Part shown: positions 1-64,000 of the stretch, piece after piece | How positions within the stretch are numbered: position 1 is the stretch's first letter | Layout of the letters: every line of letters starts with the position of its first letter | Assembly (NCBI RefSeq): GCF_900102375.1 | Contig: NZ_FNBO01000003.1 | Location: 62,001 to 126,000 of the forward strand | From: Halorubrum xinjiangense | GTDB taxonomy: Archaea; Halobacteriota; Halobacteria; Halobacteriales; Haloferacaceae | Direction: 5' to 3' | DNA length: 64,000 nucleotides | The notes under the pieces: model-generated | Database searches by the model: none | Told to the model about the DNA's origin: nothing | What the model saw: only the letters and a program-made list of their open reading frames with translations | Program-made: the position numbers and the translations under genes

Positions 1-605
1 CGTATCTGAACTCCATCCCCTTCCAGAGGACGGCGAACTCGGCCCCGCCCGTGTTCTCGACGGCGCCGAGTTTGTCGGCCATCTCCGCGACGGTCGACGC
101 GTAGGTCCGAATGTCCTCAGACCCCTCCGAGTCGAGCCCGTCGTCGTCGAGTCGTTCGGCGCGCTCCCGGATCTCCCGCGACATGACCTTCAGGAACGAC
201 GCCGGGTCGGACGGGTTCTCCTCGGGCCGAGACAGCTTGCTCAGCTTCTCGCGGAAGTCCGACGCTCCCTCGACGCGGTCCGATTGGTTGGAGACGGAGC
301 TCATGTCGTGCGAGAGGACGATCGAGTTTATCGACACGACGATCGACACGAGGAGGATCATCCCGCTCAGGAGCGTGTCGAGTATCGTCTGGACCGCCGA
401 CGTCTCCGTCAGCAGGTTCTGCATCTCGAACGTCCAGACGGTCCCCAAGAGCACGAAGGAGACGAAGACGAACGTGAGCAGCGCCCCGGTGACGGCCAGC
501 CGGTTGGCCTCCAGTAGCACCCACCGGATGATACCGAACTCGCCGTCCGCGGACGGAATGGGAAACCAGTCTCGCCACCGGCGAACGGCGCGTCCCAGGT
601 TCATG
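1..605 (-). CDS. Haloarchaeal membrane protein, C-terminus cut off by the window edge
   Basis: The start codon is the ATG at 605 on the minus strand; about 201 residues are visible and the frame is still open at base 1, so the gene is partial. Two membrane segments lie near residues 29-51 and 66-84, followed by a polar, Glu/Arg-rich stretch. The block around LSGMILLVSIVVSINSIVLS and the following DPASFLKVMS aligns with LTSGVVTLLTIALSINQLVLS and DPAAFLSLI in the complete 330-residue protein at 7603-8595, so the two are paralogues. That relative has two more C-terminal membrane segments, which should lie beyond the edge here. The function is unknown; I recognise no named domain. Confidence 0.8.
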
Positions 606-782
606 GCCGCTCGACCCGTCGAGACCCGCCGGTGTTCCGCCGCGCGTTCGGTTCCATGGCAGCAACACCGGGAAAGAGCGGCAAAACCCTGCGGCCAATA
701 CACTACAATGATCCGGACCGCGGGGGCTCTGCTGTCCGCGACCCGCCCGTCGGAACCGACCGGCGCGCGCCGATAGGTCGCG

Positions 783-792
783 ATTACTTAAT
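783..792 (+). promoter_or_regulatory. TATA-like box of the mscS transcript
   Basis: The AT-rich run ATTACTTAAT stands out from GC-rich surroundings. Its centre is about 28 bp before the ATG at 816, the spacing expected when the transcript starts at the start codon (leaderless). Confidence 0.5.
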
Positions 793-815
793 CCGCGTGA
801 GCGTCTCGCCAGCGT

Positions 816-962
816 ATGGATCTCGAGGGCCGGACGACGCCCCCGGCGGGTGGCCGGCCGATGGGTTCGGCCGAGGACGGGGGCCGCATCGGGCGGGTTC
901 GATCGGTCACCGCGCGCCGGAGGGGCTCAAAGAGACCGGACGGTCGACCGACGAGCGGATGA
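816..962 (+). CDS. Possible 48-residue leaderless upstream ORF overlapping mscS
   Basis: From ATG 816 the frame is open for 48 codons and closes at TGA 960-962. The first ATG of the MscS gene is 959-961, so the two share an ATGA overlap. The peptide is Arg/Gly/Pro-rich (begins MDLEGRTTPP) with no recognisable domain. The TATA-like box at 783-792 has the right distance for a leaderless start at 816, and no equally good box precedes 959. I infer that ribosomes load on this short frame and restart at mscS. It could instead be untranslated leader whose open frame reflects high GC content. Confidence 0.4.
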   Translation: MDLEGRTTPPAGGRPMGSAEDGGRIGRVRSVTARRRGSKRPDGRPTSG

Positions 963-1873
963 TGACGGCGCCGTTCGCAGCGACGTCCTTCACGACGGCG
1001 GCGCTCCAACTGCCCACCGAGCCCGACCCCGGCCCGGACGAACTGGCCGTGTTCTGGCCGCTCCTCGTTCAGCTCGGCTGGTTCCTCGCCGGCTTCCTCA
1101 CGGTCGTCCTGATCGGGTGGCTCCTCGTCCAGCCGGTCCTCAAGCGGGCAGTCCGGCGTCGGAACCGCAACAACCCGACGCTTCAGGCGGCCGTCGTCCT
1201 GTACTTCCGCCTCCTCGTGGCGCTGGCGGGCACGCTGGTCGGAGTGGCGGTCGCCGGCTACGGAGGGTTCCTCGGCGACTCCGCGCTCGTCATCAGCGCG
1301 GTCGCGCTGGCGGTCGGGATCGCCGCGCGCGAGGTGATCGGCTCGCTCGTCAGCGGCGTCGCGCTGGTCTTAGACCCGGAGTTCAACGTCGGCGACCACA
1401 TCGAGTGGGACGGCGGTGCGGGCGTCGTCCAGTCGATCGCCCTCCGGATCACCCGCGTCGAGACCGCCGCCGGCGAGCTCGTGACGATCCCGAACACGAT
1501 CCTGACCGCCGGCGAGATCACCCGCCCCTACGGGCGGGGGAACCATCGGATCGTCCAGGAGCTCGGAGTCGGGTACGAGGCCGACCTCGACGAGGTGCTG
1601 GAGCAGCTCACGGACGTCGCCGGCGAGACGGAGGGGGTCCTCGCGGAGCCGTCCCCGGCCGCGTACGTCGACGACCTCGGCGCCGACGAGGTGTCGGTCC
1701 GGGTCCACTACTGGATCACCGACCCGACTCGACGCGACGTCTTCGCGGTCAGGTCGGCGTACGCTCGCGGGGTCAAAGACCGGTTCGAGGCCGAGGGTAT
1801 CACCGTCAACCAGCCCGCCGAACGCGAGCTCTCGGGGCGGATCCGTCTCGGCGACGACTCCGCGTCCGAGTGA
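959..1873 (+). CDS. MscS-family small-conductance mechanosensitive channel
   Basis: A pore protein of about 300 residues that would release solutes when membrane tension rises. Membrane segments lie near residues 25-48, 70-95 and 98-125, the last being the pore-lining helix. The MscS beta domain follows: DPEFNVGDHIEWDGGAGVVQ, then the hallmark IPNTILTAGEI. A C-terminal alpha/beta region ends in an acidic tail. Length fits the small MscS class. I start at the tandem ATGATG (959/962) because the reading frame upstream of it is Arg/Pro-rich and unlike MscS N-termini. It directly follows the short frame at 816 with ATGA overlap. Confidence 0.9.
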   Translation: MMTAPFAATSFTTAALQLPTEPDPGPDELAVFWPLLVQLGWFLAGFLTVVLIGWLLVQPVLKRAVRRRNRNNPTLQAAVVLYFRLLVALAGTLVGVAVAGYGGFLGDSALVISAVALAVGIAAREVIGSLVSGVALVLDPEFNVGDHIEWDGGAGVVQSIALRITRVETAAGELVTIPNTILTAGEITRPYGRGNHRIVQELGVGYEADLDEVLEQLTDVAGETEGVLAEPSPAAYVDDLGADEVSVRVHYWITDPTRRDVFAVRSAYARGVKDRFEAEGITVNQPAERELSGRIRLGDDSASE

Positions 1874-2033
1874 GACGACCGCGACCGGGAGGGAATCGGT
1901 CCACAGACCCGGAGTTCGGGGGTGTCGCAGCCGGGGGCATCTTCCGGTAGTTCCGATTTCGCGGGGTAAGACGCGATTACAGGCCCGTTAAGCGGCGTGT
2001 GTCTAAACGGCAACCGTCCCTGAGAGCGAGTGT

Positions 2034-2132
2034 ATGAGCCCACCGCGGAGCGGCAGCGAGCGGAATATCCCCGCAGTCACCGCCGACACGGCAGTCGTTC
2101 GACCCCCGTCGGCGGGAGAGGGACATGACTGA
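2034..2132 (+). CDS. Possible 32-residue leaderless leader ORF before the response regulator
   Basis: ATG 2034 opens a 32-codon frame (MSPPRSGSERNIPAV...) that ends at TGA 2130-2132, overlapping the start of the next gene (ATG 2125) by eight bases. A TATA-like TCTAAAC at about 2002-2008 lies 28 bp before ATG 2034 and is too far from 2125 for a leaderless start there. A GGGAGAGG purine run at about 2114-2121 could serve as ribosome binding site for 2125. The peptide resembles nothing I know. The layout matches that at 816-962. Confidence 0.35.
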   Translation: MSPPRSGSERNIPAVTADTAVVRPPSAGEGHD

Positions 2133-3822
2133 CGAGGCCCTCGACGTTCTTCTCCTCGGGTCCGGCCCCGCGGACGCTCGACGCGTCGCCGAGCTGCTCG
2201 AATCTGGGACGCAACTCAACCGGATCGAGCTCGACGGGTCGGTTCCCGATCGGTCCGTGCTTCACCGCGAATCGACCCTCGAAGCGGGGCTGCGGCGGCT
2301 GTCAGACGGCGATGTCGACGTGATACTGTTCGACCTGGGACTTCCCGACAGCGACGGTTTCGACGCGCTCGTCGGGGTCCTCGAGGCGGCCGATTTCACG
2401 CCCGTCGTCGTGCTCACGGACCGGGACGACCGCGACCTCGGGATCCAGGCGATCCAGGAGGGGGCCCGCGACTACCTCGTCAAGGGCGACCTGACGGGCG
2501 ACCTCCTGATCAGCTCGATCCGGTACGCGGTCGAGCAGGCCCGCCAGGAGCGCGAACGAGTCCAGCACCGCGAGCAGCTGGAGGCGCTCAATCGGCTGTA
2601 CGGGATCAGTCAGGACATCGTCCACGCGCTCATCACGGAACCGACCCGAGAGGGCCTCGAACGGGCCGTCTGCGAGCGACTCGTCGAACCGGACGCCTAC
2701 GACGTCGCCTGGGTCGGCGAGGTGAACCGCGCGACCGAACAGCTCTCCAGCCGCGAGTTCGCGCCGGCCGACGCCGAGTTCGACGTCGTCTCTGGCCCGT
2801 CGGCCGGCGACGCGGACGGCGAGCGACCCGAGGTCGAGGCGGTCCGTACCCGGACGGTACAGGTCGTTCAGGACGGCGAGACCCCGCCCGAGTTCGACCG
2901 CTGTCACGAGGAGATCCGGGCGGCCGGCTACCGCGCCGCGGCCGCCATCCCCGTCGCATACGGGAACATCTGCTACGGCGTGGTCGCGATCTACGACGAG
3001 TCGCCGGACGCCTTCGTCAGCACCGACCGGGAGAGCCTCTCGCGGCTTGGGGAGATCATCGGGCACGCGATCGCCGCCGTCGAACGCAGGGACGCGCTCA
3101 CGAGCGACACGGTGTTCCAGTTGACGTTCAGTCTGGAGCGCGAGGCCGACGCGCTCGTCGCCGCCTCCACCGCGGGGTGGCGCCTCGACGTCGCTCGTCT
3201 CATCGGGGCCGACTCGGGCGTCCTCGCGTACGGCACCGTCGAAGGGATAGAGAAGCAGGAGCTCCGCGGGATCGCGGAGCGGTCGCAGCTAGTCGACGGG
3301 CTCCGGATCCTCTCTCCCGAGGCGGACGGCTACGAGGTGGAACTCACCACGGGGTGGGGGGAGAAGCTGGTCCCCGCCCTCGCGAAACACGGCGCCCTCG
3401 TGACGGCGCTCACCGTCGCCGACGGCGAGTTCCGGTTCGTCGTCGAGGTGCCGTCGGAGCGGGACAAACACCAGATCGTCGACATCGTTCACGACCACTG
3501 CGCGGACGCCACGCTCCGCGCCCAGTGGACGGTCGCCCGCGACGACCCGGCGATCACCGACTTCCACCTGGCCTTCGAAAACCAGCTCACGGAGAAGCAG
3601 CGCGCCGTACTCAAGGCGGCGTATCACGCCGGCTACTTCGACTGGCCGCGAAAGAGCACCGGCGAGGAGGTGGCCGACCTGCTCGGCGTCACGCAGGCCA
3701 CCTTCAGCGAGCACTTCCGGGGGGCCGAACGCACGCTGTTCGAGGCGGTGTTCGAGGGCGGCGAGGACGACGGCGTCCCCGCCTCGCCGTGGGAGCCGTC
3801 CGACCCGGACGCCCCCCGCTAG
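2125..3822 (+). CDS. Receiver-GAF-BAT/HTH_10 transcriptional regulator
   Basis: A 565-residue regulator of the haloarchaeal bacterio-opsin-activator type. Residues 5-140 form a CheY-like receiver: phospho-acceptor Asp70 in VILFDLGLPDSDG, Thr98 in VVVLTDRD, Lys120 in YLVKGD. A helical linker near 142-165 leads to a GAF-like sensor (about 170-330) and the GAF/HTH-associated BAT region (about 335-490). The C-terminal HTH_10 domain (about 505-560) has AYHAGYFDWPRKSTGEEVAD and LGVTQATFSEHFR. It should be phosphorylated by a histidine kinase; no partner kinase adjoins it. Targets cannot be read from the sequence. A GGGAGAGG run just before ATG 2125 supports the start. Confidence 0.92.
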   Translation: MTDEALDVLLLGSGPADARRVAELLESGTQLNRIELDGSVPDRSVLHRESTLEAGLRRLSDGDVDVILFDLGLPDSDGFDALVGVLEAADFTPVVVLTDRDDRDLGIQAIQEGARDYLVKGDLTGDLLISSIRYAVEQARQERERVQHREQLEALNRLYGISQDIVHALITEPTREGLERAVCERLVEPDAYDVAWVGEVNRATEQLSSREFAPADAEFDVVSGPSAGDADGERPEVEAVRTRTVQVVQDGETPPEFDRCHEEIRAAGYRAAAAIPVAYGNICYGVVAIYDESPDAFVSTDRESLSRLGEIIGHAIAAVERRDALTSDTVFQLTFSLEREADALVAASTAGWRLDVARLIGADSGVLAYGTVEGIEKQELRGIAERSQLVDGLRILSPEADGYEVELTTGWGEKLVPALAKHGALVTALTVADGEFRFVVEVPSERDKHQIVDIVHDHCADATLRAQWTVARDDPAITDFHLAFENQLTEKQRAVLKAAYHAGYFDWPRKSTGEEVADLLGVTQATFSEHFRGAERTLFEAVFEGGEDDGVPASPWEPSDPDAPR

Positions 3823-3914
3823 TCAGCTTCGGCGACCGAGTTGAGACCGCGCGACCGCTCGATGGTCACCGCCGAGGCGACGCCGCGAGACGAGTCGATC
3901 AGCTCGCGGCCGCT

Positions 3915-4136
3915 CTATCCGGAAGGAGCGACCTCACCGCGTTCCGCGTCCTCGCCGCGTTCCACGTGCATAACCGCACCCGCGAGCGCGGGGAACCGCT
4001 CGCCCAACCGAGGTCTGAGGTAGACCAGCCCGCCGATGACGACGGCAGTGACGAGCAGGGCGCCGACCGGGCCGACCCGCCTGCGCGCCAGGTTCCAGAC
4101 CGTCCACGCGGTCCCGAGGAGCTGGAGGGAAATCAT
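3915..4136 (-). CDS. Small membrane protein (73 aa)
   Basis: A short protein with two hydrophobic segments (about residues 3-20 and 24-41), then a basic and acidic tail. It starts four bases after the stop of the 117-residue membrane protein at 4141-4494, so it is probably the last gene of a minus-strand operon. I recognise no family. Small size lowers confidence, but hydrophobicity and tight spacing argue for a real gene. Confidence 0.6.
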   Translation of the reverse strand: MISLQLLGTAWTVWNLARRRVGPVGALLVTAVVIGGLVYLRPRLGERFPALAGAVMHVERGEDAERGEVAPSG

Positions 4137-4140
4137 ACGG

Positions 4141-4494
4141 TCAGGCCCCCGGCACCCCGAAGGCGCCGATTCCGAGCCCGAGGAACCCGTTCAGGACGAA
4201 GAGGATGACGAGCGCGGCGACCCAGGCGACGATTCCGATGAGCGCGGCCTGCCCCCAGCCGCCCGGATACCGCCAGTTGATGACGGCGACCCACACGATC
4301 AGCGCGAGGATCGGGCCGAAAAGCGGGAGCCACGCCGTCAGGGCCCACGCGACGGCGCCGAGCAGGGCGGTGACGACCGCGTGGCCGTAGTCGTCGGTGT
4401 CCGCGATCACCCGGGCGCTCACGTAGATCGCGAGCCCCCCGATCAGGAGGGCGACGACGAACGCGACTGCCGAACCGACGAATCCTGTTATCAC
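4141..4494 (-). CDS. Four-segment membrane protein, function unknown
   Basis: 117 residues, almost entirely hydrophobic, with about four membrane helices (residues 3-26, 38-60, 58-75, 85-110) and a conserved-looking INWRYPGGWGQA loop between the third and fourth. It resembles short haloarchaeal integral membrane proteins of unknown role. It lies between the larger membrane protein at 4588-5826 (93 bp gap) and the 73-residue membrane protein that follows after four bases. Nothing indicates transport or enzyme function. Confidence 0.75.
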   Translation of the reverse strand: MITGFVGSAVAFVVALLIGGLAIYVSARVIADTDDYGHAVVTALLGAVAWALTAWLPLFGPILALIVWVAVINWRYPGGWGQAALIGIVAWVAALVILFVLNGFLGLGIGAFGVPGA

Positions 4495-4587
4495 GCTCGT
4501 AGTTCGCCGACTACCGTCAACAGGATGTCGCCAACGTGTATTGATCCCCCGGAGCGCCGTGCGGTCTCACGCGTCCTCGCGGCCGCC

Positions 4588-5826
4588 TTACGGGCGGTCG
4601 CGGAAGAGCGCCAGGTGTCGGAGCGCCATCCGGTTCTCGATGCCCCCCGCGAGCGCCCCGGAGAGCACGCCGAGCGTGCTGATGAACGCACCCACGCGAA
4701 CGAGGTCGACCATCCCGACCGTCGGGTCCTCGAGGCTCGGCCAGTTCGTCATCAGGTTCGGCGGGAAGACGGCGAGTTCGATCAGGAGCATGATCGACCC
4801 GACGAGGGCGAAGAGGCCCGCCATCGCCGCGACGAGGATGAGGAACACCGTCACGTTCACGAGCGCCATGTGTTCGGTGATCACTTGACTGTGCTCGCGG
4901 GGGAAGGAGAGCCGCTGGACGTACAGGATGTGGACGGCGGCGGCGACGACGCTCCCCGCGGCGAACAGGGCGGCGGTCCGGTTGGTGAGGTTGAGCCCGA
5001 CATCCCACGCCTCGGCGCTGAACACCAGGATTAGCGTCGGCGTCACCGCGGCCGTCGAGAGGCGCGGGAGCGAGAACGGGAGCAGCGGCGCGCGGCTCTG
5101 GAGGAGCGTCGAGAACACGATCCGCGGGTTCCGCGCGAGGCTCAGCGCGTGGAACGCGAGGCGTCTGAGCCGCCCGCGCGAGGCGTCCGCCTCAGGGATG
5201 CGGGCCGCGATCGCGTCGAGGTGGCTCGCGACGTCCGCGTCGAACGACGGAACGCTCCGCCTCGAAGGGTCGAACGAGAACGGGGCCATCACGCCGCCGT
5301 CGTCGTGGCTCCCGCCGAACACGTGGCCGAAGAGGTGGACGAGGAGGGTCGCTGCGTTCCAGCGAACCGCGGGCGAGTCGAGCGTCCGGACCGCCTCCCG
5401 GCCGGGGCGCCGAGTCAGTCGTCGGGTCGAAACGACGGCGACGCGGGCGAGCGGGGACGCGAGCCCCTCGACCACTCGCTCCTCGCGCGAGGTCAGCGGG
5501 ACGTCGGTCGCGACGACGACGAGATCGTAGGGGCGTTTCACCATGTGGAGCGCGGCCTCGTCGAGGAACTCGGACGGGCGTCGCGGGGCGCCGTCGGCGA
5601 GCGGGTCCGGTTCGGCGCAGTGGATCCGCCAGTCCGCGTCCGTCGCCGCGGCCAGTTCGTCGACGGCGTCGCGGGCCGTGCGATCGGCGAACGACGCCAG
5701 CAGATCGGCGTCGGCGTCCGGCGAGTGCGCGACGAGGACACCGACGTCGATCCGCGCCGCGGCGTCATTGCCGCGTCGGCCCGCCGGGGCCGAGTCGGAG
5801 CGGGCGCCCCCGTCGCCGTCGCTCAT
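4588..5826 (-). CDS. Haloarchaeal hypothetical protein with soluble N-terminal and membrane C-terminal halves
   Basis: 412 residues. The first 230 are soluble: an Asp-rich start, then VDVGVLVAHSPDADADLL-type sequence, a stretch RPYDLVVVATDVPLTSREER, and a segment TLLVHLFGHVFGGSHDDGG whose histidines could bind metal. The C-terminal half has four to five membrane segments (about 245-410). I cannot name a family; the HLFGHVFGGSHDD cluster is loosely reminiscent of metalloproteases, but no complete HEXXH is present. It follows the GNAT gene by nine bases on the same strand and is probably co-transcribed with it. Confidence 0.78.
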   Translation of the reverse strand: MSDGDGGARSDSAPAGRRGNDAAARIDVGVLVAHSPDADADLLASFADRTARDAVDELAAATDADWRIHCAEPDPLADGAPRRPSEFLDEAALHMVKRPYDLVVVATDVPLTSREERVVEGLASPLARVAVVSTRRLTRRPGREAVRTLDSPAVRWNAATLLVHLFGHVFGGSHDDGGVMAPFSFDPSRRSVPSFDADVASHLDAIAARIPEADASRGRLRRLAFHALSLARNPRIVFSTLLQSRAPLLPFSLPRLSTAAVTPTLILVFSAEAWDVGLNLTNRTAALFAAGSVVAAAVHILYVQRLSFPREHSQVITEHMALVNVTVFLILVAAMAGLFALVGSIMLLIELAVFPPNLMTNWPSLEDPTVGMVDLVRVGAFISTLGVLSGALAGGIENRMALRHLALFRDRP

Positions 5827-5835
5827 CGGCCCGCG

Positions 5836-6585
5836 TCAGAGGTACGCATCGTCCCACTCGTCGGCGAGGTGCGTGTTGCCGCAGTTCCCGCACTCCAGCC
5901 TGTCTTGCCCGTCGATGGAGACGTCCGTGCTGCCGCACTGCGAGCAGAAGTAGCCGTACGGGTCCGTCTCGTCGACCGCGGAGTAGACGGGGAAGAACGG
6001 GGCCTCCCTGCCGGGAACGCCGTCGCCGCCGTCGACGAACCGGTCGGCACCGTCGACGGAGACGGTGTCTGGCACGGCGACGCTCGGTTCCGTCGACGTC
6101 TCCGTCGACTGGCCCTCGGTGAACACGGCGACGTCGAACTCCTCGCCGCCGATCGGGATGCGGTCGTGATGGGACCGCTTGAGCCCGAACCCTTCGAGGA
6201 ACTCGCCGCCCTCGACGGCGGCGTCCAGGATACACGCCGCGAGCGGCTTCTCGCCGAACCGCTCGCGGACGCGCTCGACCAGCGCCGTGGCGGCGCCCCC
6301 GCCCCGTGCGGTCGGGTCGACGTGGAGCCACCGGACCGTCGCCTTCGCGCCGACCTCGACGGTGACGAACCCGCGGACGGTCCGGTCGCCGTCGACCATT
6401 TCGTCGGCGACGAACACGAGGGTGTCCGCGTCGTCGAGCATGGCGGCCAGCGACGCGTCGTCGAACTCCGATTCGAGGATCGTCTCTATCTGTGCCGGAC
6501 TCAGTGAGTACGACGATCGCAGCGAGTCGCCTGCGATCGCACTGATCTGTTCTCGGTCGTCAGACGCTGCGAGACGGACGTTCAT
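5836..6585 (-). CDS. GNAT-family N-acetyltransferase with C-terminal zinc ribbon
   Basis: 249 residues. The N-terminal 160 residues are a GNAT fold: a VRWLHVDPTARGGGAATALV block carries the acetyl-CoA pyrophosphate-binding loop (RGGGAA). A variable linker follows. The C-terminal 50 residues (about 195-245) contain two Cys pairs, CSQCGSTDVS and CGNCGNTHLADEW, forming a zinc ribbon of a type seen fused to haloarchaeal GNAT proteins. The substrate is unknown. The gene heads a minus-strand run with the membrane proteins down to 3915. Confidence 0.88.
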   Translation of the reverse strand: MNVRLAASDDREQISAIAGDSLRSSYSLSPAQIETILESEFDDASLAAMLDDADTLVFVADEMVDGDRTVRGFVTVEVGAKATVRWLHVDPTARGGGAATALVERVRERFGEKPLAACILDAAVEGGEFLEGFGLKRSHHDRIPIGGEEFDVAVFTEGQSTETSTEPSVAVPDTVSVDGADRFVDGGDGVPGREAPFFPVYSAVDETDPYGYFCSQCGSTDVSIDGQDRLECGNCGNTHLADEWDDAYL

Positions 6586-6699
6586 GATTGGTGGAAGCGG
6601 TGATGGGTTCCGAGTCGGTCGCGTTCGCGCGCCGCGGCGTCGGCCTCTCGTTTCGAGAAGTACGGGGCTGCGAGGGACCGGCGACGGTCCGGGGCGACG

Positions 6700-6942
6700 T
6701 CACCTGCCTAGGTGAACCGCGTCGTCGGAGACGGACTCGACGCTGGAGGAGTCGAGGACGTAGTCTCTGCCGTCGTCGTCGCCCCAGCCCAGTTTGGACC
6801 GGGTCGCGTCGCTCAGCCCCGGTGCGGGGTCGACGTGCGCTTTCTCGTCTTCTACGGCCGTGACGCGGCCGACCGTGTCGCCGGCGGCGTTCAGTACGTT
6901 CTTCCCTTCTTCCTCCTCGGTCAGCGCCACGTGGTCTCGCAT
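6700..6942 (-). CDS. PRC-barrel-like small protein
   Basis: 80 residues beginning MRDHVALTEEEEGKNVLNAA followed by GDTVGRVTAVEDEKAHVDP, the beta-barrel pattern of haloarchaeal PRC-barrel proteins, in which short beta strands follow a GxxVG turn. Such domains occur in RNA-processing and photosynthetic reaction-centre H proteins; a role here cannot be assigned. It stands alone, divergent from the gene at 7180. Confidence 0.8.
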   Translation of the reverse strand: MRDHVALTEEEEGKNVLNAAGDTVGRVTAVEDEKAHVDPAPGLSDATRSKLGWGDDDGRDYVLDSSSVESVSDDAVHLGR

Positions 6943-7179
6943 TACGAGCCCATCGAGGGCGGTCTCGGCGCTAAGGATTCTGCTTGCCTGTGCCGGGCGT
7001 ATATGCGTCCCCGAGTGAGGCCGCCAGAGCGGCTGCGACCGCTCTGGTTCGCGTACCGATCACGGGCCCCACGGTGCGGTGGGCGGCACGACGGCGGGGG
7101 CGGGCCCGACGCTCCGCGGCCGCGGGATTCCACGTGTGTTGGGCTCGCGTTGATTACGCGAGGGGACGACGGACACGGT

Positions 7180-7479
7180 ATGGACAACCAGACGCACGTC
7201 CAGAGCGTGTCGGTCGAACCGGGAGAGCTGCTGTACGACAGAAACAGCGAGGTCGTGGGACGGGTGAGCGGCGTCACCGACGCCGGGTTCGAGGCGGAGA
7301 TCATCGCCGACGACGAGAGCGAAGTCGAGGAGGTCCCGGGCCAGGAGTTCGGCGAGGGGTACCTGATGTGGCGGTGCGGCGAGTGCGGAGAGATGGACGA
7401 GCTAGAGGACGGGCTGCCGGGGTCGTGTCCGAACTGCGACGCGCCGCGAGAGGCGATCACCGCGGTCGAAGAGGACTGA
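7180..7479 (+). CDS. Zinc-ribbon (rubredoxin-like) small protein
   Basis: 99 residues. The N-terminal half contains GELLYDRNSEVVGRVSGVTD, a PRC-barrel-like turn similar to the protein at 6700-6942. The C-terminal half has two CxxC pairs, CGECGEMDELEDGLPGSCPNC, a rubredoxin-like knuckle that should bind iron or zinc. I choose ATG 7180; the frame is open further upstream, but that part is compositionally unlike protein and a TATA-like TTGATTACG lies about 28 bp before 7180. It diverges from the PRC-barrel gene. Confidence 0.85.
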   Translation: MDNQTHVQSVSVEPGELLYDRNSEVVGRVSGVTDAGFEAEIIADDESEVEEVPGQEFGEGYLMWRCGECGEMDELEDGLPGSCPNCDAPREAITAVEED

Positions 7480-7602
7480 CCTGTTCCACCGCACGCCCGA
7501 GAGCGCGCGCGGATTCACCGGAGCGGACCGCGTTCGGTCCCGCCTCGCCCCGCCGGAGGCGCCCGCGCGGGCGTTCCCGAGTTCACCGACCGGACGGGAC
7601 GC

Positions 7603-8595
7603 ATGAGCCGCGAACCGGACGTGGCGCGTTCCGTCACCGACGCCGGGACGGCCCTCGAACGCGCGGCCGACTGGGTCGTTCTCGGCGGCGACCGGCGAGC
7701 CGTCGCGGGCTGTCTCGCCGTCGGGGTCGCCGGCGTCGTGTGGGCGCTCGTGGCGGCCGGCGCGCTCGCTGTCGGGCCGGAGAGCTCCGTCGCGAGCCTC
7801 TTTGGAAGCGGCCTCACCTCGGGGGTCGTCACGCTGCTCACCATCGCGCTCTCGATCAATCAGCTCGTCCTGTCGCGGGTGTTCGGGTCGGTCGACGTGC
7901 TAGCGAAGCGGCTCGACGGGTCGCGGGAGCTGCGGGAGACCGTCGAATCGATCGCCGGGGTCCCGTCGAGCCCCAACGATCCGGCGGCGTTCCTCTCGCT
8001 GATCGCGACGACGCTGACCGACCGCGCTCGCGGGCTGGCGGCGACCGCCGACGGCGCCGACTGGGACCCGCCCGAAGAGCTCGCGAACGCGCTTCGCGAC
8101 CTCGCCGCGTACGGCGAGAGCCTGGACGAGAACCTCGACGCCAACGACGGGATGACCACGGTTCTCGGCGCGATCCTCGGGACCGAGTACGCGCGGAACA
8201 TGACCGCCGTCCGCCACCTGCGGAACGAGTACGCGGCGTCGGCCCCGGAGGGCGTGTCGGCGGAGTTTGAGGCCATCGAGGAGCTCCTCGAGTCGGTCGC
8301 GATAAGTCGCCAGTTCTACAAGACGATCGCCATCCAGCGGGACCTCGCGACGCTGTCGCGGCAGCTCATCTACTCGGGGATGACGGCCCTGGTGGCCGTG
8401 ATCGCGGTGACGCTCGTCTACCGGACGGGTTCCACGACGCTCCCGGCGGCGACGCTCCCCGTCGTCGTGAGCGCCGGGATCGGGGCCATCGTCGCCCCGC
8501 TGGCGCTGTTCGTCGCGTACATTCTCCGGGCGGCGACCGTCGCGCGACAGACCGTCTCCGTCGGCCCGTTCGTGCCGTCCGAAAACGGGGACTGA
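7603..8595 (+). CDS. Four-segment membrane protein, paralogue of the gene at 1-605
   Basis: 330 residues with membrane segments at about 33-55, 66-88, 254-274 and 283-308. The 165 residues between the second and third are polar and probably cytoplasmic: LTDRARGLAATADGADW..., ...LGTEYARNMTAVRHLRNEY. The second segment and following block match the truncated protein at the left window edge, so at least two members of the family occur within 8 kb. The architecture, two helical pairs around a large soluble domain, fits a membrane sensor or channel-like protein, but I know no function. Confidence 0.85.
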   Translation: MSREPDVARSVTDAGTALERAADWVVLGGDRRAVAGCLAVGVAGVVWALVAAGALAVGPESSVASLFGSGLTSGVVTLLTIALSINQLVLSRVFGSVDVLAKRLDGSRELRETVESIAGVPSSPNDPAAFLSLIATTLTDRARGLAATADGADWDPPEELANALRDLAAYGESLDENLDANDGMTTVLGAILGTEYARNMTAVRHLRNEYAASAPEGVSAEFEAIEELLESVAISRQFYKTIAIQRDLATLSRQLIYSGMTALVAVIAVTLVYRTGSTTLPAATLPVVVSAGIGAIVAPLALFVAYILRAATVARQTVSVGPFVPSENGD

Positions 8596-8689
8596 GCGGG
8601 TATCGTCGCCGCGACGGAAGACGGCATTCTACGATCTTAGGCGGAGAGTTCACACGGCTCTCGTCGGTATCTCTCATCGGAGACAAATC

Positions 8690-8911
8690 ATGTCCGATAC
8701 ACCGGGGGAAGTCCGGATCCGAGTCGAAGCGGCGGGCGACCGGCCGCCGCTCGCGGCGGCGAGGGCGGCGTCCGACGACGCGCCCGGTGCCGCGGGAGCC
8801 GAACGCCGCCGCGGTCCCGCGGTGGCCTTCGGAGCGTCGACCGCGACGGACGGCTCGGAGTCCGCCCCCGAGAGGCGGCGCATCGAGAGGCCACGAGCGA
8901 CACCGACCTAA
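8690..8911 (+). CDS. Possible small ORF just upstream of the GCS2-like gene
   Basis: ATG 8690 opens a 73-residue frame rich in Ala, Arg and Glu (begins MSDTPGEVRIRVEAAGDRPP) ending three bases before the next start codon. The first 15 residues look protein-like; the rest resembles translated GC-rich DNA. A TATA-like CGATCTTAGG lies near 8632-8641, which is somewhat far. The tight spacing to 8915 is the main reason to list it; it may be a non-coding leader. Confidence 0.3.
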   Translation: MSDTPGEVRIRVEAAGDRPPLAAARAASDDAPGAAGAERRRGPAVAFGASTATDGSESAPERRRIERPRATPT

Positions 8912-8914
8912 CTC

Positions 8915-10015
8915 ATGTACACGCTCACCACCGGCGTCGAACTGGAACTGTGGGTCGTCAACGAGAGGGGACGGCTGTGTGACGGGACGGAGGTGATCGA
9001 GGCGCATCCGCGGATCGAACCCGAGTTCATCAACCCGCTCATCGAGGTGAAGACGGAGCCGCACACGAGCGAACGCGACCTCCGTCGCGACCTTCAGTCC
9101 GTCCTCCAGACGGCCATCCTGGCCGCGGAGCGCGCCAGCAAACGCCTCGTGCCGCTGGGGACGCCGCTGACCGAGGCGGACCCCCCGGCGAACTGCGAGC
9201 GCGGACGGGTGTTCGAGACGGTGTACGGTGACGGCGTCCGCAGCGCGAAGAACTGCGCCGGAACGCACATCCACTTCGAGCGGGAGGACGCCGTCGACCA
9301 GCTCAACCTCCTGACCGCGCTCGACCCGGCGCTGGCGCTGACGAGCTCCTCGCCTTACTACGCGGGCGAACGCCGGGCGAACTCGGCGCGCGCGCTCGCG
9401 TATCGGACGGACTGCGGAGACGAGTTCCGCTGTTTCACGGACCTGTGGGAGTACGCGGACAGTCTCTCCGAGTGGCGGGACCGGGTCGACGAGAAGTACG
9501 AGCGGTTCAAGCGGCTGGCCGCCGACCGCGGGGTCTCCGGTGAGACGATCGAAGCGCTGTTCGCGCCGGAGAACACGGTGTTGAACCCGGTTCGGCTCCG
9601 AGAGTGCCAGCCGACGGTCGAGTGGCGGGCGCCGGACGCGACGCTCCCCAGCCAGGTCGTGCGGCTCGCGAGCGACGTCGAACGCCTCGTCTCGCGCGCG
9701 GCGACCGCCCCCGTCGAGTTCGGGGCCCCGAGGCTGGAGAACGACCGTCTCAAGCTTCCCGAGTTCGAGGCCCTCCGCGACGTGAGTCGGCGGGCGATCG
9801 AGTCCGGGCTCGACTCCCCGACGGTCGAGTCGTACCTCCGGGAGCTGGGCTTCGACACCGCGGCGTACGACCCCCTCTCGTCGAGGCTCCGCGGCCCGCC
9901 ACGGCTCGGCGAGTCTGCGGCGCGAACGCGGCGGTTACGACAGGCCGGTCGGCTACAGGCCGACGTTCAGGACCTCACCGACGAGGAGACGCGCTACTCG
10001 ATGTTCCCGGCCTGA
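8915..10015 (+). CDS. Glutamate-cysteine ligase (GCS2)-family protein
   Basis: 366 residues. The N-terminus TTGVELELWVVNERGRLCDG is the ATP/glutamate-binding start of GCS2 carboxylate-amine ligases (usual pattern GVEEE..VD). Further family features are EFINPLIEVKTEPHT, CAGTHIHFER and SSSPYYAGERRANSARALAY. GCS2 enzymes join the gamma-carboxyl of glutamate to an amine; in haloarchaea gamma-glutamylcysteine is the main low-molecular-weight thiol. The N-terminus is more divergent than that of the standard haloarchaeal GshA, so another amine substrate is possible. It ends in ETRYSMFPA and stands alone on its strand. Confidence 0.8.
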   Translation: MYTLTTGVELELWVVNERGRLCDGTEVIEAHPRIEPEFINPLIEVKTEPHTSERDLRRDLQSVLQTAILAAERASKRLVPLGTPLTEADPPANCERGRVFETVYGDGVRSAKNCAGTHIHFEREDAVDQLNLLTALDPALALTSSSPYYAGERRANSARALAYRTDCGDEFRCFTDLWEYADSLSEWRDRVDEKYERFKRLAADRGVSGETIEALFAPENTVLNPVRLRECQPTVEWRAPDATLPSQVVRLASDVERLVSRAATAPVEFGAPRLENDRLKLPEFEALRDVSRRAIESGLDSPTVESYLRELGFDTAAYDPLSSRLRGPPRLGESAARTRRLRQAGRLQADVQDLTDEETRYSMFPA

Positions 10016-10318
10016 GGCCGTCGTCGCCGGACCGACAGAGCCGGGACGCCGGAAGTTGGAACTCGGCCGAATCGGAGCTTCGGCTCGCGGTAAGCAGCGT
10101 CTCACGGCCGCCGTCGACCCGGCGACGACCCGCGGCGGCGTGCGCTCTCCTCCCGGGCTATCTGACCGATATAACGGTGCGCTACGATCAATAAGGCGAG
10201 CGTATCCGGTCGTCGATCGCGGGGTCGCGGAAGCCGATCTACGCGGCCGTCCGGGGCGAACGACCGTCGCCCGACTACGCTGTTCATACTAAAATCCCGT
10301 CGCGGACATCGGGCGCAC
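10016..10318. other. Intergenic region, promoter only
   Basis: About 300 bp between the GCS2-like gene and the HTH_10 regulator. I find no convincing reading frame or RNA. An AT-rich spot, ATACTAAAAT at 10287-10296, lies about 27 bp before ATG 10319 and should be the TATA box of the regulator. A second AT-rich patch (CGATATAACGG, about 10168-10178) has no gene at the right distance. Confidence 0.5.
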
Positions 10319-10987
10319 ATGGAAACCGTCGTCGACGCCACAATTCCGACCGATCAGTTCGTCCTCGAGGAGACCCTCGCGCGGGTCCCGGACGTCGAAC
10401 TGGAGGCCGTCCGGTTCGCCGTCAACAGTTCGGCGTGTGCCATGCCCTTCCTCTGGGCGTCGACCAGACGGCCGGAGCGACTGACGGCCGCGCTCGTGAA
10501 CGACCCGTCCACGGAGCGCGTGAACCGGCTGTCCCGGGAGGACGGTCGCCACCTGTACTCGATCGACTGGACGGCCGACGCGGCGCGGCTCATCGACGAG
10601 TTCGCCGAGGCCGACGGCTCGATGCTCGACGTCCAGGGCACGGCCGACCGGTGGACGTTTCGGATCCTGTTCTCCGACCGCGCGTCCGCCTCCGAGACGT
10701 TCCAGTCGTGGCGCGACGACGGCCTCGAGCCGTCGCTCGCCCGCGTCGGTAGCCTCTCCTGCCGAGAGGGAGAGACGACGGGGCTGTCGACGACGCAGTA
10801 CGACACCATCGCCCAGGCGTTTCAGACGGACTACTACGACGTCCCGCGGGGGACCACGCTGGAGGAACTGGCCGCGGACTTCGGCGTGTCGCATCAAGCC
10901 GTCTCCGAGCGCCTCCGCCGAGGCCACTCCCACCTCGTCGAACAGCTGCTCTCGGAGTCGACGGTCGAGGTGAGAACTCGACCGTGA
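10319..10987 (+). CDS. HTH_10 (bacterio-opsin activator-type) transcriptional regulator
   Basis: 222 residues. Residues 1-155 are a ligand- or partner-binding BAT-like domain (ATIPTDQFVLEETLARVPDVE...). Residues 160-215 are the HTH_10 DNA-binding domain: YDTIAQAFQTDYYDVPRGTT then LEELAADFGVSHQAVSERLRR. This is the short, receiver-less form common in haloarchaea. A TATA-like ATACTAAAAT about 27 bp before the ATG suggests a leaderless transcript. Targets are unknown; the next gene downstream, on the same strand after 100 bp, encodes a YihY-type membrane protein. Confidence 0.9.
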   Translation: METVVDATIPTDQFVLEETLARVPDVELEAVRFAVNSSACAMPFLWASTRRPERLTAALVNDPSTERVNRLSREDGRHLYSIDWTADAARLIDEFAEADGSMLDVQGTADRWTFRILFSDRASASETFQSWRDDGLEPSLARVGSLSCREGETTGLSTTQYDTIAQAFQTDYYDVPRGTTLEELAADFGVSHQAVSERLRRGHSHLVEQLLSESTVEVRTRP

Positions 10988-11092
10988 TCCCCGGTCGCTT
11001 CCGACACCGGCGCCCGGCCGACCGGGCACCTGACCGAGCGATTGTGAGACGGACGGGGCCCGCCGCGTGACCGACCCGTGGGGAGGGGGAAC

Positions 11093-11923
11093 GTGAGTTT
11101 CCGATACAGGCGGTCGGCTGAGACCGCCGTCCGGGTCGTCCGGGGGATCGTCAGCGAGAGCAGACGCAAGAACGTCCCGTTCATGGCCGGGAGCATCGCG
11201 TACTCAGCGTTCGTCTCGCTGCTGCCGCTCGTGCTGCTGCTGGTGATCGCAGCCTCCGTGATCGGCGGCGAGGCGCTCGCGGACCGCGTCCAGCGGCTCA
11301 CCGAGAGCTACCTCTCGCCGGCGGGCCAGACCCTGCTGGCCGACAGCATCGGGCAGGCCGGTACTCAGACCGGGCTGTCGGTCCTCGGCCTCCTCGTGCT
11401 GCTGTGGGGCGTACTCCGCGTCTTTCGCGCGCTCGACACCGCCTTCTCGGCGATATACGACACCCACGCGAAGAACGACCTCCGGAATCAGTTCACGGAC
11501 GGCGTCGTCGTCTTGGTGACCCTCGCAGGCGCGCTGTTGGCGGTGGTCGTCGCGGGGCTGAGCCTGCGGTACCTCCCGGACCTCCCGTTCCCGAGGCTGG
11601 TGCGAGAGGCGCTGCTGGTGGTCGGGCTCTCCGTCGTGTTCGTCCCCATCTACTACGTGTTCCCCGACGCGGACCTCTCCGTGAAGATGGTCCTCCCCGG
11701 CGCCGTCGTCGCCGCCGTCGGCTGGGCGCTGCTCAACGCCGGGTTCGGCATCTACGTCCGCTACTCGTCGGCGGGGGACCTCTACGGCGTCATCGGCGGC
11801 GTCATCCTCCTCATCACGTTCCTCTACTTCGGCGCCCTGGTGATCCTGATCGGCGCTGCGACGAACGTCGTCCTGATGGGGCGCCGCCGTCCGAATGCCG
11901 TCAAGACGGTGGAGCCCCGGTGA
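11093..11923 (+). CDS. YihY/BrkB-family integral membrane protein
   Basis: About 276 residues with six membrane segments. After an Arg-rich N-terminus it has the family start SRRKNVPFMAGSIAYSAFVS and continues LLPLVLLLVIAASVIGGEAL, later LWGVLRVFRALDTAFSAIYD and SSAGDLYGVIGGVILLITFL, all typical of YihY/BrkB proteins (once mis-named RNase BN). Function is unclear; export or envelope roles are proposed. I choose GTG 11093 because GGAGG at 11082-11086 lies six bases before it; an upstream GTG at 11078 is in frame. A 46-codon frame overlaps its stop codon. Confidence 0.88.
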   Translation: MSFRYRRSAETAVRVVRGIVSESRRKNVPFMAGSIAYSAFVSLLPLVLLLVIAASVIGGEALADRVQRLTESYLSPAGQTLLADSIGQAGTQTGLSVLGLLVLLWGVLRVFRALDTAFSAIYDTHAKNDLRNQFTDGVVVLVTLAGALLAVVVAGLSLRYLPDLPFPRLVREALLVVGLSVVFVPIYYVFPDADLSVKMVLPGAVVAAVGWALLNAGFGIYVRYSSAGDLYGVIGGVILLITFLYFGALVILIGAATNVVLMGRRRPNAVKTVEPR

Positions 11924-12060
11924 CGGCCTCGACGCCGCTTCCGTCGATATCCGTTCTTCGGGAGGAATTCCATGCGAAAAGCAGTTCAGTGGAGGTGCCT
12001 CTTGAGCGATTTCGGGAGTGGGTATCGCAGATCGGTGGCGACGAAACGGTATTTAAATAG
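11920..12060 (+). CDS. Possible 46-residue ORF coupled to the YihY gene
   Basis: GTG 11920 overlaps the TGA stop (11921-11923) of the YihY gene as GTGA and opens a 46-codon frame ending at TAG 12060. The C-terminal two thirds, VLREEFHAKSSSVEVPLERF then REWVSQIGGDETVFK, looks like real protein, with amphipathic helix character, unlike the Arg/Pro-rich translations of GC-rich non-coding DNA nearby. It could be a small coupled gene or the 3' end of a lost gene. No family is recognised. Confidence 0.4.
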   Translation: MTASTPLPSISVLREEFHAKSSSVEVPLERFREWVSQIGGDETVFK

Positions 12061-12083
12061 TCGTGAGCGACCACAGCGATCAC

Positions 12084-12090
12084 TTATAAA
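12084..12090 (+). promoter_or_regulatory. TATA box at the head of repeat copy A
   Basis: TTATAAA in the context CACTTATAAAGG, 11-17 bp before the conserved GTGGCGCGCCTGCGAGC start of copy A. At usual archaeal spacing, transcription would begin near 12112-12116, at the foot of the first hairpin. Confidence 0.5.
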
Positions 12091-12100
12091 GGCCTATGCG

Positions 12101-12400
12101 GTGGCGCGCCTGCGAGCGGCCGCCACCGGCGGCCGCGAGCCAGCCCGCGAGGGACGCGGTGAGCGACGGGCGACCGGAGGGAGCCCGAGTGAACCGCGAG
12201 GCTGGGGAGGTGTGAGGCTGCGGTTGCGGTGCCGTGCGGGGCGGGACTCAAAGGGGCAGTCGCGAAGCCGCCGCAGACGACGCAAGCACCGCAATGAGTG
12301 AGCGGAGCGAACGAGTGAGGAGCGCAGCGAGTGTGTGGCGGCTTCGCGGCTGGGGCTTTGGAGGTGTTCGCCGTCGATCCACAGTCAGCCATTTATAAGC
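12101..12400 (+). ncRNA. Structured repeat element copy A (candidate non-coding RNA)
   Basis: Head to tail it holds: hairpin I (arms 12116-12124 and 12128-12136, nine pairs, loop ACC); hairpin II (CGCGGT 12155-12160 with ACCGCG 12193-12198, inner CGGGC/GCCCG); the conserved GGCTGGGGAGGTGTGAGG (12200-12217) and GCGGGACTCAAAGGGGCAG (12241-12259); hairpin III (12261-12272 with 12337-12348, extended by CAG/CTG and, across a GGG-GGG internal loop, CAAAG/CTTTG); then the 57-bp tail unit with TTTATAAG at 12392. Copies B, C and D keep the pairing while the arm sequences differ. Reading frames across it are not conserved between copies, so it is unlikely to be coding. Confidence 0.6.
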
Positions 12401-12488
12401 GAGCGACTGGGGCTTTGGAGATCGGCATCCCAGCAGCGCCGGTCGCGTATAAATGACCGACAGCAACACCGTGCTCTGACTTATAAAC
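12401..12488 (+). repeat. Degenerate second tail unit after copy A
   Basis: After CGAGCGACTGGGGCTTTGGAG (12400-12420) the sequence diverges, but a TATA-like GTATAAAT recurs at about 12447-12454, close to 57 bp after the TTTATAAG of the first tail unit. A third TATA-like run, CTTATAAACG, follows at about 12480. This appears to be a decayed form of the tandem 57-bp array seen beside copy B. Confidence 0.5.
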
Positions 12489-12816
12489 GACCGACCAACT
12501 GTACCGATACACGTACTCCCGCTAGCTCACCCGATCTCTGTACTGACCGATCTACGGTCGATACTTCCGGGGTTGCGCGGCTGAATCAACCGCACGATCT
12601 CGCTTGCGAACTAGTCGTTGACAGTTCTACCAGCTCAGAGGGATGTTCTGATTGCCGTGCAAAATGTACGTGCATATGCCCCACACCAACCCGTCGGTCG
12701 CGACTGGTGGGATGGCGAGATCTCATGTTGATCGTGCTGCCGGGCGCAGAAGCGACCGCTCCGGCCCCGCCCCGAATTCCCGATGATCTTATATCCGCCG
12801 ATAGACTGTCCTTCTC
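12489..12816. other. Lower-GC intergenic stretch
   Basis: About 330 bp without a convincing gene. Base composition is visibly less GC-rich than the surrounding chromosome, and the open frames lack codon bias. At the end a TATA-like CTTATATCC (12788-12796) precedes the GTG at 12817 by about 25 bp. Confidence 0.5.
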
Positions 12817-13470
12817 GTGCGCATCTCGTCTCTCGCCGCGCTGACGGGACTGGTCATCGCCAACCTCGTTCCCATCGTCGGTGTGCTCGTATTCGGATGG
12901 CAGGCGCTCGACCTCCTGCTACTGTACTGGCTTGAGGCGGCCGTTGTCGGCGTGTTCACCGTGGTGCGGGTGTTGCTGGCCATGGGTGACCCGAACGATA
13001 CCGGCCTGGGCGCGCTGTTCGGGTTCGACAGATACACCGGGCCGGGTGCCGGGACAAGCAACGTCCGGTTCGGGGCCGTGGCGCTGTTCTGCTTTCAATA
13101 CGGGCCGCTCTGGGTGGTGCACGGCGCGGTGCTCTTCTTGCTCCCCAGGTTCGCCTTCGAGCCGCTTGGCTGGGAGCCACTGGCCGTGTTGCCGACGCTC
13201 CTGCCCGCCGTTGGCGCGATGGCCCTGAGCCACAGTCTCTCGTTTGGCATGGGGTTCCTCGCCGGTGGGGCCTGGGAGCGTACCGCTCCGGTCGCCCAGG
13301 TGTTCGCGGTGTTTCCACGGCTCCTCGTGCTCCACTACGCGGTCCTCATCGGCGGCTTCGGGGCCGCGACGTTGGGGTCCCCGTTGTTCGCGCTCGTCGT
13401 GCTCATTGTGCTCAAGACGGCCGCCGACTTGCTCGTCGAGTACGCCGAGCCCATCCTCCGAGCGGCGTGA
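12817..13470 (+). CDS. DUF6498-like integral membrane protein
   Basis: 217 residues, about six membrane segments. Its start, LAALTGLVIANLVPIVGVLV then FGWQALDLLLLYWLEAAVVG, with the motif LLLYWLE, is typical of the DUF6498 family, which is widespread in haloarchaea and of unknown function. A loop with RYTGPGAGTSNVRFGAVALF follows. The start is a GTG; the TATA-like box 25 bp upstream supports a leaderless transcript beginning there. The gene sits in the gene-poor island between repeat copies A and B. Confidence 0.8.
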   Translation: MRISSLAALTGLVIANLVPIVGVLVFGWQALDLLLLYWLEAAVVGVFTVVRVLLAMGDPNDTGLGALFGFDRYTGPGAGTSNVRFGAVALFCFQYGPLWVVHGAVLFLLPRFAFEPLGWEPLAVLPTLLPAVGAMALSHSLSFGMGFLAGGAWERTAPVAQVFAVFPRLLVLHYAVLIGGFGAATLGSPLFALVVLIVLKTAADLLVEYAEPILRAA

Positions 13471-13552
13471 CGGGCAGGACGCTCACGTCGTCGGAGCGGG
13501 TCACAAGTGTACTCGTCACGTCCCTCGTGTTGCGATCTCGCGCGGCCCCTAG

Positions 13553-13705
13553 GTCGTTGCGGCGGACCGTAGCATTATCGAAGCCGGCGACGACGGCCGG
13601 CGCGACGACTGTGAGTGTCCGGCCGTCGACGGCGTCGAACACTCGTGTCGGCCGTGCTACGGGGACGGGTTCGACGTCTCGGACCCAAACGTCGACAAGG
13701 AGTGA
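13553..13705 (+). pseudogene. C-terminal remnant of a cysteine-rich protein
   Basis: Reading from 13553 gives an open frame without a start codon, bounded upstream by TAG, ending at TGA 13703-13705: ...SIIEAGDDGRRDDCECPAVD, then GVEHSCRPCYGDGFDVSDPN. The pattern CxC...C..CY.DGF resembles, from memory, the zinc-binding tail of haloarchaeal SWIM-finger proteins. No N-terminal part is found before it, so I read it as the 3' end of a deleted gene. The overlapping Arg/Ser/Thr-rich frame at 13467-13745 is less protein-like. Confidence 0.45.
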
Positions 13706-14175
13706 ACTGGCGGTCTACACTTACTTGCCTTGCCGCAGCGGGTAGGGGTGGCAAGCGCCGAGAATTGTGTCACTAGTTACCGCATTGGGGATGTCAATAC
13801 TTCGGATGCGATAGGAGGCCTCCGCTTGAGAGTGTTAACTCGGTTTTGAACGCAAGAGTGGCAATGTACCTATCCTTCGAGGTGTGTCACGGCGTCCGGC
13901 AAGCGTCGTAGTATACTACAAATCCCGATGTTGATCTCGACGATTTCTCATGGCTAGTGATGACTGTAGCCACTGTATCTCGCACGCTGCTACTGACACG
14001 CCGTGGAGAGGTCGGCGTTCGACATCGGTACGTGAGTTCCCTCTACTGAGCGATCAAGGGTGTGAATAATTCCACCTCCGAAGGAGGTCAACAGAACCAC
14101 ATACACCTACTATCGATATCTCCGATTTCCTGCGGTCAATAAAAAGCTTATACAACCGGTGAACCATCGCCATGT
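13706..14175. other. Gene-free low-GC stretch with promoter
   Basis: About 470 bp, more AT-rich than the rest of the window. I find no gene or clear repeat. A TATA-like CTTATAC (14147-14153) at its end lies about 27 bp before ATG 14176, preceded by CAATAAAAAG, a plausible BRE/TATA pair. Confidence 0.5.
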
Positions 14176-14586
14176 ATGGATTCGCGGGTCGTATCGTTTC
14201 TTCTCGGGGAGTCGTTGAAACGATCGCTCCGGTATCTCGGGTACGCGGTCGTTCTCATGGCCTTGTGCTTCGGTCAGCTCTATCTTGCTGGAAATTCGGA
14301 GATCGGAAACTCATCGAGTTTATCTATCAGTCCGCTTGGAGCCACTGTAGTAGCGACTATTTTGGCGGGGATACACACGTATCGAAACGACGGACTACTC
14401 ATGAGTATCGCCGTCGCCGCGATCATCGTGAGCGGCTATACACTGTACAGTGCCACCGCTCTTGCTCACCCCCAACCCGACTATGGACTGTTAACCGGCG
14501 TGGGGACCGCAATGTTGTATGGCGTCCCAATCGGGATGATATCATCTGCGGTTGCGTATGCGTTACGGCGATTTGCTCTGATCTAA
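14176..14586 (+). CDS. Small membrane protein (136 aa), low-GC
   Basis: Four membrane segments lie near residues 19-37, 52-68, 73-92 and 104-130. The protein is Leu/Ala/Ile-rich with few acidic residues, and its codons use more A/T than the neighbouring genes, which suggests an acquired or relaxed gene. The leaderless promoter at 14147-14153 supports ATG 14176. I recognise no family. It lies just inside the tandem repeat array that precedes copy B. Confidence 0.7.
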   Translation: MDSRVVSFLLGESLKRSLRYLGYAVVLMALCFGQLYLAGNSEIGNSSSLSISPLGATVVATILAGIHTYRNDGLLMSIAVAAIIVSGYTLYSATALAHPQPDYGLLTGVGTAMLYGVPIGMISSAVAYALRRFALI

Positions 14587-14701
14587 TCTCTTGTGGTGTC
14601 TGAGAAAAATAGAGAGATACAGATACCCCACTGAGTGAACGGGCGGTACTTCTCGCGACTGTTTATAAGCGATTGATACCACTGTGCTGAACAACGCCAA
14701 C

Positions 14702-14929
14702 GCCCCAGCCGCTCGCTTATAAATGATAGACGGTGGATCGACGGCGAACATTTCCAAAGCCCCAGCCGCTCGCTTATAGATCGTAGATGGTGGGTCGATG
14801 GCGGACACCTCCAAAGCCCCAGCCGCTCGTTTATAAATGGTAGACGGTGGATCGACGGCGGACATCTCTAAAGCCCCAGCCGCTCGTTTATAAATGGTAG
14901 ACGGTGGATCGACGGCGGACATCTCTAAA
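14702..14929 (-). repeat. Tandem 57-bp repeat, four units
   Basis: Units begin at 14702, 14759, 14816 and 14873, exactly 57 bp apart, each starting (on the plus strand) GCCCCAGCCGCTCG, followed by a TTATAAATG-like box and GGTGGATCGACGGCG. The last two units are nearly identical; the second is the most diverged (TTATAGATC). A fifth start at 14930 merges into hairpin III of copy B, so the array is a serial duplication of the tail of that element. Each unit carries a nearly palindromic TATA-like box. The 19-residue periodic translation on the minus strand is a by-product (57 is divisible by three). Confidence 0.9.
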
Positions 14930-15190
14930 GCCCCAGCCGCGGGGGCGGCGCACGCTCGCTGTGCTCCTCACTCGGTCGCTCACTTCGTTCGCTCCCTCGT
15001 TGCGGTGCTTACATCGCCTGCGCCGCCCCCGCGGCTGCCCCTTTGAGTCCCACCCCGCTCCGCACAGCACAGCGCCTCACGCCTCCCCAGCCTCGTCGGC
15101 CGGTCTCCGCTTCGCTCCGACCGGCCGACTCCCTCGCGCGTGCTGACTCGCGGCCGCCGATGGCGGCCGCTCGCAGGCACGCGCCAGCGT
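14921..15190 (-). ncRNA. Structured repeat element copy B (candidate non-coding RNA)
   Basis: Minus-strand copy. Hairpin III arms are 14937-14951 and 15020-15034, 15 perfect pairs, with a sequence different from copy A. Hairpin II pairs GTCGGCCGG with CCGGCCGAC (about 15095-15130) and hairpin I has GCGGCCGCC with GGCGGCCGC around 15150-15170. The conserved GGGACTCAAAGGGGCAG block is at about 15035-15051. A TATA box, TTTATAAA at 15198-15205, sits before the head. The tail runs into the tandem 57-bp array. Confidence 0.6.
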
Positions 15191-15197
15191 ACTTCCC

Positions 15198-15205
15198 TTT
15201 ATAAA
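15198..15205 (-). promoter_or_regulatory. TATA box at the head of repeat copy B
   Basis: Palindromic TTTATAAA followed on the minus strand by GGGAAGTACGCTGGCGCGTGC, the same position relative to the element as in copies A and C. A further TTTTATAC lies about 30 bp upstream, near 15229-15236. Confidence 0.5.
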
Positions 15206-15378
15206 CGACTACTGCTGTCGCTCACACCTTTTATACACCGTACCACCGCCGCAGATCTGATTCTCTGACTTCCGCTATCGATCGTCGCTATCTCTACAGT
15301 GAGCGCTCGAAGCTGTATCGACCGACCGGAGTCAGATTCCGAGAACCGCGAACGCGGCCGGGCACTGATGCGTCCCGC

Positions 15379-16959
15379 TCACTCGACGGGGACGACGACG
15401 AGCGACAGCTCGTCCTCCGTGGCGGTTTCGAGGGCCGAACGGAGCTCCGAGAGCGAGGTCGGACGGTAGCTCTCGATCCCGAAGCTGTCGGCGAACGCGA
15501 CGAAGTCGGGGTTCGTCAACTCGGTCCCGAACGACTCGCCGGTGTGGGCGGTCTGTTTCTCCGAGATGAGCCCGTAGTCGTCGTCGTTGAAGAGCAGGAT
15601 CGTGAACGAGCAGTCCATGCGCGTCGCCGTCTCGATCTCGGCGGCGTTCATCAGGAAGCCGCCGTCGCCCGTCGCCGCGACGACGTTCGCGTCGACCGCG
15701 AGGTCGGCCGCGACCGCGCCCGGGACCGCGATCCCCATCGAGGCGAAGCCGTTCGAGACGATACACGTGTTGGGCTCGTAGGTCGGGAAGTTCGCCGCGA
15801 TCGCCATCTTGTGGCTGCCGACGTCCGAGACGAGGACGTCTTCGGGCGCCATCGCCTTGCGTAAGGCCGGCAGCACCGACCGGACGGTGAACGGCGGGCC
15901 GTCGGGCGGGTCTCGGTCGACGTCCGCGGCGATCCGCTCGCGGTACTCCCGGTACCAGTCGGCGTCGTACGACGGTCCCTCGTCGCGGTACCAGTCGAGG
16001 AGCGACCCGAGCGTCCGCTCGATGTCCGCGACGACCTCGACGTCGGGGTCGTACGCCTCGTACACCTCCGCGGGCTCGCTGTCGACGTGGACGAGCGCGG
16101 TCCCCTCATCGCGCCAGGCCGCAGGGTCGTGTTCGGCGATGTCGTAGCCGACGGTGACGACGAGGTCCGCCGCCGCGATGGCGCGGGTCGGCTCGTCGTT
16201 CGCGCCCGAGTCGAGCGTCATCAGCGAGCGGTGGTCGGCGTCGGAGACCGCGCCCTTCCCCATGTACGTGGAGACGACGGGGACGTCGGCGGCGTCGACG
16301 AACTCCCGGAGCCGCGTCGCGGCGTGCGTGCGAACGGCGCCGTTGCCGGCGACGAGTATCGGCCGGTCGGCGTCTCGGAACATCGCTTTCACCCGGTCGA
16401 GCGCGTCGGGGTCGGGCGCGGCGAACGGCACCCGGTCGCCGGGGTCCATCGGCCGCGTTTTGGTCTCCGCCGCGGCCACGTCCTCGGGGAGTTCGAGGTG
16501 CGTGGCGCCGGGCTTCTCGTACTGCGCGAGCTTGAACGCCTTCCTGACCGACTCGTGGACGATGTCCGGGCTGTCGAGCTGCGTGTTCCACTTCGTCACG
16601 GCGCCGAACGTCCGGAGGACGTCGATCGCCTGGTGGCTCTCCTGGTGGAGCCGTTCGAGCCCGCCCTGCGCGGTGATCGCCACCAGCGGGCTCTTGTCGA
16701 GGTGGGCGTCGGCGACCCCGGTCAGGAGGTTCGTCGCGCCGGGGCCGAGCGTGGCGAGACAGACGCCGGCGTCCCCCGTCAGCCGTCCGTGGACGTCGGC
16801 CATGAACGCCGCGCCCTGCTCGTGGCGGACGGGGATGAACTCGACCGAGGAGTCGCGCAGCGAGAACAGCAGGTCCTCCATCTCTTCGCCGGGCAGGCCG
16901 TAAACGCGCTCGACGCCCTCGCGTTCGAGGCAGGCGACGAGCAGGTCGGAGACCTTCAT
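15379..16959 (-). CDS. ThDP-dependent enzyme, acetolactate synthase large-subunit-like
   Basis: 526 residues in the three-domain order of ThDP 2-oxoacid enzymes. The N-terminal Pyr domain has YGLPGEEMEDLLFSLRDS and the catalytic Glu in PVRHEQGAAFMADVHGRL; the middle domain has ILVAGNGAVRTHAA; the C-terminal PP domain has the ThDP motif GDGGFLMNAAEIETATRMDC and FNDDDYGLI. This fits acetolactate synthase, but the family also holds decarboxylases and oxidases. No small regulatory subunit is nearby. Its ATG shares a base with the stop of the upstream aldehyde dehydrogenase (TGATG), so the two are translated together, which suggests a catabolic step rather than branched-chain amino-acid synthesis. 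Confidence 0.88.
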   Translation of the reverse strand: MKVSDLLVACLEREGVERVYGLPGEEMEDLLFSLRDSSVEFIPVRHEQGAAFMADVHGRLTGDAGVCLATLGPGATNLLTGVADAHLDKSPLVAITAQGGLERLHQESHQAIDVLRTFGAVTKWNTQLDSPDIVHESVRKAFKLAQYEKPGATHLELPEDVAAAETKTRPMDPGDRVPFAAPDPDALDRVKAMFRDADRPILVAGNGAVRTHAATRLREFVDAADVPVVSTYMGKGAVSDADHRSLMTLDSGANDEPTRAIAAADLVVTVGYDIAEHDPAAWRDEGTALVHVDSEPAEVYEAYDPDVEVVADIERTLGSLLDWYRDEGPSYDADWYREYRERIAADVDRDPPDGPPFTVRSVLPALRKAMAPEDVLVSDVGSHKMAIAANFPTYEPNTCIVSNGFASMGIAVPGAVAADLAVDANVVAATGDGGFLMNAAEIETATRMDCSFTILLFNDDDYGLISEKQTAHTGESFGTELTNPDFVAFADSFGIESYRPTSLSELRSALETATEDELSLVVVPVE

Positions 16960-18320
16960 CACTCCACCCACACCGTCTTGCGGTTGACGAACTCGCGGAT
17001 GCCGTCGCCGGCGAGCTCGCGGCCGTACCCCGAGTCGCCCACGCCGCCGAAGGGGACCCGCGGGTCGGACTTGACGAGCTGGTTGACGTACACGCAGCCC
17101 GCGTCGATCCGGCGGGCGACGCGCTCGCCGCGGTCGCGGTCCGCGGTCCAGACGCTCGCGCCCAGCCCGAACTCGGTGTCGTTCGCGAGTTCGACCGCGC
17201 TCGCCTCGTCGGCGACCTCGTACACCGCCGCGACGGGCCCGAACGTCTCCTCGCTGTCGACCGGACACCCCTCGGGCACGTCCGTCAGGATCGTCGGCGG
17301 GTAGAACGCCCCCTCGCGGTCGAGCGGCTCGCCGCCGGTGACGAGCGTCGCACCCGCCTCGACGCTCGCCGTCACCTGGTCGTGGAGGTCCGACAGTAGG
17401 TCCGGCTTCGCCTGCGACCCGAGGTCGGTGTCGTCGGCCATCGGGTCGCCCACGGCGAACGACTCGACCTCGTCCGTGAAGCGGCGGCGGAACTCGTCGT
17501 AGACATCGGTGTGGACGACGAACCGCTTGGCCGCGATACAGGACTGGCCGCCGTTCTTGTTGCGCGCCCAGGCCCCGGTCTCGGCCGCGTCGGCGACGTC
17601 GGCGTCGTCGAGGACGACGAACGGGTCGCTCCCGCCGAGTTCGAGGACGGTCTTCTTGAGGTGTTCGCCCGCGGTCGCCGCGACCGCGCTGCCGGCCGGC
17701 CCGCTCCCGGTTACCGTCGCCGCCCGGACACGGTCGTCGGCGAGGATGTCGTCGACGCGGTCGGAGGAGATCAGTAGCGACTGAAACGCGCCCTCGGGGA
17801 AGCCGGCGTCGCGGAACACCGACTCGATGGCGAGCGCGCAGCCCGGCACGTTCGAGGCGTGTTTGAGCAGGCCGACGTTACCAGCCGCGAGGGAGGGCGC
17901 GGCGAACCGGAACACCTGCCAGAACGGGAAGTTCCAGGGCATCACCGCCAGCACCGGTCCCAGCGGCTCGTAGACCGTCTTCGCGGTCGTCCCCGGCGGG
18001 CTGGGATGATGGTCGGCACTCAGATAGGTGCTCGCGTGCTCGGCGTAGTGATCACAGCCCTGCGCGCACTTTTCGACCTCCGCGACTGCCTGGTCGATCG
18101 GTTTCCCCATCTCGCGGGTGATCGTCTCGGCGTACTCGCGCTTGTTCTCCCGAAGGGTGTCGGCCGCGGCCGAGAGCAGCCGCTCCCGGTCGCGCATCGG
18201 TCGCTCGCGCCACTCCTCGAAGGCGTCGCTCGCCCGGTCGAGGGCGTCGTCGACCTCCCCTTCCGTGTGTTCCTCGTAGGAGTCGAGTTGCTCGTCAGTC
18301 GCGGGGTTGACAGCGTCCAT
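16959..18320 (-). CDS. NAD(P)-dependent aldehyde dehydrogenase, succinate-semialdehyde type
   Basis: 453 residues. Rossmann-type cofactor binding is seen in GPVLAVMPWNFPFWQVFRFA and VTGSGPAGSAVAATAGEHLK; the catalytic Glu lies in LELGGSDPF and the nucleophilic Cys in NGGQSCIAAKRF. The C-terminal bridging domain has EETFGPVAAVYEV and VPFGGVGDSGYGREL. The short length and GSGPAGSAV pattern fit the GabD-like group oxidising small aldehydes such as succinate semialdehyde. A TATA-like CTAACTATC near 18346-18354 lies about 29 bp before ATG 18320. It overlaps and is coupled to the ThDP enzyme gene. Confidence 0.9.
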   Translation of the reverse strand: MDAVNPATDEQLDSYEEHTEGEVDDALDRASDAFEEWRERPMRDRERLLSAAADTLRENKREYAETITREMGKPIDQAVAEVEKCAQGCDHYAEHASTYLSADHHPSPPGTTAKTVYEPLGPVLAVMPWNFPFWQVFRFAAPSLAAGNVGLLKHASNVPGCALAIESVFRDAGFPEGAFQSLLISSDRVDDILADDRVRAATVTGSGPAGSAVAATAGEHLKKTVLELGGSDPFVVLDDADVADAAETGAWARNKNGGQSCIAAKRFVVHTDVYDEFRRRFTDEVESFAVGDPMADDTDLGSQAKPDLLSDLHDQVTASVEAGATLVTGGEPLDREGAFYPPTILTDVPEGCPVDSEETFGPVAAVYEVADEASAVELANDTEFGLGASVWTADRDRGERVARRIDAGCVYVNQLVKSDPRVPFGGVGDSGYGRELAGDGIREFVNRKTVWVE

Positions 18321-18415
18321 GGATCGGAGACGGGGAGGCGGCCGATAGTTAGGCGTTCGCTATTCCCACCTCGACGCGGGAGTCTCGGCGCCGCCGTCGC
18401 TCGTCGGTTAAAACA

Positions 18416-18489
18416 CGGGCCGGGCGCGATTTGAACACGCGACCGACGGATTAAGAGTCCGTCGCTCTCCCTAACTGAGCTACCGGCCC
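18416..18489 (-). tRNA. tRNA-Lys (anticodon CUU)
   Basis: The minus strand folds as a full cloverleaf of 74 nt: acceptor GGGCCGG/CCGGCCC, D arm with AGCTCAGTTAGGGAGAGC, anticodon stem ACGGA/TCCGT around the loop CTCTTAA (anticodon CTT), and T arm with GTTCAAATC. No intron is visible and CCA is not encoded. It lies upstream of the ALDH gene on the same strand. Confidence 0.95.
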
Positions 18490-18651
18490 TCACTCAGTCG
18501 TATCAGCGTCGACGTAAAAGGCCTTTTCATTCGGCGGCGCGCGAGCCGCGTCGGTCGACCGAGAAATCGACGGATGAGACCGGGATGCCGCACCCCCGAC
18601 GCTCGCTATCATGGGAAACGGTTATCAACACCCGTGATGTACGAGTGTCGT

Positions 18652-19662
18652 ATGTCAGACAACCCAATCGGAGAACGTGTTGACCGTCGGACGCTCCTCC
18701 GCGGGGCGGCCGCGGCAGGTGTCGTCGGACTAGCTGGCTGTTCGGGCGGCGGCGACGGAGATGACGGCGGCGATGGAGACGACGGCGGCGACGGCGGCGG
18801 CGCAGACGTCATCCGCTGGCACGCCGGCGGCACCGGCGGGACGTACTTCCCGCTCTCCGGTGAGTTCGAGGGGATCATCGAGGACACGACCGACTTCCCG
18901 GTCGAGGTCTCCTCGACGGGTGCGTCGGTCGAGAACGTCGGCAGCCTCGGCAACGGCGACGCCGACTTCGCGCTGATCCAGAACGACGTCGCCTACTTCG
19001 CCCGCAACGGGGAGGGCCTCGACGCGTTCGAGGGCGCCGCGGTGGAGAACCTCCGCGGCGTCGCGACGCTGTACCCGGAGACGATCCACGTGCTCCTCAA
19101 CCCCGAGGCGGACGTGGGCTCGCTGTCCGATCTCGAGGGCATGCGCGTCAACACCGGCGACCTCGGCAGCGGGACGCAGGTGAACGCGCTCCAGATCCTC
19201 GAGTCGGCGGCCGGCCTCACGACCGACGACTTCGAAGAGCAGAACACCGACTTCACGCAGGCGGCGAACCAGCTCCGCGACGGCGACGTCGACGCGGCCT
19301 TCGTCGTCGGCGGCTGGCCCGTGGGCGCGGTCGAAGAGCTCGCGACGACCACGGACGTCCAGATCCTCAACATGTCTGACGAGGAGCGGCAGGCCGCCCG
19401 CGACGACGCCTCGTGGTTCGCCGACGACACCATCCCCGCCGGCACCTACGAGGGCATCGACGAGGACGTCGACACCGTCTCGGTACAGGCGATGATCGCG
19501 ACGCGGTCGGAGTTCTCGGCGGACACGGTGGAGGCCGTCACCGAGGCCATCTTCGAGAACCTCGACCAGCTCTCGATCAAGACGGACTTCATCAGCGCCG
19601 ACTCCGCGCAGGACGGGATGTCGATCGAGCTCCACGAGGGCGCGGCCCGCTACTTCGAGTAG
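18652..19662 (+). CDS. TAXI-family TRAP transporter solute-binding lipoprotein
   Basis: 336 residues. The N-terminus has a twin-arginine pair in VDRRTLLRGAAAAGVVG followed by the lipobox GLAGC, so it should be exported by Tat and lipid-anchored outside. An Asp/Gly linker leads to the TAXI domain: HAGGTGGTYFPLSGEF, STGASVENVGSLGNGDADFA, LIQNDVAYFARNG, then AFVVGGWPVGAVEEL. It captures a small organic acid for the TRAP permease at 20237. I choose ATG 18652 because a TATA-like TTATCAA at about 18622 is 27-30 bp upstream; ATG 18637 is also in frame. It heads a three-gene operon. Confidence 0.92.
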   Translation: MSDNPIGERVDRRTLLRGAAAAGVVGLAGCSGGGDGDDGGDGDDGGDGGGADVIRWHAGGTGGTYFPLSGEFEGIIEDTTDFPVEVSSTGASVENVGSLGNGDADFALIQNDVAYFARNGEGLDAFEGAAVENLRGVATLYPETIHVLLNPEADVGSLSDLEGMRVNTGDLGSGTQVNALQILESAAGLTTDDFEEQNTDFTQAANQLRDGDVDAAFVVGGWPVGAVEELATTTDVQILNMSDEERQAARDDASWFADDTIPAGTYEGIDEDVDTVSVQAMIATRSEFSADTVEAVTEAIFENLDQLSIKTDFISADSAQDGMSIELHEGAARYFE

Positions 19663-19663
19663 C

Positions 19664-20185
19664 GTGACATCCGGGTCGCGACTGCCGTCGAGTCGGCGCG
19701 GAACCGCCCTCTTCGCGGTCGCCCTCGCGGCGACCCTCGCGACCGCGACCGGGGCTGGGTACGCCCTCGGTGCGGTCGACGCCGTCGCTGGCGGCCCGAC
19801 GCTGGTCGTGACCGACGACAGCGGTACCGAACTAGTGACGGCGCCGGTCTCCGAGGAGACGGAGGTCGTCATCGAGTACACGCACAGCGTGGAGAAGACG
19901 ACCGTCCGCGACGTGTACGTCCCGAGAGACGGGGAGCTAGTGATGACTCGGATGGAGTTCAGCTCCTTCGGGGCGGGGCTCCCGTCGCAGGCGGACGTGA
20001 CCGAACGCGACGGTCGATACGTCTTTGAACCGCCGTCAGAATCGTACTCGACGCTACACCTCAAAACGGGGACCGTCGCCGACCACGATCTGGTCGTCGG
20101 CGACGAGCGGTACGACATCGCGGGGATGACCGACGGCGGCGCGGTCGAGCTGACGGTCGAACGGCGGGCGATCCCGGCGCTGTAA
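19664..20185 (+). CDS. DUF1850 protein of the TAXI-TRAP operon
   Basis: 173 residues with a GTG start one base after the receptor stop. A hydrophobic N-terminal helix (about residues 14-38) is followed by a beta-rich domain: IEYTHSVEKTTVRDVYVPRD, then MTRMEFSSFGAGLPSQADV, the signature of DUF1850. In bacteria and archaea this domain is often found between a TAXI receptor and a fused TRAP permease, as here, so it probably helps that transporter at the outer face of the membrane. Its exact role is not known. Confidence 0.88.
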   Translation: MTSGSRLPSSRRGTALFAVALAATLATATGAGYALGAVDAVAGGPTLVVTDDSGTELVTAPVSEETEVVIEYTHSVEKTTVRDVYVPRDGELVMTRMEFSSFGAGLPSQADVTERDGRYVFEPPSESYSTLHLKTGTVADHDLVVGDERYDIAGMTDGGAVELTVERRAIPAL

Positions 20186-20236
20186 TCGCCGCCGGGGAGA
20201 CCGGTCGCGAGACGGTGACACGAGGGTGACACAACT

Positions 20237-22930
20237 GTGAGCACGAACACATCGGACGGGGTCGAATCGGACGACGAAGGGACCGAAGTGGCCGATCAGG
20301 TATTCGAGGAGATCGACAACAGGCGCTCGCTGACGGGGGTCGGACTGGTCGCCGTGGCGCTCGTCGGGATCGTCTTCTCGGCGTACCAGCTGTGGCTCGG
20401 CGCTCGGGGATTCGTCTTCGAGTTCACCGTGCCGGGCCTCACGACGGTCAGGCTCGGCGCGCTCTCCTCGCTCCAAGTGCGCGCGATCCACGTCAACTTC
20501 GCGCTCGTGATGGCGTTCCTGCTCTTTCCGGGATCGAACGGAGCCGGTGCGATCACGGGTCGCCTCGCCGCCCTCCCGTCGCTCGCGCGGGACCGCCTCG
20601 GCGACTCTTCGGCGACGCGCGCGGTCGAGGGGGTCCGCCGGGGCGTCTGGTGGCTGTTCGTTGACGAGGGGTCAACGCGGATCACGCCCTCGGACCTCGG
20701 ATTAGTCCTGCTGTCGACGTTCCCGACCGCCTACTACCTCACGCAGTACGACGAGATCACGGACATCATCCGCGTGCGGGGACTCGGCGGCGCCGGGTCT
20801 CTCGGGGAGGTCGTCCCGTGGCTCTCGTTCGCGGAGGTCGGGTTCCTCGCCGAGTACAGCCTCGCGTACCTGATGGGCGTGCTCGCGATCCTCCTCGTGT
20901 TGGAGGCGACCCGGCGGGCGCTCGGCCTGCTGCTCACGCTGCTCGTGAGCCTCTTCCTTTTGTACGCCAAGTACGGCTACCTGCTGCCGCGGGACCTCCC
21001 CGTCGCGCGGACGTTCGCGACCTCGGAACTCCGCTGGGGCCAGATCGTCCAGAACCTCTGGTACACGGTGGAGGGGATCCTCGGCGTGCCTGTCGGCGTC
21101 TCCGTGCGGTTCATCTACATCTTCATCCTGTTCGGCGCGTTCCTCGAGATGTCCGGCGCGGGCAAGTGGTTCATCGACCTCGCGTACTCGATCACGGGCA
21201 CTCGAAAGGGTGGCCCGGCGAAGGCCAGCGTCGTCGCCTCCGGGTTCATGGGGATGCTCTCCGGCTCCTCCGTCGCGAACACGGTGACGACCGGCGCGCT
21301 GACGATCCCGCTGATGAAACGCTCGGGCTACTCGCCGGAGTTCTCGGGCGCCGTCGAGTCCTCCGTCTCCTCCGGCGGCCAGATCCTCCCGCCGGTGATG
21401 GGCGCGGCCGCGTTCCTCATCGTCGAGTACACCGGGACCCCCTTCCGCGACGTGGTCATCGCCGCGACGCTGCCGGCCATCGCCTTCTTCTTCGGGATGT
21501 GGGTGATGGTCCACTTCGAGGCCGCGAAACGCGAGATCGGCGGGCTCTCTCGGTCTGAGCTGCTCGATCTGGGGCCACACATGCGCCGCGGCTGGTTCTA
21601 CCTCGTCCCGCTCGGGCTCCTCCTCTACTACCTCGTCATCGCCCGGCTCTCGGTCGGCCGCGCCGGGTGGCTCACGATCGTCGCGACGGTCGCGCTTATC
21701 GCGATGGTCGCTGCGTATAACGAGCGGACTGGCCGGTACCTCGTCGGGGCGATCGCCGCCGGCTACGCGCTGTTCGCCGCCTCGCTGGCCACGCTCGGCG
21801 TGACGCCGATCGAGTTGGCGTACGGCGCCGAGGCCGCCGAGTTCGGCCTGACGGCGGCGCTGAGCGAGGCCCTGTCCTCTCTGCCGACGGTCATCACGGC
21901 GATCAGCCTCGCCTTCCTCCTCGCCGACCCGCGCGGAGACGCGCCCCTGCTCGACCTCGACGACGACGTGGTCGGCGCCGCGAATTGGTTCGACGAGCGG
22001 GGCGGGTCCGACGTCGCGTCGTCCCGGGCGGGACAGTTCGGCACCTTCGTGCTGAAGGCGATGGAGTCGGGCGCCAAGACCGCGACAATCGTCGTCGTCG
22101 CGGTCGCCGCGGCCGGGATCATCCCCGGGGTCATCGGGATCACCGGACTGGGCGGGAGCCTCCGCGCGCTCATCATCAGCGTGAGCGGCGGGTCGCTCGT
22201 CCTCCTGTTGATCCTCGCCGGGCTCGCGGCCGTGATCGTCGGGATGGGGATGCCGACGACGGTGATGTACATCATCATCGTCGTGCTGCTCGGGCCGGTT
22301 CTCCCCGAGTTCGGGATCGCGATCTTAGCGGTCCACCTGTTCGTCCTCTACCTCGGGCTGATGGCTGACGTGACCCCGCCGGTGATGGTCGCCGCGTACG
22401 CCGCGGCCGGGATCGCGAAGTCCGACCCGTTCGACACGGGGAAACAGGCGTTCCTGCTGTCCCTGAACAAGATCCTCGTCCCCTTCGCGTTCGTGTTCTC
22501 GCCGGGAATCCTGCTCCTTCGGACGCGGGAGGGCCAGGGGTCGATCATCACCGGCGCCGACGTCGCCGACCTCGGCTACTTCCTCCCCGAAGTGGTCGTC
22601 CCGATCGTCGCGATGTTCGCTGGGGTGTACGCGCTCGGCGTCGCGATCATCGGCTACTTCCGGACCGACGTGCGGTCCGGGTCGCGCGTCTCGCTGGTCG
22701 CCGCGGCCGTGCTGCTGTCGGTCCCCGGAATGGTGCTGCTGCCGGCGAGCGCCGCGTTCGGGCTGGTCGGCGTCGACGTCTCCCTCTACTCGGTGACGAA
22801 CGATGTCGCGGCGCGCGGGGTCGGTGCCGGCATCCTCGCCGTCGCGCTCGTCCGGAATCTGCGCCGCGCGAGCGGCGGGACGGCTCAGCCGTCGACGGCG
22901 GAGGAGTCCGCGGACGCCGCCTCACAGTAG
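20237..22930 (+). CDS. Fused TRAP transporter permease (4TM/12TM)
   Basis: 897 residues, GTG start, about 18 membrane segments. The N-terminal part corresponds to the small DctQ-like subunit region; the remainder is the DctM-like large subunit with MGMLSGSSVANTVTTGALTI and MKRSGYSPEFSGAVESSVSS, later IVGMGMPTTVMYIIIVVLLG and LYLGLMADVTPPVMVAAYA. It imports a small carboxylate using the sodium or proton gradient together with the TAXI receptor at 18652. The substrate cannot be read from sequence. It is the last gene of the operon. Confidence 0.93.
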   Translation: MSTNTSDGVESDDEGTEVADQVFEEIDNRRSLTGVGLVAVALVGIVFSAYQLWLGARGFVFEFTVPGLTTVRLGALSSLQVRAIHVNFALVMAFLLFPGSNGAGAITGRLAALPSLARDRLGDSSATRAVEGVRRGVWWLFVDEGSTRITPSDLGLVLLSTFPTAYYLTQYDEITDIIRVRGLGGAGSLGEVVPWLSFAEVGFLAEYSLAYLMGVLAILLVLEATRRALGLLLTLLVSLFLLYAKYGYLLPRDLPVARTFATSELRWGQIVQNLWYTVEGILGVPVGVSVRFIYIFILFGAFLEMSGAGKWFIDLAYSITGTRKGGPAKASVVASGFMGMLSGSSVANTVTTGALTIPLMKRSGYSPEFSGAVESSVSSGGQILPPVMGAAAFLIVEYTGTPFRDVVIAATLPAIAFFFGMWVMVHFEAAKREIGGLSRSELLDLGPHMRRGWFYLVPLGLLLYYLVIARLSVGRAGWLTIVATVALIAMVAAYNERTGRYLVGAIAAGYALFAASLATLGVTPIELAYGAEAAEFGLTAALSEALSSLPTVITAISLAFLLADPRGDAPLLDLDDDVVGAANWFDERGGSDVASSRAGQFGTFVLKAMESGAKTATIVVVAVAAAGIIPGVIGITGLGGSLRALIISVSGGSLVLLLILAGLAAVIVGMGMPTTVMYIIIVVLLGPVLPEFGIAILAVHLFVLYLGLMADVTPPVMVAAYAAAGIAKSDPFDTGKQAFLLSLNKILVPFAFVFSPGILLLRTREGQGSIITGADVADLGYFLPEVVVPIVAMFAGVYALGVAIIGYFRTDVRSGSRVSLVAAAVLLSVPGMVLLPASAAFGLVGVDVSLYSVTNDVAARGVGAGILAVALVRNLRRASGGTAQPSTAEESADAASQ

Positions 22931-23056
22931 GGTCGGTCGTCTGCGGCCGCACCGCCCGCACCGCCCGCGCCGCCCGTACCGCCCGTACCGGGGTCGCGTA
23001 TGCCGTTTCGCGCGAAGAGCGCACTCGTTAAGTGTCGCGCCGCGGAATTCCCCCTA

Positions 23057-24523
23057 ATGAGTAGTGGGGCATCCGGATCCGCGCGGACCCGTTACGCCAT
23101 CCTCGGCTGTGGGAGCGTCGGTCACGCGGTGGCGGAGGAACTGACCGAGCGCGGCAAGGACGTCCTCATCCTCGACCGCGACGAGAGCCGGGTCGAGGCG
23201 CTCCGCGATCAGGACCTCAACGCGCGCGTCCAGGACATCGCCGAGTCCGACGTCGTCGACGAACTCGCCGACCGCGACATCGTGTTGATCCTCGCCAGCG
23301 ACGTGGAGGCGAACAAGGCCGCCGTCTCCGCGGTCAGAGAGACTGGGGGCGACCACTACGTCGTCGTCCGGGCCTCCGATCCCGTCAGCGAGGACGAGCT
23401 GCGCGAGCGTGGCGCCGACGTCGTGATCAACCCTTCGACGGTGATCGCCGACAGCGCGCTCCAGTCGCTGGAGACGGGCGAGCTAGAGTACATGGCCCGC
23501 CAGCTGGCGGAGATAATCGGGGAGGGCGGCGACCGGATGGCGATCCTCACCCACGACAACCCCGAGCCGGACTCGATCGCGTCCGCGACCGCGCTCCAGG
23601 CGATCGCCGAAGCGTTCGGCGTCGACGCCGACATCATCTACTCCGGCGACGTCGGCCACCAAGAGAACCGGGCGTTCGTCAACCTCCTCGGGATCGACCT
23701 GCTCGCCCGCGGCGAGGCGCCGGCGCTCTCGGAGTACGCGACCGTCGCGGCCGTCGACCTCGCGAAGGCCGCCGCGGAGGACCTCGAACTCGAAACGTCG
23801 ATCGACATCTACCTCGACCACCTAGAGTCCGAGGTGCCGTTCGACGCGCGGTTCGTCGACGTGCGGACCAACGTCTCCTCGACGTCGACGATCCTCACGA
23901 AGTACCTCCAGGAGTTCGACCAGTCGCCGTCGGAGGCGGTCGCGACCGCGCTCCTCTACGGGATCCGCGCCGAGACGCTGGACTTCAAGCGGGACACGAC
24001 CCCGGCGGACCTGACCGCCGCCGCGTACCTCCACCCGTTCGCGAACCACGACACGCTCGAACAGGTGGAGTCGCCGTCGATGAGCCCGGAGACGCTGGAC
24101 GTGCTCGCGGAGGCGATCCAGAACCGCGAGGTCCAGGGGAGCCACCTCTTCTCGACGGCCGGGTTTATCCGCGACCGCGAGGCGCTCGCGCAGGCCGCCC
24201 AACACCTGCTCAACTTGGAGGGAATCACGACGACGGCCGTGCTGGGCATCGCCGACGAGAAGATCTACCTCGCGGCGCGCTCGAAGGACATCCGGCTGAA
24301 CATCGGCAACGTCCTCGACGAGGCGTTCTCCGAGATGGGCGACGCCGCCGGCCACTCGACGCAGGGCTCATTAGAGATCCCGCTCGGCATCTTCACCGGC
24401 ATCGAGGCGAGCGGCGAGAACCGCGACACGCTCCTCCACCTCACCGAGGAGGCGGTCCGCCGGAAGCTGTTCGACGCGCTCGGCGTCGAGGGCGGGAGCG
24501 GCGACGGCTCGAACGGGTCCTAA
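23057..24523 (+). CDS. DHH-family phosphoesterase with N-terminal TrkA-N domain
   Basis: 488 residues. Residues 10-130 form a Rossmann TrkA-N domain (YAILGCGSVGHAVAEELTER, GxGxxG, acidic residue in ILDRDE), which usually binds NAD or a nucleotide. The DHH catalytic domain follows (THDNPEPDSIASATALQAIA, later AAVDLAKAA), then DHHA1 with GIADEKIYLAARSK and GDAAGHSTQGSLEIPLG. This fusion is common in haloarchaea. It should hydrolyse short nucleic acids or cyclic dinucleotides, possibly with allosteric control by the N-terminal domain. ATG 23057 is chosen; a TATA-like CGTTAAGTG about 27 bp before it supports a leaderless start. Confidence 0.88.
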   Translation: MSSGASGSARTRYAILGCGSVGHAVAEELTERGKDVLILDRDESRVEALRDQDLNARVQDIAESDVVDELADRDIVLILASDVEANKAAVSAVRETGGDHYVVVRASDPVSEDELRERGADVVINPSTVIADSALQSLETGELEYMARQLAEIIGEGGDRMAILTHDNPEPDSIASATALQAIAEAFGVDADIIYSGDVGHQENRAFVNLLGIDLLARGEAPALSEYATVAAVDLAKAAAEDLELETSIDIYLDHLESEVPFDARFVDVRTNVSSTSTILTKYLQEFDQSPSEAVATALLYGIRAETLDFKRDTTPADLTAAAYLHPFANHDTLEQVESPSMSPETLDVLAEAIQNREVQGSHLFSTAGFIRDREALAQAAQHLLNLEGITTTAVLGIADEKIYLAARSKDIRLNIGNVLDEAFSEMGDAAGHSTQGSLEIPLGIFTGIEASGENRDTLLHLTEEAVRRKLFDALGVEGGSGDGSNGS

Positions 24524-24605
24524 CCCCCGCAACTGTCGGCCCTGGAAGCGCCGCCTCGGCGGGGCCGTTTTCCGGCTTGGCGCCGTAGCCGCGGACAGAC
24601 GCCGC

Positions 24606-24839
24606 ATGTACGTTCCCAAGGACCCGCCGCCGGACTGCCCCGCCTGCGGGGATCCGTACGACTCAGTCTCCCGGCACACCGAGGGGTTCGTCGCGAACCT
24701 GATCGACAACGAACGCTACCAGCGCGTCTGCTTCCAGCCGGTGAGCGACGGCAGCGACCCCGCGCTCGACTGTTACCATCACACACACGAGCAGGCCGGC
24801 ACAAGCGAGCGGGCGGCACCCGACAAAAAAGGCGACTGA
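24606..24839 (+). CDS. Small zinc-finger-like protein
   Basis: 77 residues beginning MYVPKDPPPDCPACGDPYDS, with the CPACG knuckle and a later CYHHTHEQ segment that could complete a zinc site. The tail is Lys/Glu-rich. It looks like a conserved haloarchaeal small protein but I cannot name the family. It follows the DHH gene by 82 bp on the same strand and converges with the nucleotidyltransferase gene. Confidence 0.75.
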   Translation: MYVPKDPPPDCPACGDPYDSVSRHTEGFVANLIDNERYQRVCFQPVSDGSDPALDCYHHTHEQAGTSERAAPDKKGD

Positions 24840-24875
24840 GCGCGGTCGGCAAGGGGCCGTCCGCGGACGGCGCGT

Positions 24876-25850
24876 TTAGAAGTCGTCGCCCTCGGTGATC
24901 GAGGTGTACGAGCCGATCAGCGCGCCCGAGAGGTCGACGCCCTCGAGGGTGGCACCCGTGTCGATCACGGAGTTGCGGATCTCCGAGTCCGTGATCGTCG
25001 CGTCCTCGAAGACGACGGCGCGGTCGAGCGTCGAGTCCGTAACGGTCGCGCCCGACATGACGTGGACGACGTCGCCCAGGTCGCTCCCCTCGACGGTCGC
25101 GTCGTCGGCGACGAGCGTCCCGCCGTCTAAGGCGTACTCCACCGCGTCGAGGTAGCTTTCGGCGGTGCCGATGTCGAACCACGCGCCGTCGAAGGTGTAC
25201 GCGTGGACCGCTCCGCGCTGTTGAAGCCACTGGAGGAACCAGCCCGGCTCGTCCGGGTTCTCGCCGTCTTCGAGGTAGGTCGTGAGCTTCGGGAGCGTCT
25301 CCGCCGGGAACGCGTAGCAGGCGATGGAGACGAGCGTCGACTCCGGATCGTCCGGTTTCTCCTGGAAGTCGATCACCTCGTCGCCGTTCAGCTGGACGAG
25401 CCCGTACGACTTCGCGCGCTCGCGGTCGCCGACGTCGTAGGCCGCCAGCGTCGGCGTCCCCTTGTCCTCGAAGAAGTCGGCGAAGTCGCCGAGATCGAAG
25501 CTGATCATGTTGTCGCCGGCGACGACGACCAGGTCGTCGTCGACGCTCTCGCGATCGACGAGCTGTTCGAGCGCCCCCACGACGCCGAACTTCTCGTCCT
25601 CCTCGACCGTCTCCTCGACCGAGAGGGTCGGCTTCTCGAAGGGGCTGTCGTCGAGGTAGTCGGCGAACGTGTCGGCGAAGCGCTCGTTCGTCGAGACGAA
25701 CACCTCGTCGACCCGGTCGTCGGCCTCGAAGTCCTCGAATATCTCGTCGATGACAGTGTTGTCGCCGACCGGGAGGAACATCTTCGGCCGGTGTTCGGTG
25801 ATCGGCCAAAGCCTAGTCGCGTAGCCACCCGCGAGTACGACTGCTTTCAT
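24876..25850 (-). CDS. Sugar nucleotidyltransferase with left-handed beta-helix tail
   Basis: 324 residues. The N-terminal half is an NTP transferase: KAVVLAGGYATRLWPITEHR then PKMFLPVGDNTVIDEIFE, with the nucleotide loop and catalytic Lys, and the metal-binding VAGDNMISFDLGDF. Residues about 245-315 are hexapeptide-like repeats (ATVEGSDLGDVVHVMSGATV). This is the glucose-1-phosphate thymidylyl-/uridylyltransferase type making activated sugars for glycans or the S-layer. Whether it uses dTTP or UTP cannot be decided. Its promoter region is shared with the divergent regulator at 25982. Confidence 0.9.
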   Translation of the reverse strand: MKAVVLAGGYATRLWPITEHRPKMFLPVGDNTVIDEIFEDFEADDRVDEVFVSTNERFADTFADYLDDSPFEKPTLSVEETVEEDEKFGVVGALEQLVDRESVDDDLVVVAGDNMISFDLGDFADFFEDKGTPTLAAYDVGDRERAKSYGLVQLNGDEVIDFQEKPDDPESTLVSIACYAFPAETLPKLTTYLEDGENPDEPGWFLQWLQQRGAVHAYTFDGAWFDIGTAESYLDAVEYALDGGTLVADDATVEGSDLGDVVHVMSGATVTDSTLDRAVVFEDATITDSEIRNSVIDTGATLEGVDLSGALIGSYTSITEGDDF

Positions 25851-25981
25851 ACGGCTACCGTCTCACCCCGGTGACATACCTCTTGCGCCCGCGTCATCGT
25901 TCAGAGCGAGCGCGTCGCCGTCGTCGGGGATCCGCGTCGCGATCCCGGACGGTTTTACTCGGCGCGCCGCGAAGAATCCGT

Positions 25982-26293
25982 ATGGAGACGACGCGCCAGC
26001 GGATCGCCGACGCGCTCCGCGAGGAGCCGCGGACCGCGAGCGACCTCGCGGCGACGCTCTCGCTGCCGACGCCCGTCGTGTACGAACACCTCGAACACGT
26101 CTCGCGGTCGGTCGCGGACGGCGACCAGCCGAGCGGCGACGGGGGCGGGAGCAGGGGCGAGGAGTTTCTCGTCGCGCCGCCGACCTGCCGCGAGTGCGGC
26201 TTCGACGGCTTCGACGACCCGGTCAACGAGCCGTCGCGGTGTCCGGAGTGTAAAAGCGAGCGGATCGAGGAACCGGCGTTCGTGATCCGGTAA
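25982..26293 (+). CDS. Predicted winged-helix regulator with zinc ribbon
   Basis: 103 residues. The N-terminal part, METTRQRIADALREEPRTAS then DLAATLSLPTPVVYEHLEHV, is a helix-turn-helix. After a Gly/Ser linker the C-terminal half has a zinc ribbon, CRECGFDGFDDPVNEPSRCP followed by EC. This matches archaeal predicted transcriptional regulators with HTH and zinc ribbon. A TATA-like GTTTTAC near 25951-25957 is about 28 bp before the ATG, supporting the start. Targets are unknown. Confidence 0.85.
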   Translation: METTRQRIADALREEPRTASDLAATLSLPTPVVYEHLEHVSRSVADGDQPSGDGGGSRGEEFLVAPPTCRECGFDGFDDPVNEPSRCPECKSERIEEPAFVIR

Positions 26294-26308
26294 GGAGTCA
26301 GTTCGGGA

Positions 26309-26986
26309 TTACAGTTCGTCGAGCAGGGTCGTGGCCGCGGCCGCGGAAGAGCCCGGGCCGCGCGCGGTGATCAGGTCGCCGTCGACCGTGACGCTGGTGT
26401 CGGCGTCGAGATCGGCGTCCCACTCGGCGCCCGCCAGTCGGACCTCGTCTTCGACCCAGTACGGCAGCTTCCGGCCGTCGGGCATCACGTCCTCGTCGTC
26501 CACGATGCCGTCCTCCCACTCGTTGGGGAAGCCGGTGACGGAGCGCCCCTCGACGAGCGGCGTCCCGTCGGCCTCGCGCGTGAACGCGAGGATGCCGACC
26601 GCGTGACAGACGACCAGGGCGACGCTCTCGTCGCCCGCGACCGCGTCGAGCAGCAGCTGCCGGGCGTGTCGGTCCTGGTTCACGTCCCAGACGGTGCCGT
26701 GGCCGCCCGGGAAGACGACGGCGTCGTAGTCGGCGGCGTCGACCGTCGCGACCGGTGCCGGATCGTTGAGCTCGGGATGCTCCTCGTCGACCTCGCGGAG
26801 CTCCGCGACCCGTTCCTCGCCGCCCGCGGCGTCGGGTTCGAGCGAGCGCTCGTCGACGACCGGCGGCGACCCGGACGGCGTCGCGACGGTCACGTCGACG
26901 CCCTCCGACTCCAGCGTCGTCAGCGGCTCGATACACTCTTCGGCCCAGTAGCCTTCTTCGCTCACGACGAATAACGCGCTACTCAT
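26309..26986 (-). CDS. DJ-1/PfpI-family (class I glutamine amidotransferase-like) protein
   Basis: 225 residues. The flavodoxin-like fold starts SSALFVVSEEGYWAEECIEP; the hallmark GHGTVWDVN follows DAVVFPG, and the nucleophile elbow is VALVVCHAVGILAF with Cys at the turn. The pattern fits the Hsp31/GATase1-like group (glyoxalase III, deglycase or chaperone activities are reported for relatives). The true substrate is unknown. A TATA-like CTTTTATG around 27014-27021 lies about 31 bp before ATG 26986, divergent from repeat copy C. Confidence 0.88.
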   Translation of the reverse strand: MSSALFVVSEEGYWAEECIEPLTTLESEGVDVTVATPSGSPPVVDERSLEPDAAGGEERVAELREVDEEHPELNDPAPVATVDAADYDAVVFPGGHGTVWDVNQDRHARQLLLDAVAGDESVALVVCHAVGILAFTREADGTPLVEGRSVTGFPNEWEDGIVDDEDVMPDGRKLPYWVEDEVRLAGAEWDADLDADTSVTVDGDLITARGPGSSAAAATTLLDEL

Positions 26987-27057
26987 GTGTACCCCGTTAT
27001 TCGTGACCTCGACATAAAAGGTGTCCGCGCCCGGCAGCGGCGAGGGGCGGCGCGGTG

Positions 27058-27065
27058 TTTATAAA
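27058..27065 (+). promoter_or_regulatory. TATA box at the head of repeat copy C
   Basis: TTTATAAA, identical to the box before copy B, about 30 bp before the GGCGCGCGCC block of the element and about 45 bp from the divergent box of the PfpI-like gene. Confidence 0.5.
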
Positions 27066-27069
27066 TGAA

Positions 27070-27430
27070 CGTAGCGGTGCGGTCGGCGCGCGCCTCCGAG
27101 CGGCCGCCCCGGCGGCCGCGAGTAGGGAGAGACCGAAGGTCTCTCTGACAGCCGGCGGCGGAGCCGCCGGCGAGAGCGCGTGCGAGGGACGCCGTGAGTG
27201 ACGGGCGACCGAAGGGAGCCCGGAGCGAACGGCGAGGCTGGGGAGGTGTGAGGTGCGGTTGCGGTGCGGGGCGGGACTCAAAGGGGCAGCCGGGAGGACG
27301 AAGCCGCGTGACGCAAGGACCGCAGGAACGAGTGAAACGAGTGACGAGGACCGCAGCGAGCGCACCGAGTCCTCCCGGCTGGGGCTTTGGCGGTGCTCGC
27401 TGTCGATCTACTGTCAGCAATTTATAACCG
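27070..27430 (+). ncRNA. Structured repeat element copy C (candidate non-coding RNA)
   Basis: Hairpin I has CGGCCGCC and GGCGGCCG around 27100-27118. An insertion unique to this copy (27123-27180) adds two perfect hairpins, GAGAGACC-gaa-GGTCTCTC and GCCGGCGGC-gga-GCCGCCGGC. Hairpin II pairs CGCCGT with ACGGCG (about 27190-27233) around inner CGGGC/GCCCG. The conserved GCGGGACTCAAAGGGGCAG is at 27271-27289, hairpin III pairs 27290-27299 with 27369-27378 (ten pairs, sequence unlike A, B or D), and the tail CTGGGGCTTTGG starts at 27379, ending with the TATA-like ATTTATAACC near 27420. Confidence 0.6.
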
Positions 27431-27478
27431 AGCGGCCGGGGATTCGACAGCGTTTGCCGCCGGCTCGCTGTCAACGAC

Positions 27479-28048
27479 CTATTCGTCGCCCTGGGCGTCG
27501 ACGACCACGACCTCGCCGTCCTCGACGGTGACGTTGATCAGCGTCTTCACGTTGTAGTCGGTGTCGTCGAGCTCGTTCTCGCCCGCTTTCTTGATCACGG
27601 CGACGACGTCGACGACCTCCGCGCCGACCTCGTCGGTGAGCGCGTCGAGGATGGCCTTCATGGTGCCGCCCGTCGAGAGCACGTCGTCGAGCACGAGCAC
27701 GCGGTCGCCCTCCTCAACGTCGTTGATGTACATCTCCGACTCGGAGTAGCCCGTCTCCTGGAACAGCGGGACCTCGCCGTCGAGCCCGTACTGGCGCTTG
27801 CGGATGACGACCAGCGGGATGTCGGTCATCAGGGAGAGCGCGGTCGAAATGTGGATCCCCATCGCGGCGGGGGTGACGATCTTGTCGACGTTCTCCAGCT
27901 CCGCCTTCCGGATGATCCGGATGACGATCTCCCGGAGCAGCTCCGGTTCGAGCATGGGAACGCCGTCGCTGATCGGGTGGACGAAGTACTGGTACTCGCC
28001 TTTCTCGATGATCGGCGCGTCGAGGAGCGACTGCCGCAACTGGTCCAT
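27479..28048 (-). CDS. hpt: Hypoxanthine/guanine phosphoribosyltransferase
   Basis: 189 residues. The PRPP-binding loop is [20 protein letters not shown], with the two acidic residues and TGGT of type I phosphoribosyltransferases; [20 protein letters not shown] and [20 protein letters not shown] fit the archaeal Hpt/Apt-like group. It salvages hypoxanthine and guanine with PRPP to IMP and GMP in the cytoplasm. ATG 28048 is chosen because CTTTATTAA (28069-28077) lies 25 bp upstream, giving a leaderless transcript; the longer frame upstream is not protein-like. The gene sits alone between repeat copies C and D. Confidence 0.9.
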
Positions 28049-28068
28049 GTCGCCGGTACTCGGGCGGA

Positions 28069-28077
28069 TTAATAAAG
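28069..28077 (-). promoter_or_regulatory. TATA box of hpt
   Basis: CTTTATTAA on the minus strand, centred 25 bp before ATG 28048, fits a leaderless haloarchaeal promoter. Confidence 0.6.
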
Positions 28078-28149
28078 CGTGGCGATCCCCCGGCTCCGTG
28101 GAGCGCGATCGCACGAAACTAGGACGCGTAGTCGCTGTGTGTCTCACCA

Positions 28150-28450
28150 CTGAACCCCCAGTCGCTCGGCTATACGTGGGTCTCTTCTGATCGATGGCGA
28201 CCTTCTCCAAAGCCCCAGCCGCGAGGCCACAGTACGCTCGCTGCGCTCCTCGGTCGCTCACTTCGTTCGCTCCCTGCGGTGCTTACGTCGCCTACTGTGG
28301 CCTCGCGGCTGCCTCTTTGAGTCCCGCCCCGCACCGCAACCGCGCCTCACGCCTCCCCAGCCTCGTCGGCCGGCCGGAGCGAAGCGGAGGCCGGCCGACT
28401 CCCTCGCGCGTGCGACTTCGCGCCCTCTGGGCGCTCGTCGGCACGCGCCA
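28150..28450 (-). ncRNA. Structured repeat element copy D (candidate non-coding RNA)
   Basis: Minus-strand copy. Hairpin III arms are 28219-28234 and 28293-28308, 16 perfect pairs, the longest of the four. Hairpin II pairs GTCGGCCGGCC with GGCCGGCCGAC (about 28360-28398). Hairpin I is GCGCCC-aga-GGGCGC (about 28420-28434), differing from the GGCCGCC arms of A-C but still paired. The GGGACTCAAAG block is at about 28314-28324, with AGGCAG in place of GGGCAG. The tail holds a weaker box, CGTATAGCC. The head box is also weak (GGCTATCAG, about 28462-28470). It begins 33 bp after the enoyl-CoA hydratase stop. Confidence 0.6.
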
Positions 28451-28483
28451 CCTTCCAGTACTGATAGCCGGTCTGCGGTCGCG

Positions 28484-29260
28484 CTACTCGAACTCCGGCT
28501 CGCGCTTCTCCAAGAACGCCTTCATTCCCTCGCGCTGGTCGTGGGTGCCAAAGAGACCGGCCCACGCCCGCCGTTCCAGGGCCAGTCCTGTCGCCGCCGA
28601 GCCCTCGCCGGCCGCGTTCAGCGCCTCCTTTGCGGCCCGCAGTGCGGTCGCGGGCTTCGCCGCCAGCTCACCGGCCAGCTCGTCGATCCGGTCGTCGAAC
28701 TCATCGTCCGCGACGACCTCGCCGACGAAACCGACCTCGGCCGCCTCGTCGGCGCCGATCCGTTCGCCGAGGAAGATTAGCCGCCGGGCGACCTCGTCGC
28801 CGACGAGCGCCGGGAGCCGCTGCGTGCCGCCCCAGCCCGGGATGATCCCGAGGTCGATCTCCGTCTGGCCCAGGACAGCGCTCTCGGCGGCGACGCGCAT
28901 GTCGCAGGCCAAGGCGAGCTCGCAGCCCCCGCCGAATGCGTAGCCGTCGACCGCGGCGATCGTCGGCGCGGGGAACGACTCGATCGCGTCCGCGACGCGG
29001 TGACCAAGCTCGGCGTACGCCTGCGCCTCGGGCGTCGAGAGGTCGACCATGTGCGAGATGTCCGCGCCCGCGACGAACGCGTCGTCGCCTGCGCCGGCGA
29101 TCACGAGAACGCGCGCGTCGCGGTCGGCCGCCTCGTCGAGCGCGTCCTCGATCGCTTCGAGCGTCTCGACGGTGAGCGCGTTGAGCTGTTCCGGTCGGTC
29201 AACAGTGATCGTCGCAACCCCGCGGTCGTCGACATCGAAGGAGATGGTGTCCCGACTCAT
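28484..29260 (-). CDS. Enoyl-CoA hydratase/isomerase family protein
   Basis: 258 residues of the crotonase fold. The oxyanion-hole segments are GDDAFVAGADISHMVDL and AFGGGCELALACDMRVAAES; the two catalytic Glu candidates fall in ELALACD and LGQTEIDLGIIPGWGGTQRL. It probably hydrates 2-enoyl-CoA in fatty-acid or amino-acid degradation. No other beta-oxidation gene adjoins it. ATG 29260 (MSRDTISFDVDDRGVATITV) is the natural crotonase start. It is transcribed towards repeat copy D. Confidence 0.92.
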   Translation of the reverse strand: MSRDTISFDVDDRGVATITVDRPEQLNALTVETLEAIEDALDEAADRDARVLVIAGAGDDAFVAGADISHMVDLSTPEAQAYAELGHRVADAIESFPAPTIAAVDGYAFGGGCELALACDMRVAAESAVLGQTEIDLGIIPGWGGTQRLPALVGDEVARRLIFLGERIGADEAAEVGFVGEVVADDEFDDRIDELAGELAAKPATALRAAKEALNAAGEGSAATGLALERRAWAGLFGTHDQREGMKAFLEKREPEFE

Positions 29261-29340
29261 ATGGGCCCCCTCGCAGGGCGGCGTAAAAACGGTTCGGCAG
29301 CCGGAGCCGCCCCTCTGCTGGAGCCCCCGCGACGCGGCCC

Positions 29341-29562
29341 TCACACCTCTTCGCGGCTATCGATCCCGGTGTAGATGAACCACGCCGTCGTGTACACGCC
29401 GACGAACAGGAGGTAGCCGACGACCAGGCCCCCGAGCTGTCGGCTTGCGAGCCCGTCGGGGAGCGTCCGCGAGAGGATCCCGAGCGCGAGGGCGAAAACG
29501 AAAAGCGAGAACAACCCCGAGAGGGCGTACACGCCGAGGTCCGAGGTGAGACGTTCGCGCAC
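29341..29562 (-). CDS. Small membrane protein with two helices
   Basis: 73 residues. Membrane segments at about 11-30 (VYALSGLFSLFVFALALGIL) and 44-64 (GGLVVGYLLFVGVYTTAWFI); ends YTGIDSREEV. It lies 80 bp upstream of the enoyl-CoA hydratase on the same strand and divergent from aroC. No known family; the clean two-helix pattern and strong codon bias argue for a real gene. Confidence 0.7.
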   Translation of the reverse strand: MRERLTSDLGVYALSGLFSLFVFALALGILSRTLPDGLASRQLGGLVVGYLLFVGVYTTAWFIYTGIDSREEV

Positions 29563-29695
29563 GCACCCACCAACGCGTTCCCGTTACATACTCCCATCGG
29601 TCGCGCGGTGAGTCGCCGGGTCGCGGTCGTCGGTGGCCGCCCCGGCCGCCCGACCACCTCTGAGCGCCGACCGCCCCGTTGCGCGGATTGCAACC

Positions 29696-29704
29696 CCTAT
29701 ATGC
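29696..29704 (+). promoter_or_regulatory. TATA box of aroC
   Basis: CCCTATATG, centred about 25 bp before ATG 29725. It overlaps the other in-frame ATG (29701), which argues against that start. Confidence 0.55.
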
Positions 29705-29724
29705 CCCCGGCCATACGTACCGAT

Positions 29725-30912
29725 ATGAACGGGAACCGGTTCGGCCGACTCTTCCAGCTGACGACCTACGGCGAGAGCCACGGCGACGCGATGGGCGTCA
29801 CCGTCTCCGGCGTCCCCGCGGGCGTCGAACTCGACGAGGAAGCAATCCAGGCGCAGCTCGACCGGCGCAAGCCGGGCCAGTCGATGATCACCACCTCGCG
29901 GGGCGAGCCCGACGAGGTCGTCGTCAACTCCGGCGTTCAAGACGGCTACACCACGGGCACCCCGATCGGCATGGTGATCCAGAACAAAGACGCGCGCTCG
30001 GGTAAGTACGAGCCGTACGTCACCGCGCCGCGCCCCTCGCACGGCGACTACACCTACTCCGCGAAGTTCGGCACGCGCAACTGGGGCGGCGGCGGGCGCT
30101 CCTCCGCGCGCGAGACCGTGAACTGGGTCGCCGCGGGCGCGGTCGCCGAGCAGGTCCTCGACGCCTCCGACCACGACGTCGAGATCAAAGCGCACGTCAA
30201 CCGCATCGGCGACGTCGAGGCCGACGACGTGAGCTTCGAGCAGATCCTCGCGAACAGCGAGGAGAACGACGTGCGCTGTGCCGACCCCGAGGCGGCCGCC
30301 GAGATGCAAGCGCTGATCGAGGAGTACCAGGAGCGGGGCGACTCGATCGGCGGCTCGATCTACTTCGAGTGCCGCGGCGTCCCGCGCGGGCTCGGCGCCC
30401 CGCGCTTCGATAGCTTCCCCGCCCGCCTCGGGCAGGCGATGTTCTCGATCCCGGCGACGACCGGCGTCGAGTACGGGCTCGGGAAGGGCGCGACGGACGT
30501 GGCCGGCAGCGACCGCAACGAGGACTGGACGTTCGACGACGGCGAGTCGTTCGACCACGTCGAAAGCGAGGAGGGCGACCCGGTGCCGGTCGGCAACGAC
30601 CACGGCGGGCTCCAGGGCGGGATCACCACCGGCGAGCCGATCTACGGCGAGGCGACGTGGCATGCGCCCACCTCGATCCCGAAGAAGCAACGCTCCGCCG
30701 ACTGGGAGACGGGCGAGGAGAAGGAGGTCCAGGTCGTCGGCCGGCACGACCCGGTCCTCCCGCCGCGGGCCGTCCCGGTCGTCGAGGCGATGCTCTACTG
30801 CACCGTCCTCGACTTCATGCTGCTCGGCGGGCGGATCAACCCGGACCGCGTCGACGGGAATCCGGGGCAGTACGACACGGAGTACCACCCGAGCAGCCCG
30901 GACAACGAGTAG
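29725..30912 (+). CDS. aroC: Chorismate synthase
   Basis: 395 residues. It converts 5-enolpyruvylshikimate-3-phosphate to chorismate, last step of the shikimate pathway, using reduced flavin. Family signatures are all present: GRLFQLTTYGESHGDAMGV, LDRRKPGQSMITTSRGEPDE, the GGGRSSARETVNWVAAGAVA block, and VGNDHGGLQGGITTGEPI near the C-terminus. Length is normal. The leaderless promoter supports ATG 29725. No other aro gene is adjacent. Confidence 0.96.
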   Translation: MNGNRFGRLFQLTTYGESHGDAMGVTVSGVPAGVELDEEAIQAQLDRRKPGQSMITTSRGEPDEVVVNSGVQDGYTTGTPIGMVIQNKDARSGKYEPYVTAPRPSHGDYTYSAKFGTRNWGGGGRSSARETVNWVAAGAVAEQVLDASDHDVEIKAHVNRIGDVEADDVSFEQILANSEENDVRCADPEAAAEMQALIEEYQERGDSIGGSIYFECRGVPRGLGAPRFDSFPARLGQAMFSIPATTGVEYGLGKGATDVAGSDRNEDWTFDDGESFDHVESEEGDPVPVGNDHGGLQGGITTGEPIYGEATWHAPTSIPKKQRSADWETGEEKEVQVVGRHDPVLPPRAVPVVEAMLYCTVLDFMLLGGRINPDRVDGNPGQYDTEYHPSSPDNE

Positions 30913-30938
30913 CGGGCGAATCGCTTACCCCCGACCAC

Positions 30939-31148
30939 CTACTCCCCCGGCGACCACTCGCAGGCGTCCCCCGCGGTGAGGTCGTTCTCGTCGATGTGCG
31001 CCGAGAGGCAGGCGTAGTTACAGAAGTACGTCGGCGAGCCGCAGTCGTCGTCGCAGTCGCGCACGCAGATCGGGTCGTGGTCGAAGATCCGCGAGCCGCA
31101 GTACGCGCAGGTCTCGTCGGCCTCGGGCGTCGAGACGGTCGTAGACAT
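30939..31148 (-). CDS. Small cysteine-rich protein, probably zinc-binding
   Basis: 69 residues with nine cysteines: CAYCGSRIFDHDPICVRDCD, then CGSPTYFCNYACLSAH. The spacing suggests a treble-clef or double zinc knuckle. The family is a short haloarchaeal type I cannot name. It converges with aroC (27 bp gap) and lies downstream of the ZIP transporter on the same strand. Confidence 0.8.
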   Translation of the reverse strand: MSTTVSTPEADETCAYCGSRIFDHDPICVRDCDDDCGSPTYFCNYACLSAHIDENDLTAGDACEWSPGE

Positions 31149-31199
31149 ATCCGGACATACGGACTTCCGCGTTGAAAAAGCGTCGTGCGTCCGTGCGAC

Positions 31200-32084
31200 T
31201 CACACGACGATGACGGCGTCGACGACGACGAGCAGGACGAAGCCGACGAGGAAGGCGCCGGTCGCGGCGTCGGCATGCCCGTGGCCGTGCGAGGAGGGGA
31301 TGAGCTCGCGGAAGACGACGGCGAGCATCGCGCCCGCCGCGAACCCGGACGCGACCGGGAACAGCCCGGCGCCGAGCCCGACGAGCGAGTAGCCGAAGAC
31401 GGAGGCGACGACCTGCGGAACGACCCCCGACAGGGTGGTGTACCAGATCACGCGGAGGTTCGACATCCCCGTCTCGGCCATCGGCACGGCGAACGCGAAC
31501 CCGTCGGGGATGTTCTGAAGTCCGATCACGACCGCGAGCAGCAGCGCGACCTCCTCTAACCCGGACGCGAACGCGACGCCGATGGCCAGCCCCTCCGGGG
31601 CGTTGTGGAGGGTGATCGCGCCGCCGATGAGCACCGCCTTCCGGAGCGAGGACTCGCGCTCGTCGACGAGCCCGCTCGCGCTCGCTGCCGACTCGGCCTC
31701 GGTTTCGTCGGTCGGAGGGGCCGCTTCGGCGTCCGAGTCCTCGGCCGGCGACTCCATCACGGCGACGTCGTCGTCGGTCGCGCCGCCCTCCGCGAACCAC
31801 TCCCGGTACTCCGCGTGGAGGTGCGGAACGAGGTAGTTGCCGCCGAGCAGCGCGAACCCCCCGAGGAGGATCCCCGTCATCACCGCGCGGAGCGTCCCCT
31901 CCTCCATGCCGGGGATCACGAGCCCGAACACGCTGGCGGCGACCATCAGCCCGGCCGCCAACCCGAGGGCCGCGTCGTAGATCCGATGCGTCACGCGGTT
32001 TCGGAAGAAGACGGGAAGCGCCCCGAGACCCGTCGCGAGCCCGGCGACGCTCGTCACGCCGAGGACCGAGGCGAGCGTTGTCAT
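31200..32084 (-). CDS. ZIP-family metal transporter
   Basis: 294 residues, about eight membrane segments, with a charged loop (residues about 95-150) rich in Asp/Glu between the third and fourth. The metal-path helices show ITLHNAPEGLAIGVAFASGL (HNxPEG) and GLQNIPDGFAFAVPM (QNxPDG in place of the second His motif). ZIP proteins move zinc, iron or manganese into the cytoplasm. A TATA-like CTTTATCAA at 32107-32117 is about 28 bp before ATG 32084, supporting a leaderless start. Confidence 0.9.
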   Translation of the reverse strand: MTTLASVLGVTSVAGLATGLGALPVFFRNRVTHRIYDAALGLAAGLMVAASVFGLVIPGMEEGTLRAVMTGILLGGFALLGGNYLVPHLHAEYREWFAEGGATDDDVAVMESPAEDSDAEAAPPTDETEAESAASASGLVDERESSLRKAVLIGGAITLHNAPEGLAIGVAFASGLEEVALLLAVVIGLQNIPDGFAFAVPMAETGMSNLRVIWYTTLSGVVPQVVASVFGYSLVGLGAGLFPVASGFAAGAMLAVVFRELIPSSHGHGHADAATGAFLVGFVLLVVVDAVIVV

Positions 32085-32159
32085 GCGTTTCGTGACCGCA
32101 CGCGAGTTGATAAAGTGGCGGGGAGCGGCCGTCGCCGGTCTCCGGTCCGGGGATCGCGG

Positions 32160-32723
32160 TCAGCGGGCCACCGCGTGCCGGAGGTCGCGGCCGTAGGCTC
32201 CGAGCGCGACGAGGAGCGTCGCGAGCGCGCTCACGGGGACGACGGCGAGCCAGCCGGCGGTCGCCCCGACGCCGAATCGTACGCCCAACCCCGCCGCGAC
32301 CCACAGCGTCGCGGCCGCCGCGAGCACCAGCAGCCCGCCCGTGACTCGGCGGTCCTCGCGCCCGAGCGCGACCCCGGCCGTGGCGCTCCCGACAGCGAGC
32401 AGGTGGAACCCGAGGGCGAGCGGCCACGCCCGGATCGACGGCGGGAGCGTCGCGAACGGACGCGGCTGGTCGAGGAAGTACGCCCACACCGGGTAGCCGC
32501 CCAGTCCGCCCCCGTCGCCGCCGAGCGTTACGAACCCCCAGAGGCTCACGAGCGTCGGGGCGTCGTCGCCGCCCGGAACCATCGCCATCGGGACCGCGAG
32601 CAGGGCGACGACGAGGAGCCACTCGACGCCCCCGCTCGTCGACGGCGACGCCCGCCCCGACGGTGACGCCCGCCCGGAAGGCGACGCCCGCCCCGACGAC
32701 GAGGTATTGTCCGGTCGGTCCAT
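32160..32723 (-). CDS. Membrane protein with N-terminal GRASPS repeats
   Basis: 187 residues with about five membrane segments starting near residue 34 (VEWLLVVALLAVPMAMVPGG). The N-terminus has three tandem copies of the hexapeptide GRASPS (residues 11-28), encoded by 18-bp repeats at about 32647-32700. The repeat lies before the first helix, so it would extend on one face of the membrane and may vary in number. A loop with YPVWAYFLDQPRPFATLPPS is a conserved-looking feature. Function unknown. Confidence 0.75.
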   Translation of the reverse strand: MDRPDNTSSSGRASPSGRASPSGRASPSTSGGVEWLLVVALLAVPMAMVPGGDDAPTLVSLWGFVTLGGDGGGLGGYPVWAYFLDQPRPFATLPPSIRAWPLALGFHLLAVGSATAGVALGREDRRVTGGLLVLAAAATLWVAAGLGVRFGVGATAGWLAVVPVSALATLLVALGAYGRDLRHAVAR

Positions 32724-32811
32724 GCGATCGGTTCGGCGCCCGGAAGTAAGTATGGTCTGGACCTCGCGTCCGTCGGGAGCCTTTTACCGGTCTCCGAGCG
32801 AAGAGCCGCCA

Positions 32812-33669
32812 ATGCCAGCCCTCCGCTCGATCCGACCGGCCGTTAGCGCCGTCGCCAGGAACCCTGTCCTCGTCGGCGTCTCGGCGCTGTTCGCGCTCGC
32901 ACAGCTCCCGGACCTCCTCGTCGGATCGGCCGCCGATCCGGGACTCTCGGCCGCGGTGTCCGCGGTGACGTTCGGGATACTGATCCTCGTCGTCCCGTTC
33001 TTCCAGGGCGGCCTGCTCGCGATGGCGGACGAGGCGCTCGACGGAGAGGCGCGGCTCGCGACACTCGTCGCCGCGGGGAGGGACCACTACCCGCCGCTGC
33101 TGGTCGCGTACCTCGCGGTCCTCGGCGTGAGCCTCGCGTTCGGCTTCCTCGTCTTCGTGGGGCTGCTCATCGGGATCGCCGGCAATCTCCTCAGCGACCC
33201 GTCCGGGTTCGTCGCCGTCCCCGCCGAGGACGTCACGGTCGTCGCGGTGCTCGCGATCATCGCCGTCGGCCTGTTCGGCGCGTACCTGCTCGTCACCTTC
33301 CTGATCCAGTTTTACGCGCACGCGGTCGTCGTCGACGACGCGGAACTCGTCGCCGCGTTTCGCCGCGGCGTCCGGCTCGTGCGGTCGAACCTCGGCGTGG
33401 CGCTCCTGTACACCGGACTCCTGACCGTCGGCGGCGCGGCGTTCGGCCTCCTCGTCGGCGCCGCGTCGCTGTCGCTCGCGCCGCCGCCGGCGACGGAGTC
33501 CGTCCCGGCGTGGGTTCCGAGCGCCGAGATCGGCGCGCTCGGAACCGTCGGGGTCGGCATCGGGGTGATAGCGGTCACGGGCGTCCTCGGCGCGGTATGG
33601 GCGGCCTACTCCGTGGCGTTCTACCGCGGCCTCTCGGATCGGACGCCTCCACGCGGCCGTCAGGCGTAA
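32812..33669 (+). CDS. Integral membrane protein, function unknown
   Basis: 285 residues, about six membrane segments. It begins MPALRSIRPAVSAVARNPVL, typical of a haloarchaeal family of six-helix proteins of unknown function, and has FFQGGLLAMADEALDGEARL and AFRRGVRLVRSNLGVALLYT between helices. A TATA-like CTTTTACC at about 32780-32787 lies about 28 bp before ATG 32812. It is divergent from the GRASPS-repeat protein and followed by the zinc-ribbon protein at 33694. Confidence 0.82.
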   Translation: MPALRSIRPAVSAVARNPVLVGVSALFALAQLPDLLVGSAADPGLSAAVSAVTFGILILVVPFFQGGLLAMADEALDGEARLATLVAAGRDHYPPLLVAYLAVLGVSLAFGFLVFVGLLIGIAGNLLSDPSGFVAVPAEDVTVVAVLAIIAVGLFGAYLLVTFLIQFYAHAVVVDDAELVAAFRRGVRLVRSNLGVALLYTGLLTVGGAAFGLLVGAASLSLAPPPATESVPAWVPSAEIGALGTVGVGIGVIAVTGVLGAVWAAYSVAFYRGLSDRTPPRGRQA

Positions 33670-33693
33670 CTCGTCGCCGCCCGTACCGCGGGT

Positions 33694-34461
33694 GTGAACA
33701 CCGACGACGGCGGCCATCACGACGCGGCGGTCGACGCGCTGGCGGTCCGGGAGTACGAGCGCGCGGGGAACCGCTACACCCGCGGCGGGCGACGCGTCCT
33801 CGCCGACCCCCGACCGGAGGTCGACCCCTTCGAACCGGACGAGAAAGGGTGGGTCGGGCAGGGACTCCAGCAGCTGCTCGCGGCCGCGGTGGCGTACCGC
33901 GTCGCCGGCCTCGACGGGCGCGCGAGCCGACGCGCGGCCGAGGGGATCGCCGCGGCGCGCGACCTCGAGTCCGCGCTCCGGCGACCGGGACAGGCGGCCT
34001 GTCTCGCGGAGTTCGTCGCGGATTTCCGGGTCGCCGGCGGGCTCGGCGACGCCGAGGCGGCGTACGACGACGCCGCGGAGCGCTATGTGGCCGCCGCCGA
34101 CGAGATCGACTCGCCGCAGGCGCTCGCGACGACGCCCCTCTTCGAGGCCGCGGCCGCGACAATAAAGCAGGTCGCGAGGGGACAGGCGGACGGCGAGATA
34201 GCGATCAAGTGGGAGGACCTTCACGGCCCCGACCCCGACCGACCGGGCGACTTCCTCGCCCACCGCGCCCGAGTTAAAAAGCAGCGGTTCGCGGGATTAA
34301 TCCAGCGTGCGGTCGACGACGGGCACCTCGCGGCGCCCCGGGGAACCACCGAGTACGACAACGACTCACACCGCTGTCCGGACTGCGGGTCGAACCACGT
34401 GAACTGGGCGGGGACCGGGATCCTCTGTCTGCGCTGCTCGCGGCCGACCGAGAGCATTTAA
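33694..34461 (+). CDS. Haloarchaeal protein with C-terminal zinc ribbon, function unknown
   Basis: 255 residues, GTG start. The first 190 residues are mostly helical and Ala/Asp-rich (DALAVREYERAGNRYTRGG, later LEEAAATIKQVARGQADGE-like). The C-terminus has a zinc ribbon CPDCGSNHVNWAGTGILCLRC. This composition is seen in conserved haloarchaeal proteins of unknown role. It follows the membrane protein by 24 bp and precedes the HtpX-like gene by about 32 bp, so the three may form an operon. Confidence 0.8.
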   Translation: MNTDDGGHHDAAVDALAVREYERAGNRYTRGGRRVLADPRPEVDPFEPDEKGWVGQGLQQLLAAAVAYRVAGLDGRASRRAAEGIAAARDLESALRRPGQAACLAEFVADFRVAGGLGDAEAAYDDAAERYVAAADEIDSPQALATTPLFEAAAATIKQVARGQADGEIAIKWEDLHGPDPDRPGDFLAHRARVKKQRFAGLIQRAVDDGHLAAPRGTTEYDNDSHRCPDCGSNHVNWAGTGILCLRCSRPTESI

Positions 34462-34493
34462 CAGCTCGCCTCGAACCGGTGAGTCGACACCCG

Positions 34494-35624
34494 ATGTCGC
34501 CCTCCATTCCCTCCTCCGGGAGCGCCGAGCGATCGCTGTCCCACGACGAGGACGCCGGCCCTCTCGACTCCGGCAGGTCCGACGCACAGCGCGGGCCCGG
34601 CGCGCCCGGGTCCGATCGCGGGCTCCGGATCCGGATGCTCGTCGCGACCGCGCTGGTGGTCGCGCTCCCGTTCGCGTTCGTGTACGCGTTCGTCTTCCTG
34701 ATCAACGCGGTCGGCCTCCCCCTGCTGGAGTGGGCGAACGAGCGCCCCTACACCGGCGAGGTGTACGTCAACCCCGTCTTCCTCGCGGTCGTGGTCCTCG
34801 GCGGCCTCGCGGTCCAGTACCGGTACGGCCCCCGGACCGTGTTGCGCTCGGTCGGCGCCCGCCGCGTCTCCCCCGACGAGTACCCCGAACTCCACGCCGC
34901 GGTGACGCGGCTTGCCGCACAGGCCGACCTGCCCGCCCCGGACGTCGCGGTCAAGCACACGGACCTCCCGAACGCGTTCGCGGTCGGGACGCCCGGCGAC
35001 GGGACCGTCGTCGTCACGACCGGGCTCCTCGACCGGCTCGACGGCGACGAGCTCGACGCGGTGATCGCCCACGAGCTATCGCACCTCGCGAACCGCGACG
35101 CGAGCCTGATGACCGTCGCCTGGGTCCTGCCGACGGTCACCTACTACGTCGCGGTCCTCGCCTTCTACGTCCTCTACGGCCTGTACAACTTCCTCCGGTT
35201 CGGCGGCGGGGGCGGAGGCGGCGACCGCGACGGCCGCGCGCTCCTGGTCGGCCTCGTGGTGATCACGGTCAGCGCACTGCTGACGCTCACCGTCTCCGCG
35301 ATGTTCTGGTTCGGGAGCGTGCTGATCCACCGCGTGCTCTCGCGGTACCGCGAGTACGCGGCAGACCGAGGCGCCGCGGAGATCACCGGGTCGCCCGCCG
35401 CGCTGGCGAGCGCGCTCCGGACCGTCGACGAGGCGATGCCCGAGGTCCCCGACCGGGACCTTCGCGAACTCGACGGCGGCGCGGAGGCGCTCTACCTCGC
35501 CCCGTTGGAGGCCCGGGCGTTCGGCGACAAGGAACTCGTCAGCACGGACGTGTTCCCCGAGACGCACCCGCCGACCCGGGACCGGATCGCGCGGCTCCGC
35601 GAGCTCGCGGGTGAGGAGACGTGA
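34494..35624 (+). CDS. htpX: HtpX-like M48 membrane metalloprotease
   Basis: About 376 residues. The zinc motif HELSH is in DAVIAHELSHLANRDASLMT (about residue 192), the third ligand Glu in REYAADRGAAEI. Membrane segments flank it: two before (about 45-75 and 90-110) and two after, separated by a Gly-rich loop. M48 proteases degrade misfolded membrane proteins. The N-terminal 40 residues are a polar extension. An in-frame GTG at 34479 is an alternative start. The stop overlaps the next gene's GTG (GTGA). Confidence 0.9.
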   Translation: MSPSIPSSGSAERSLSHDEDAGPLDSGRSDAQRGPGAPGSDRGLRIRMLVATALVVALPFAFVYAFVFLINAVGLPLLEWANERPYTGEVYVNPVFLAVVVLGGLAVQYRYGPRTVLRSVGARRVSPDEYPELHAAVTRLAAQADLPAPDVAVKHTDLPNAFAVGTPGDGTVVVTTGLLDRLDGDELDAVIAHELSHLANRDASLMTVAWVLPTVTYYVAVLAFYVLYGLYNFLRFGGGGGGGDRDGRALLVGLVVITVSALLTLTVSAMFWFGSVLIHRVLSRYREYAADRGAAEITGSPAALASALRTVDEAMPEVPDRDLRELDGGAEALYLAPLEARAFGDKELVSTDVFPETHPPTRDRIARLRELAGEET

Positions 35625-36991
35625 CGGACGGCGAGAGCCGGCCCACCCCGCCGACGCCGAGTCGCCGACGCTTCCTCGCGGCCGCCGCGACCGGCCTCGC
35701 GGCGACGACCGCCGGCTGCGGCTACGTCCCCGGCGGCGGCGACCTCGCGTGGGAGGAGTCCCTCCCGGCCGGCGGGCTCGCGTTCGCCTCCGACAGGTGG
35801 TACCGCGCGACGAACGATCGGCTGGTCACCGTCGAGAACCATTCGGGACGCACCTTCGACTTCGAGGACAACGTCTGGCGCGACCTCTCGAACGCGGCCG
35901 TCTCCCTCCTCACCCCGGACGGGGCCGCCCGGGGCGTCGGCGAGACGGAGCGGCAGGTGACCGGCGCCCCCGCGGTCACCGACGGCGCCGCCTTCCTCCC
36001 GGTCGAAGGCGGGCGGCTGACGGCGGTCGACTTGGCGGGCGGCGCGCCGTCTGGGGGTGGGTCGGGCGCGGCCGAACCGGCTGACCGCGACGAGGGACAG
36101 TCGATGGACGACCCGGTCCGCTGGCGAGTCGATGCTGGGTCGCTCCTCGCGGGCGAGGCCGGAGACGACGAAACGACCGAGTCCGGGGACGACGGGGCGG
36201 ACGCGACCGGTTCGTCCCTCCAAGGCGTCCGCGCGAGCGACGCGCTCTCCGTCGCGGTCGGGGCACGCGGTGTCGCGGCGTTCGACGCGCAGACGGGCGA
36301 TCCCGCGTTCTCGGTCCCGGACCTCTGGACCGACGCGGACGGCGGGGGCGGAACCCCGACAGACGCGACTTCGCGGGTCGCGGTCGACGGCGAGACCGTG
36401 TGGGCGCTCATCCCGGAGAGCGCGTCGGCTACCGATGACGACGACGCCGCCGTCGTCGGGTACGACCGGTCGGGCGACGGGCGCGTCGAGCGCCCTGTCG
36501 CCGGCGACAACGAGTGGCTCGTCGCCGTCGGCGGGACCGTCGTGACCGGGGCGCCGGGCGCGTCGCTGACGGGCTACGACCGGAAGCTCGACCGTCGGTT
36601 CTCGCTGGACGTCCGGGCGCCGACCACCCGGCCGAGCGACGTACCGCCCGGCGAGGGGCGACTCTACTACTCTCGCGGCGGGACCGTCACCGCGGTGGAC
36701 GTGGACGCGGAGGAGGTCGCGTTCGAACGGTCCGACCTGCCGTCGGGTCACTTCGCCGCCGACGCGGCTGGGGTGTACGTCGTGACGAACGCCGGCGGCT
36801 TTGGCGACGACGCGGAACCGCGGGCGGTCGCCGTCGACCCGGACGGCGCGGTGCGGTGGCGGGCGCCGCTGCCCGAGGGGATCGAACCGGAGGGGTTGTT
36901 CGCGATCGGGGAGCGTCTGGTCGTCCTCGACTCGGGGCGGGCGTACGGTTTCCATGCCGCAGCCGGCGAGCGGCCGTCGCTGCTCGGGTAG
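35621..36991 (+). CDS. Tat-exported beta-propeller lipoprotein
   Basis: 456 residues, GTG start overlapping the HtpX stop by four bases, so the two are probably translated together. The N-terminus has the twin arginine SRRRFLAAAATGLAATTAGC with lipobox TAGC, so it should be a Tat lipoprotein on the outer face. The rest has PQQ-like repeats of beta strands, for example AVTDGAAFLPVEGGRLTAVD and DGETVWALIPESAS, ending EGLFAIGERLVVLDSGRAYG. A Gly/Asp-rich insertion (about residues 145-205) lies between blades. It may bind sugars or assist envelope assembly. The link with a membrane protease suggests a role in envelope quality control. Confidence 0.82.
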   Translation: MTDGESRPTPPTPSRRRFLAAAATGLAATTAGCGYVPGGGDLAWEESLPAGGLAFASDRWYRATNDRLVTVENHSGRTFDFEDNVWRDLSNAAVSLLTPDGAARGVGETERQVTGAPAVTDGAAFLPVEGGRLTAVDLAGGAPSGGGSGAAEPADRDEGQSMDDPVRWRVDAGSLLAGEAGDDETTESGDDGADATGSSLQGVRASDALSVAVGARGVAAFDAQTGDPAFSVPDLWTDADGGGGTPTDATSRVAVDGETVWALIPESASATDDDDAAVVGYDRSGDGRVERPVAGDNEWLVAVGGTVVTGAPGASLTGYDRKLDRRFSLDVRAPTTRPSDVPPGEGRLYYSRGGTVTAVDVDAEEVAFERSDLPSGHFAADAAGVYVVTNAGGFGDDAEPRAVAVDPDGAVRWRAPLPEGIEPEGLFAIGERLVVLDSGRAYGFHAAAGERPSLLG

Positions 36992-37036
36992 GCAGAACCG
37001 TTTGGTCCAGCTGACGCCGGGAACGCTCCTACTCGG

Positions 37037-37447
37037 TCACTCGTCGTCGTACTCCATCGCGACCGAGTTGATACAGAACCGCTTCCCGGTCGGTTCGGGG
37101 CCGTCGTCGAACACGTGGCCAAGGTGGGAGTCGCAGTTGGCGCACCGGACCTCGGTGCGGCGCATCCCGTGGCTGGTGTCCACCGTCGTCGTCACCGACT
37201 CCTCCTCGGCGGCGTAGAACGCGGGCCAGCCGCAGCCGGACTCGTACTTCGTCTCGGCCTCGAAGAGGACGGTGCCGCAGGCCCGACAGCGGTACTCCCC
37301 GTCGTCGGGGTGGTGGTCGACGTACTCGCCGGAGAACTTCGCCTCCGTGCCGCTCTCGCGGAGGACGCGGTACTCCTCCTTGGAGAGCCGCTCGCGCCAC
37401 TCCTCGTCGGTCAGCTCGCTCGGGTCGCGCTCGTCGATCTCGCTCAT
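37037..37447 (-). CDS. msrB: Peptide-methionine (R)-S-oxide reductase
   Basis: 136 residues. Signature: VLRESGTEAKFSGEYVDHH, two CxxC zinc pairs (CRACG and CANCD), SGCGWPAFYA, and the catalytic end HLGHVFDDGPEPTGKRFCIN with the redox Cys. It repairs methionine-R-sulfoxide in oxidised proteins. ATG 37447 (MSEIDERDPSELTDEEWRER) is a normal start for haloarchaeal MsrB; the longer frame upstream is an artefact of high GC. It diverges from the CDGSH gene. Confidence 0.95.
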   Translation of the reverse strand: MSEIDERDPSELTDEEWRERLSKEEYRVLRESGTEAKFSGEYVDHHPDDGEYRCRACGTVLFEAETKYESGCGWPAFYAAEEESVTTTVDTSHGMRRTEVRCANCDSHLGHVFDDGPEPTGKRFCINSVAMEYDDE

Positions 37448-37555
37448 ACCACCGATACACGCCGCACGGGCAAGGGGGTTGCGGCGGTCGAGGCGACCGC
37501 GACGGCGCGTCGATGCCCACCCAACTGGTTTCACCCTCGCGGCGGATCGGTCCCC

Positions 37556-37792
37556 ATGGCTCGCGAAGTCACGCACGAGGAGCGAGGCCCGGCGGTGCTC
37601 GATGACGACGACAAGGGCGACGACGGCCTGATCTACGTCTGTCAGTGCGGCCTCTCCGACTCGAAGCCGCTCTGTGACGGCTCGCACAACGCGACGACGG
37701 ACGAGCAAGACAGTGCCGTTTATAAATACAAAAATGACGACGCTGACGGCGAGCGCCGCGAGATCGACGAGATCGTTTACGAAGACGAGTAA
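37556..37792 (+). CDS. CDGSH iron-sulfur domain protein
   Basis: 78 residues. The 2Fe-2S signature is YVCQCGLSDSKPLCDGSHNA: three cysteines and one histidine (C-x-C ... C-D-G-S-H). Such small proteins carry electrons or sense redox state. The C-terminus is acidic (DEIVYEDE). It converges with top6A across 22 bp, and its start is about 108 bp from that of msrB, a plausible shared oxidative-stress promoter region. Confidence 0.88.
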   Translation: MAREVTHEERGPAVLDDDDKGDDGLIYVCQCGLSDSKPLCDGSHNATTDEQDSAVYKYKNDDADGERREIDEIVYEDE

Positions 37793-37814
37793 CGGAGCGC
37801 TCTCGACGAAGCCC

Positions 37815-38900
37815 TCAGAGGACCCCCATCTCCCCGAGCCGCTCGGGGAGGTAGGTGTCGGTGACGAAGTCGAGGCCGCGGCTCGCGAGCGACTGCTGTT
37901 CGGACTTCTTCCCGATGTCGAGCTGGAGCTCGATCTGCTCTTCCCAGTAGTCGGTCTGGAACCGCGGATCCTCAAGCTCGGACTCTAAGGCGTTGATGTC
38001 GGAGTCCGAAAGCGGGTCCGAGGGGAGGTCGTACTCGACGATGTCCTCAGGCTGGATCCCGATGAACCGCGCCTCGGGCGTCGCGAGGTACTTCGAGAGG
38101 TGCGCGGACTTGATCGAGCCGTAGGCCACGGAGCCGTAGATGCGGTACGACCAGGGGTCGCCGTCCGTGAACACCACCACGGGGAGGTCAAGCTCGTCGC
38201 GGAAGCGCTTCGTCAACCGGCGCGTGGCGCGGGCGGGCTGGCCGCCGAGGTGGACGACTAAGGCGTCGTGCTCCTCGTCGAAGCCGTTCTCGACGAGCCG
38301 GTCGCGCATGCCGCCGGTCTCCACGCAGAGGACGAACTCGGCGTCGTTGTCGAGGAACTCGATGGTGTCGGGGTTGTTGGGGATCTGGTACCCCCCCTGT
38401 CCGACGTCAAGTTGGCAGTGGATCTCGCGGTCGCCGCGGTTGGTCTGCTCGCGGATCTCCAGCGGGCCCATCACCTTCGCGCCCGACTCCTCCGGGCGCA
38501 TGTGGAAGTCCTCGCGGGTGACGCCGGTGACGATCTCCAAGTCCTCCACGAGGTCGTTCGACTCGTCCTGCGAGGAGAACTGCGCCTCGTTGTTGTCCCA
38601 CGACTCCGAGAGGTAGTACAGCTCACGCAGCGTGGACGAGCGGTCGTCGTCGAGCTGGTTCGCGAGGAACTCGATGGTGTAGGCGGCCTTCAAAAGCTTG
38701 CGCGCGCCCCGCACCGAGTTGGCGCTGCGCGTCGAGGTGCGGTCGCCGTAGGTCCAGACGCCGCTCTCCTCGTCGTACTGGATGTTGCTCTTCGTCCGCG
38801 TCGGGAGCGTCATCTCCGGGATGTTCCCCGCCGCGAACTGGTCGTAGAAATCCGCGGCCAGGTCGATCAGCTCGTCTCGTGCGTCGCTTTCGGTCGTCAT
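37815..38900 (-). CDS. top6A: DNA topoisomerase VI subunit A
   Basis: 361 residues. Catalytic Tyr in [11 protein letters not shown], within the CAP-like DNA-binding domain; the TOPRIM domain has [14 protein letters not shown] and [20 protein letters not shown] with the metal-binding acids. With subunit B it makes an A2B2 type IIB topoisomerase that cuts both strands using ATP and relaxes or decatenates DNA. Length is usual for haloarchaea. It follows top6B with no gap (stop of B at 38901, start of A at 38900). Confidence 0.97.
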
Positions 38901-41360
38901 TTAGGCGTTCACCGTGAGTTTCTCCGTCTCCACGCCGCCGACGCTGACCTCGAACTCGGGGTCGCCGTCGACCGCGTACGTCAGTTCCCGCTCGTCGCCC
39001 GAGGGGACATCGGGCTTCCACTGGACGAACCACTCGCCGTCCATGTCCACCACCGTCCCGTCCGAAAGGTCGGTCGGCTCCGTCGAGACGATGTCCGTGA
39101 TCTCAAGCTGCTCGTTCACGTCCGAGTGGTTCTCGACGACAAGCGTCACCGTCTCGCCGTTCACCTCGCGCTCGACGCTGACGTTGTTCATGATCCGCGC
39201 CAGGGCCCCGTCGATGTCGGGGCGCGGCCGGCCCGTGACCTCCGAGACCTTGTCGGCCATCTCGGGGAGGATCCGGCCCAGCACGTCCTGTTTCTCCCGA
39301 CGTTGCTGCATCGAGCGCCGCTTGCTGAGATACGACTTCAGCTCGCGGGCGGCCTCGCGGACGGCGAGTTCGATCTCGTCTTCGATCTCCGGGACGTTCG
39401 CCAGCGCGTCTTTCGACTCGCTCGTGAACGGGACGTTCGTGGAGGCGACGTGAATGCTGATGACCGCCGGGCCGTTCGGCATCCCCGAGCCGCCGGGCTG
39501 GTCGAGCCCGTAGTTGCGCCACCCGATCTGCTTTATCACGTCCGTCGTCGCGCAGGCGCCGCGCTGGTAGACAAGGGGGACGCGGTTCGCGAACCGGAGC
39601 AGCTCGACCGACCCCTCGGCCGGAATCTCCCCGCCGTAGGCGATGCCGGCCTCGACGATGAACGGGTCGCCGCCGTGGACGTCGGCGTCGCGGGTCGCCG
39701 CCGCGTAGAAGTCGGCGTCGTACTCTTTCCGTAGCCCGGCCTCGACCAGTTCGGCCGTGATCGGCGCGAGACACCCGGTCGGCGGCGCGAGGATGTCCGT
39801 CGTCCGCATCGCTTCGAGCAGGTCGGCGGCCGCGTCGCGGTCGCCTCCGATCGCCTTCACCTTCGGCGGGTCGTCCGGCACCGTCCGGGCACGCGACCAG
39901 AACGCCTCGACGACGTTCTCGCGGGCCGTCTCGCCGAACGTCGCGTCGTGCTGCTCGGCGACGAAGCCGGCCGCGTCCGCCACGAGGCGTTCGAGGTCGT
40001 CGCGCGTGACGCGGAACGCGTCGCCGTCGAGGTCCTCGAACCGCCGCGCGAGGGCCTCGGCCATCGCCTGAACCGCCTCATCGTCCTTCCGCGTCGACGT
40101 CGCCTCGTCGACGAGGGCGTAAGCGTCGGAGACGAGCGGCGACGCATCGGCGTCGTCGGCGCCGTCACCGCCCTCGCCGGAGTCTGCGTCCTCGTCGCCG
40201 CCGAGCCCCGTCACCGCCCGCCACGCGGCGTCGACCGCGTTCTCGCGGACGGTCCCGCCGAACGTCTTCCCCGTCTCGTCCTCGACCGTCTCCGCGGTGT
40301 TGTCCACGATTTCTGCGACCGCAGAGCGGGTGACCCGGTCGTTGTTTCCGACCGTCTCGGCGACCCCGTCCGCGAAGGCGGTCGTCGCCGCCGCGCCCTT
40401 GTTTGCGACGGCGTCGGCGACCGCGCTCGCGACGTCGCGGTCGTCGTGGGCGCGCGGCGGTGACCACGACAGCTCGCGGCCGTAGTAGACGTCGCGGAAG
40501 TTGTCGATCACGCCGTCGGCGGTCTTCTTGCCGACCCGCGTGAACTCCTCCTGGAGGAAGCCGGAGACGGAGTACGACTCGGTCGCCTCAAGCATCTTGA
40601 TCAGCGCGCCGAGCTCGACGCCGTGCGGGTGCGGGCGGATCTCCTCCGTCTCCGCCGGCAGCTCGTCGGTCGCGCGCTCGAACTTTAGCGGCTCGTCGAG
40701 CCCCGGCTCCCGCAGTTCGAGTCGCGCGTGGGGGTTGACGACCGCGGTGTGTTTCACGTAGTCGTGGAGCTGCTGGCGGGCGCGCATGTTCGCCTCCATC
40801 TCCAGCTCGATCCGCGTGCCGTGAGGGCGGTCCCAGGTGGTCTCCTCGTCGGCCTGGATCTCCGGCTCGTTCGTGTCCGTGTCGATGATGAGCTCGAAGT
40901 ACTGCGCCCGCGACTGGCCCTTCGGGCGCGAGGTGATCTTCGCCGGTTGGCCGGAAGTCAACTGAGAGTACAATACAGCCGCTGAAATTCCGATCCCCTG
41001 CTGACCACGATTTTGTTCACGTTTGTGAAACCTTGAACCATACAGAAGTTTCCCGAACACTTTTGGGAGCTGTTCTTTCGTGATGCCCGGCCCGTTGTCC
41101 TCGATGACGAGCCGGTAGTAGTCGCCCAGCTCCTCGATCTCGATGTAGATGTCGGGGAGGACGCCGGCCTCCTCGGTCGCGTCCAAGGCGTTGTCGACCG
41201 CCTCCTTGACGGCGGTGACGAGCCCGCGGGCGCCCGAGTCGAACCCGAGCATGTGTTTGTTCTTCTCGAAGAACTCGGCGATGGAGATCTCGCGCTGGCC
41301 CTCGGCCAGCTCCTCCGCGATCCCCTCCTCGTCGCCGATCGTCGACTGGAAGGACGTCAT
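38901..41360 (-). CDS. top6B: DNA topoisomerase VI subunit B
   Basis: 819 residues. The N-terminal GHKL ATPase has [29 protein letters not shown] and [20 protein letters not shown]. The helix-two-turns-helix and transducer domains follow, ending with a C-terminal beta domain ([20 protein letters not shown]). Between the ATPase and transducer lies an insertion of about 200 residues not present in the classical Sulfolobus protein (about 530 residues long). The insertion holds a segment repeated twice (about 342-380 and 450-488). A TATA-like TTTTTAG near 41391-41398 precedes ATG 41360. Confidence 0.96.
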
Positions 41361-41532
41361 TCGGTACTCTTCCCTTTCACCGAGGCACCTAAAAACGCAC
41401 CGCCGGCGCGGTGAAAGTGGATCTCCGCGTCAGACGCCGTCTCGTCCGGGTGTGTGGGTCGCAATCGCGGACGAGGTGTCGTGACGAACGCGGACCGGTG
41501 GTGTCGGCGGTGCCGTCGACCCTCGCGCGTCG

Positions 41533-41563
41533 TTACATTGAAATAATATAAATTAATTGAATA
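41533..41563 (+). promoter_or_regulatory. AT-rich promoter region of the Tat-exported protein
   Basis: GTTACATTGAAATAATATAA followed by ATTAATTGAA is the most AT-rich run in this part of the window. It ends about 55 bp before ATG 41619, leaving room for a short leader with the GGGAGGGAG ribosome binding site at about 41603-41611. Confidence 0.55.
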
Positions 41564-41618
41564 GTGTGTCGCAGTGACGTGGGGGTTACTGACAGCTGTG
41601 ACGGGAGGGAGCACGCAA

Positions 41619-42686
41619 ATGGCAGACGACGACGCGAAAAGCGGGGGGAATCGGGCGGAAAGCACGACCCGGCCGCGGGCGGCGAACCGACGGGCGGTGC
41701 TCAGGGGGGTGGCCGCGACCGGCGCCGCCGTCGTCTGGGGATCGGGGGCAGTCGCGGGCGAACCGGGGCGAGGGAACGCTTCCGCCGGGGCATCCGGCGG
41801 CGGATTCCCGCCGAAGGGAATCACCGAGTACGGTCGGCGCGTCGACCTCGGAAACGGATCGGTGAGGACGTTCACGACGGAGACCCCGTCGGGGGAGCCG
41901 AAGTACCACGGCGTGGAGTTCGACCGGGCGGCACTGGAGGGGTTGCCGGGCGCAGACGCCCTCGCGGCGGCCGACAACCGGGCCGAGACCGACAAGTATC
42001 GCGCCGGCGGGCAGGCGACGAAGGTCCACTTCAAGCAGTCGCTCCAGTTCTTCGTCCCGTTCCCGGACGCCGAGGAGACCCCGTTCACGTTCCTGGGACT
42101 CAACTGGAACCCGGGCGGCCACTTCGGCGGAGCGGGGGCGTGGCTGAAGCCGCACTTCGACATTCACTTCCACATGCTTGACCCCGCGCGGGTCGACGCC
42201 GTCGAGGGACCGCGGCTTCCGCCGTACGACACCGGGAACGGTGAGTACGATCCCGGCAGCCCTGAGCCGGACCCCAACGGAAATGTGGACGAGACGAACT
42301 TCGACTACGACCAGCTTCCCGAAGGGTACACGCGCTCGCCCGACGTGGTCGCCGACCAGCGATACATCACGGACATGGGCGAACACACGGCCCCCGCGGA
42401 CGCGCCGGAGCTGCCGGACGGGCCGGGGGAGCCGGGGACCCCGGAAAACTTCGATAACACGCTCATTCAGGGGTTCGTCGGCGACGCCGAAACCTCTCGG
42501 CTGGCGTTCGTCGAGCCGATGATCACGCGGGATTTCCTCTTAGGCTTCGGCGGGAACGAGACGTACGAGGTCCCGCAGCCGCAGGAGTACCCGCACGACC
42601 GGCAGCACCCGACCGAGTACGGAGTCCGCGACGTTCCGTCGAAGGACACGGTCGCCGTGATGCTTGGGGGATTCGAGCGGGTCTGA
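41619..42686 (+). CDS. Tat-exported histidine-containing protein (TTHB210/DUF5602-like)
   Basis: 355 residues. The N-terminus has a twin-arginine signal, ANRRAVLRGVAATGAAVVWG, with a probable cleavage after AVAG. The mature part includes FLGLNWNPGGHFGGAGAWLK and PHFDIHFHMLDPARVDAVEG; the HFDIHFHM cluster could bind metal and resembles TTHB210/DUF5602 proteins. The tail ends GVRDVPSKDTVAVMLGGFER. ATG 41619 is chosen because a GGGAGGGAG purine run lies eight bases upstream. The protein should act at the cell surface. Its function is unknown. Confidence 0.8.
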   Translation: MADDDAKSGGNRAESTTRPRAANRRAVLRGVAATGAAVVWGSGAVAGEPGRGNASAGASGGGFPPKGITEYGRRVDLGNGSVRTFTTETPSGEPKYHGVEFDRAALEGLPGADALAAADNRAETDKYRAGGQATKVHFKQSLQFFVPFPDAEETPFTFLGLNWNPGGHFGGAGAWLKPHFDIHFHMLDPARVDAVEGPRLPPYDTGNGEYDPGSPEPDPNGNVDETNFDYDQLPEGYTRSPDVVADQRYITDMGEHTAPADAPELPDGPGEPGTPENFDNTLIQGFVGDAETSRLAFVEPMITRDFLLGFGGNETYEVPQPQEYPHDRQHPTEYGVRDVPSKDTVAVMLGGFERV

Positions 42687-42778
42687 TCGGCGATCGGGTC
42701 GCCTCCCTCCGGCGCGGGGTGCCGGGCATCGGTTCGCCCGCCGACAGGTTTCTCCCCGCGACGCCCCTTCGATCGCCC

Positions 42779-43753
42779 ATGGCAGAATGGACGGCCGACG
42801 AGATGCCGCGATTGGACGGGAAGACGGTCGTCGTGACGGGCGCGAACAGCGGGCTCGGCTTCGAGGGGACCCGCGAGTTCGCCGCGCGGGGCGCGACCGT
42901 CGCGATGGCGTGTCGAAGCGTCGAGCGCGCCGAGGCGGCGGCCGAGGAGATCCGCGCCGACGCCGGGGGCGCGGTCGACGGCGCCCTCGACGTGCGCGAG
43001 TGCGACCTCGCCTCGCTCGACTCGGTGGCGGCGTTCGCCGAGGGCCTCGAAGCCGACTACGACGCGGTCGACGTGCTCTGTAACAACGCCGGCGTGATGG
43101 CGATCCCGCGGAGCGAGACCGAGGACGGGTTCGAGACGCAGTTCGGCGTCAACCACCTCGGCCACTTCGCGCTCACGGGACGCCTGTTCGACCTCCTCGA
43201 CGCGGCCGAGGGGATCGGAGGCGATGCCCGCGTCGTCACGCAGTCCTCGGGCGCCCACGAGCAGGGCGAGATGGACTTCGCCGACCTTAACTGGGAGCGG
43301 TCGTACGGCAAGTGGAAGGCGTACGGGCGCAGCAAGCTCGCGAACCTGCTTTTCGCCTACGAGCTCCAACGACGCCTCGACGCGACGGGCGGCTCTAAGG
43401 CGAGCGACGAGGATAACGGCTTCGGGATCCGCAGCGTCGCCTGCCACCCCGGTTACACCGACACGAACCTCCAGCTGCGCACCGCCGAGGAGAGCGGCAA
43501 CCCACTGATGAAGGTGGGGATGAAGGCCGCGAACGCGGTGTTGGGTCAGGACCCCGAGATCGGGGTCGAGCCGATGCTGTACGCCGCGACGGCCGACGTC
43601 GACGGCGGCGCCTACGTCGAGCCGGGCGGCCTGATGAACATGCGCGGGCACCCGACCGTCGGCCGGTCGAACGACGCCTCCTACGACCGCGAGGACGCCC
43701 GGAAGCTCTGGGAGTACTCGACCGAGGCGACCGGCGTCGAGTACCCGCTCTAA
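42779..43753 (+). CDS. Short-chain dehydrogenase/reductase
   Basis: 324 residues. Rossmann start: LDGKTVVVTGANSGLGFEGT (TGxxxGxG), NNAGVM, a catalytic Ser in VVTQSSGAHEQG, and the catalytic pair in YGRSKLANLLFAYELQ (YxxxK). The long form with an extended C-terminus is the retinol-dehydrogenase-like or WWOX-like SDR group common in haloarchaea. The substrate is unknown. ATG 42779 is the natural start. It converges with the gene at 43780. Confidence 0.92.
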   Translation: MAEWTADEMPRLDGKTVVVTGANSGLGFEGTREFAARGATVAMACRSVERAEAAAEEIRADAGGAVDGALDVRECDLASLDSVAAFAEGLEADYDAVDVLCNNAGVMAIPRSETEDGFETQFGVNHLGHFALTGRLFDLLDAAEGIGGDARVVTQSSGAHEQGEMDFADLNWERSYGKWKAYGRSKLANLLFAYELQRRLDATGGSKASDEDNGFGIRSVACHPGYTDTNLQLRTAEESGNPLMKVGMKAANAVLGQDPEIGVEPMLYAATADVDGGAYVEPGGLMNMRGHPTVGRSNDASYDREDARKLWEYSTEATGVEYPL

Positions 43754-43779
43754 CCCGCTCCCGCCGCAAGTCCGCGGCG

Positions 43780-44403
43780 TCAGTGGAGGGTCCCCTCCCG
43801 GACGTGCGCGTCGTGGGCGAACAGCGCGTACCCCACGTCGACCGCGCGGTACCCCGTCTCGTCGGCGATCTCGCGAATCGGCTCGATCATCGCGACGTAG
43901 TCGGCGGCGTCGAACGACTCCCTCCGGCCGTCGAGGTAGCCGAGCCGCTCCAAGGACGCCCAGACGCGCGTGTCGACGACGGCGTGGCGGTCGCCGTCGA
44001 GGGCGGCCAGCACGCACGACGCGGTCGGCGCCTTGAACCCGGCGAGGCCGGAGAGTAGGTGAATCGTCGAGAAGTCGCCGTCGACGGCGCGGGCGTTACG
44101 GGTCACCTCCAGACACCGCTCCTCGGGGTTCTTCTCGACGTGGTAGGCGCTCCGCGTCGACGACTCGTAGGCGATCTCGTACAGCTGATCGCGGGTCAGG
44201 TGCCCCTGTGACCGGTACAGGTCGCCGAACTCCGCCAACCGCTCGGGGAGGACGCCCTGCGTCTCGGCGTAGCGGTCGAGGTTCGCGGCGACGAACGCGT
44301 CGAGGTCGTCGGTGTGCGCGTCGGGGTCGTCGGGGTGCGCGTCGAGGTCGTCGTCGTGCGCGTCGAAGTCGTCCGCCTGGGCGTCGGGATCGTCTGCCTC
44401 CAT
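43780..44403 (-). CDS. HhH-GPD-like protein with acidic N-terminal heptad repeats
   Basis: 207 residues. Residues 4-38 are five copies of a seven-residue DDxDAHx repeat (DDPDAQADDFDAHD...), strongly acidic and probably disordered. The rest is helical; the block GLAGFKAPTASCVLAALDGD then RHAVVDTRVWASLERLGY resembles the helix-hairpin-helix region of DNA-glycosylase-like folds (compare ASAVLAL..HAIVDTRVWRAL). The catalytic Lys or Asp cannot be assigned. An in-frame GTG at 44430 gives a nine-residue longer form. The function may be DNA repair or a non-enzymatic relative. Confidence 0.75.
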   Translation of the reverse strand: MEADDPDAQADDFDAHDDDLDAHPDDPDAHTDDLDAFVAANLDRYAETQGVLPERLAEFGDLYRSQGHLTRDQLYEIAYESSTRSAYHVEKNPEERCLEVTRNARAVDGDFSTIHLLSGLAGFKAPTASCVLAALDGDRHAVVDTRVWASLERLGYLDGRRESFDAADYVAMIEPIREIADETGYRAVDVGYALFAHDAHVREGTLH

Positions 44404-44520
44404 GCGATCCGATCCCGGCTCGGAGACCAAAACGGCGGCGCCGTCGCTGGCGGGTGTAATATACGCGGAACGCGTTTCGAGAGCTGTCCGAGTTCGCCGG
44501 TAGCGGATGCCGCGACCGAG

Positions 44521-44715
44521 CTACAGCCGAGTGAGGTTCGTCGCGCGCGGACCCTTGTCCGCCTCCTCGATCTCGAACTCTACCTCCTGTCCCTCTTCGA
44601 GGTCCGGGCCGCCGACGTCTTCCATGTGGAAGAACACGTCCTCGTCAGCGTCGTCAGTCTCGATGAATCCGTAGCCGCCGGTGTCGTTGAAGAAGTCGAC
44701 CTTGCCTGTCGCCAT
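44521..44715 (-). CDS. cspA: Cold-shock domain protein
   Basis: 64 residues. RNP1-like GGYGFIETDD and RNP2-like DVFFHMEDV mark the oligonucleotide-binding barrel; the start MATGKVDFFNDTGGYGFIET is standard for haloarchaeal CspA proteins. It should bind single-stranded RNA or DNA in the cytoplasm. A TATA-like CTTATATCC at 44743-44751 lies about 32 bp before the ATG. Confidence 0.95.
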   Translation of the reverse strand: MATGKVDFFNDTGGYGFIETDDADEDVFFHMEDVGGPDLEEGQEVEFEIEEADKGPRATNLTRL

Positions 44716-44742
44716 CGCACCTGATACGTCTCCCGACGTGGA

Positions 44743-44751
44743 TATAAGTGT
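44743..44751 (-). promoter_or_regulatory. TATA box of cspA
   Basis: CTTATATCC on the minus strand, about 32 bp before ATG 44715, leaving a leader of only a few bases. Confidence 0.55.
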
Positions 44752-44894
44752 TGTGTGCCGCGATCCCGGCGGCGCGATCGAACCAAAGTAGCTCCGCACC
44801 GGTGATCGCTTTCGATTCCGAATTTGAACCCGTCACAGGCTTTGTTTTCTAATGGGAAAACGCACTAAGGGAGTACCCCGTAGTAATACCCAAG

Positions 44895-47543
44895 ATGAGC
44901 ACCAGAACCACCCACCTCGACATCACGGGGATGAGCTGCGCCAACTGCTCGGCGAGCGTCGGCGACGCCGTGGCGGCGCTCGACGGCGTCTCGCGGGCGG
45001 ACGCGAACTACGCCACGGACGAGGCGACCGTCGAGTACGACCCGGAGGCGACGTCGCTCGCGGCGATCTACGACGCGATCGAGGACGCCGGCTACGGCGC
45101 GGTCTCCGAGACCGCGACCGTCGCGATCACCGACATGACGTGTGCGAACTGCGCGGACGCCAACCGCGACGCGTTAGCGTCCGTGCCGGGCGTCGTCGAC
45201 GCCGACGTGAACTACGCGACCGACGAGGCGCAGGTGCGGTACAACCCCGCCGAGACCTCGCTGTCGGCGCTGTACGACGCCGTCGAGGACGCGGGCTACT
45301 CCCCCGTCCGAGAGAACGAGGCCGGAGACGGCGAGGGCGCGGACGGGGAAAGCGGCGGCTCCGACGAGAGCGCGCGCGACGCGGCCCGGAACGCGGAGAT
45401 TAGAAAACAGCTCCGGCTGACGCTGTTCGGCGCCGCGCTGTCCGTCCCGCTCCTCTTCTTCCTCGTCGACAACCTCCTCCTCGGGGGCGCCGTCGTGCCG
45501 GACCGGCTCTTCGGCGTCGGGGTCCACTGGGTCGCGGCCGCGCTCGCGACGCCGGTCCAGGTCGTGCTCGGTCGGCCGTTCTACGTGAACTCCTACAAGG
45601 CGCTCGTCACGAACGGGCGCGCCAACATGGACGTGCTGATCGCCCTCGGGTCGACGACGGCGTACGTCTACTCCGTCGCCGTCCTCCTCGACGTAGTCGC
45701 CGGGAGCGTCTACTTCGACACGGCGGCGCTGATCCTCGTCTTCATCACGCTCGGCAACTACCTCGAGGCCCGCTCGAAGGGACAGGCCGGCGACGCGCTC
45801 CGGAAGCTGTTGGAGATGGAGGCCGACACCGCCACGCTCGTCGACGAGGCCGGCACCGAGCGCGAGGTCCCCATCGAGGACGTCGCGGTCGGCGACCGGA
45901 TGAAGGTCCGCCCCGGCGAGCAGGTCCCGACCGACGGCGTCGTCGTGGAGGGACAGTCCGCGGTCGACGAATCGATGGTCACCGGCGAGTCCGTCCCCGT
46001 CGAGAAGGCCGAAGGCGACGAGGTCGTCGGCTCCACCATCAACGAGAACGGGCTCCTCGTCGTCGAGGCGACGAAAGTCGGCGCGGACACCGCCCTCCAG
46101 CAGATCGTCCAGACGGTGAAGGAGGCGCAGTCCCGCCAGCCCGACATCCAGAACCTGGCGGACCGCATCTCCGCGTACTTCGTGCCCGCGGTGATCGCGA
46201 ACGCGCTGCTGTGGGCCGTCGTCTGGTTCGCCTTCCCCGAGGCGCTCGCCGCCTTCGTCGACTGGCTCCCGCTGTGGGGGCAGGTCGCGGGCGGGCCCGC
46301 GCCGGTCGGCGGCACCGTCTCGGTGTTCGAGTTCGCGATCGTCGTCTTCGCCTCGTCGGTCCTGATCGCGTGCCCCTGCGCGCTCGGGCTCGCGACGCCG
46401 GCGGCGACGATGGTCGGGACCACCATCGGCGCGCAGAACGGCGTCCTGTTCAAGGGCGGCGACGTCCTCGAACGCGCGAAGGATGTCGACACCGTCGTCT
46501 TCGACAAGACGGGGACGCTCACCGAAGGCGAGATGGAGCTCACCGACGTCGTCGCGGTCGGCGAGGTCCCCGACGGCGGCGCGGTCGTCGAGGACGGGAC
46601 CGACGCGGCGACAGGCGAGTCGACGGCGACGGCAGAGGACGAGGTCCTCCGGCTCGCGGCGAGCGCGGAGCGGGGCAGCGAACACCCCCTCGCCCGCGCC
46701 ATCGTCGACGGCGCCGAGGCGCGCGGGCTCGACCTCGCCGACCCGGAGGACTTCGAGAACGTCCCCGGGCACGGCGTGACGGCCACCGTCGACGGCGCCG
46801 AGGTGCTCGTCGGCAACCGGAAGCTGCTACGCGACGCCGGCGTCGACCCCTCCCCCGCGGCGGAGACGATGGAGCGGCTCGAACGCGAGGGGAAGACGGC
46901 GATGCTCGTCGCGCGGGTGCCCGCCGGCGCCGACGACGGGGAGCTCCTCGGCGTCGTCGCCGACGCTGACACCGTGAAACCGACGGCGAAGGACGCCGTG
47001 GGCCAGCTCCGCGACCGCGCAATCGACGTGATGATGATCACGGGCGACAACGAGCGGACAGCCCGCGCGGTCGCCGAGCAGGTCGGGATCGACCCCGAGA
47101 ACGTCCGTGCCGGGGTGCTCCCGGAGGACAAGTCCGACGCGGTCGAGGAGATCCAGTCCGACGGTCGCCGGGCGATGATGGTCGGCGACGGCGTCAACGA
47201 CGCGCCAGCGCTCGCGGTCGCGTACGTCGGCACTGCTATCGGCTCCGGGACCGACGTGGCCATCGAGGCGGCCGACGTGACGCTGATGCGCGACGACCCG
47301 CTCGACGTCGTGAAGGCGATCCGGGTCTCGGACGCGACGCTCCAGAAGATCAAACAGAACCTCGTGTGGGCGCTCGGCTACAACACGGCGATGATCCCGC
47401 TCGCGTCGCTCGGGCTGCTCCAGCCCGTCCTCGCGGCCGGGGCGATGGCGTTCTCCTCCGTCTCGGTGCTGACGAACAGCCTCCTGTTCCGCCGGTACGA
47501 CCCCGACGGCGACTACCGGCTCCTCGGGTTCCTGCGTCGCTAA
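44895..47543 (+). CDS. copA: Copper-exporting P1B-type ATPase
   Basis: 882 residues. Two heavy-metal-associated domains at the N-terminus carry [13 protein letters not shown] and [13 protein letters not shown]. Eight membrane segments follow. P-type signatures are all present: TGES (about 362), the transport motif CPC in [17 protein letters not shown] (about 493), DKTGTLTEG with phosphorylated Asp (about 537), [13 protein letters not shown] and [13 protein letters not shown] (about 763). It exports Cu(I). A TATA-like CACTAAGG near 44862 lies 27-30 bp before ATG 44895. GGGAGTACCCC and GTAATACCC between box and start could be an operator, but this is weak. No metallochaperone or regulator gene adjoins it. 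Confidence 0.96.
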
Positions 47544-47618
47544 ACGGAGGGCCGCGTCTCCTCGTTCTCCCGTACCACGTCCCGAAGCCCCAAGACGGGG
47601 CGGGGCGTACACCGTCGC

Positions 47619-48275
47619 ATGGCCACCCTCCTCGTCGTCGGCGGCAGCGGCTTCATCGGACGCGACGTCTGCCGGTTCGCGGTCCGCGACGACCACGAGG
47701 TCCGCAGCGTCTCCCGGAGCGGTCGCCCCGACATCGACGAGGCGTGGGCGGACGCCGTCTCGTGGACGAGCGCGGACCTCTTCAGCCCGAACGCGTGGCG
47801 CGACCGCCTCGACGGCGTCGACGCCGTGGTCCACTCGGTCGGGACGCTCACCGAGGCGCCGACGGAGGGCGTCACCTTCGAGCGCGTCAACGGCGACGCC
47901 GCGCTCCTCGCGGCACTGGAGGCCGAGCGGGCCGGCGTCGATGCGTTCGTCTTCCTCTCCGCGGCCGCGAAGCCGCCCGGTATCCGAAACGCCTACCTGA
48001 CGGCCAAGCGCCGGGCGGAGGCGTCTCTCACCGATCTCGACCTCGACGTCGTCACCCTCCGCCCGGGACCGGTGTACGGGGAGGGGCAGCCGCACATCCC
48101 CAGCGTCGCCGACCGCGTTCTCCGGTTCGCCGCGAGCGCGCCGCCCATCGCCTCCCGACTCGGCGAGTCGCGACCGCTCTCGGTGGACACCGTCGCGCGG
48201 GCGACGTACCGCGCCGCGCTGGACCCGGACGAACGGCTGCTCGACGTCTCCGACATCCGGGACCTCGCGGGCTGA
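47619..48275 (+). CDS. NAD(P)-binding extended SDR, NDUFA9-like
   Basis: 218 residues. N-terminal glycine motif LLVVGGSGFIGRDVCRFAV (GxxGxxG), then LDGVDAVVHSVGTLTEAP and VDAFVFLSAAAKPPGIRNAY with AKRRAEASL in place of the usual YxxxK. The pattern fits the atypical SDR group related to the NDUFA9 subunit of complex I, used for quinone or nucleotide binding rather than catalysis. It follows copA by 75 bp on the same strand, but a functional link is not evident. Confidence 0.85.
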   Translation: MATLLVVGGSGFIGRDVCRFAVRDDHEVRSVSRSGRPDIDEAWADAVSWTSADLFSPNAWRDRLDGVDAVVHSVGTLTEAPTEGVTFERVNGDAALLAALEAERAGVDAFVFLSAAAKPPGIRNAYLTAKRRAEASLTDLDLDVVTLRPGPVYGEGQPHIPSVADRVLRFAASAPPIASRLGESRPLSVDTVARATYRAALDPDERLLDVSDIRDLAG

Positions 48276-48323
48276 GCGGCGGGGCGGCCCGCGACGTGGG
48301 ACCGGTCTCTCGGCGTCGCCGCG

Positions 48324-48599
48324 TCAGCGCGCGCGGCGCTCCTTGGCCATCTCCAGCGAGATGAAGAAGCCGAAGTACGCCGGGATCCCTGCGAGCATGA
48401 ACATGTACAGCACCCACTGCGGCGCCGTCGGGAAGGCGACGTTGTACAGCGCCGACGCGAGTCCCACCCAGACGAGCGCGAACAGCAGGTCTTGAAGCAT
48501 CCCGGTGCCGTTCTCGCTGAGCACGTGTCGGGCGCGGTCGGCGACGCTCGGGTCGGTCGGCTGGTCGTCCGGCGTCTCCGCGGCGTCCGAGTCGGGCAT
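48324..48599 (-). CDS. Small membrane protein (91 aa)
   Basis: An acidic N-terminus (MPDSDAAETPDDQPTDPSVA) and an amphipathic stretch are followed by two membrane segments near residues 37-55 and 63-83. The end, EMAKERRAR, is basic. This looks like a conserved haloarchaeal two-helix protein of unknown function. It converges with the NDUFA9-like gene and lies 92 bp downstream of the UspA gene on the same strand. Confidence 0.7.
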   Translation of the reverse strand: MPDSDAAETPDDQPTDPSVADRARHVLSENGTGMLQDLLFALVWVGLASALYNVAFPTAPQWVLYMFMLAGIPAYFGFFISLEMAKERRAR

Positions 48600-48690
48600 G
48601 CTATGAGTGTATGTGGGGGGTTACGTCGGTGTTGCGGAATCGCGCGGGTCGACTGCGCGAGGAACGGGACCGCGGACCGGTGCGCCGCCC

Positions 48691-49152
48691 TCAGTTCTCG
48701 TCGAGGTAGTCGACGACGAGGACCGGGACGTGCGTCGACCGCAGGGTGCGCTCCGTAACGCTGCCCAGCAGCGCGCGGCGCACGCCGGCCCGGCCGTGAC
48801 TGCCCATCACGATGAGGTCGACGCCGTGGTTCTCGGCGTAGTCGGCGATCACCTTGTGCGGTCGGCCGCCCGAGACGTGTTCGACCACGTCGACGCCGCG
48901 GTCGGCGCCGCGGTGGGCGACCACGCCGGTCGCCTCGTCGGCCTGCTCTTTCAGCTCGCCCATCTCGTCGAACCGACCCTGCTTGAGCCGGTCGACCTGC
49001 TCGGTGCCGAGACTGAAGTTCACCGAGTCGATGTCGACCACGTACAGCGCGTGGACCTCGGCGTCGTACTTCTCAGCGAGGTCGAGCGCGTGGTCGACGG
49101 CAGACTCTGCGACGTCGCTTCCGTCCGTGGGGACGAGGATGCGTTCGTACAT
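48691..49152 (-). CDS. UspA-type universal stress protein
   Basis: 153 residues. N-terminal ILVPTDGSDVAESAVDHALD and C-terminal VDLIVMGSHGRAGVRRALLG followed by SVTERTL give the ATP-binding G2xG9x(S/T) pattern, so it should bind ATP. The start codon is three bases after the stop of the symporter gene, so it is the third gene of the DUF4212-SSS-UspA operon. In haloarchaea UspA genes often accompany transporters and may regulate them. Confidence 0.93.
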   Translation of the reverse strand: MYERILVPTDGSDVAESAVDHALDLAEKYDAEVHALYVVDIDSVNFSLGTEQVDRLKQGRFDEMGELKEQADEATGVVAHRGADRGVDVVEHVSGGRPHKVIADYAENHGVDLIVMGSHGRAGVRRALLGSVTERTLRSTHVPVLVVDYLDEN

Positions 49153-49155
49153 GGA

Positions 49156-50943
49156 TTACTCCTCCGTGGCCGCGTCGTCAGCGCGGCCGCCGTCCGCGGC
49201 CGCGTCGTCCATTGCGCGGCCGCCGTCCGCAGCCGCGTCGTCCATTGCGCGGCCGCCATCCGTCGCGATGTCTTCGCCGCCGTCGGCGACGACGTCCTCG
49301 GCGGTCTCCTGCTGTCCCATCGGTTCGGGGCTGTGACACTGCCTGACGATCCGCTTCGTTTCGAGCGACGGCTCGTCGGTCGCCATCGAGACGACGACGG
49401 TGACGGCGAGCACGACCGGGAGCGTGATGAGCGCCGAGCCGATGGCGGGCATCCACGTCGCCAACCCGGCCGACAGCGGCGCCTCGAGCGAGCCGATGTA
49501 CGTCGGGACGATCTCGTTGATCATCGGGATCGACCAGAGGGTCAGCCCGGTCGTCATGCCGGCCAGCGCGCCCTGGCGGTTGGCGTTCTCCCACCACATG
49601 CCGAGGAAGAACATCGGGAACAGCACGGAGCCGGCGAGCGAGAACGCGTAGCCCACGAGCGCCGCGATCGAGGACGCGGGGTTGAGCGCGGCCAGCGTGG
49701 TCAGCGCGCCCAGCGCGACGATCGAGAGGCGGCCGACGAGGATCTGCTGGCGCTGCGTCGCGTCCTCGTTGATGATGTTCGTGTAGATGTCGTGGCTGAT
49801 CGCCGAGGAGCCGGCGATGAACAGCCCGGCGACCGTCGCGATCGCCGCGGCGATACCGCCCGCCGCGACGATGCCGACGAACCAGGACGGGAGCCCGGAC
49901 AGCTGCGTCGCCAGCACGACGATGACCTCGCTGGCCGCGCCCGTCATGCCGGGGTCACCGTACGTCGCACCGACGTTCTGCGAGTAGAGGTCGGTCCCGA
50001 ACGCCGCGAACGCCGGAGCGCTCCAGTAGAGGATGCAAATGAAGAACAGCCCCCAGACCGTCGACCAGCGGGCCGTCCGCTCGCTCTCGACCGTGTAAAA
50101 CCGGACGAGCACGTGCGGGAGCCCGCAGGTGCCGACGATGAGCGAGAACGTCGTGGCGACCCAGAGGTAGTAGCTCGACCCGGCGAACGGCTCGGAGAAC
50201 TCGCTGCCGAGCTGACTGATCAGCGCGCCGTACTCCAGCTGCGGTAGCACCGTCGAGTAGCCGTTCGTGTAGCCGACGACGAACAGCCCGACGACGAACG
50301 CCAGGATCAGGATGACGTACTGGACCGCCTGATTCTTCGTGGCGCCCAGCATCCCGGACAGCGTCAGGTACCCGACGGTGACGACCATCATGGCGACGAC
50401 CATCACCTGGTACCCGTCGAGGCCGGGGATCAGACCGCCGTAGTTACCGAAGATGTACAGGCCGACCAAGGCCATCCCCTTCGCCTGCCCGATGGCGTAG
50501 ACGAAGCCGATGAGGAACGTCGTCACCGCCGCGATGGCGCGCGCGGTGTCGGAGTTGAACCGATCGCCGACGAAGTCCGGCGCCGTGTACTTTCCGAACC
50601 GACGCAGCTGCGCGGCGAGGAAGATGAGTAGGATGAAGTACCCCGTCGTCCAGCCGACGACGAACACGAGGCCGTAGAAGCCGGCGAGCGCGATGGACGC
50701 CGCCATCCCGAGGTACGACGCCGCCGACATCCAGTTCGCCCCGATCGCCATCCCGTTTTCGACGTTCCCGATGGACCGGCCGGCGACCCACATGTCGTCG
50801 GTGTCGGCCACGCGGAAGACGAAGCCGATGGTGAGGAACAGCCCCAACATCCCGATCACGAGGAGCGCCGGCGCCAGCTTGAACGAGATGTCGAGGGCCT
50901 CCGGCAGGAGGTCGCTCTGCAAGAGGAGCGAACTCGCCGTCAT
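49156..50943 (-). CDS. Sodium:solute symporter (ActP-like, DUF4212-associated)
   Basis: 595 residues with about 13 membrane segments of the LeuT-like SSS fold. Characteristic stretches: GRSIGNVENGMAIGANWMSA, ASYLGMAASIALAGFYGLVF and VAAGGIAAAIATVAGLFIAG followed by SSAISHDIYTNII. The class with a DUF4212 small subunit includes acetate and other monocarboxylate carriers; the adjacent acetyl-CoA synthetase supports acetate. The C-terminal 50 residues hold 11-residue repeats (AMDDAAADGGR twice plus partial copies) also present in the small subunit. Its start overlaps the stop of the DUF4212 gene (ATGA). Confidence 0.93.
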   Translation of the reverse strand: MTASSLLLQSDLLPEALDISFKLAPALLVIGMLGLFLTIGFVFRVADTDDMWVAGRSIGNVENGMAIGANWMSAASYLGMAASIALAGFYGLVFVVGWTTGYFILLIFLAAQLRRFGKYTAPDFVGDRFNSDTARAIAAVTTFLIGFVYAIGQAKGMALVGLYIFGNYGGLIPGLDGYQVMVVAMMVVTVGYLTLSGMLGATKNQAVQYVILILAFVVGLFVVGYTNGYSTVLPQLEYGALISQLGSEFSEPFAGSSYYLWVATTFSLIVGTCGLPHVLVRFYTVESERTARWSTVWGLFFICILYWSAPAFAAFGTDLYSQNVGATYGDPGMTGAASEVIVVLATQLSGLPSWFVGIVAAGGIAAAIATVAGLFIAGSSAISHDIYTNIINEDATQRQQILVGRLSIVALGALTTLAALNPASSIAALVGYAFSLAGSVLFPMFFLGMWWENANRQGALAGMTTGLTLWSIPMINEIVPTYIGSLEAPLSAGLATWMPAIGSALITLPVVLAVTVVVSMATDEPSLETKRIVRQCHSPEPMGQQETAEDVVADGGEDIATDGGRAMDDAAADGGRAMDDAAADGGRADDAATEE

Positions 50944-51479
50944 TCGTCGACCCCTCCGTCGGCCGCCGCGGCGTCAGCGCCGCTTTGAGTCGTTGCGACG
51001 TCAGTGTGTTCGATGCCGTACTTCTCGTCGAGCGCGTCCCGCTTCCGCGAGTACCAGAACGAGAGGATCAGCGCGCTGGTCGGGGCGCCGAACGCGACGA
51101 GGAAGTAGTGGAGCGGGAACCCCAATATCGGCATCGTCTGCGTCATCGGACCGGGCGCGAGCCGCGTCAGGGTCACCGGCCCCCACACCGCGAGGACCCA
51201 GATGGCGAACCCCGTCCAGACGATTCGGAGGTGATCGCGCATGTACGGCGTGCTCGGATTGAGGATGTTCACCTCCGCGCCGAGGTAGTCGGTGTTGTTG
51301 TGCGTCTGTGCGGCGCCGGTCGAGGCGACGCCGCCGTCGGTGGCCGCGTCGTTAGGTGCGCGACCCCCGTCGGTGGCCGCGTCGTCGGCTGCGCGAGCCC
51401 CGTCGGTGGCCGCGTCGTCAGTTGCGCGGCCACCGTCAGCGACCGCGTCGTCTCGTTCGTGTGAGGTATTATCTGTCAT
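50940..51479 (-). CDS. DUF4212 small subunit of the sodium/solute symporter
   Basis: 179 residues. The N-terminal 65 residues are 11-residue repeats of the form AxDDAAxDGGR (RATDDAATDGARAADDAATD...). The DUF4212 domain follows: YLGAEVNILNPSTPYMRDHL, then two membrane segments (IVWTGFAIWVLAVWGPVTL and ILGFPLHYFLVAFGAPTSAL) and FWYSRKRDALDEKYGIEH. DUF4212 proteins are the small partners of SSS carriers. It is the first gene of the operon; an AT-rich region before ATG 51479 should hold the promoter. Confidence 0.92.
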   Translation of the reverse strand: MTDNTSHERDDAVADGGRATDDAATDGARAADDAATDGGRAPNDAATDGGVASTGAAQTHNNTDYLGAEVNILNPSTPYMRDHLRIVWTGFAIWVLAVWGPVTLTRLAPGPMTQTMPILGFPLHYFLVAFGAPTSALILSFWYSRKRDALDEKYGIEHTDVATTQSGADAAAADGGVDE

Positions 51480-51587
51480 GTTTTGGCGTGTGTTGTGGGT
51501 TCGTTTGTATGATTTTTTCGTGATGATTATCGTCGTGTGATCCGTCGTGGTCGTCAGTGAAACCGATTGAAAACGGTTCGCCGAGCG

Positions 51588-53582
51588 CTACTCGGCGTCG
51601 GCCTTCTGTTGGATCTCCTCGACAATCTCGGGGTTCCGAAGCGTGCTCGTGTTCCCGAGCTCCTTGCCGTCTGCGATGTTCTCCAGCAGGCGCCGCATGA
51701 TCTTCCCGGACCGGGTCTTCGGCAGGTCGGGCGTGAACACGACCTGCTCCGGGCGGGCGATCGGACCGATGGCGTCCTCGACGCCCGCGACGATCGCGTC
51801 GCGGAGCTCCTCGGTGCCCTCGTAGCCGTCTTCGGTCGTCACGTACGCGTAGACGGCCTCGCCTTTGATGTCGTGGTTCCCGCCCACGACCGCCGCCTCG
51901 GCGACGCCCTCGACGCCGACGATCGCCGACTCAATCTCCATCGTCCCGAGCCGGTGGCCCGAGACGTTGAGCACGTCGTCGACACGGCCGAGGACGGTGA
52001 TGTAGCCGTCCTCGTCGATCTTCGCCCCGTCCTCCGGGAAGTACACCCAGTCGTCGGGGTCGTCGCTGTCGGTATCAGAGTACTCCGCCCAGTACTCCTC
52101 GATGTAGCGCTCGTCGTTGTTGTACAGCGTCCGGAGCATGCCGGGCCACGGTTTCTGCACCGTGAGGTAGCCGGCCTTCCCGGGCTCGACCTCGTCGCCG
52201 AGCGTGTCCAGGATCTGGACGTCGAGGCCCGGCAGGGGCGGTCCCGCGGCGCCGGGCTTCATGTCCTTGATCCCGGGCAGCGTCGTCACCATCATCCCGC
52301 CCGTCTCGGTCTGCCACCACGTGTCGACGATCGGGCACTCCTCGTTTCCGATGTGCTGGTAGTACCACTTCCACGCGCGCGGGTTGATCGGCTCGCCGAC
52401 CGTGCCGAGCAGGCGCAGCGAGGAGAGGTCGTGGCGGTCCGGGAACTTCGAGCCCCACTTCATGAACGCGCGGATGGCCGTGGGCGCGGTGTACAGCTGG
52501 GTCGCGTCGTACTCGTCGACGATCTCCCAGAGGCGGTCCTGTTCGGGGTGATCGGGCGTCCCCTCGTACATCATCGTCGTCGTCCCGAGCGCGAGCGGCC
52601 CATAGACGATGTAGGAGTGACCCGTGATCCACCCGATGTCGGCCGAGCAGAAGTACGTGTCATCTGGCTTGATGTCGAGGACCGACTGCGAGGTCCACGA
52701 CACCCACGAGAGGTAGCCGCCGGTCGTGTGTTTCACGCCCTTCGGCTTCCCCGTCGTCCCCGAGGTGTACATCAGGAACAGCATGTCCTCGGCGTCGCGG
52801 GTGACCGGGTCGACCTCGGCGCCCTCGTGTTCCGCCACGAGGTCGCCGTAGTCGACCTGGTCGTCGCCGAGGTCGTGACCGAAGTCGTCGCCGTTCGGTC
52901 CGAGGCGATCGACGATTACCGTGGTCGTGTCGTGGTCGACGCCCGCGAGCCCCTCGTTCGCCTTATCGAGGTGGTCGAGCGGGTCGCCGCGACGGTAGTA
53001 GCCGTCGCAGGTGACGAGGTACTCCGAGTCCGCGGAGTTCATCCGCGTCGCGAGCGCGTCGGCCGAGAACCCGGCGAACACGACGCTGTGCGGCGCACCG
53101 ATGCGCGCGCAGGCCAGCATCGCGATCGGCAGCTCCGGGATCATCGGCATGTACATCGTGACGACGTCGTCCTCCTCGACGCCCTGCTCCCGGAGGGCGG
53201 CCGCGAACTCGTTCACCTCGCGGTGGAGCTCTTCGTACGTGTACGAGCGGTCGTCCTCGTCGACCGGTTCACCGACCCACTCGATCGCGACCTCGTCGCC
53301 GCGGTCGTCGAGGTGTCGGTCGAGGCAGTTCGCCGACGCGTTCAGCTCGCCGCCCGTGAACCACTCGTAGAAGGGCGGGTTGCTGTCGTCGAGCACCTGG
53401 TCGTAGTCGGTTTCCCACTCCAGCAGGTCGGCAGCCGTCTCCCAGCACTCGGGCCAGTTCTCGTCGAACTCCTCGTATATCTCTGGGTCGGAGACGTTCG
53501 CCTGCTCGACGAACGACTCCGACGGCTCGAATACCTCCTGTTCCGCCAATCTCGCTTCCAGTTGGCCGTCTCCCTCTGTCAT
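51588..53582 (-). CDS. acs: Acetyl-CoA synthetase (first copy)
   Basis: 664 residues. It activates acetate with ATP and CoA to acetyl-CoA. AMP-binding signature: LFLMYTSGTTGKPKGVKHTT; further motifs are DIGWITGHSYIVYGPLALGT, DTWWQTETGGMMVTTLPGIK, and the acetylation-site lysine in PKTRSGKIMRRLLENIADGK. A TATA-like GTTTATAT around 53610-53618 lies about 32 bp before ATG 53582; the longer frame upstream is not Acs-like. It sits just upstream of the DUF4212-SSS operon on the same strand and just downstream of an HTH_10 regulator. Confidence 0.96.
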   Translation of the reverse strand: MTEGDGQLEARLAEQEVFEPSESFVEQANVSDPEIYEEFDENWPECWETAADLLEWETDYDQVLDDSNPPFYEWFTGGELNASANCLDRHLDDRGDEVAIEWVGEPVDEDDRSYTYEELHREVNEFAAALREQGVEEDDVVTMYMPMIPELPIAMLACARIGAPHSVVFAGFSADALATRMNSADSEYLVTCDGYYRRGDPLDHLDKANEGLAGVDHDTTTVIVDRLGPNGDDFGHDLGDDQVDYGDLVAEHEGAEVDPVTRDAEDMLFLMYTSGTTGKPKGVKHTTGGYLSWVSWTSQSVLDIKPDDTYFCSADIGWITGHSYIVYGPLALGTTTMMYEGTPDHPEQDRLWEIVDEYDATQLYTAPTAIRAFMKWGSKFPDRHDLSSLRLLGTVGEPINPRAWKWYYQHIGNEECPIVDTWWQTETGGMMVTTLPGIKDMKPGAAGPPLPGLDVQILDTLGDEVEPGKAGYLTVQKPWPGMLRTLYNNDERYIEEYWAEYSDTDSDDPDDWVYFPEDGAKIDEDGYITVLGRVDDVLNVSGHRLGTMEIESAIVGVEGVAEAAVVGGNHDIKGEAVYAYVTTEDGYEGTEELRDAIVAGVEDAIGPIARPEQVVFTPDLPKTRSGKIMRRLLENIADGKELGNTSTLRNPEIVEEIQQKADAE

Positions 53583-53609
53583 GGTACGGTCGTATCCAAC
53601 CGATCTCGG

Positions 53610-53618
53610 CATATAAAC
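53610..53618 (-). promoter_or_regulatory. TATA box of the first acs gene
   Basis: GTTTATATG on the minus strand, about 32 bp before ATG 53582, leaving a leader of a few bases. Confidence 0.55.
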
Positions 53619-53730
53619 GTCGACGCTAAATACGAAAAATCGTGACAGACTCCGCCGGATCGAGCGGCGAGAGCCGCGCCGCGGGACGCGCGAGCGGTCG
53701 GAGTACCCGCCGGCTGAGCCTACCGTGAGG

Positions 53731-55518
53731 TTACCCGCCGGGCGGGGCCGCTCGCTCGTCGTCCCCTCGGCCCGGTCGCGCCGCGTCGTCCTCGAACACC
53801 CCGTCGAGGAGGGCGCGCTGGGCCTTCCGGAGGTGGTTGTGGAACGTGGGCGACGAGACGTCCATCGCGTCGGCCACCTCCTCGGCCGTGCTCCCGCGCG
53901 GCCAGTCGAAGTAGCCGCCGTGGTACGCCGCCGACAGCGCGGCCCACTGGCGGTCGGTGAACCGGTCGGCGATCCCGTCGCGGAGCGAGGACTCCGCGCG
54001 CGGCGAGCGCGCGACCGACTCCTTGCTCGCGAGCCTGACGTCCGCGAACCGGTCGCGGAGCCCGTCCGCGACGGGACGGACGTTCGTCCCTTCGGGGAAG
54101 TCCGCGACGACGCGGACCCGACCGTCGGCCGCCGACGCGTCGCGCACGGTCGCGCCGTGGTCGATGAGCGCCCTGACGAGCGACCCGTCCGCGAGGCGCA
54201 CCGAGGCCGAACAGCCGTCCTCACGGGTCTCTATCACCCGGAAGTCGGAGACCCCCGCCGCCGCCTCGACGACCGCCGCGACGTCCTGCGGTCGGGCCCC
54301 GTTGACGGAGAGGTACGCCCGAGAGACGTCGTCGTCGACGTCGACGGTCGAGGCCAGCTCGATCCAACAGTCCAGCCGGTCGCTCGCCCGGGCGAGGAAC
54401 GCGGCGTCGTCGGTCGTGTGGAACTCGACTTCAGTGACCGCGTCGGAGTGGAGCAGCTCTCGCCACCGGTCGGCGGTGATCGCCCGCCCGAGGCACCCCC
54501 CGAGCGCGGCGAGCGCTCGGCGTTCGGGCTCGTCGGCCGGGTCGTCGTCGGCCGCGACGACGCAGAGCGCGCCGTGGACCGCGCCCTCGTAGGCCGCGGG
54601 GACCGCGACCGCGGGCCGGCCGTCGGTCTCCTTTCGGCCGTCGGTCGCGGCCGACGCACCCTCCGGTATCGCGTCCAGCCACGGCCCACCGGCGGTCACG
54701 CCGCGGTCCGCGAGCGTCTCCCGAGCGACGCCCGCCGCCGCGGTCACGGCCGCCCGCTCGCCGCCGACCGCCCGGCGGACGACCCACGCCTCGGCCCAGC
54801 GGTCGACCTCGATCAGCCCCGCGACGACGGCCGCCGCGGGGGCCGACGACCCCGGGTCCGCGAGCGCCTCGAATCCCGGGAGGACGGTCATCACGGTCTG
54901 CTCTGCCGACGCGTCGCCGACCCTCTCGTCGCCGGCGATGGCGGCCGCGAGCGCCTCGCCATCGAGCGGGTCGAGGTACGAGTCGAACGTGCCGAGCGAC
55001 TCCCAGCCGCCGGCGTCGCGGACGGCTCGCGGGTCGACGCCGCGGTCGACGAGATGTCGCCGAGCGAACGTCTTCCGGAGGGCGCTCGGGGTGACCCGCT
55101 CGTCAAGCGCGCCGTCGGCGAGGCCGGCCGCCCGCGCCGCCGTCTCGCTCACGATCATCTGGACGCGCCGGGGCGAGACGTCGACGTACGGGTCGTCGTC
55201 GCCGAGCCCTTCGCTCGTCGCGTACCGGTCGAGATCGGCCGCCAGCGAGGCCGGAACCACCGTTTCGCGGCCGATCCGTTCGTCGCCTGTCGGGGGCGAA
55301 TCCCCGTCCGCTCGCTCGTCGCCGTCACCCGCGGGGACGGCGAGCAGTCGCGCGTCCGAGACCGACTCCGCGTCGCGCAGGTGTCGCGGGGCGACGCGGG
55401 TTATCTCTTCGGTACGGAGCCCGGCCTCGCCCGCCAGCCTGACGACCAGCGCCGCGCGATACGTCTCCGCGGCGGTGACGAGCGCGTCGTAGGCGTCCGC
55501 GTCGAGGCCATCGACCAT
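53731..55518 (-). CDS. Integrase-like/GAF/BAT/HTH_10 transcriptional regulator
   Basis: 595 residues. Residues 1-190 resemble a tyrosine recombinase catalytic domain: Arg35 in AGEAGLRTEEI, VTPSALRKTFARRHLVDRG with Arg148, GGWESLGTFDSYLD with Trp172 and Tyr181. The usual His of the HxxR box is Ser145, so strand cutting is doubtful and the domain may only bind DNA. GAF-like (about 200-360) and BAT (about 365-530) regions follow, then HTH_10: AAYHGGYFDWPRGSTAEEVA and SPTFHNHLRKAQRALLDGVF. Position between two acs genes suggests control of acetate metabolism. A possible box, CCGAAACAAAATTC, lies upstream near 55540-55555. Confidence 0.92.
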   Translation of the reverse strand: MVDGLDADAYDALVTAAETYRAALVVRLAGEAGLRTEEITRVAPRHLRDAESVSDARLLAVPAGDGDERADGDSPPTGDERIGRETVVPASLAADLDRYATSEGLGDDDPYVDVSPRRVQMIVSETAARAAGLADGALDERVTPSALRKTFARRHLVDRGVDPRAVRDAGGWESLGTFDSYLDPLDGEALAAAIAGDERVGDASAEQTVMTVLPGFEALADPGSSAPAAAVVAGLIEVDRWAEAWVVRRAVGGERAAVTAAAGVARETLADRGVTAGGPWLDAIPEGASAATDGRKETDGRPAVAVPAAYEGAVHGALCVVAADDDPADEPERRALAALGGCLGRAITADRWRELLHSDAVTEVEFHTTDDAAFLARASDRLDCWIELASTVDVDDDVSRAYLSVNGARPQDVAAVVEAAAGVSDFRVIETREDGCSASVRLADGSLVRALIDHGATVRDASAADGRVRVVADFPEGTNVRPVADGLRDRFADVRLASKESVARSPRAESSLRDGIADRFTDRQWAALSAAYHGGYFDWPRGSTAEEVADAMDVSSPTFHNHLRKAQRALLDGVFEDDAARPGRGDDERAAPPGG

Positions 55519-55677
55519 TCGTTTCGGAAATCAACAAGTAGCCGAAACAAAATTCTTCCGGAAAACGGCTCTTCAGCGGGGTGACCGCGCTTTCGCCGCG
55601 AAAGCCCTTCTTATCGGGTCCGTTTTCCTACCGTTGTATTTCGGTTAACTACGCGATTCCGAAACGCTGCTCGCCGG

Positions 55678-55917
55678 TCACCCGGACAGGCCGACGCCCC
55701 AGGACACGTGGTCCCACAGGCGCTCGTAGCCGTAGTACGTGATCGTCTTTACCCCGTTGGTCACGAAGCCGATGCTCGCCGCCTGGCCGACGTCGCCGAC
55801 GACCAGCCACGCGACCAGCACCGTGATCGTTACCATCAACGCACGATAGCAGAGGGTCTTGACGACGGCGCGGCGGCGCGCGTGGACCGCGTCCCGTGAG
55901 AAAACGCTGGTGGCCAT
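55678..55917 (-). CDS. DUF2061-family small membrane protein
   Basis: 79 residues. MATSVFSRDAVHARRRAVVK then TLCYRALMVTITVLVAWLVV and TNGVKTITYYGYERLWDHVS WGVG. Two membrane helices and the closing YYGYERLWDHV motif are typical of DUF2061. Function unknown. It lies between the regulator and the second acs gene. ATG 55917 is preferred over an in-frame ATG nine codons upstream because homologues from memory start close to the basic ArgArgArg segment. Confidence 0.82.
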   Translation of the reverse strand: MATSVFSRDAVHARRRAVVKTLCYRALMVTITVLVAWLVVGDVGQAASIGFVTNGVKTITYYGYERLWDHVSWGVGLSG

Positions 55918-55986
55918 GCCGTGTCCCACGGTCGCCGCCGACAAGTAACTATTACTCGTATCTCGATGGGCTTAGAGAAACTGTAT

Positions 55987-57942
55987 TCAGTTTCTCTTTT
56001 CACGCACAGTCGACTCGATTTCTCCCACGACCTCGGGGTTGCGGAGCGCGCTCACGTCGCCGAACTCCTCGCCGCGGGCGATGTCCTCCAGCAGCCGCCG
56101 CATGATCTTCCCCGAGCGCGTTTTCGGGAGCTCGGGCGTGAACACGATCCGGTCCGGACGGGCCACGTCGCCGACGGCGCTCGCCAAGCGGTCCGCGATG
56201 GTGTCGCGGAGCCCCTCGTCGGGCTCGACCGCGCTCTTCGTCGTCACGTACGCGACGATCCTCCCGTCGTCGTCGCCGACGACCGCGGCCTCGGTCACGC
56301 CGTCGGCGTCGACGATGGCCGCCTCCAACTCGCCGGTGTTGAACCGCTGTGCGCGGACGTTGATCACGTCATCCACCCGGCCGAGGATCGTGACGTAGCC
56401 GTCCTCGTCGACGGTCGCCCCGTCGCCGGTGCGGTAGCGCCAGCCGTCCCCGCCCTCCAGCCAGTACTCCCGCAGGTAGCGCTCGTCGCCCTCGCGGAGG
56501 CCGCGCAGCATGCCGGGCCACGGGGAGGCGAGCGTGAGGTAGCCCGACTCGCCCGGGTCGACCGGCTCGCCGTCCTCGTCGACGACGCGGGCGTCTATCC
56601 CCGGCAACGGCGGGCCGACCTTGCCGGGCTTCATCGGCGTGACGCCGGGGAGCGTCGCGAGCGCGATGGCCCCGGTCTCGGTCTGCCACCACGTGTCGAC
56701 GACGGGCGCGTCGCCGCCGCCGACGTGGTCGCGGTACCAGCGCCACGCCTTCGGCGTGATCGATTCGCCGACGGTCCCCAGCAGGCGGATCGACGAGAGG
56801 TCGTGCGACTCGGGGTACTCCGCGCCCCACTTCATGAACGACCGGATCGCGGTCGGCGAGGTGTAGAAGACGCTCACCGCGTTGCGCTCGATCAGGTCCC
56901 AGACGCGGTCGCGGTCGGGGTAGTCCGGCGACCCCTCGTACAGCACCGTGGTCGTCCCCGTCGCCAGCGGGCCGTACACGCCGTAAGAGTGGCCGGTGAT
57001 CCAGCCGATGTCGGCGGCGCACCAGTAGGTGTCCTCGGGCCGCACGTCCAAGACCTTCCGCGTCGTCCACGCGACGTGCGCGAGGTAGCCGCCCGTCGCG
57101 TGTTCGACCCCCTTCGGCCGCCCGGTCGTCCCCGAGGTGTACATCACGAACAGCAGGTCCGTCGCGTCGCGGGCGACCGGTTCGACCGTCTCGCCGTCGT
57201 GGGCCTCGACGAGCGCGTCGTACTCGTGTTCGTCGTCGCCCAGCGAGACGGCGAGCTCGTCGCCGAGTCGATCGACGACGACCGCGGCCGACAGCTCCCC
57301 CTCGGCGCGGATCCGCGCGTTGTCCGCCTTCGACTTCTGGTTGAACGCGTCTTCGCGGCGGTAGTAGCCGTCGCAGGTGATCAGGAACTCCGAGTCGGCG
57401 GCGTCGATCCGGGTCGCGAGCGCCTCCGCCGACAGCCCCGCGAAGACGACGTTGTGCGGCGCGCCGATGCGCGCGCAGGCCAGCATCGCGATTGGCAGCT
57501 CCGGGATCATCGGCAGGTACAGCGTCACCACGTCGTCCTCCTCGACGCCGAGCTCGCGGAGCCCGGCCGCGACCGCGTTCACCTCTCGGTGGAGGTCGAG
57601 GTACGTGTACGACCGGCGCTCGCCGCGCTTCCCGAACCACCGAATCGCGAGCTGGTTGCGGCGCTCGTCGAGGTGGCGGTCGACGCAGTTCACGGCGGCG
57701 TTGAGCCGGCCGTCCGGGAACCACTCGTAGAAGGGCGGGTCGCTGTCGTCGAGGACGGTCTCGTACTCCCGGTCCCACGTCAGGAGGTCGGCGGCCGCGC
57801 GCCACGCATCCCGCCCCTCGCGGTCGAACCGGTCGTACACCGCGGGGTCGCTCGCGGCGGCTCGCTGCCTGAAGTCGGCCGGCGGGGGGACGACGTCCTC
57901 GTCGCCGTCGACGAGCCGACCGTCGGTCCCGGGGTTGTCCAT
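55987..57942 (-). CDS. acs: Acetyl-CoA synthetase (second copy)
   Basis: 651 residues, clearly homologous to the first acs gene across its length: LFVMYTSGTTGRPKGVEHAT, DIGWITGHSYGVYGPLATGT, DTWWQTETGAIALATLPGVT, and PKTRSGKIMRRLLEDIARGE with the regulatory lysine. Differences such as INVRAQRFNTGELEAAIVDA, where the first copy has the more usual SGHRLGTMEIESAI, could shift substrate preference towards other short acyl groups. A TATA-like AAGTATAC near 57968-57975 lies about 29 bp before ATG 57942. Confidence 0.94.
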   Translation of the reverse strand: MDNPGTDGRLVDGDEDVVPPPADFRQRAAASDPAVYDRFDREGRDAWRAAADLLTWDREYETVLDDSDPPFYEWFPDGRLNAAVNCVDRHLDERRNQLAIRWFGKRGERRSYTYLDLHREVNAVAAGLRELGVEEDDVVTLYLPMIPELPIAMLACARIGAPHNVVFAGLSAEALATRIDAADSEFLITCDGYYRREDAFNQKSKADNARIRAEGELSAAVVVDRLGDELAVSLGDDEHEYDALVEAHDGETVEPVARDATDLLFVMYTSGTTGRPKGVEHATGGYLAHVAWTTRKVLDVRPEDTYWCAADIGWITGHSYGVYGPLATGTTTVLYEGSPDYPDRDRVWDLIERNAVSVFYTSPTAIRSFMKWGAEYPESHDLSSIRLLGTVGESITPKAWRWYRDHVGGGDAPVVDTWWQTETGAIALATLPGVTPMKPGKVGPPLPGIDARVVDEDGEPVDPGESGYLTLASPWPGMLRGLREGDERYLREYWLEGGDGWRYRTGDGATVDEDGYVTILGRVDDVINVRAQRFNTGELEAAIVDADGVTEAAVVGDDDGRIVAYVTTKSAVEPDEGLRDTIADRLASAVGDVARPDRIVFTPELPKTRSGKIMRRLLEDIARGEEFGDVSALRNPEVVGEIESTVREKRN

Positions 57943-57986
57943 GACACCGTATGGCCCGCGCAGACCCGTATACTTTGTCCGGGTCA

Positions 57987-58070
57987 CCGGCGAGTGAGAG
58001 CCCCGGCGAGTGAGAGCCCCGGCGAGTGAGAGCCCCGGCGAGTGAGAGCCCCGGCGAGTGAGAGCCACAG
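57987..58070. repeat. 17-bp tandem repeat upstream of the second acs gene
   Basis: The unit GGCGAGTGAGAGCCCCG is repeated about five times head to tail, with the last copy diverging to AGCCACAGCGAG. It begins some 45 bp before the acs start, immediately upstream of its TATA-like box, and ends 40 bp before the hflX stop. Copy number may vary between strains. Confidence 0.9.
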
Positions 58071-58110
58071 CGAGCGCGGCGGCGGACCGATCGCCGCCGA
58101 CCGCCCGCGG

Positions 58111-59463
58111 TCAGGCCGACTCCTCGGCGGGCGGCGCCGAGAGGTCGGCGGCCTTCGCGCGAGCGCGGGCGACAATCGAGGGCTTCGCCTCGAAGTCGAC
58201 CGTCACCTGGTCGCCCGCGTACGTCTCCTCGGCGACGTGCCCGTGGTCGTGGACCCAGGAGACGAGGCTCATCGCGTCGTCCGAGACCGGAAGGACGAGC
58301 CGCTCGCGCTCCCAGTTCGGGAGCTCGTCCTCGACGCGGTCCCGGAGCTCGGCCACCCCCGCGCCCGTCTTCGCGGAGACGGCGATCGGGTCGGGCGCGA
58401 CCCCGGAGAGCGCGGCGCGCCTGTCCGCCAGCTCGCCCGGCTCCAGCCGGTCGATCTTGTTGAACACGGTGACGACGGGCGCCTCGTTGCGCTCGTAGAG
58501 GGTGTCGTGGCTCGTGACCAGCTTCTCGCGCATCTCCTCGACGGACTCGCTGGCGTCGACGACGAGCAACACAAGGTCGGCGCGGTAGACGGAGTCGAGC
58601 GTCGACTCGAACGACTCCACGAGCCAGTGGGGGAGGTCCGCGATGAACCCGACCGTGTCGGTGAGGAGGACGTCGCGCTTCTCCATCTCGGCCCGGCGCG
58701 TTGTGGTGCCGAGCGTCGTGAACAGCATGTCCTGCGACTCTGCGGTGGTGTCGAGGTCGCGGTGGCGGTCGGCGTTCTCGTCGACCTCGAGTTCGTCCGC
58801 GAGCCGGCGCATCAGCGTCGACTTCCCGGCGTTGGTGTAGCCCGCGAGCGCGACGAGGTCGAACCCGGAGTCGCGGCGCTGCTCGCGGCGCGCCTCCTCC
58901 TTCTCGGCGATCGACTCAAGCTCGTCGCGGATCTCCGATATCTGCCGTTTGATGTCCCGCTCGACGCTCTCGTCGTACTCGCCGAGCCCCATGAACCCGG
59001 GGCGCTCGTCGCGCTTCGCGAGGCTCGCCTTCGCCTCCGCGCGCGGGAGCTCGTACCGGAGCTCCGCGAGCTCGACCTGGAGCTGCGCCTTTCGCGTGTT
59101 GGCGCGCTGGCCGAATATCTCGAGGATGAGCGTGAACCGGTCGATCATCTCGACGCCCTCGGGGAGCTTCCCGCCGACGTTGAACGTCTGGTACGGCCCC
59201 ACGTCGTTGTCGATGATCACGGCGTTCGCGTCGGTCCGCCGGACGAGGTCGCGGAGCTCCGCGACCTTCCCCTCGCCGAACATGAACGCGGCGTCCTCGG
59301 TGCGGGTCTGGGTGAGCTCGCCGACCACCTCGTAGCCCGCGGCGGCCGCGAGCTGCGATATCTCGGCGAGGTCGGCCTCTCCGGAGTCGACGCGCTTGGC
59401 AACGACTGCGCGGCGTCCCTCGGTCGACGAGTCGGCGTCCGCCTGCCCGGCGTCCCCGCTCAT
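58111..59463 (-). CDS. hflX: HflX-type GTPase
   Basis: 450 residues. N-terminal HflX domain: AKRVDSGEADLAEISQLAAA then AGYEVVGELTQTRTEDAAFM and IIDNDVGPYQTFNVGGKLPE. A long coiled segment (about 130-200) leads to the G domain: G1 in ALAGYTNAGKSTLMRRLADE, G3 in DTVGFIADLPHWLVESF, G4 NKID. HflX GTPases bind the large ribosomal subunit and rescue stalled ribosomes. The start overlaps the stop of the DUF2209 gene (ATGA). Confidence 0.95.
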   Translation of the reverse strand: MSGDAGQADADSSTEGRRAVVAKRVDSGEADLAEISQLAAAAGYEVVGELTQTRTEDAAFMFGEGKVAELRDLVRRTDANAVIIDNDVGPYQTFNVGGKLPEGVEMIDRFTLILEIFGQRANTRKAQLQVELAELRYELPRAEAKASLAKRDERPGFMGLGEYDESVERDIKRQISEIRDELESIAEKEEARREQRRDSGFDLVALAGYTNAGKSTLMRRLADELEVDENADRHRDLDTTAESQDMLFTTLGTTTRRAEMEKRDVLLTDTVGFIADLPHWLVESFESTLDSVYRADLVLLVVDASESVEEMREKLVTSHDTLYERNEAPVVTVFNKIDRLEPGELADRRAALSGVAPDPIAVSAKTGAGVAELRDRVEDELPNWERERLVLPVSDDAMSLVSWVHDHGHVAEETYAGDQVTVDFEAKPSIVARARAKAADLSAPPAEESA

Positions 59464-59895
59464 CGGAGGAGTTCCCGGGCGGCGTACGCGGCGTGGTGTG
59501 CTGCCTGCACTGTTTCGCGCTCGCCTATGCTCTCGACGTATTTAAACTCGGGCTGGAAGCTGAGTCCGACGCGCGCGGCCGGCTCCTCGTAGAACTCGCC
59601 GCCCTCCGCGACGACCGGCCCCGCCGGCGGAGTCGGGAGGTTCCCGACCGCATCCGCGGCGAGCGCGACGGTCGCCTCCAGCGTCGGCCCCTCGCGCGAG
59701 GCGGCGAAGCTCATCCCCTCCACCGAGCGGATCCGCGCGGAGTCGACCCGCGCGTGGACCGCGGCCGCGACCATCAGGCACTCGCCGTCCTCCTCGTGGC
59801 GGCCGCTGATGTCCACGCCGACGACCTCAGGGGCGGGCGTCGTCCACCTCGGTTCGGGCGGTCCGCGCAGCCGCGTCGACTGCCTGTGCGTCCAT
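59460..59895 (-). pseudogene. DUF2209-like gene with an apparent one-base frame disruption
   Basis: The downstream frame (GTG 59816 to the stop at 59460) gives 118 residues: VDISGRHEEDGECLMVAAAV then HARVDSARIRSVEGMSFAAS. Without an ATG, it lacks the first beta strand. In another frame ATG 59895 starts MDAQAVDAAARTARTEVDDA and stops at TGA just before that region. Removing one base from the four-base run at 59830-59833 joins the two as ...ARPEVVGVDISGRHE..., restoring the EVVGVD strand expected at the fold's start. Either a true frameshift, a sequencing error, or initiation at GTG 59816. The stop overlaps hflX (ATGA). Confidence 0.65.
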
Positions 59896-59981
59896 GCGAG
59901 GGCGTTGGTCGGCAGCCGAATTGAACGTTTCCGTGGGACCGTCGCATCCCCGCCTGACGGCGGTCCGAAATACTCGGCAGG

Positions 59982-61028
59982 TCACTCCCGCAGCTCGTCG
60001 ACGACGGCCGCGATCCGGTCGACCGCCTCGTCCACGTCGGCGTCGTCGACGTCGAGGTGCGTGGTGAACCGCGTCGTGTGCTCGGCGAACTCGACGCAGC
60101 CGACGCCGGCGTCCTTACAGGCCGCGTAGAGCGACTCGGCCGGGATGCCGGCGGCCTCCGTGTGCGCCACGACGATGTTGGTGTCGGGCGCGGGCGCGTC
60201 GACGCCGTCGAGCGCGTCGAGGCCGGCCGCGAGCCGCTCCGCGTTGCCGTGGTCCTCGGCGAGCCGGTCGACGTTCTCCAGCGCGCGGAGCCCGGGCGCG
60301 GCGATGATGCCGGCCTGCCGCATCCCGCCGCCGAACAGCTTGCGGACGCGGCGGGCCTCCTCGACGAACGCCTCGTCGCCGGCGAGGATCGACCCGACCG
60401 GCGCGCCGAGCCCCTTCGAGAGGCAGAAGGTGACGCTGTCGACGGGGTCGACGATCTCGCTCGCGTCGACGCCGAGCGCGACCGCGGCGTTGAACACGCG
60501 TGCGCCGTCGAGGTGGACCGGCACGTCGGCGTCGCGGGCGGCCTCCGCGGCGGCCGCGATCCGGTCGACGGGGACCGCGATCCCCCCGCGGTAGTTGTGG
60601 GTGTTCTCCACGGAGAGGAGGCCGGTGCCGGGGCGGTGGAGGTCCTCGTCGACGAGCCCCTCGCGGACCGCGTCCGGCGTCGGGACGCAGCGCTCGCCGG
60701 CGTCTATCGTCCGGGTCTGGACGCCCGAGAGCTTGGCCGCGCCCGCCAGCTCCCAGCGGTAGATGTGCGACTCGCGCTCCAAGAGGAGCTCTTGGCCCGG
60801 CTCCGTGTGGGTGTGAACCGCGATCTGGTTCGCCATCGTCCCCGAGGGGACGTACAGCGCGGCCTCGGTGCCGACCGCCTCGGCCGCCCGGCGCTCCAGT
60901 TCGTTGACCGTCGGGTCGTCGCGGTACACGTCGTCGCCGACCTCGGCGGTCGCGGCCGCCTCGCGCATCTCCGCCGAGGGCGCCGTGACGGTGTCGGACC
61001 GCAGGTCGATGAAGTCGTCGTCGGACAT
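59982..61028 (-). CDS. Threonine aldolase-family PLP enzyme
   Basis: 348 residues. It begins DDDFIDLRSDTVTAPSAEMR, the classical start of low-specificity L-threonine aldolases. The PLP Lys is in VTFCLSKGLGAPVGSILAGD; the substrate- and cofactor-binding VGDDVYRDDPTVNELERRA and PVHLDGARVFNAAVALGVDA are conserved. It cleaves L-threonine to glycine and acetaldehyde, or similar beta-hydroxy amino acids. A TATA-like ATATATGCC near 61056-61064 lies about 30 bp before ATG 61028. Confidence 0.93.
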   Translation of the reverse strand: MSDDDFIDLRSDTVTAPSAEMREAAATAEVGDDVYRDDPTVNELERRAAEAVGTEAALYVPSGTMANQIAVHTHTEPGQELLLERESHIYRWELAGAAKLSGVQTRTIDAGERCVPTPDAVREGLVDEDLHRPGTGLLSVENTHNYRGGIAVPVDRIAAAAEAARDADVPVHLDGARVFNAAVALGVDASEIVDPVDSVTFCLSKGLGAPVGSILAGDEAFVEEARRVRKLFGGGMRQAGIIAAPGLRALENVDRLAEDHGNAERLAAGLDALDGVDAPAPDTNIVVAHTEAAGIPAESLYAACKDAGVGCVEFAEHTTRFTTHLDVDDADVDEAVDRIAAVVDELRE

Positions 61029-61153
61029 CTGTTACCTGTCCTTCCGCGGCGCCGGGCATATATCCCGCGCTCGGCGAAGCGTCGCGGCGAGGAGGGGATT
61101 CTGACGGTTCCGGGTTCGGTCCCTTCTTAACTGCCGGGATCGATCCGTGACGT

Positions 61154-62680
61154 ATGGCAACGGAAGCCGCGGCAGACGACGCAGCCGACGCACCGGACGC
61201 CTACGACGCCCTCCTCGACCGCGTCCAGCGGTGGAACGCGGTCGGCAGCGCCTCCGGCGTCCTCGGCTGGGACCAGCAGGTGATGATGCCCGAGGGCGGC
61301 ACCCCGGCCCGATCGAAGCAGCTCTCTGCGCTCTCCTCCGTTCACCACGACATGGTCACCGCCGACGAGACGGGCGAGCTGCTCGACGAGCTCGACGACG
61401 CCGACCTCACTGACGAGCAGGCGGCGGTCGTCCGCGAGGTCCGCCGCGAGTACGAGCGCGCCGACGCGGTCCCGGTCGAGCTCGTCGAGGAGATCTCCGA
61501 GACGGGCTCCGAGGCGCTCCAAGCGTGGGAAGCGGCGAAGGCCGAGGACGACTTCGACGAGTTCGCGCCGTACCTCGAGAAGCACGTCGAGCTGAAACGC
61601 GAGTACGCGGAGCACATCGACCCCGACCGCGACCCCTACGAGGTCCTCTTCGAGGAGTTCGAGCCGTGCCTCTCGATGGAGCGCGCCGAGTCGATCCTCA
61701 CCGAGCTCCGCGAGGCGCTCGTCCCGATGATCGAGGACATCCGCGAGTCCGATGTCGACCTCGCCGTCGACACCTTCGAGGGGACCTTCCCCGAGGACGA
61801 TCAGGAGGCGCTCTCCCGGGACGCGCTGGAATTCGTCGGCTACGACTTCGATCGCGGGCGCCTCGACGTCTCCTCGCACCCGTTCACCTCGGGCAACCAG
61901 TTCGACTGCCGCGTGACGACCCGGTTCGACGAGGAGGACCCGCTCGGCGCCGTCGGCTCGACGATCCACGAGTTCGGCCACGCCCAGTACAACCTCGGGC
62001 TCCCGCAAGAGCAGTTCGGTACGCCGCTCGGCCAGTCGCGTGACCTCTCGGTCCACGAGTCGCAGTCGCGCCTCTGGGAGAACCACGTCGGGCGCAGCGA
62101 GGCGTTCTGGCAGGAGTTCCTCCCCATTTTCAAAGAGCACTTCCCGCAGACGGAGGCGGCGACGGTCCGGGACGCCTACGAGGCGTTCAACCAGGTGTAC
62201 GAGGACAATCTCATCCGCGTCGAGGCCGACGAGCTTACCTACCACCTCCACATCGTCATCCGGTTCGAGATCGAGCGCGACCTGATCCGCGGCGACCTCG
62301 ACGTCGAGGACGTGCCCGAAGTGTGGAACGACAAGTACGAAGAGTACCTCGGTATCCGCCCCGACACCGACAGCGAGGGCTGTCTCCAGGACATCCACTG
62401 GAGCCACGGCAACTTCGGCTACTTCCCCACCTACTCGCTCGGCTCCGTGATGGCCGCCCAGCTGTTCGCGGCCGCCGAGGCGGAGATAGACGACCTCGAC
62501 GGGAAGATCGCGGCGGGCGAGTTCGACGCCCTCCACGACTGGCTCGGCGAGAACGTCCATCGGCACGGCTCCCGCTACGAGACCAACGAGCTGGTGAAGC
62601 GCGCGACCGGCGAGGACTTCTCGGCGGACGCGTTCCTCGACTACGTCGAGGAGAAGTACGGCGAGCTGTACGGGATCTGA
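61154..62680 (+). CDS. M32-family metallocarboxypeptidase (Taq-type)
   Basis: 508 residues, mostly helical. The zinc motif is STIHEFGHAQYNLGLPQEQF (HEFGH, about residue 272), with ESQSRLWENHVGRSEAFWQE supplying further conserved residues of M32. It removes C-terminal amino acids from peptides in the cytoplasm. Early residues WNAVGSASGVLGWDQQVMMP then EGGTPARSKQLSALSS are diagnostic. A TATA-like TTCTTAAC near 61123-61130 lies 27 bp before ATG 61154, supporting a leaderless start. Confidence 0.95.
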   Translation: MATEAAADDAADAPDAYDALLDRVQRWNAVGSASGVLGWDQQVMMPEGGTPARSKQLSALSSVHHDMVTADETGELLDELDDADLTDEQAAVVREVRREYERADAVPVELVEEISETGSEALQAWEAAKAEDDFDEFAPYLEKHVELKREYAEHIDPDRDPYEVLFEEFEPCLSMERAESILTELREALVPMIEDIRESDVDLAVDTFEGTFPEDDQEALSRDALEFVGYDFDRGRLDVSSHPFTSGNQFDCRVTTRFDEEDPLGAVGSTIHEFGHAQYNLGLPQEQFGTPLGQSRDLSVHESQSRLWENHVGRSEAFWQEFLPIFKEHFPQTEAATVRDAYEAFNQVYEDNLIRVEADELTYHLHIVIRFEIERDLIRGDLDVEDVPEVWNDKYEEYLGIRPDTDSEGCLQDIHWSHGNFGYFPTYSLGSVMAAQLFAAAEAEIDDLDGKIAAGEFDALHDWLGENVHRHGSRYETNELVKRATGEDFSADAFLDYVEEKYGELYGI

Positions 62681-62714
62681 GGCGGACACGAACGCACAAC
62701 TGCGATTCGCTGTC

Positions 62715-63824
62715 TCACGGCTCGGCGGTTTCGACGCCGCGGATCTCGAACCGAGCGCCGCCGGGCGCGCTCTCCATTATCTCGACGTCCCACCCGTGGG
62801 CGTCGGCGATCTGCGAGACTATCGACAGGCCGAATCCGGTCCCGTCGTCTGACGTGTAGCCGGCCGCGAACACGTCCCCGCGGTCGTCCGGCGAGATGCC
62901 CGGGCCGTCGTCGGCGACGTAGAAGCCGTCGGCCAACTCGCCCACCGTCACGGAGACGTCGTCGCCGCCGTGGTCGAGCGCGTTTTTCAGTAGGTTCTCG
63001 AGGAGCTGGCGCAGGCGGTCGCGGTCGGCGCGGACGTCGCGGTCGCACTCGACGCTGAGCGTGGCCGAAGGCGTCGCGAGCGGGTCCCAGCAGTCGGCGG
63101 CGAGCGCCCCGATATCGACCGCCGCGAGCGAGAGCGTCTCGGAGCCCATCTTCGCGAACAGCAGCAGGTCGTCGATGAGCCGCTCCATCCGGTCGTGCGC
63201 GTCTGCGACCGCCTCGAGATGCGGGCTCGAACAGTCCGCGGCGACGAGTTCTAACCGGCCCGTGGCGACGCCGAGCGGGTTCCGGATGTCGTGGCTCACC
63301 GCGGACGCGAACTGGTCGAGCCGGTCGTTCTGCCGCTGGAGCTCCCGTTCCCGGTCGAGCCGGTCCAGCGCCGTCTCGGCGTGGCTGAGGAGGAGTTCCG
63401 CCAGCTCAACGTCGTCGTCGTCGAAGGCGTCCGGCGTCGTCTCGACCGCCTGAAACACCCCGTGGTCGCCGATCGGTACGCTGATCCCGGACCTGTACGA
63501 CGCGTCGGCCGGCACCGTCTCGTCGTCCGGCGTGACCTCGGCGACGGTGTACGACTCTCCCGTCTGGTAGGTCTTGCCCGCCAGCCCCTCGTCGATACGC
63601 ATCTGCTGGCTGCCGTCGGGCGGCGCGGCCGCGGACGTGGCGCGCGGGACGAGCCGCTCGCCGTCCCGTATCATGATAGTACACAGGTTGAAATCGAGGA
63701 GGTTGGCGGCCGCTGCGACCGTCCGTTCGCAGACGCCCGCGACTGTCTCCTCTGTCTGGATCGTCGTCGCGACGTCGTGGAGCGTTTCGATGACGGCCGC
63801 GCGCCGGGCGCGTCCCATATCCAT
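62715..63824 (-). CDS. GAF-domain histidine kinase
   Basis: 369 residues from ATG 63824. Residues 20-165 form a GAF sensor (FNLCTIMIRDGERLVPRATS..., YRSGISVPIGDHGVFQAVET). The phosphorylated His is in FASAVSHDIRNPLGVATGRL (about 178). The ATPase domain has the N-box LLENLLKNALDHGG, the G1 box FYVADDGPGISPDDRGDV and G2 GTGFGLSIVSQIADAHGW. No membrane segment is seen, so it should be cytoplasmic. There is no receiver gene beside it; the receiver-HTH_10 protein at 2125 is one possible partner but 60 kb away. Confidence 0.93.
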   Translation of the reverse strand: MDMGRARRAAVIETLHDVATTIQTEETVAGVCERTVAAAANLLDFNLCTIMIRDGERLVPRATSAAAPPDGSQQMRIDEGLAGKTYQTGESYTVAEVTPDDETVPADASYRSGISVPIGDHGVFQAVETTPDAFDDDDVELAELLLSHAETALDRLDRERELQRQNDRLDQFASAVSHDIRNPLGVATGRLELVAADCSSPHLEAVADAHDRMERLIDDLLLFAKMGSETLSLAAVDIGALAADCWDPLATPSATLSVECDRDVRADRDRLRQLLENLLKNALDHGGDDVSVTVGELADGFYVADDGPGISPDDRGDVFAAGYTSDDGTGFGLSIVSQIADAHGWDVEIMESAPGGARFEIRGVETAEP

Positions 63825-64000
63825 CAATCAAAACGGAGTGTAATGAATCTTACAGTCAGTCACTTCGACTCTGTCTCGCCGGAGTCGCGTCGAGGGCTCC
63901 TACTCTCGACCGGTTCGAGCCGCCGGACCGGATTCGCCCTCCTGCTCCTCGACGCGGTCACACGCCCAAGCGGAACCCCGTCATCAACACGATTATCGCG
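63825..64000. other. Right-end intergenic stretch
   Basis: 176 bp after the kinase start codon to the window edge. An AT-rich piece (GATTCATTACAC on the minus strand, near 63838-63850) is a likely kinase promoter. I see no further gene start. Confidence 0.4.

What the first reader, a model, noticed from the sequence alone, without database searches (positions are those of the whole stretch)
14702..14929. Tail of copy B amplified as a 57-bp TATA-bearing tandem array
Four units of exactly 57 bp repeat the 3' tail of the element. Every unit contains a TTATAAATG-like, nearly palindromic TATA box, giving a ladder of possible promoters or TBP sites. The tail unit is present once after A, C and D too, with a decayed second unit after A at the same 57-bp TATA spacing. 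So the unit is a definite module of the element and prone to duplication. TBP titration, multiple antisense starts or slippage are all possible.
Basis: partly seen in the sequence, partly recalled or inferred. Interest (0 to 1): 0.6.

Follow-up and report, generated by a model that had tools for sequence, protein, structure and literature searches.

The report
Growing repeat tail on archaeal mini-transposon
The 57-base repeats are the tail of a mini-transposon that sits in roughly 150 places in this salt-loving archaeon's genome; the tail copies itself in place, newest copies next to a large hairpin, and its TATA-like motifs lack the partner signal of the genome's normal promoters.

Summary
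The array is real: four 57-bp units at 14702-14929 (two identical), plus a diverged fifth TATA-bearing segment. It is one of many. The element's core motif occurs 155 times in this 3.26-Mb Halorubrum genome (reversed-pattern control 2), in 48 of 52 Halorubrum genomes and almost nowhere else in the class. Full-length relatives are 580-830-bp non-autonomous insertion elements with ends like those of a 1,319-bp IS5-family IS in the same genome and 8-bp target duplications. The core carries a long hairpin with strong covariation, and each tail unit starts with a copy of that hairpin's 3' strand. Copies that keep both end blocks almost never have extra units (1 of 14); copies that lost them carry up to four. 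Unit number differs between species at the same locus, units within an array are homogenised, and identity falls from hairpin to outer end, so growth is mostly hairpin-proximal. The TATA motif is conserved in 57-bp units, yet both flanks lack the BRE signal, and arrays without TATA exist. 'Module prone to duplication' is right; promoter ladder and TBP titration are not supported, though transcription was not testable. Closest known kinds: BrickBuilt (MITE with minisatellite) and BOX elements.

The parts
14702..14929 (-). Tail array of element B: four 57-bp units (hairpin-proximal unit is 14873-14929)
14611..14701 (-). Diverged terminal segment of B with a fifth TATA (14662); matches the 3' end of a full-length copy
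   Evidence: 67/92 aligned bases over 14611-14711
14930..15049 (-). Hairpin P3 and core motif GACTCAAAGGGGCAGC (15034-15049) of B
15050..15284 (-). Head of B: P2, P1, head TATAs (15198) and traces of the 5' end block (15181-15284)
   Evidence: 74/100 aligned bases with full-length copy
11940..12568 (+). Element A, nearly full length: 5' end block 11940-12108, core 12245-12260, one tail unit 12347-12403, own 3' end 12404-12568
   Evidence: 125/164 and 131/156 aligned bases with a full-length copy
27055..27450 (+). Element C: head TATA, core 27275-27290, one tail unit 27376-27432
28150..28460 (-). Element D: core 28308-28323, one tail unit 28165-28221 with decayed TATA

Best explanation
The array is the locally amplified 3' module of a Halorubrum-specific, MITE-like (non-autonomous IS5-type) intergenic element. 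SHOWN: the element is dispersed and modular (head, P1, P2, core motif, hairpin P3, n tail units, 3' end). Full-length relatives have terminal inverted repeats like those of an IS5-family IS and 8-bp target duplications. Tail number differs at the same locus between species; units within an array are homogenised; similarity is highest next to P3; arrays are almost confined to copies that have lost their end blocks. INFERRED: because every unit begins with a copy of P3's 3' strand (GGCTGGGGCTTTGGAGG), that direct repeat of about 17-19 bp beside a long hairpin lets a nascent strand slip back one unit, or lets sister copies recombine unequally, so that a new unit appears next to the hairpin. The TATA motif rides along. 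It is an old, conserved subterminal motif present near both ends of the full-length element, possibly a protein-binding site, but it is not a standard BRE-plus-TATA promoter.
For: 155 core hits in the genome against control 2. 57-bp period genome-wide. Ends, target duplications and IS5 transposase. P3 covariation, including its basal helix with the first tail unit. Extra units in 1 of 14 copies with both end blocks against 67 of 103 others. Unit number varies at the hpt-like locus and other syntenic sites. Within-array identity 0.91 against 0.77 between loci. Terminal unit least alike in 45 of 54 arrays; hairpin-side pair more alike than the outer pair 10 to 4, 8 ties.
Against: Slippage and polar addition are inferred from identity gradients, not observed; gene conversion from the hairpin side could give a similar gradient. 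Of core-bearing copies only one has an exact 8-bp duplication (others 7 of 8). G022, which has recent copies, has no close homologue of the 273-aa transposase, so the mobiliser is uncertain. The strong conservation of TATA in old copies suggests some selection that pure hitch-hiking does not explain.
Confidence: 0.75

Rival explanations
1. The array is a selected ladder of TBP/TFB sites or promoters, possibly bidirectional, that drives transcripts out of the element or antisense through it.
For: TATA at one fixed place in 57 of 60 units and near-invariant while the spacer has drifted. Total promoter scores 7.9/7.6, like real promoters (median 7.0) and near the 99th percentile of random DNA. 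BrickBuilt, a similar MITE, has bidirectional promoters in its leader and tail (PMC4596501).
Against: No BRE on either side; no directional preference; TATA-less arrays exist; elements avoid divergent gaps, where promoters lie (7 of 35).
Confidence: 0.15
2. Tail units are transposase- or host-protein-binding sites, as in the multi-site ends of some transposons, and their number tunes mobility.
For: TATA-like motifs occur in pairs near both ends of full-length copies.
Against: Full-length, presumably mobile copies lack arrays; arrays sit in end-less copies.
Confidence: 0.07
3. The tail is part of a coding sequence, which would explain unit lengths that are multiples of three.
For: Lengths 48, 51, 54, 57, 60, 63, 66, 69 dominate; 56 and 61 occur at five loci only.
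Against: No frame is consistently open (best 133 of 157 distinct units), no clear codon-position pattern, and variable P3 lengths break any frame into the core.
Confidence: 0.02

Closest known systems
BrickBuilt MITE of Porphyromonas gingivalis (PMC4596501)
   Same: MITE-like element with ends related to IS5-family IS, intergenic, distinct leader and tail, internal tandem repeat whose number varies between strains at stable loci
   Different: 23-bp repeat and 19 copies in a bacterium; here 57-bp units, about 150 copies, a covarying hairpin core, and arrays in end-less copies, in an archaeon
BOX elements of Streptococcus pneumoniae (PMC3049150)
   Same: Dispersed modular intergenic repeat with structured outer modules and a variable number of tandem boxB modules; MITE-like ends proposed to match an IS
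   Different: Unrelated sequence; array in the middle, not at the 3' side; no shared module
MITEs, PATEs and SMRs of Haloquadratum walsbyi (PMC3119063)
   Same: Transposase-free haloarchaeal mobile repeats; its MITEs have inverted ends related to known transposons and target duplications
   Different: No tail minisatellite appeared in the passages read; the core motif was found almost only in Halorubrum

Membership tests
MITE (IS5-type) | Terminal inverted repeats matching an IS of the same host | tested here: met
   Full-length copies: 51/60 and 26/32 identical to the ends of the 1,319-bp IS of the window's genome; most resident copies, including B, have lost or decayed outer ends
MITE (IS5-type) | Target-site duplication of fixed length | tested here: met
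   8 bp exact in one core-bearing copy (L330) and two coreless elements with the same ends (L332, L343); 7 of 8 in L342/L355 and L353
MITE (IS5-type) | Short, no transposase gene | tested here: met
   580-833 bp; no transposase ORF within the copies
MITE (IS5-type) | Mobilised in trans by that transposase | not testable with these tools
   Inferred from ends only; G022 lacks a close homologue of the transposase
BOX / BrickBuilt | Sequence homology of modules | not tested
   No direct comparison made; the core is nearly confined to Halorubrum within the class. Filed as 'works like', not as a member
Haloarchaeal promoter (BRE + TATA) | BRE next to the TATA box | tested here: not met
   BRE-side score -0.6 / -0.9 in the two directions against +2.1 for genes
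Haloarchaeal promoter (BRE + TATA) | Transcription start about 25 nt downstream | not testable with these tools
   No expression data
Known RNA family (Rfam) | Covariance-model match | tested here: not met
   Only a tRNA and two chance-level hits in 11900-29000

The most novel reading that the evidence does not exclude
The end-less copies are not junk but a domesticated, positionally stable family of structured elements that occupies about half of all large intergenic gaps, is often paired tail-to-tail around genes, and grows its protein-binding TATA tail by a directional, hairpin-driven mechanism that tunes neighbouring transcription or chromosome structure.
Probability: 0.15. Interest if true: 0.7.

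Novelty: new variant of a known kind. Interest (0 to 1): 0.42.

Why it matters
I found no earlier description of this family in the searchable papers. It sits in about half of the large intergenic regions read in this genome, offers hypervariable markers for Halorubrum, and gives about 150 natural replicates for studying polar, apparently hairpin-linked minisatellite growth in an archaeon. It also warns that TATA-like motifs in haloarchaeal intergenic DNA can belong to mobile-element ends and need not be promoters.

Tried and rejected
Rfam search: nothing relevant. Literature search for the core string: none; related searches gave only analogues. HF1-virus intergenic repeats: described as AT-rich, a different thing. 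Plasmids: one partial match; phages: none; viral contigs: none. IS6 family, first suspected from the 8-bp duplication: the PF13610 loci lack these ends, replaced by IS5. Coding tail: no consistently open frame. Promoter direction: scores equal both ways. Empty site for copy B: the congener with the flanking gene at 91% loses similarity right at the stop codon, so no clean empty site. Correlation with the transposase: present in 44 of 51 Halorubrum genomes, absent from some rich in elements, so not informative.

Full report
OBSERVATION. Unit 2 has TTATAGATC, not TTATAAATG. A fifth TATA at 14662 lies 54 bp beyond the outermost unit's TATA. Copy A shows the same 54-bp step, and there the segment is 131/156 identical to the 3' end of a full-length element. 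So what looked like a decayed second unit is the element's own end.

A LARGE FAMILY. The core GACTCAAAGGGGCAGC occurs 155 times in the 3.26-Mb genome with up to 2 mismatches (control 2). It is present in 48 of 52 Halorubrum genomes with 3 to 174 copies, 1 mismatch allowed (genus named from the records). In 391 genomes of the class it is otherwise nearly absent, apart from one genome of another genus with 54 copies of a one-base variant. In the 1.2 Mb read here (67 cores) no element lies inside a called gene. About half of the intergenic gaps of 350 bp or more carry one (65 of 135); convergent gaps are favoured (22 of 34) over divergent ones (7 of 35) (gene calls are from my own simple model).

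ANATOMY. In element orientation: TATA-like motif; GCGGTGGCGCGYGCC; hairpins P1 and P2; CGAGGCTGGGGAGGCGTGAGG; core; hairpin P3; tail units. P3 is one long hairpin: in 60 diverse copies each predicted pair forms in 50-60 of the sequences, with many two-sided changes and G-U intermediates. Its basal helix pairs TCAAAG of the core with CTTTGG of the first tail unit; the core A/G covaries with the unit's T/C (A:T 234, G:C 24, G:T 8, A:C 3). Hence every unit begins with a copy of P3's 3' strand.

THE TAIL UNIT. Consensus GCGGCTGGGGCTTTGGAGGTGTTCGCCGCCGATCCGCAGTCAACCATTTATAAGCGA. The start and the TATA motif are nearly invariant while parts of the spacer hold almost no information; TATA is at one fixed place in 57 of 60 units. 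Minor classes of 51 and 54 bp mostly lack TATA, yet form arrays, one with four identical 51-bp units.

ORIGIN. In a relative (G022) four recent copies share 88-95% identity. Full-length copies run 580-833 bp and end in GGCTCTGTTGAAACCCTATTCTTCA-like inverted repeats, with an exact 8-bp target duplication in one and 7 of 8 in others. A 1,319-bp IS in the window's own genome has matching ends (51/60 and 26/32) and encodes an IS5-family transposase. TATA-like motifs occur in pairs near both ends of the full-length form, so they are part of the element's subterminal regions. Copy A of the window is nearly full length; B keeps weaker traces of both ends.

HOW THE ARRAY GROWS. Copies with both inner end blocks have extra units in 1 of 14 cases, others in 67 of 103. 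At the hpt-like gene, elements sit on the same sides in the same orientation in about a dozen species; unit number differs (for D, one here and three to four in G010; for C, one here and two full units in G022), and the hairpin interior is replaced or even inverted. Most elements with syntenic flanks in relatives have a counterpart there. Units within a locus are 0.91 identical, between loci 0.77. In 45 of 54 arrays the terminal unit is the least alike, and the hairpin-side pair is more alike than the outer pair 10 to 4 with 8 ties. I infer addition next to P3, by strand slippage at a long hairpin or by unequal recombination between the unit starts; neither was observed directly.

PROMOTER QUESTION. 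A promoter motif learned from 392 regions upstream of divergent genes is a BRE-like CGGAA followed by TTTWT. Tail TATAs score like promoters in total, but only through the hexamer; the BRE side is negative in both directions, while real promoters score +2.1. The TATA is thus conserved and possibly a protein site, but not a typical promoter. No expression data were available.

KNOWN KINDS. BrickBuilt of P. gingivalis (IS5-type MITE with a 23-bp minisatellite) and pneumococcal BOX elements work alike. The Halorubrum element meets the tested MITE criteria in its full-length copies; most copies in this genome, including B, are end-less derivatives.

UNEXPLAINED. Neighbouring elements tend to face tail to tail: among pairs under 4 kb, 18 tails-inward, 1 heads-inward, 6 same (includes a few orthologous pairs and two tandem duplicates); median gap 9.2 against 17.3 kb. 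Unit lengths are nearly all multiples of three without a reading frame. Why TATA is kept in old copies is open.

Noticed in passing
A/B (12245/15034) and C/D (27275/28308); many loci in relatives: Neighbouring elements under 4 kb apart face tail to tail around one or a few genes: 18 tails-inward against 1 heads-inward; gaps of this kind are also shorter overall. No mechanism known.
   Followed up: partly
L131 and L144, element at the hpt-like gene: In two close species the P3 stem-loop at the same locus is in opposite orientation between its arms, so hairpin interiors invert or are swapped by conversion.
   Followed up: no
27120-27180; L052, L132, L140, L141: Extra small hairpins are inserted at fixed points of P1, P2 or P3 in some copies, as if a second small palindromic repeat targets the element.
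   Followed up: no
tail units of all loci: Unit lengths are 48, 51, 54, 57, 60, 63, 66, 69 bp, nearly always a multiple of three, although no reading frame is kept open.
   Followed up: partly
12569-14610: The A-B pair encloses an AT-richer stretch (59% G+C against about 69% for the genome) with a DUF6498 membrane protein and an ORF without Pfam match: possibly acquired DNA.
   Followed up: no
L332, L335, L343: Other short elements with the same IS5-type ends but without the core carry unrelated interiors, two with exact 8-bp duplications: the ends have been used by several non-autonomous families.
   Followed up: no
57987-58074: A near-perfect 16-bp tandem repeat (CCGGCGAGTGAGAGCC, 5.5 copies, 97% matches), unrelated to the element.
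   Followed up: no
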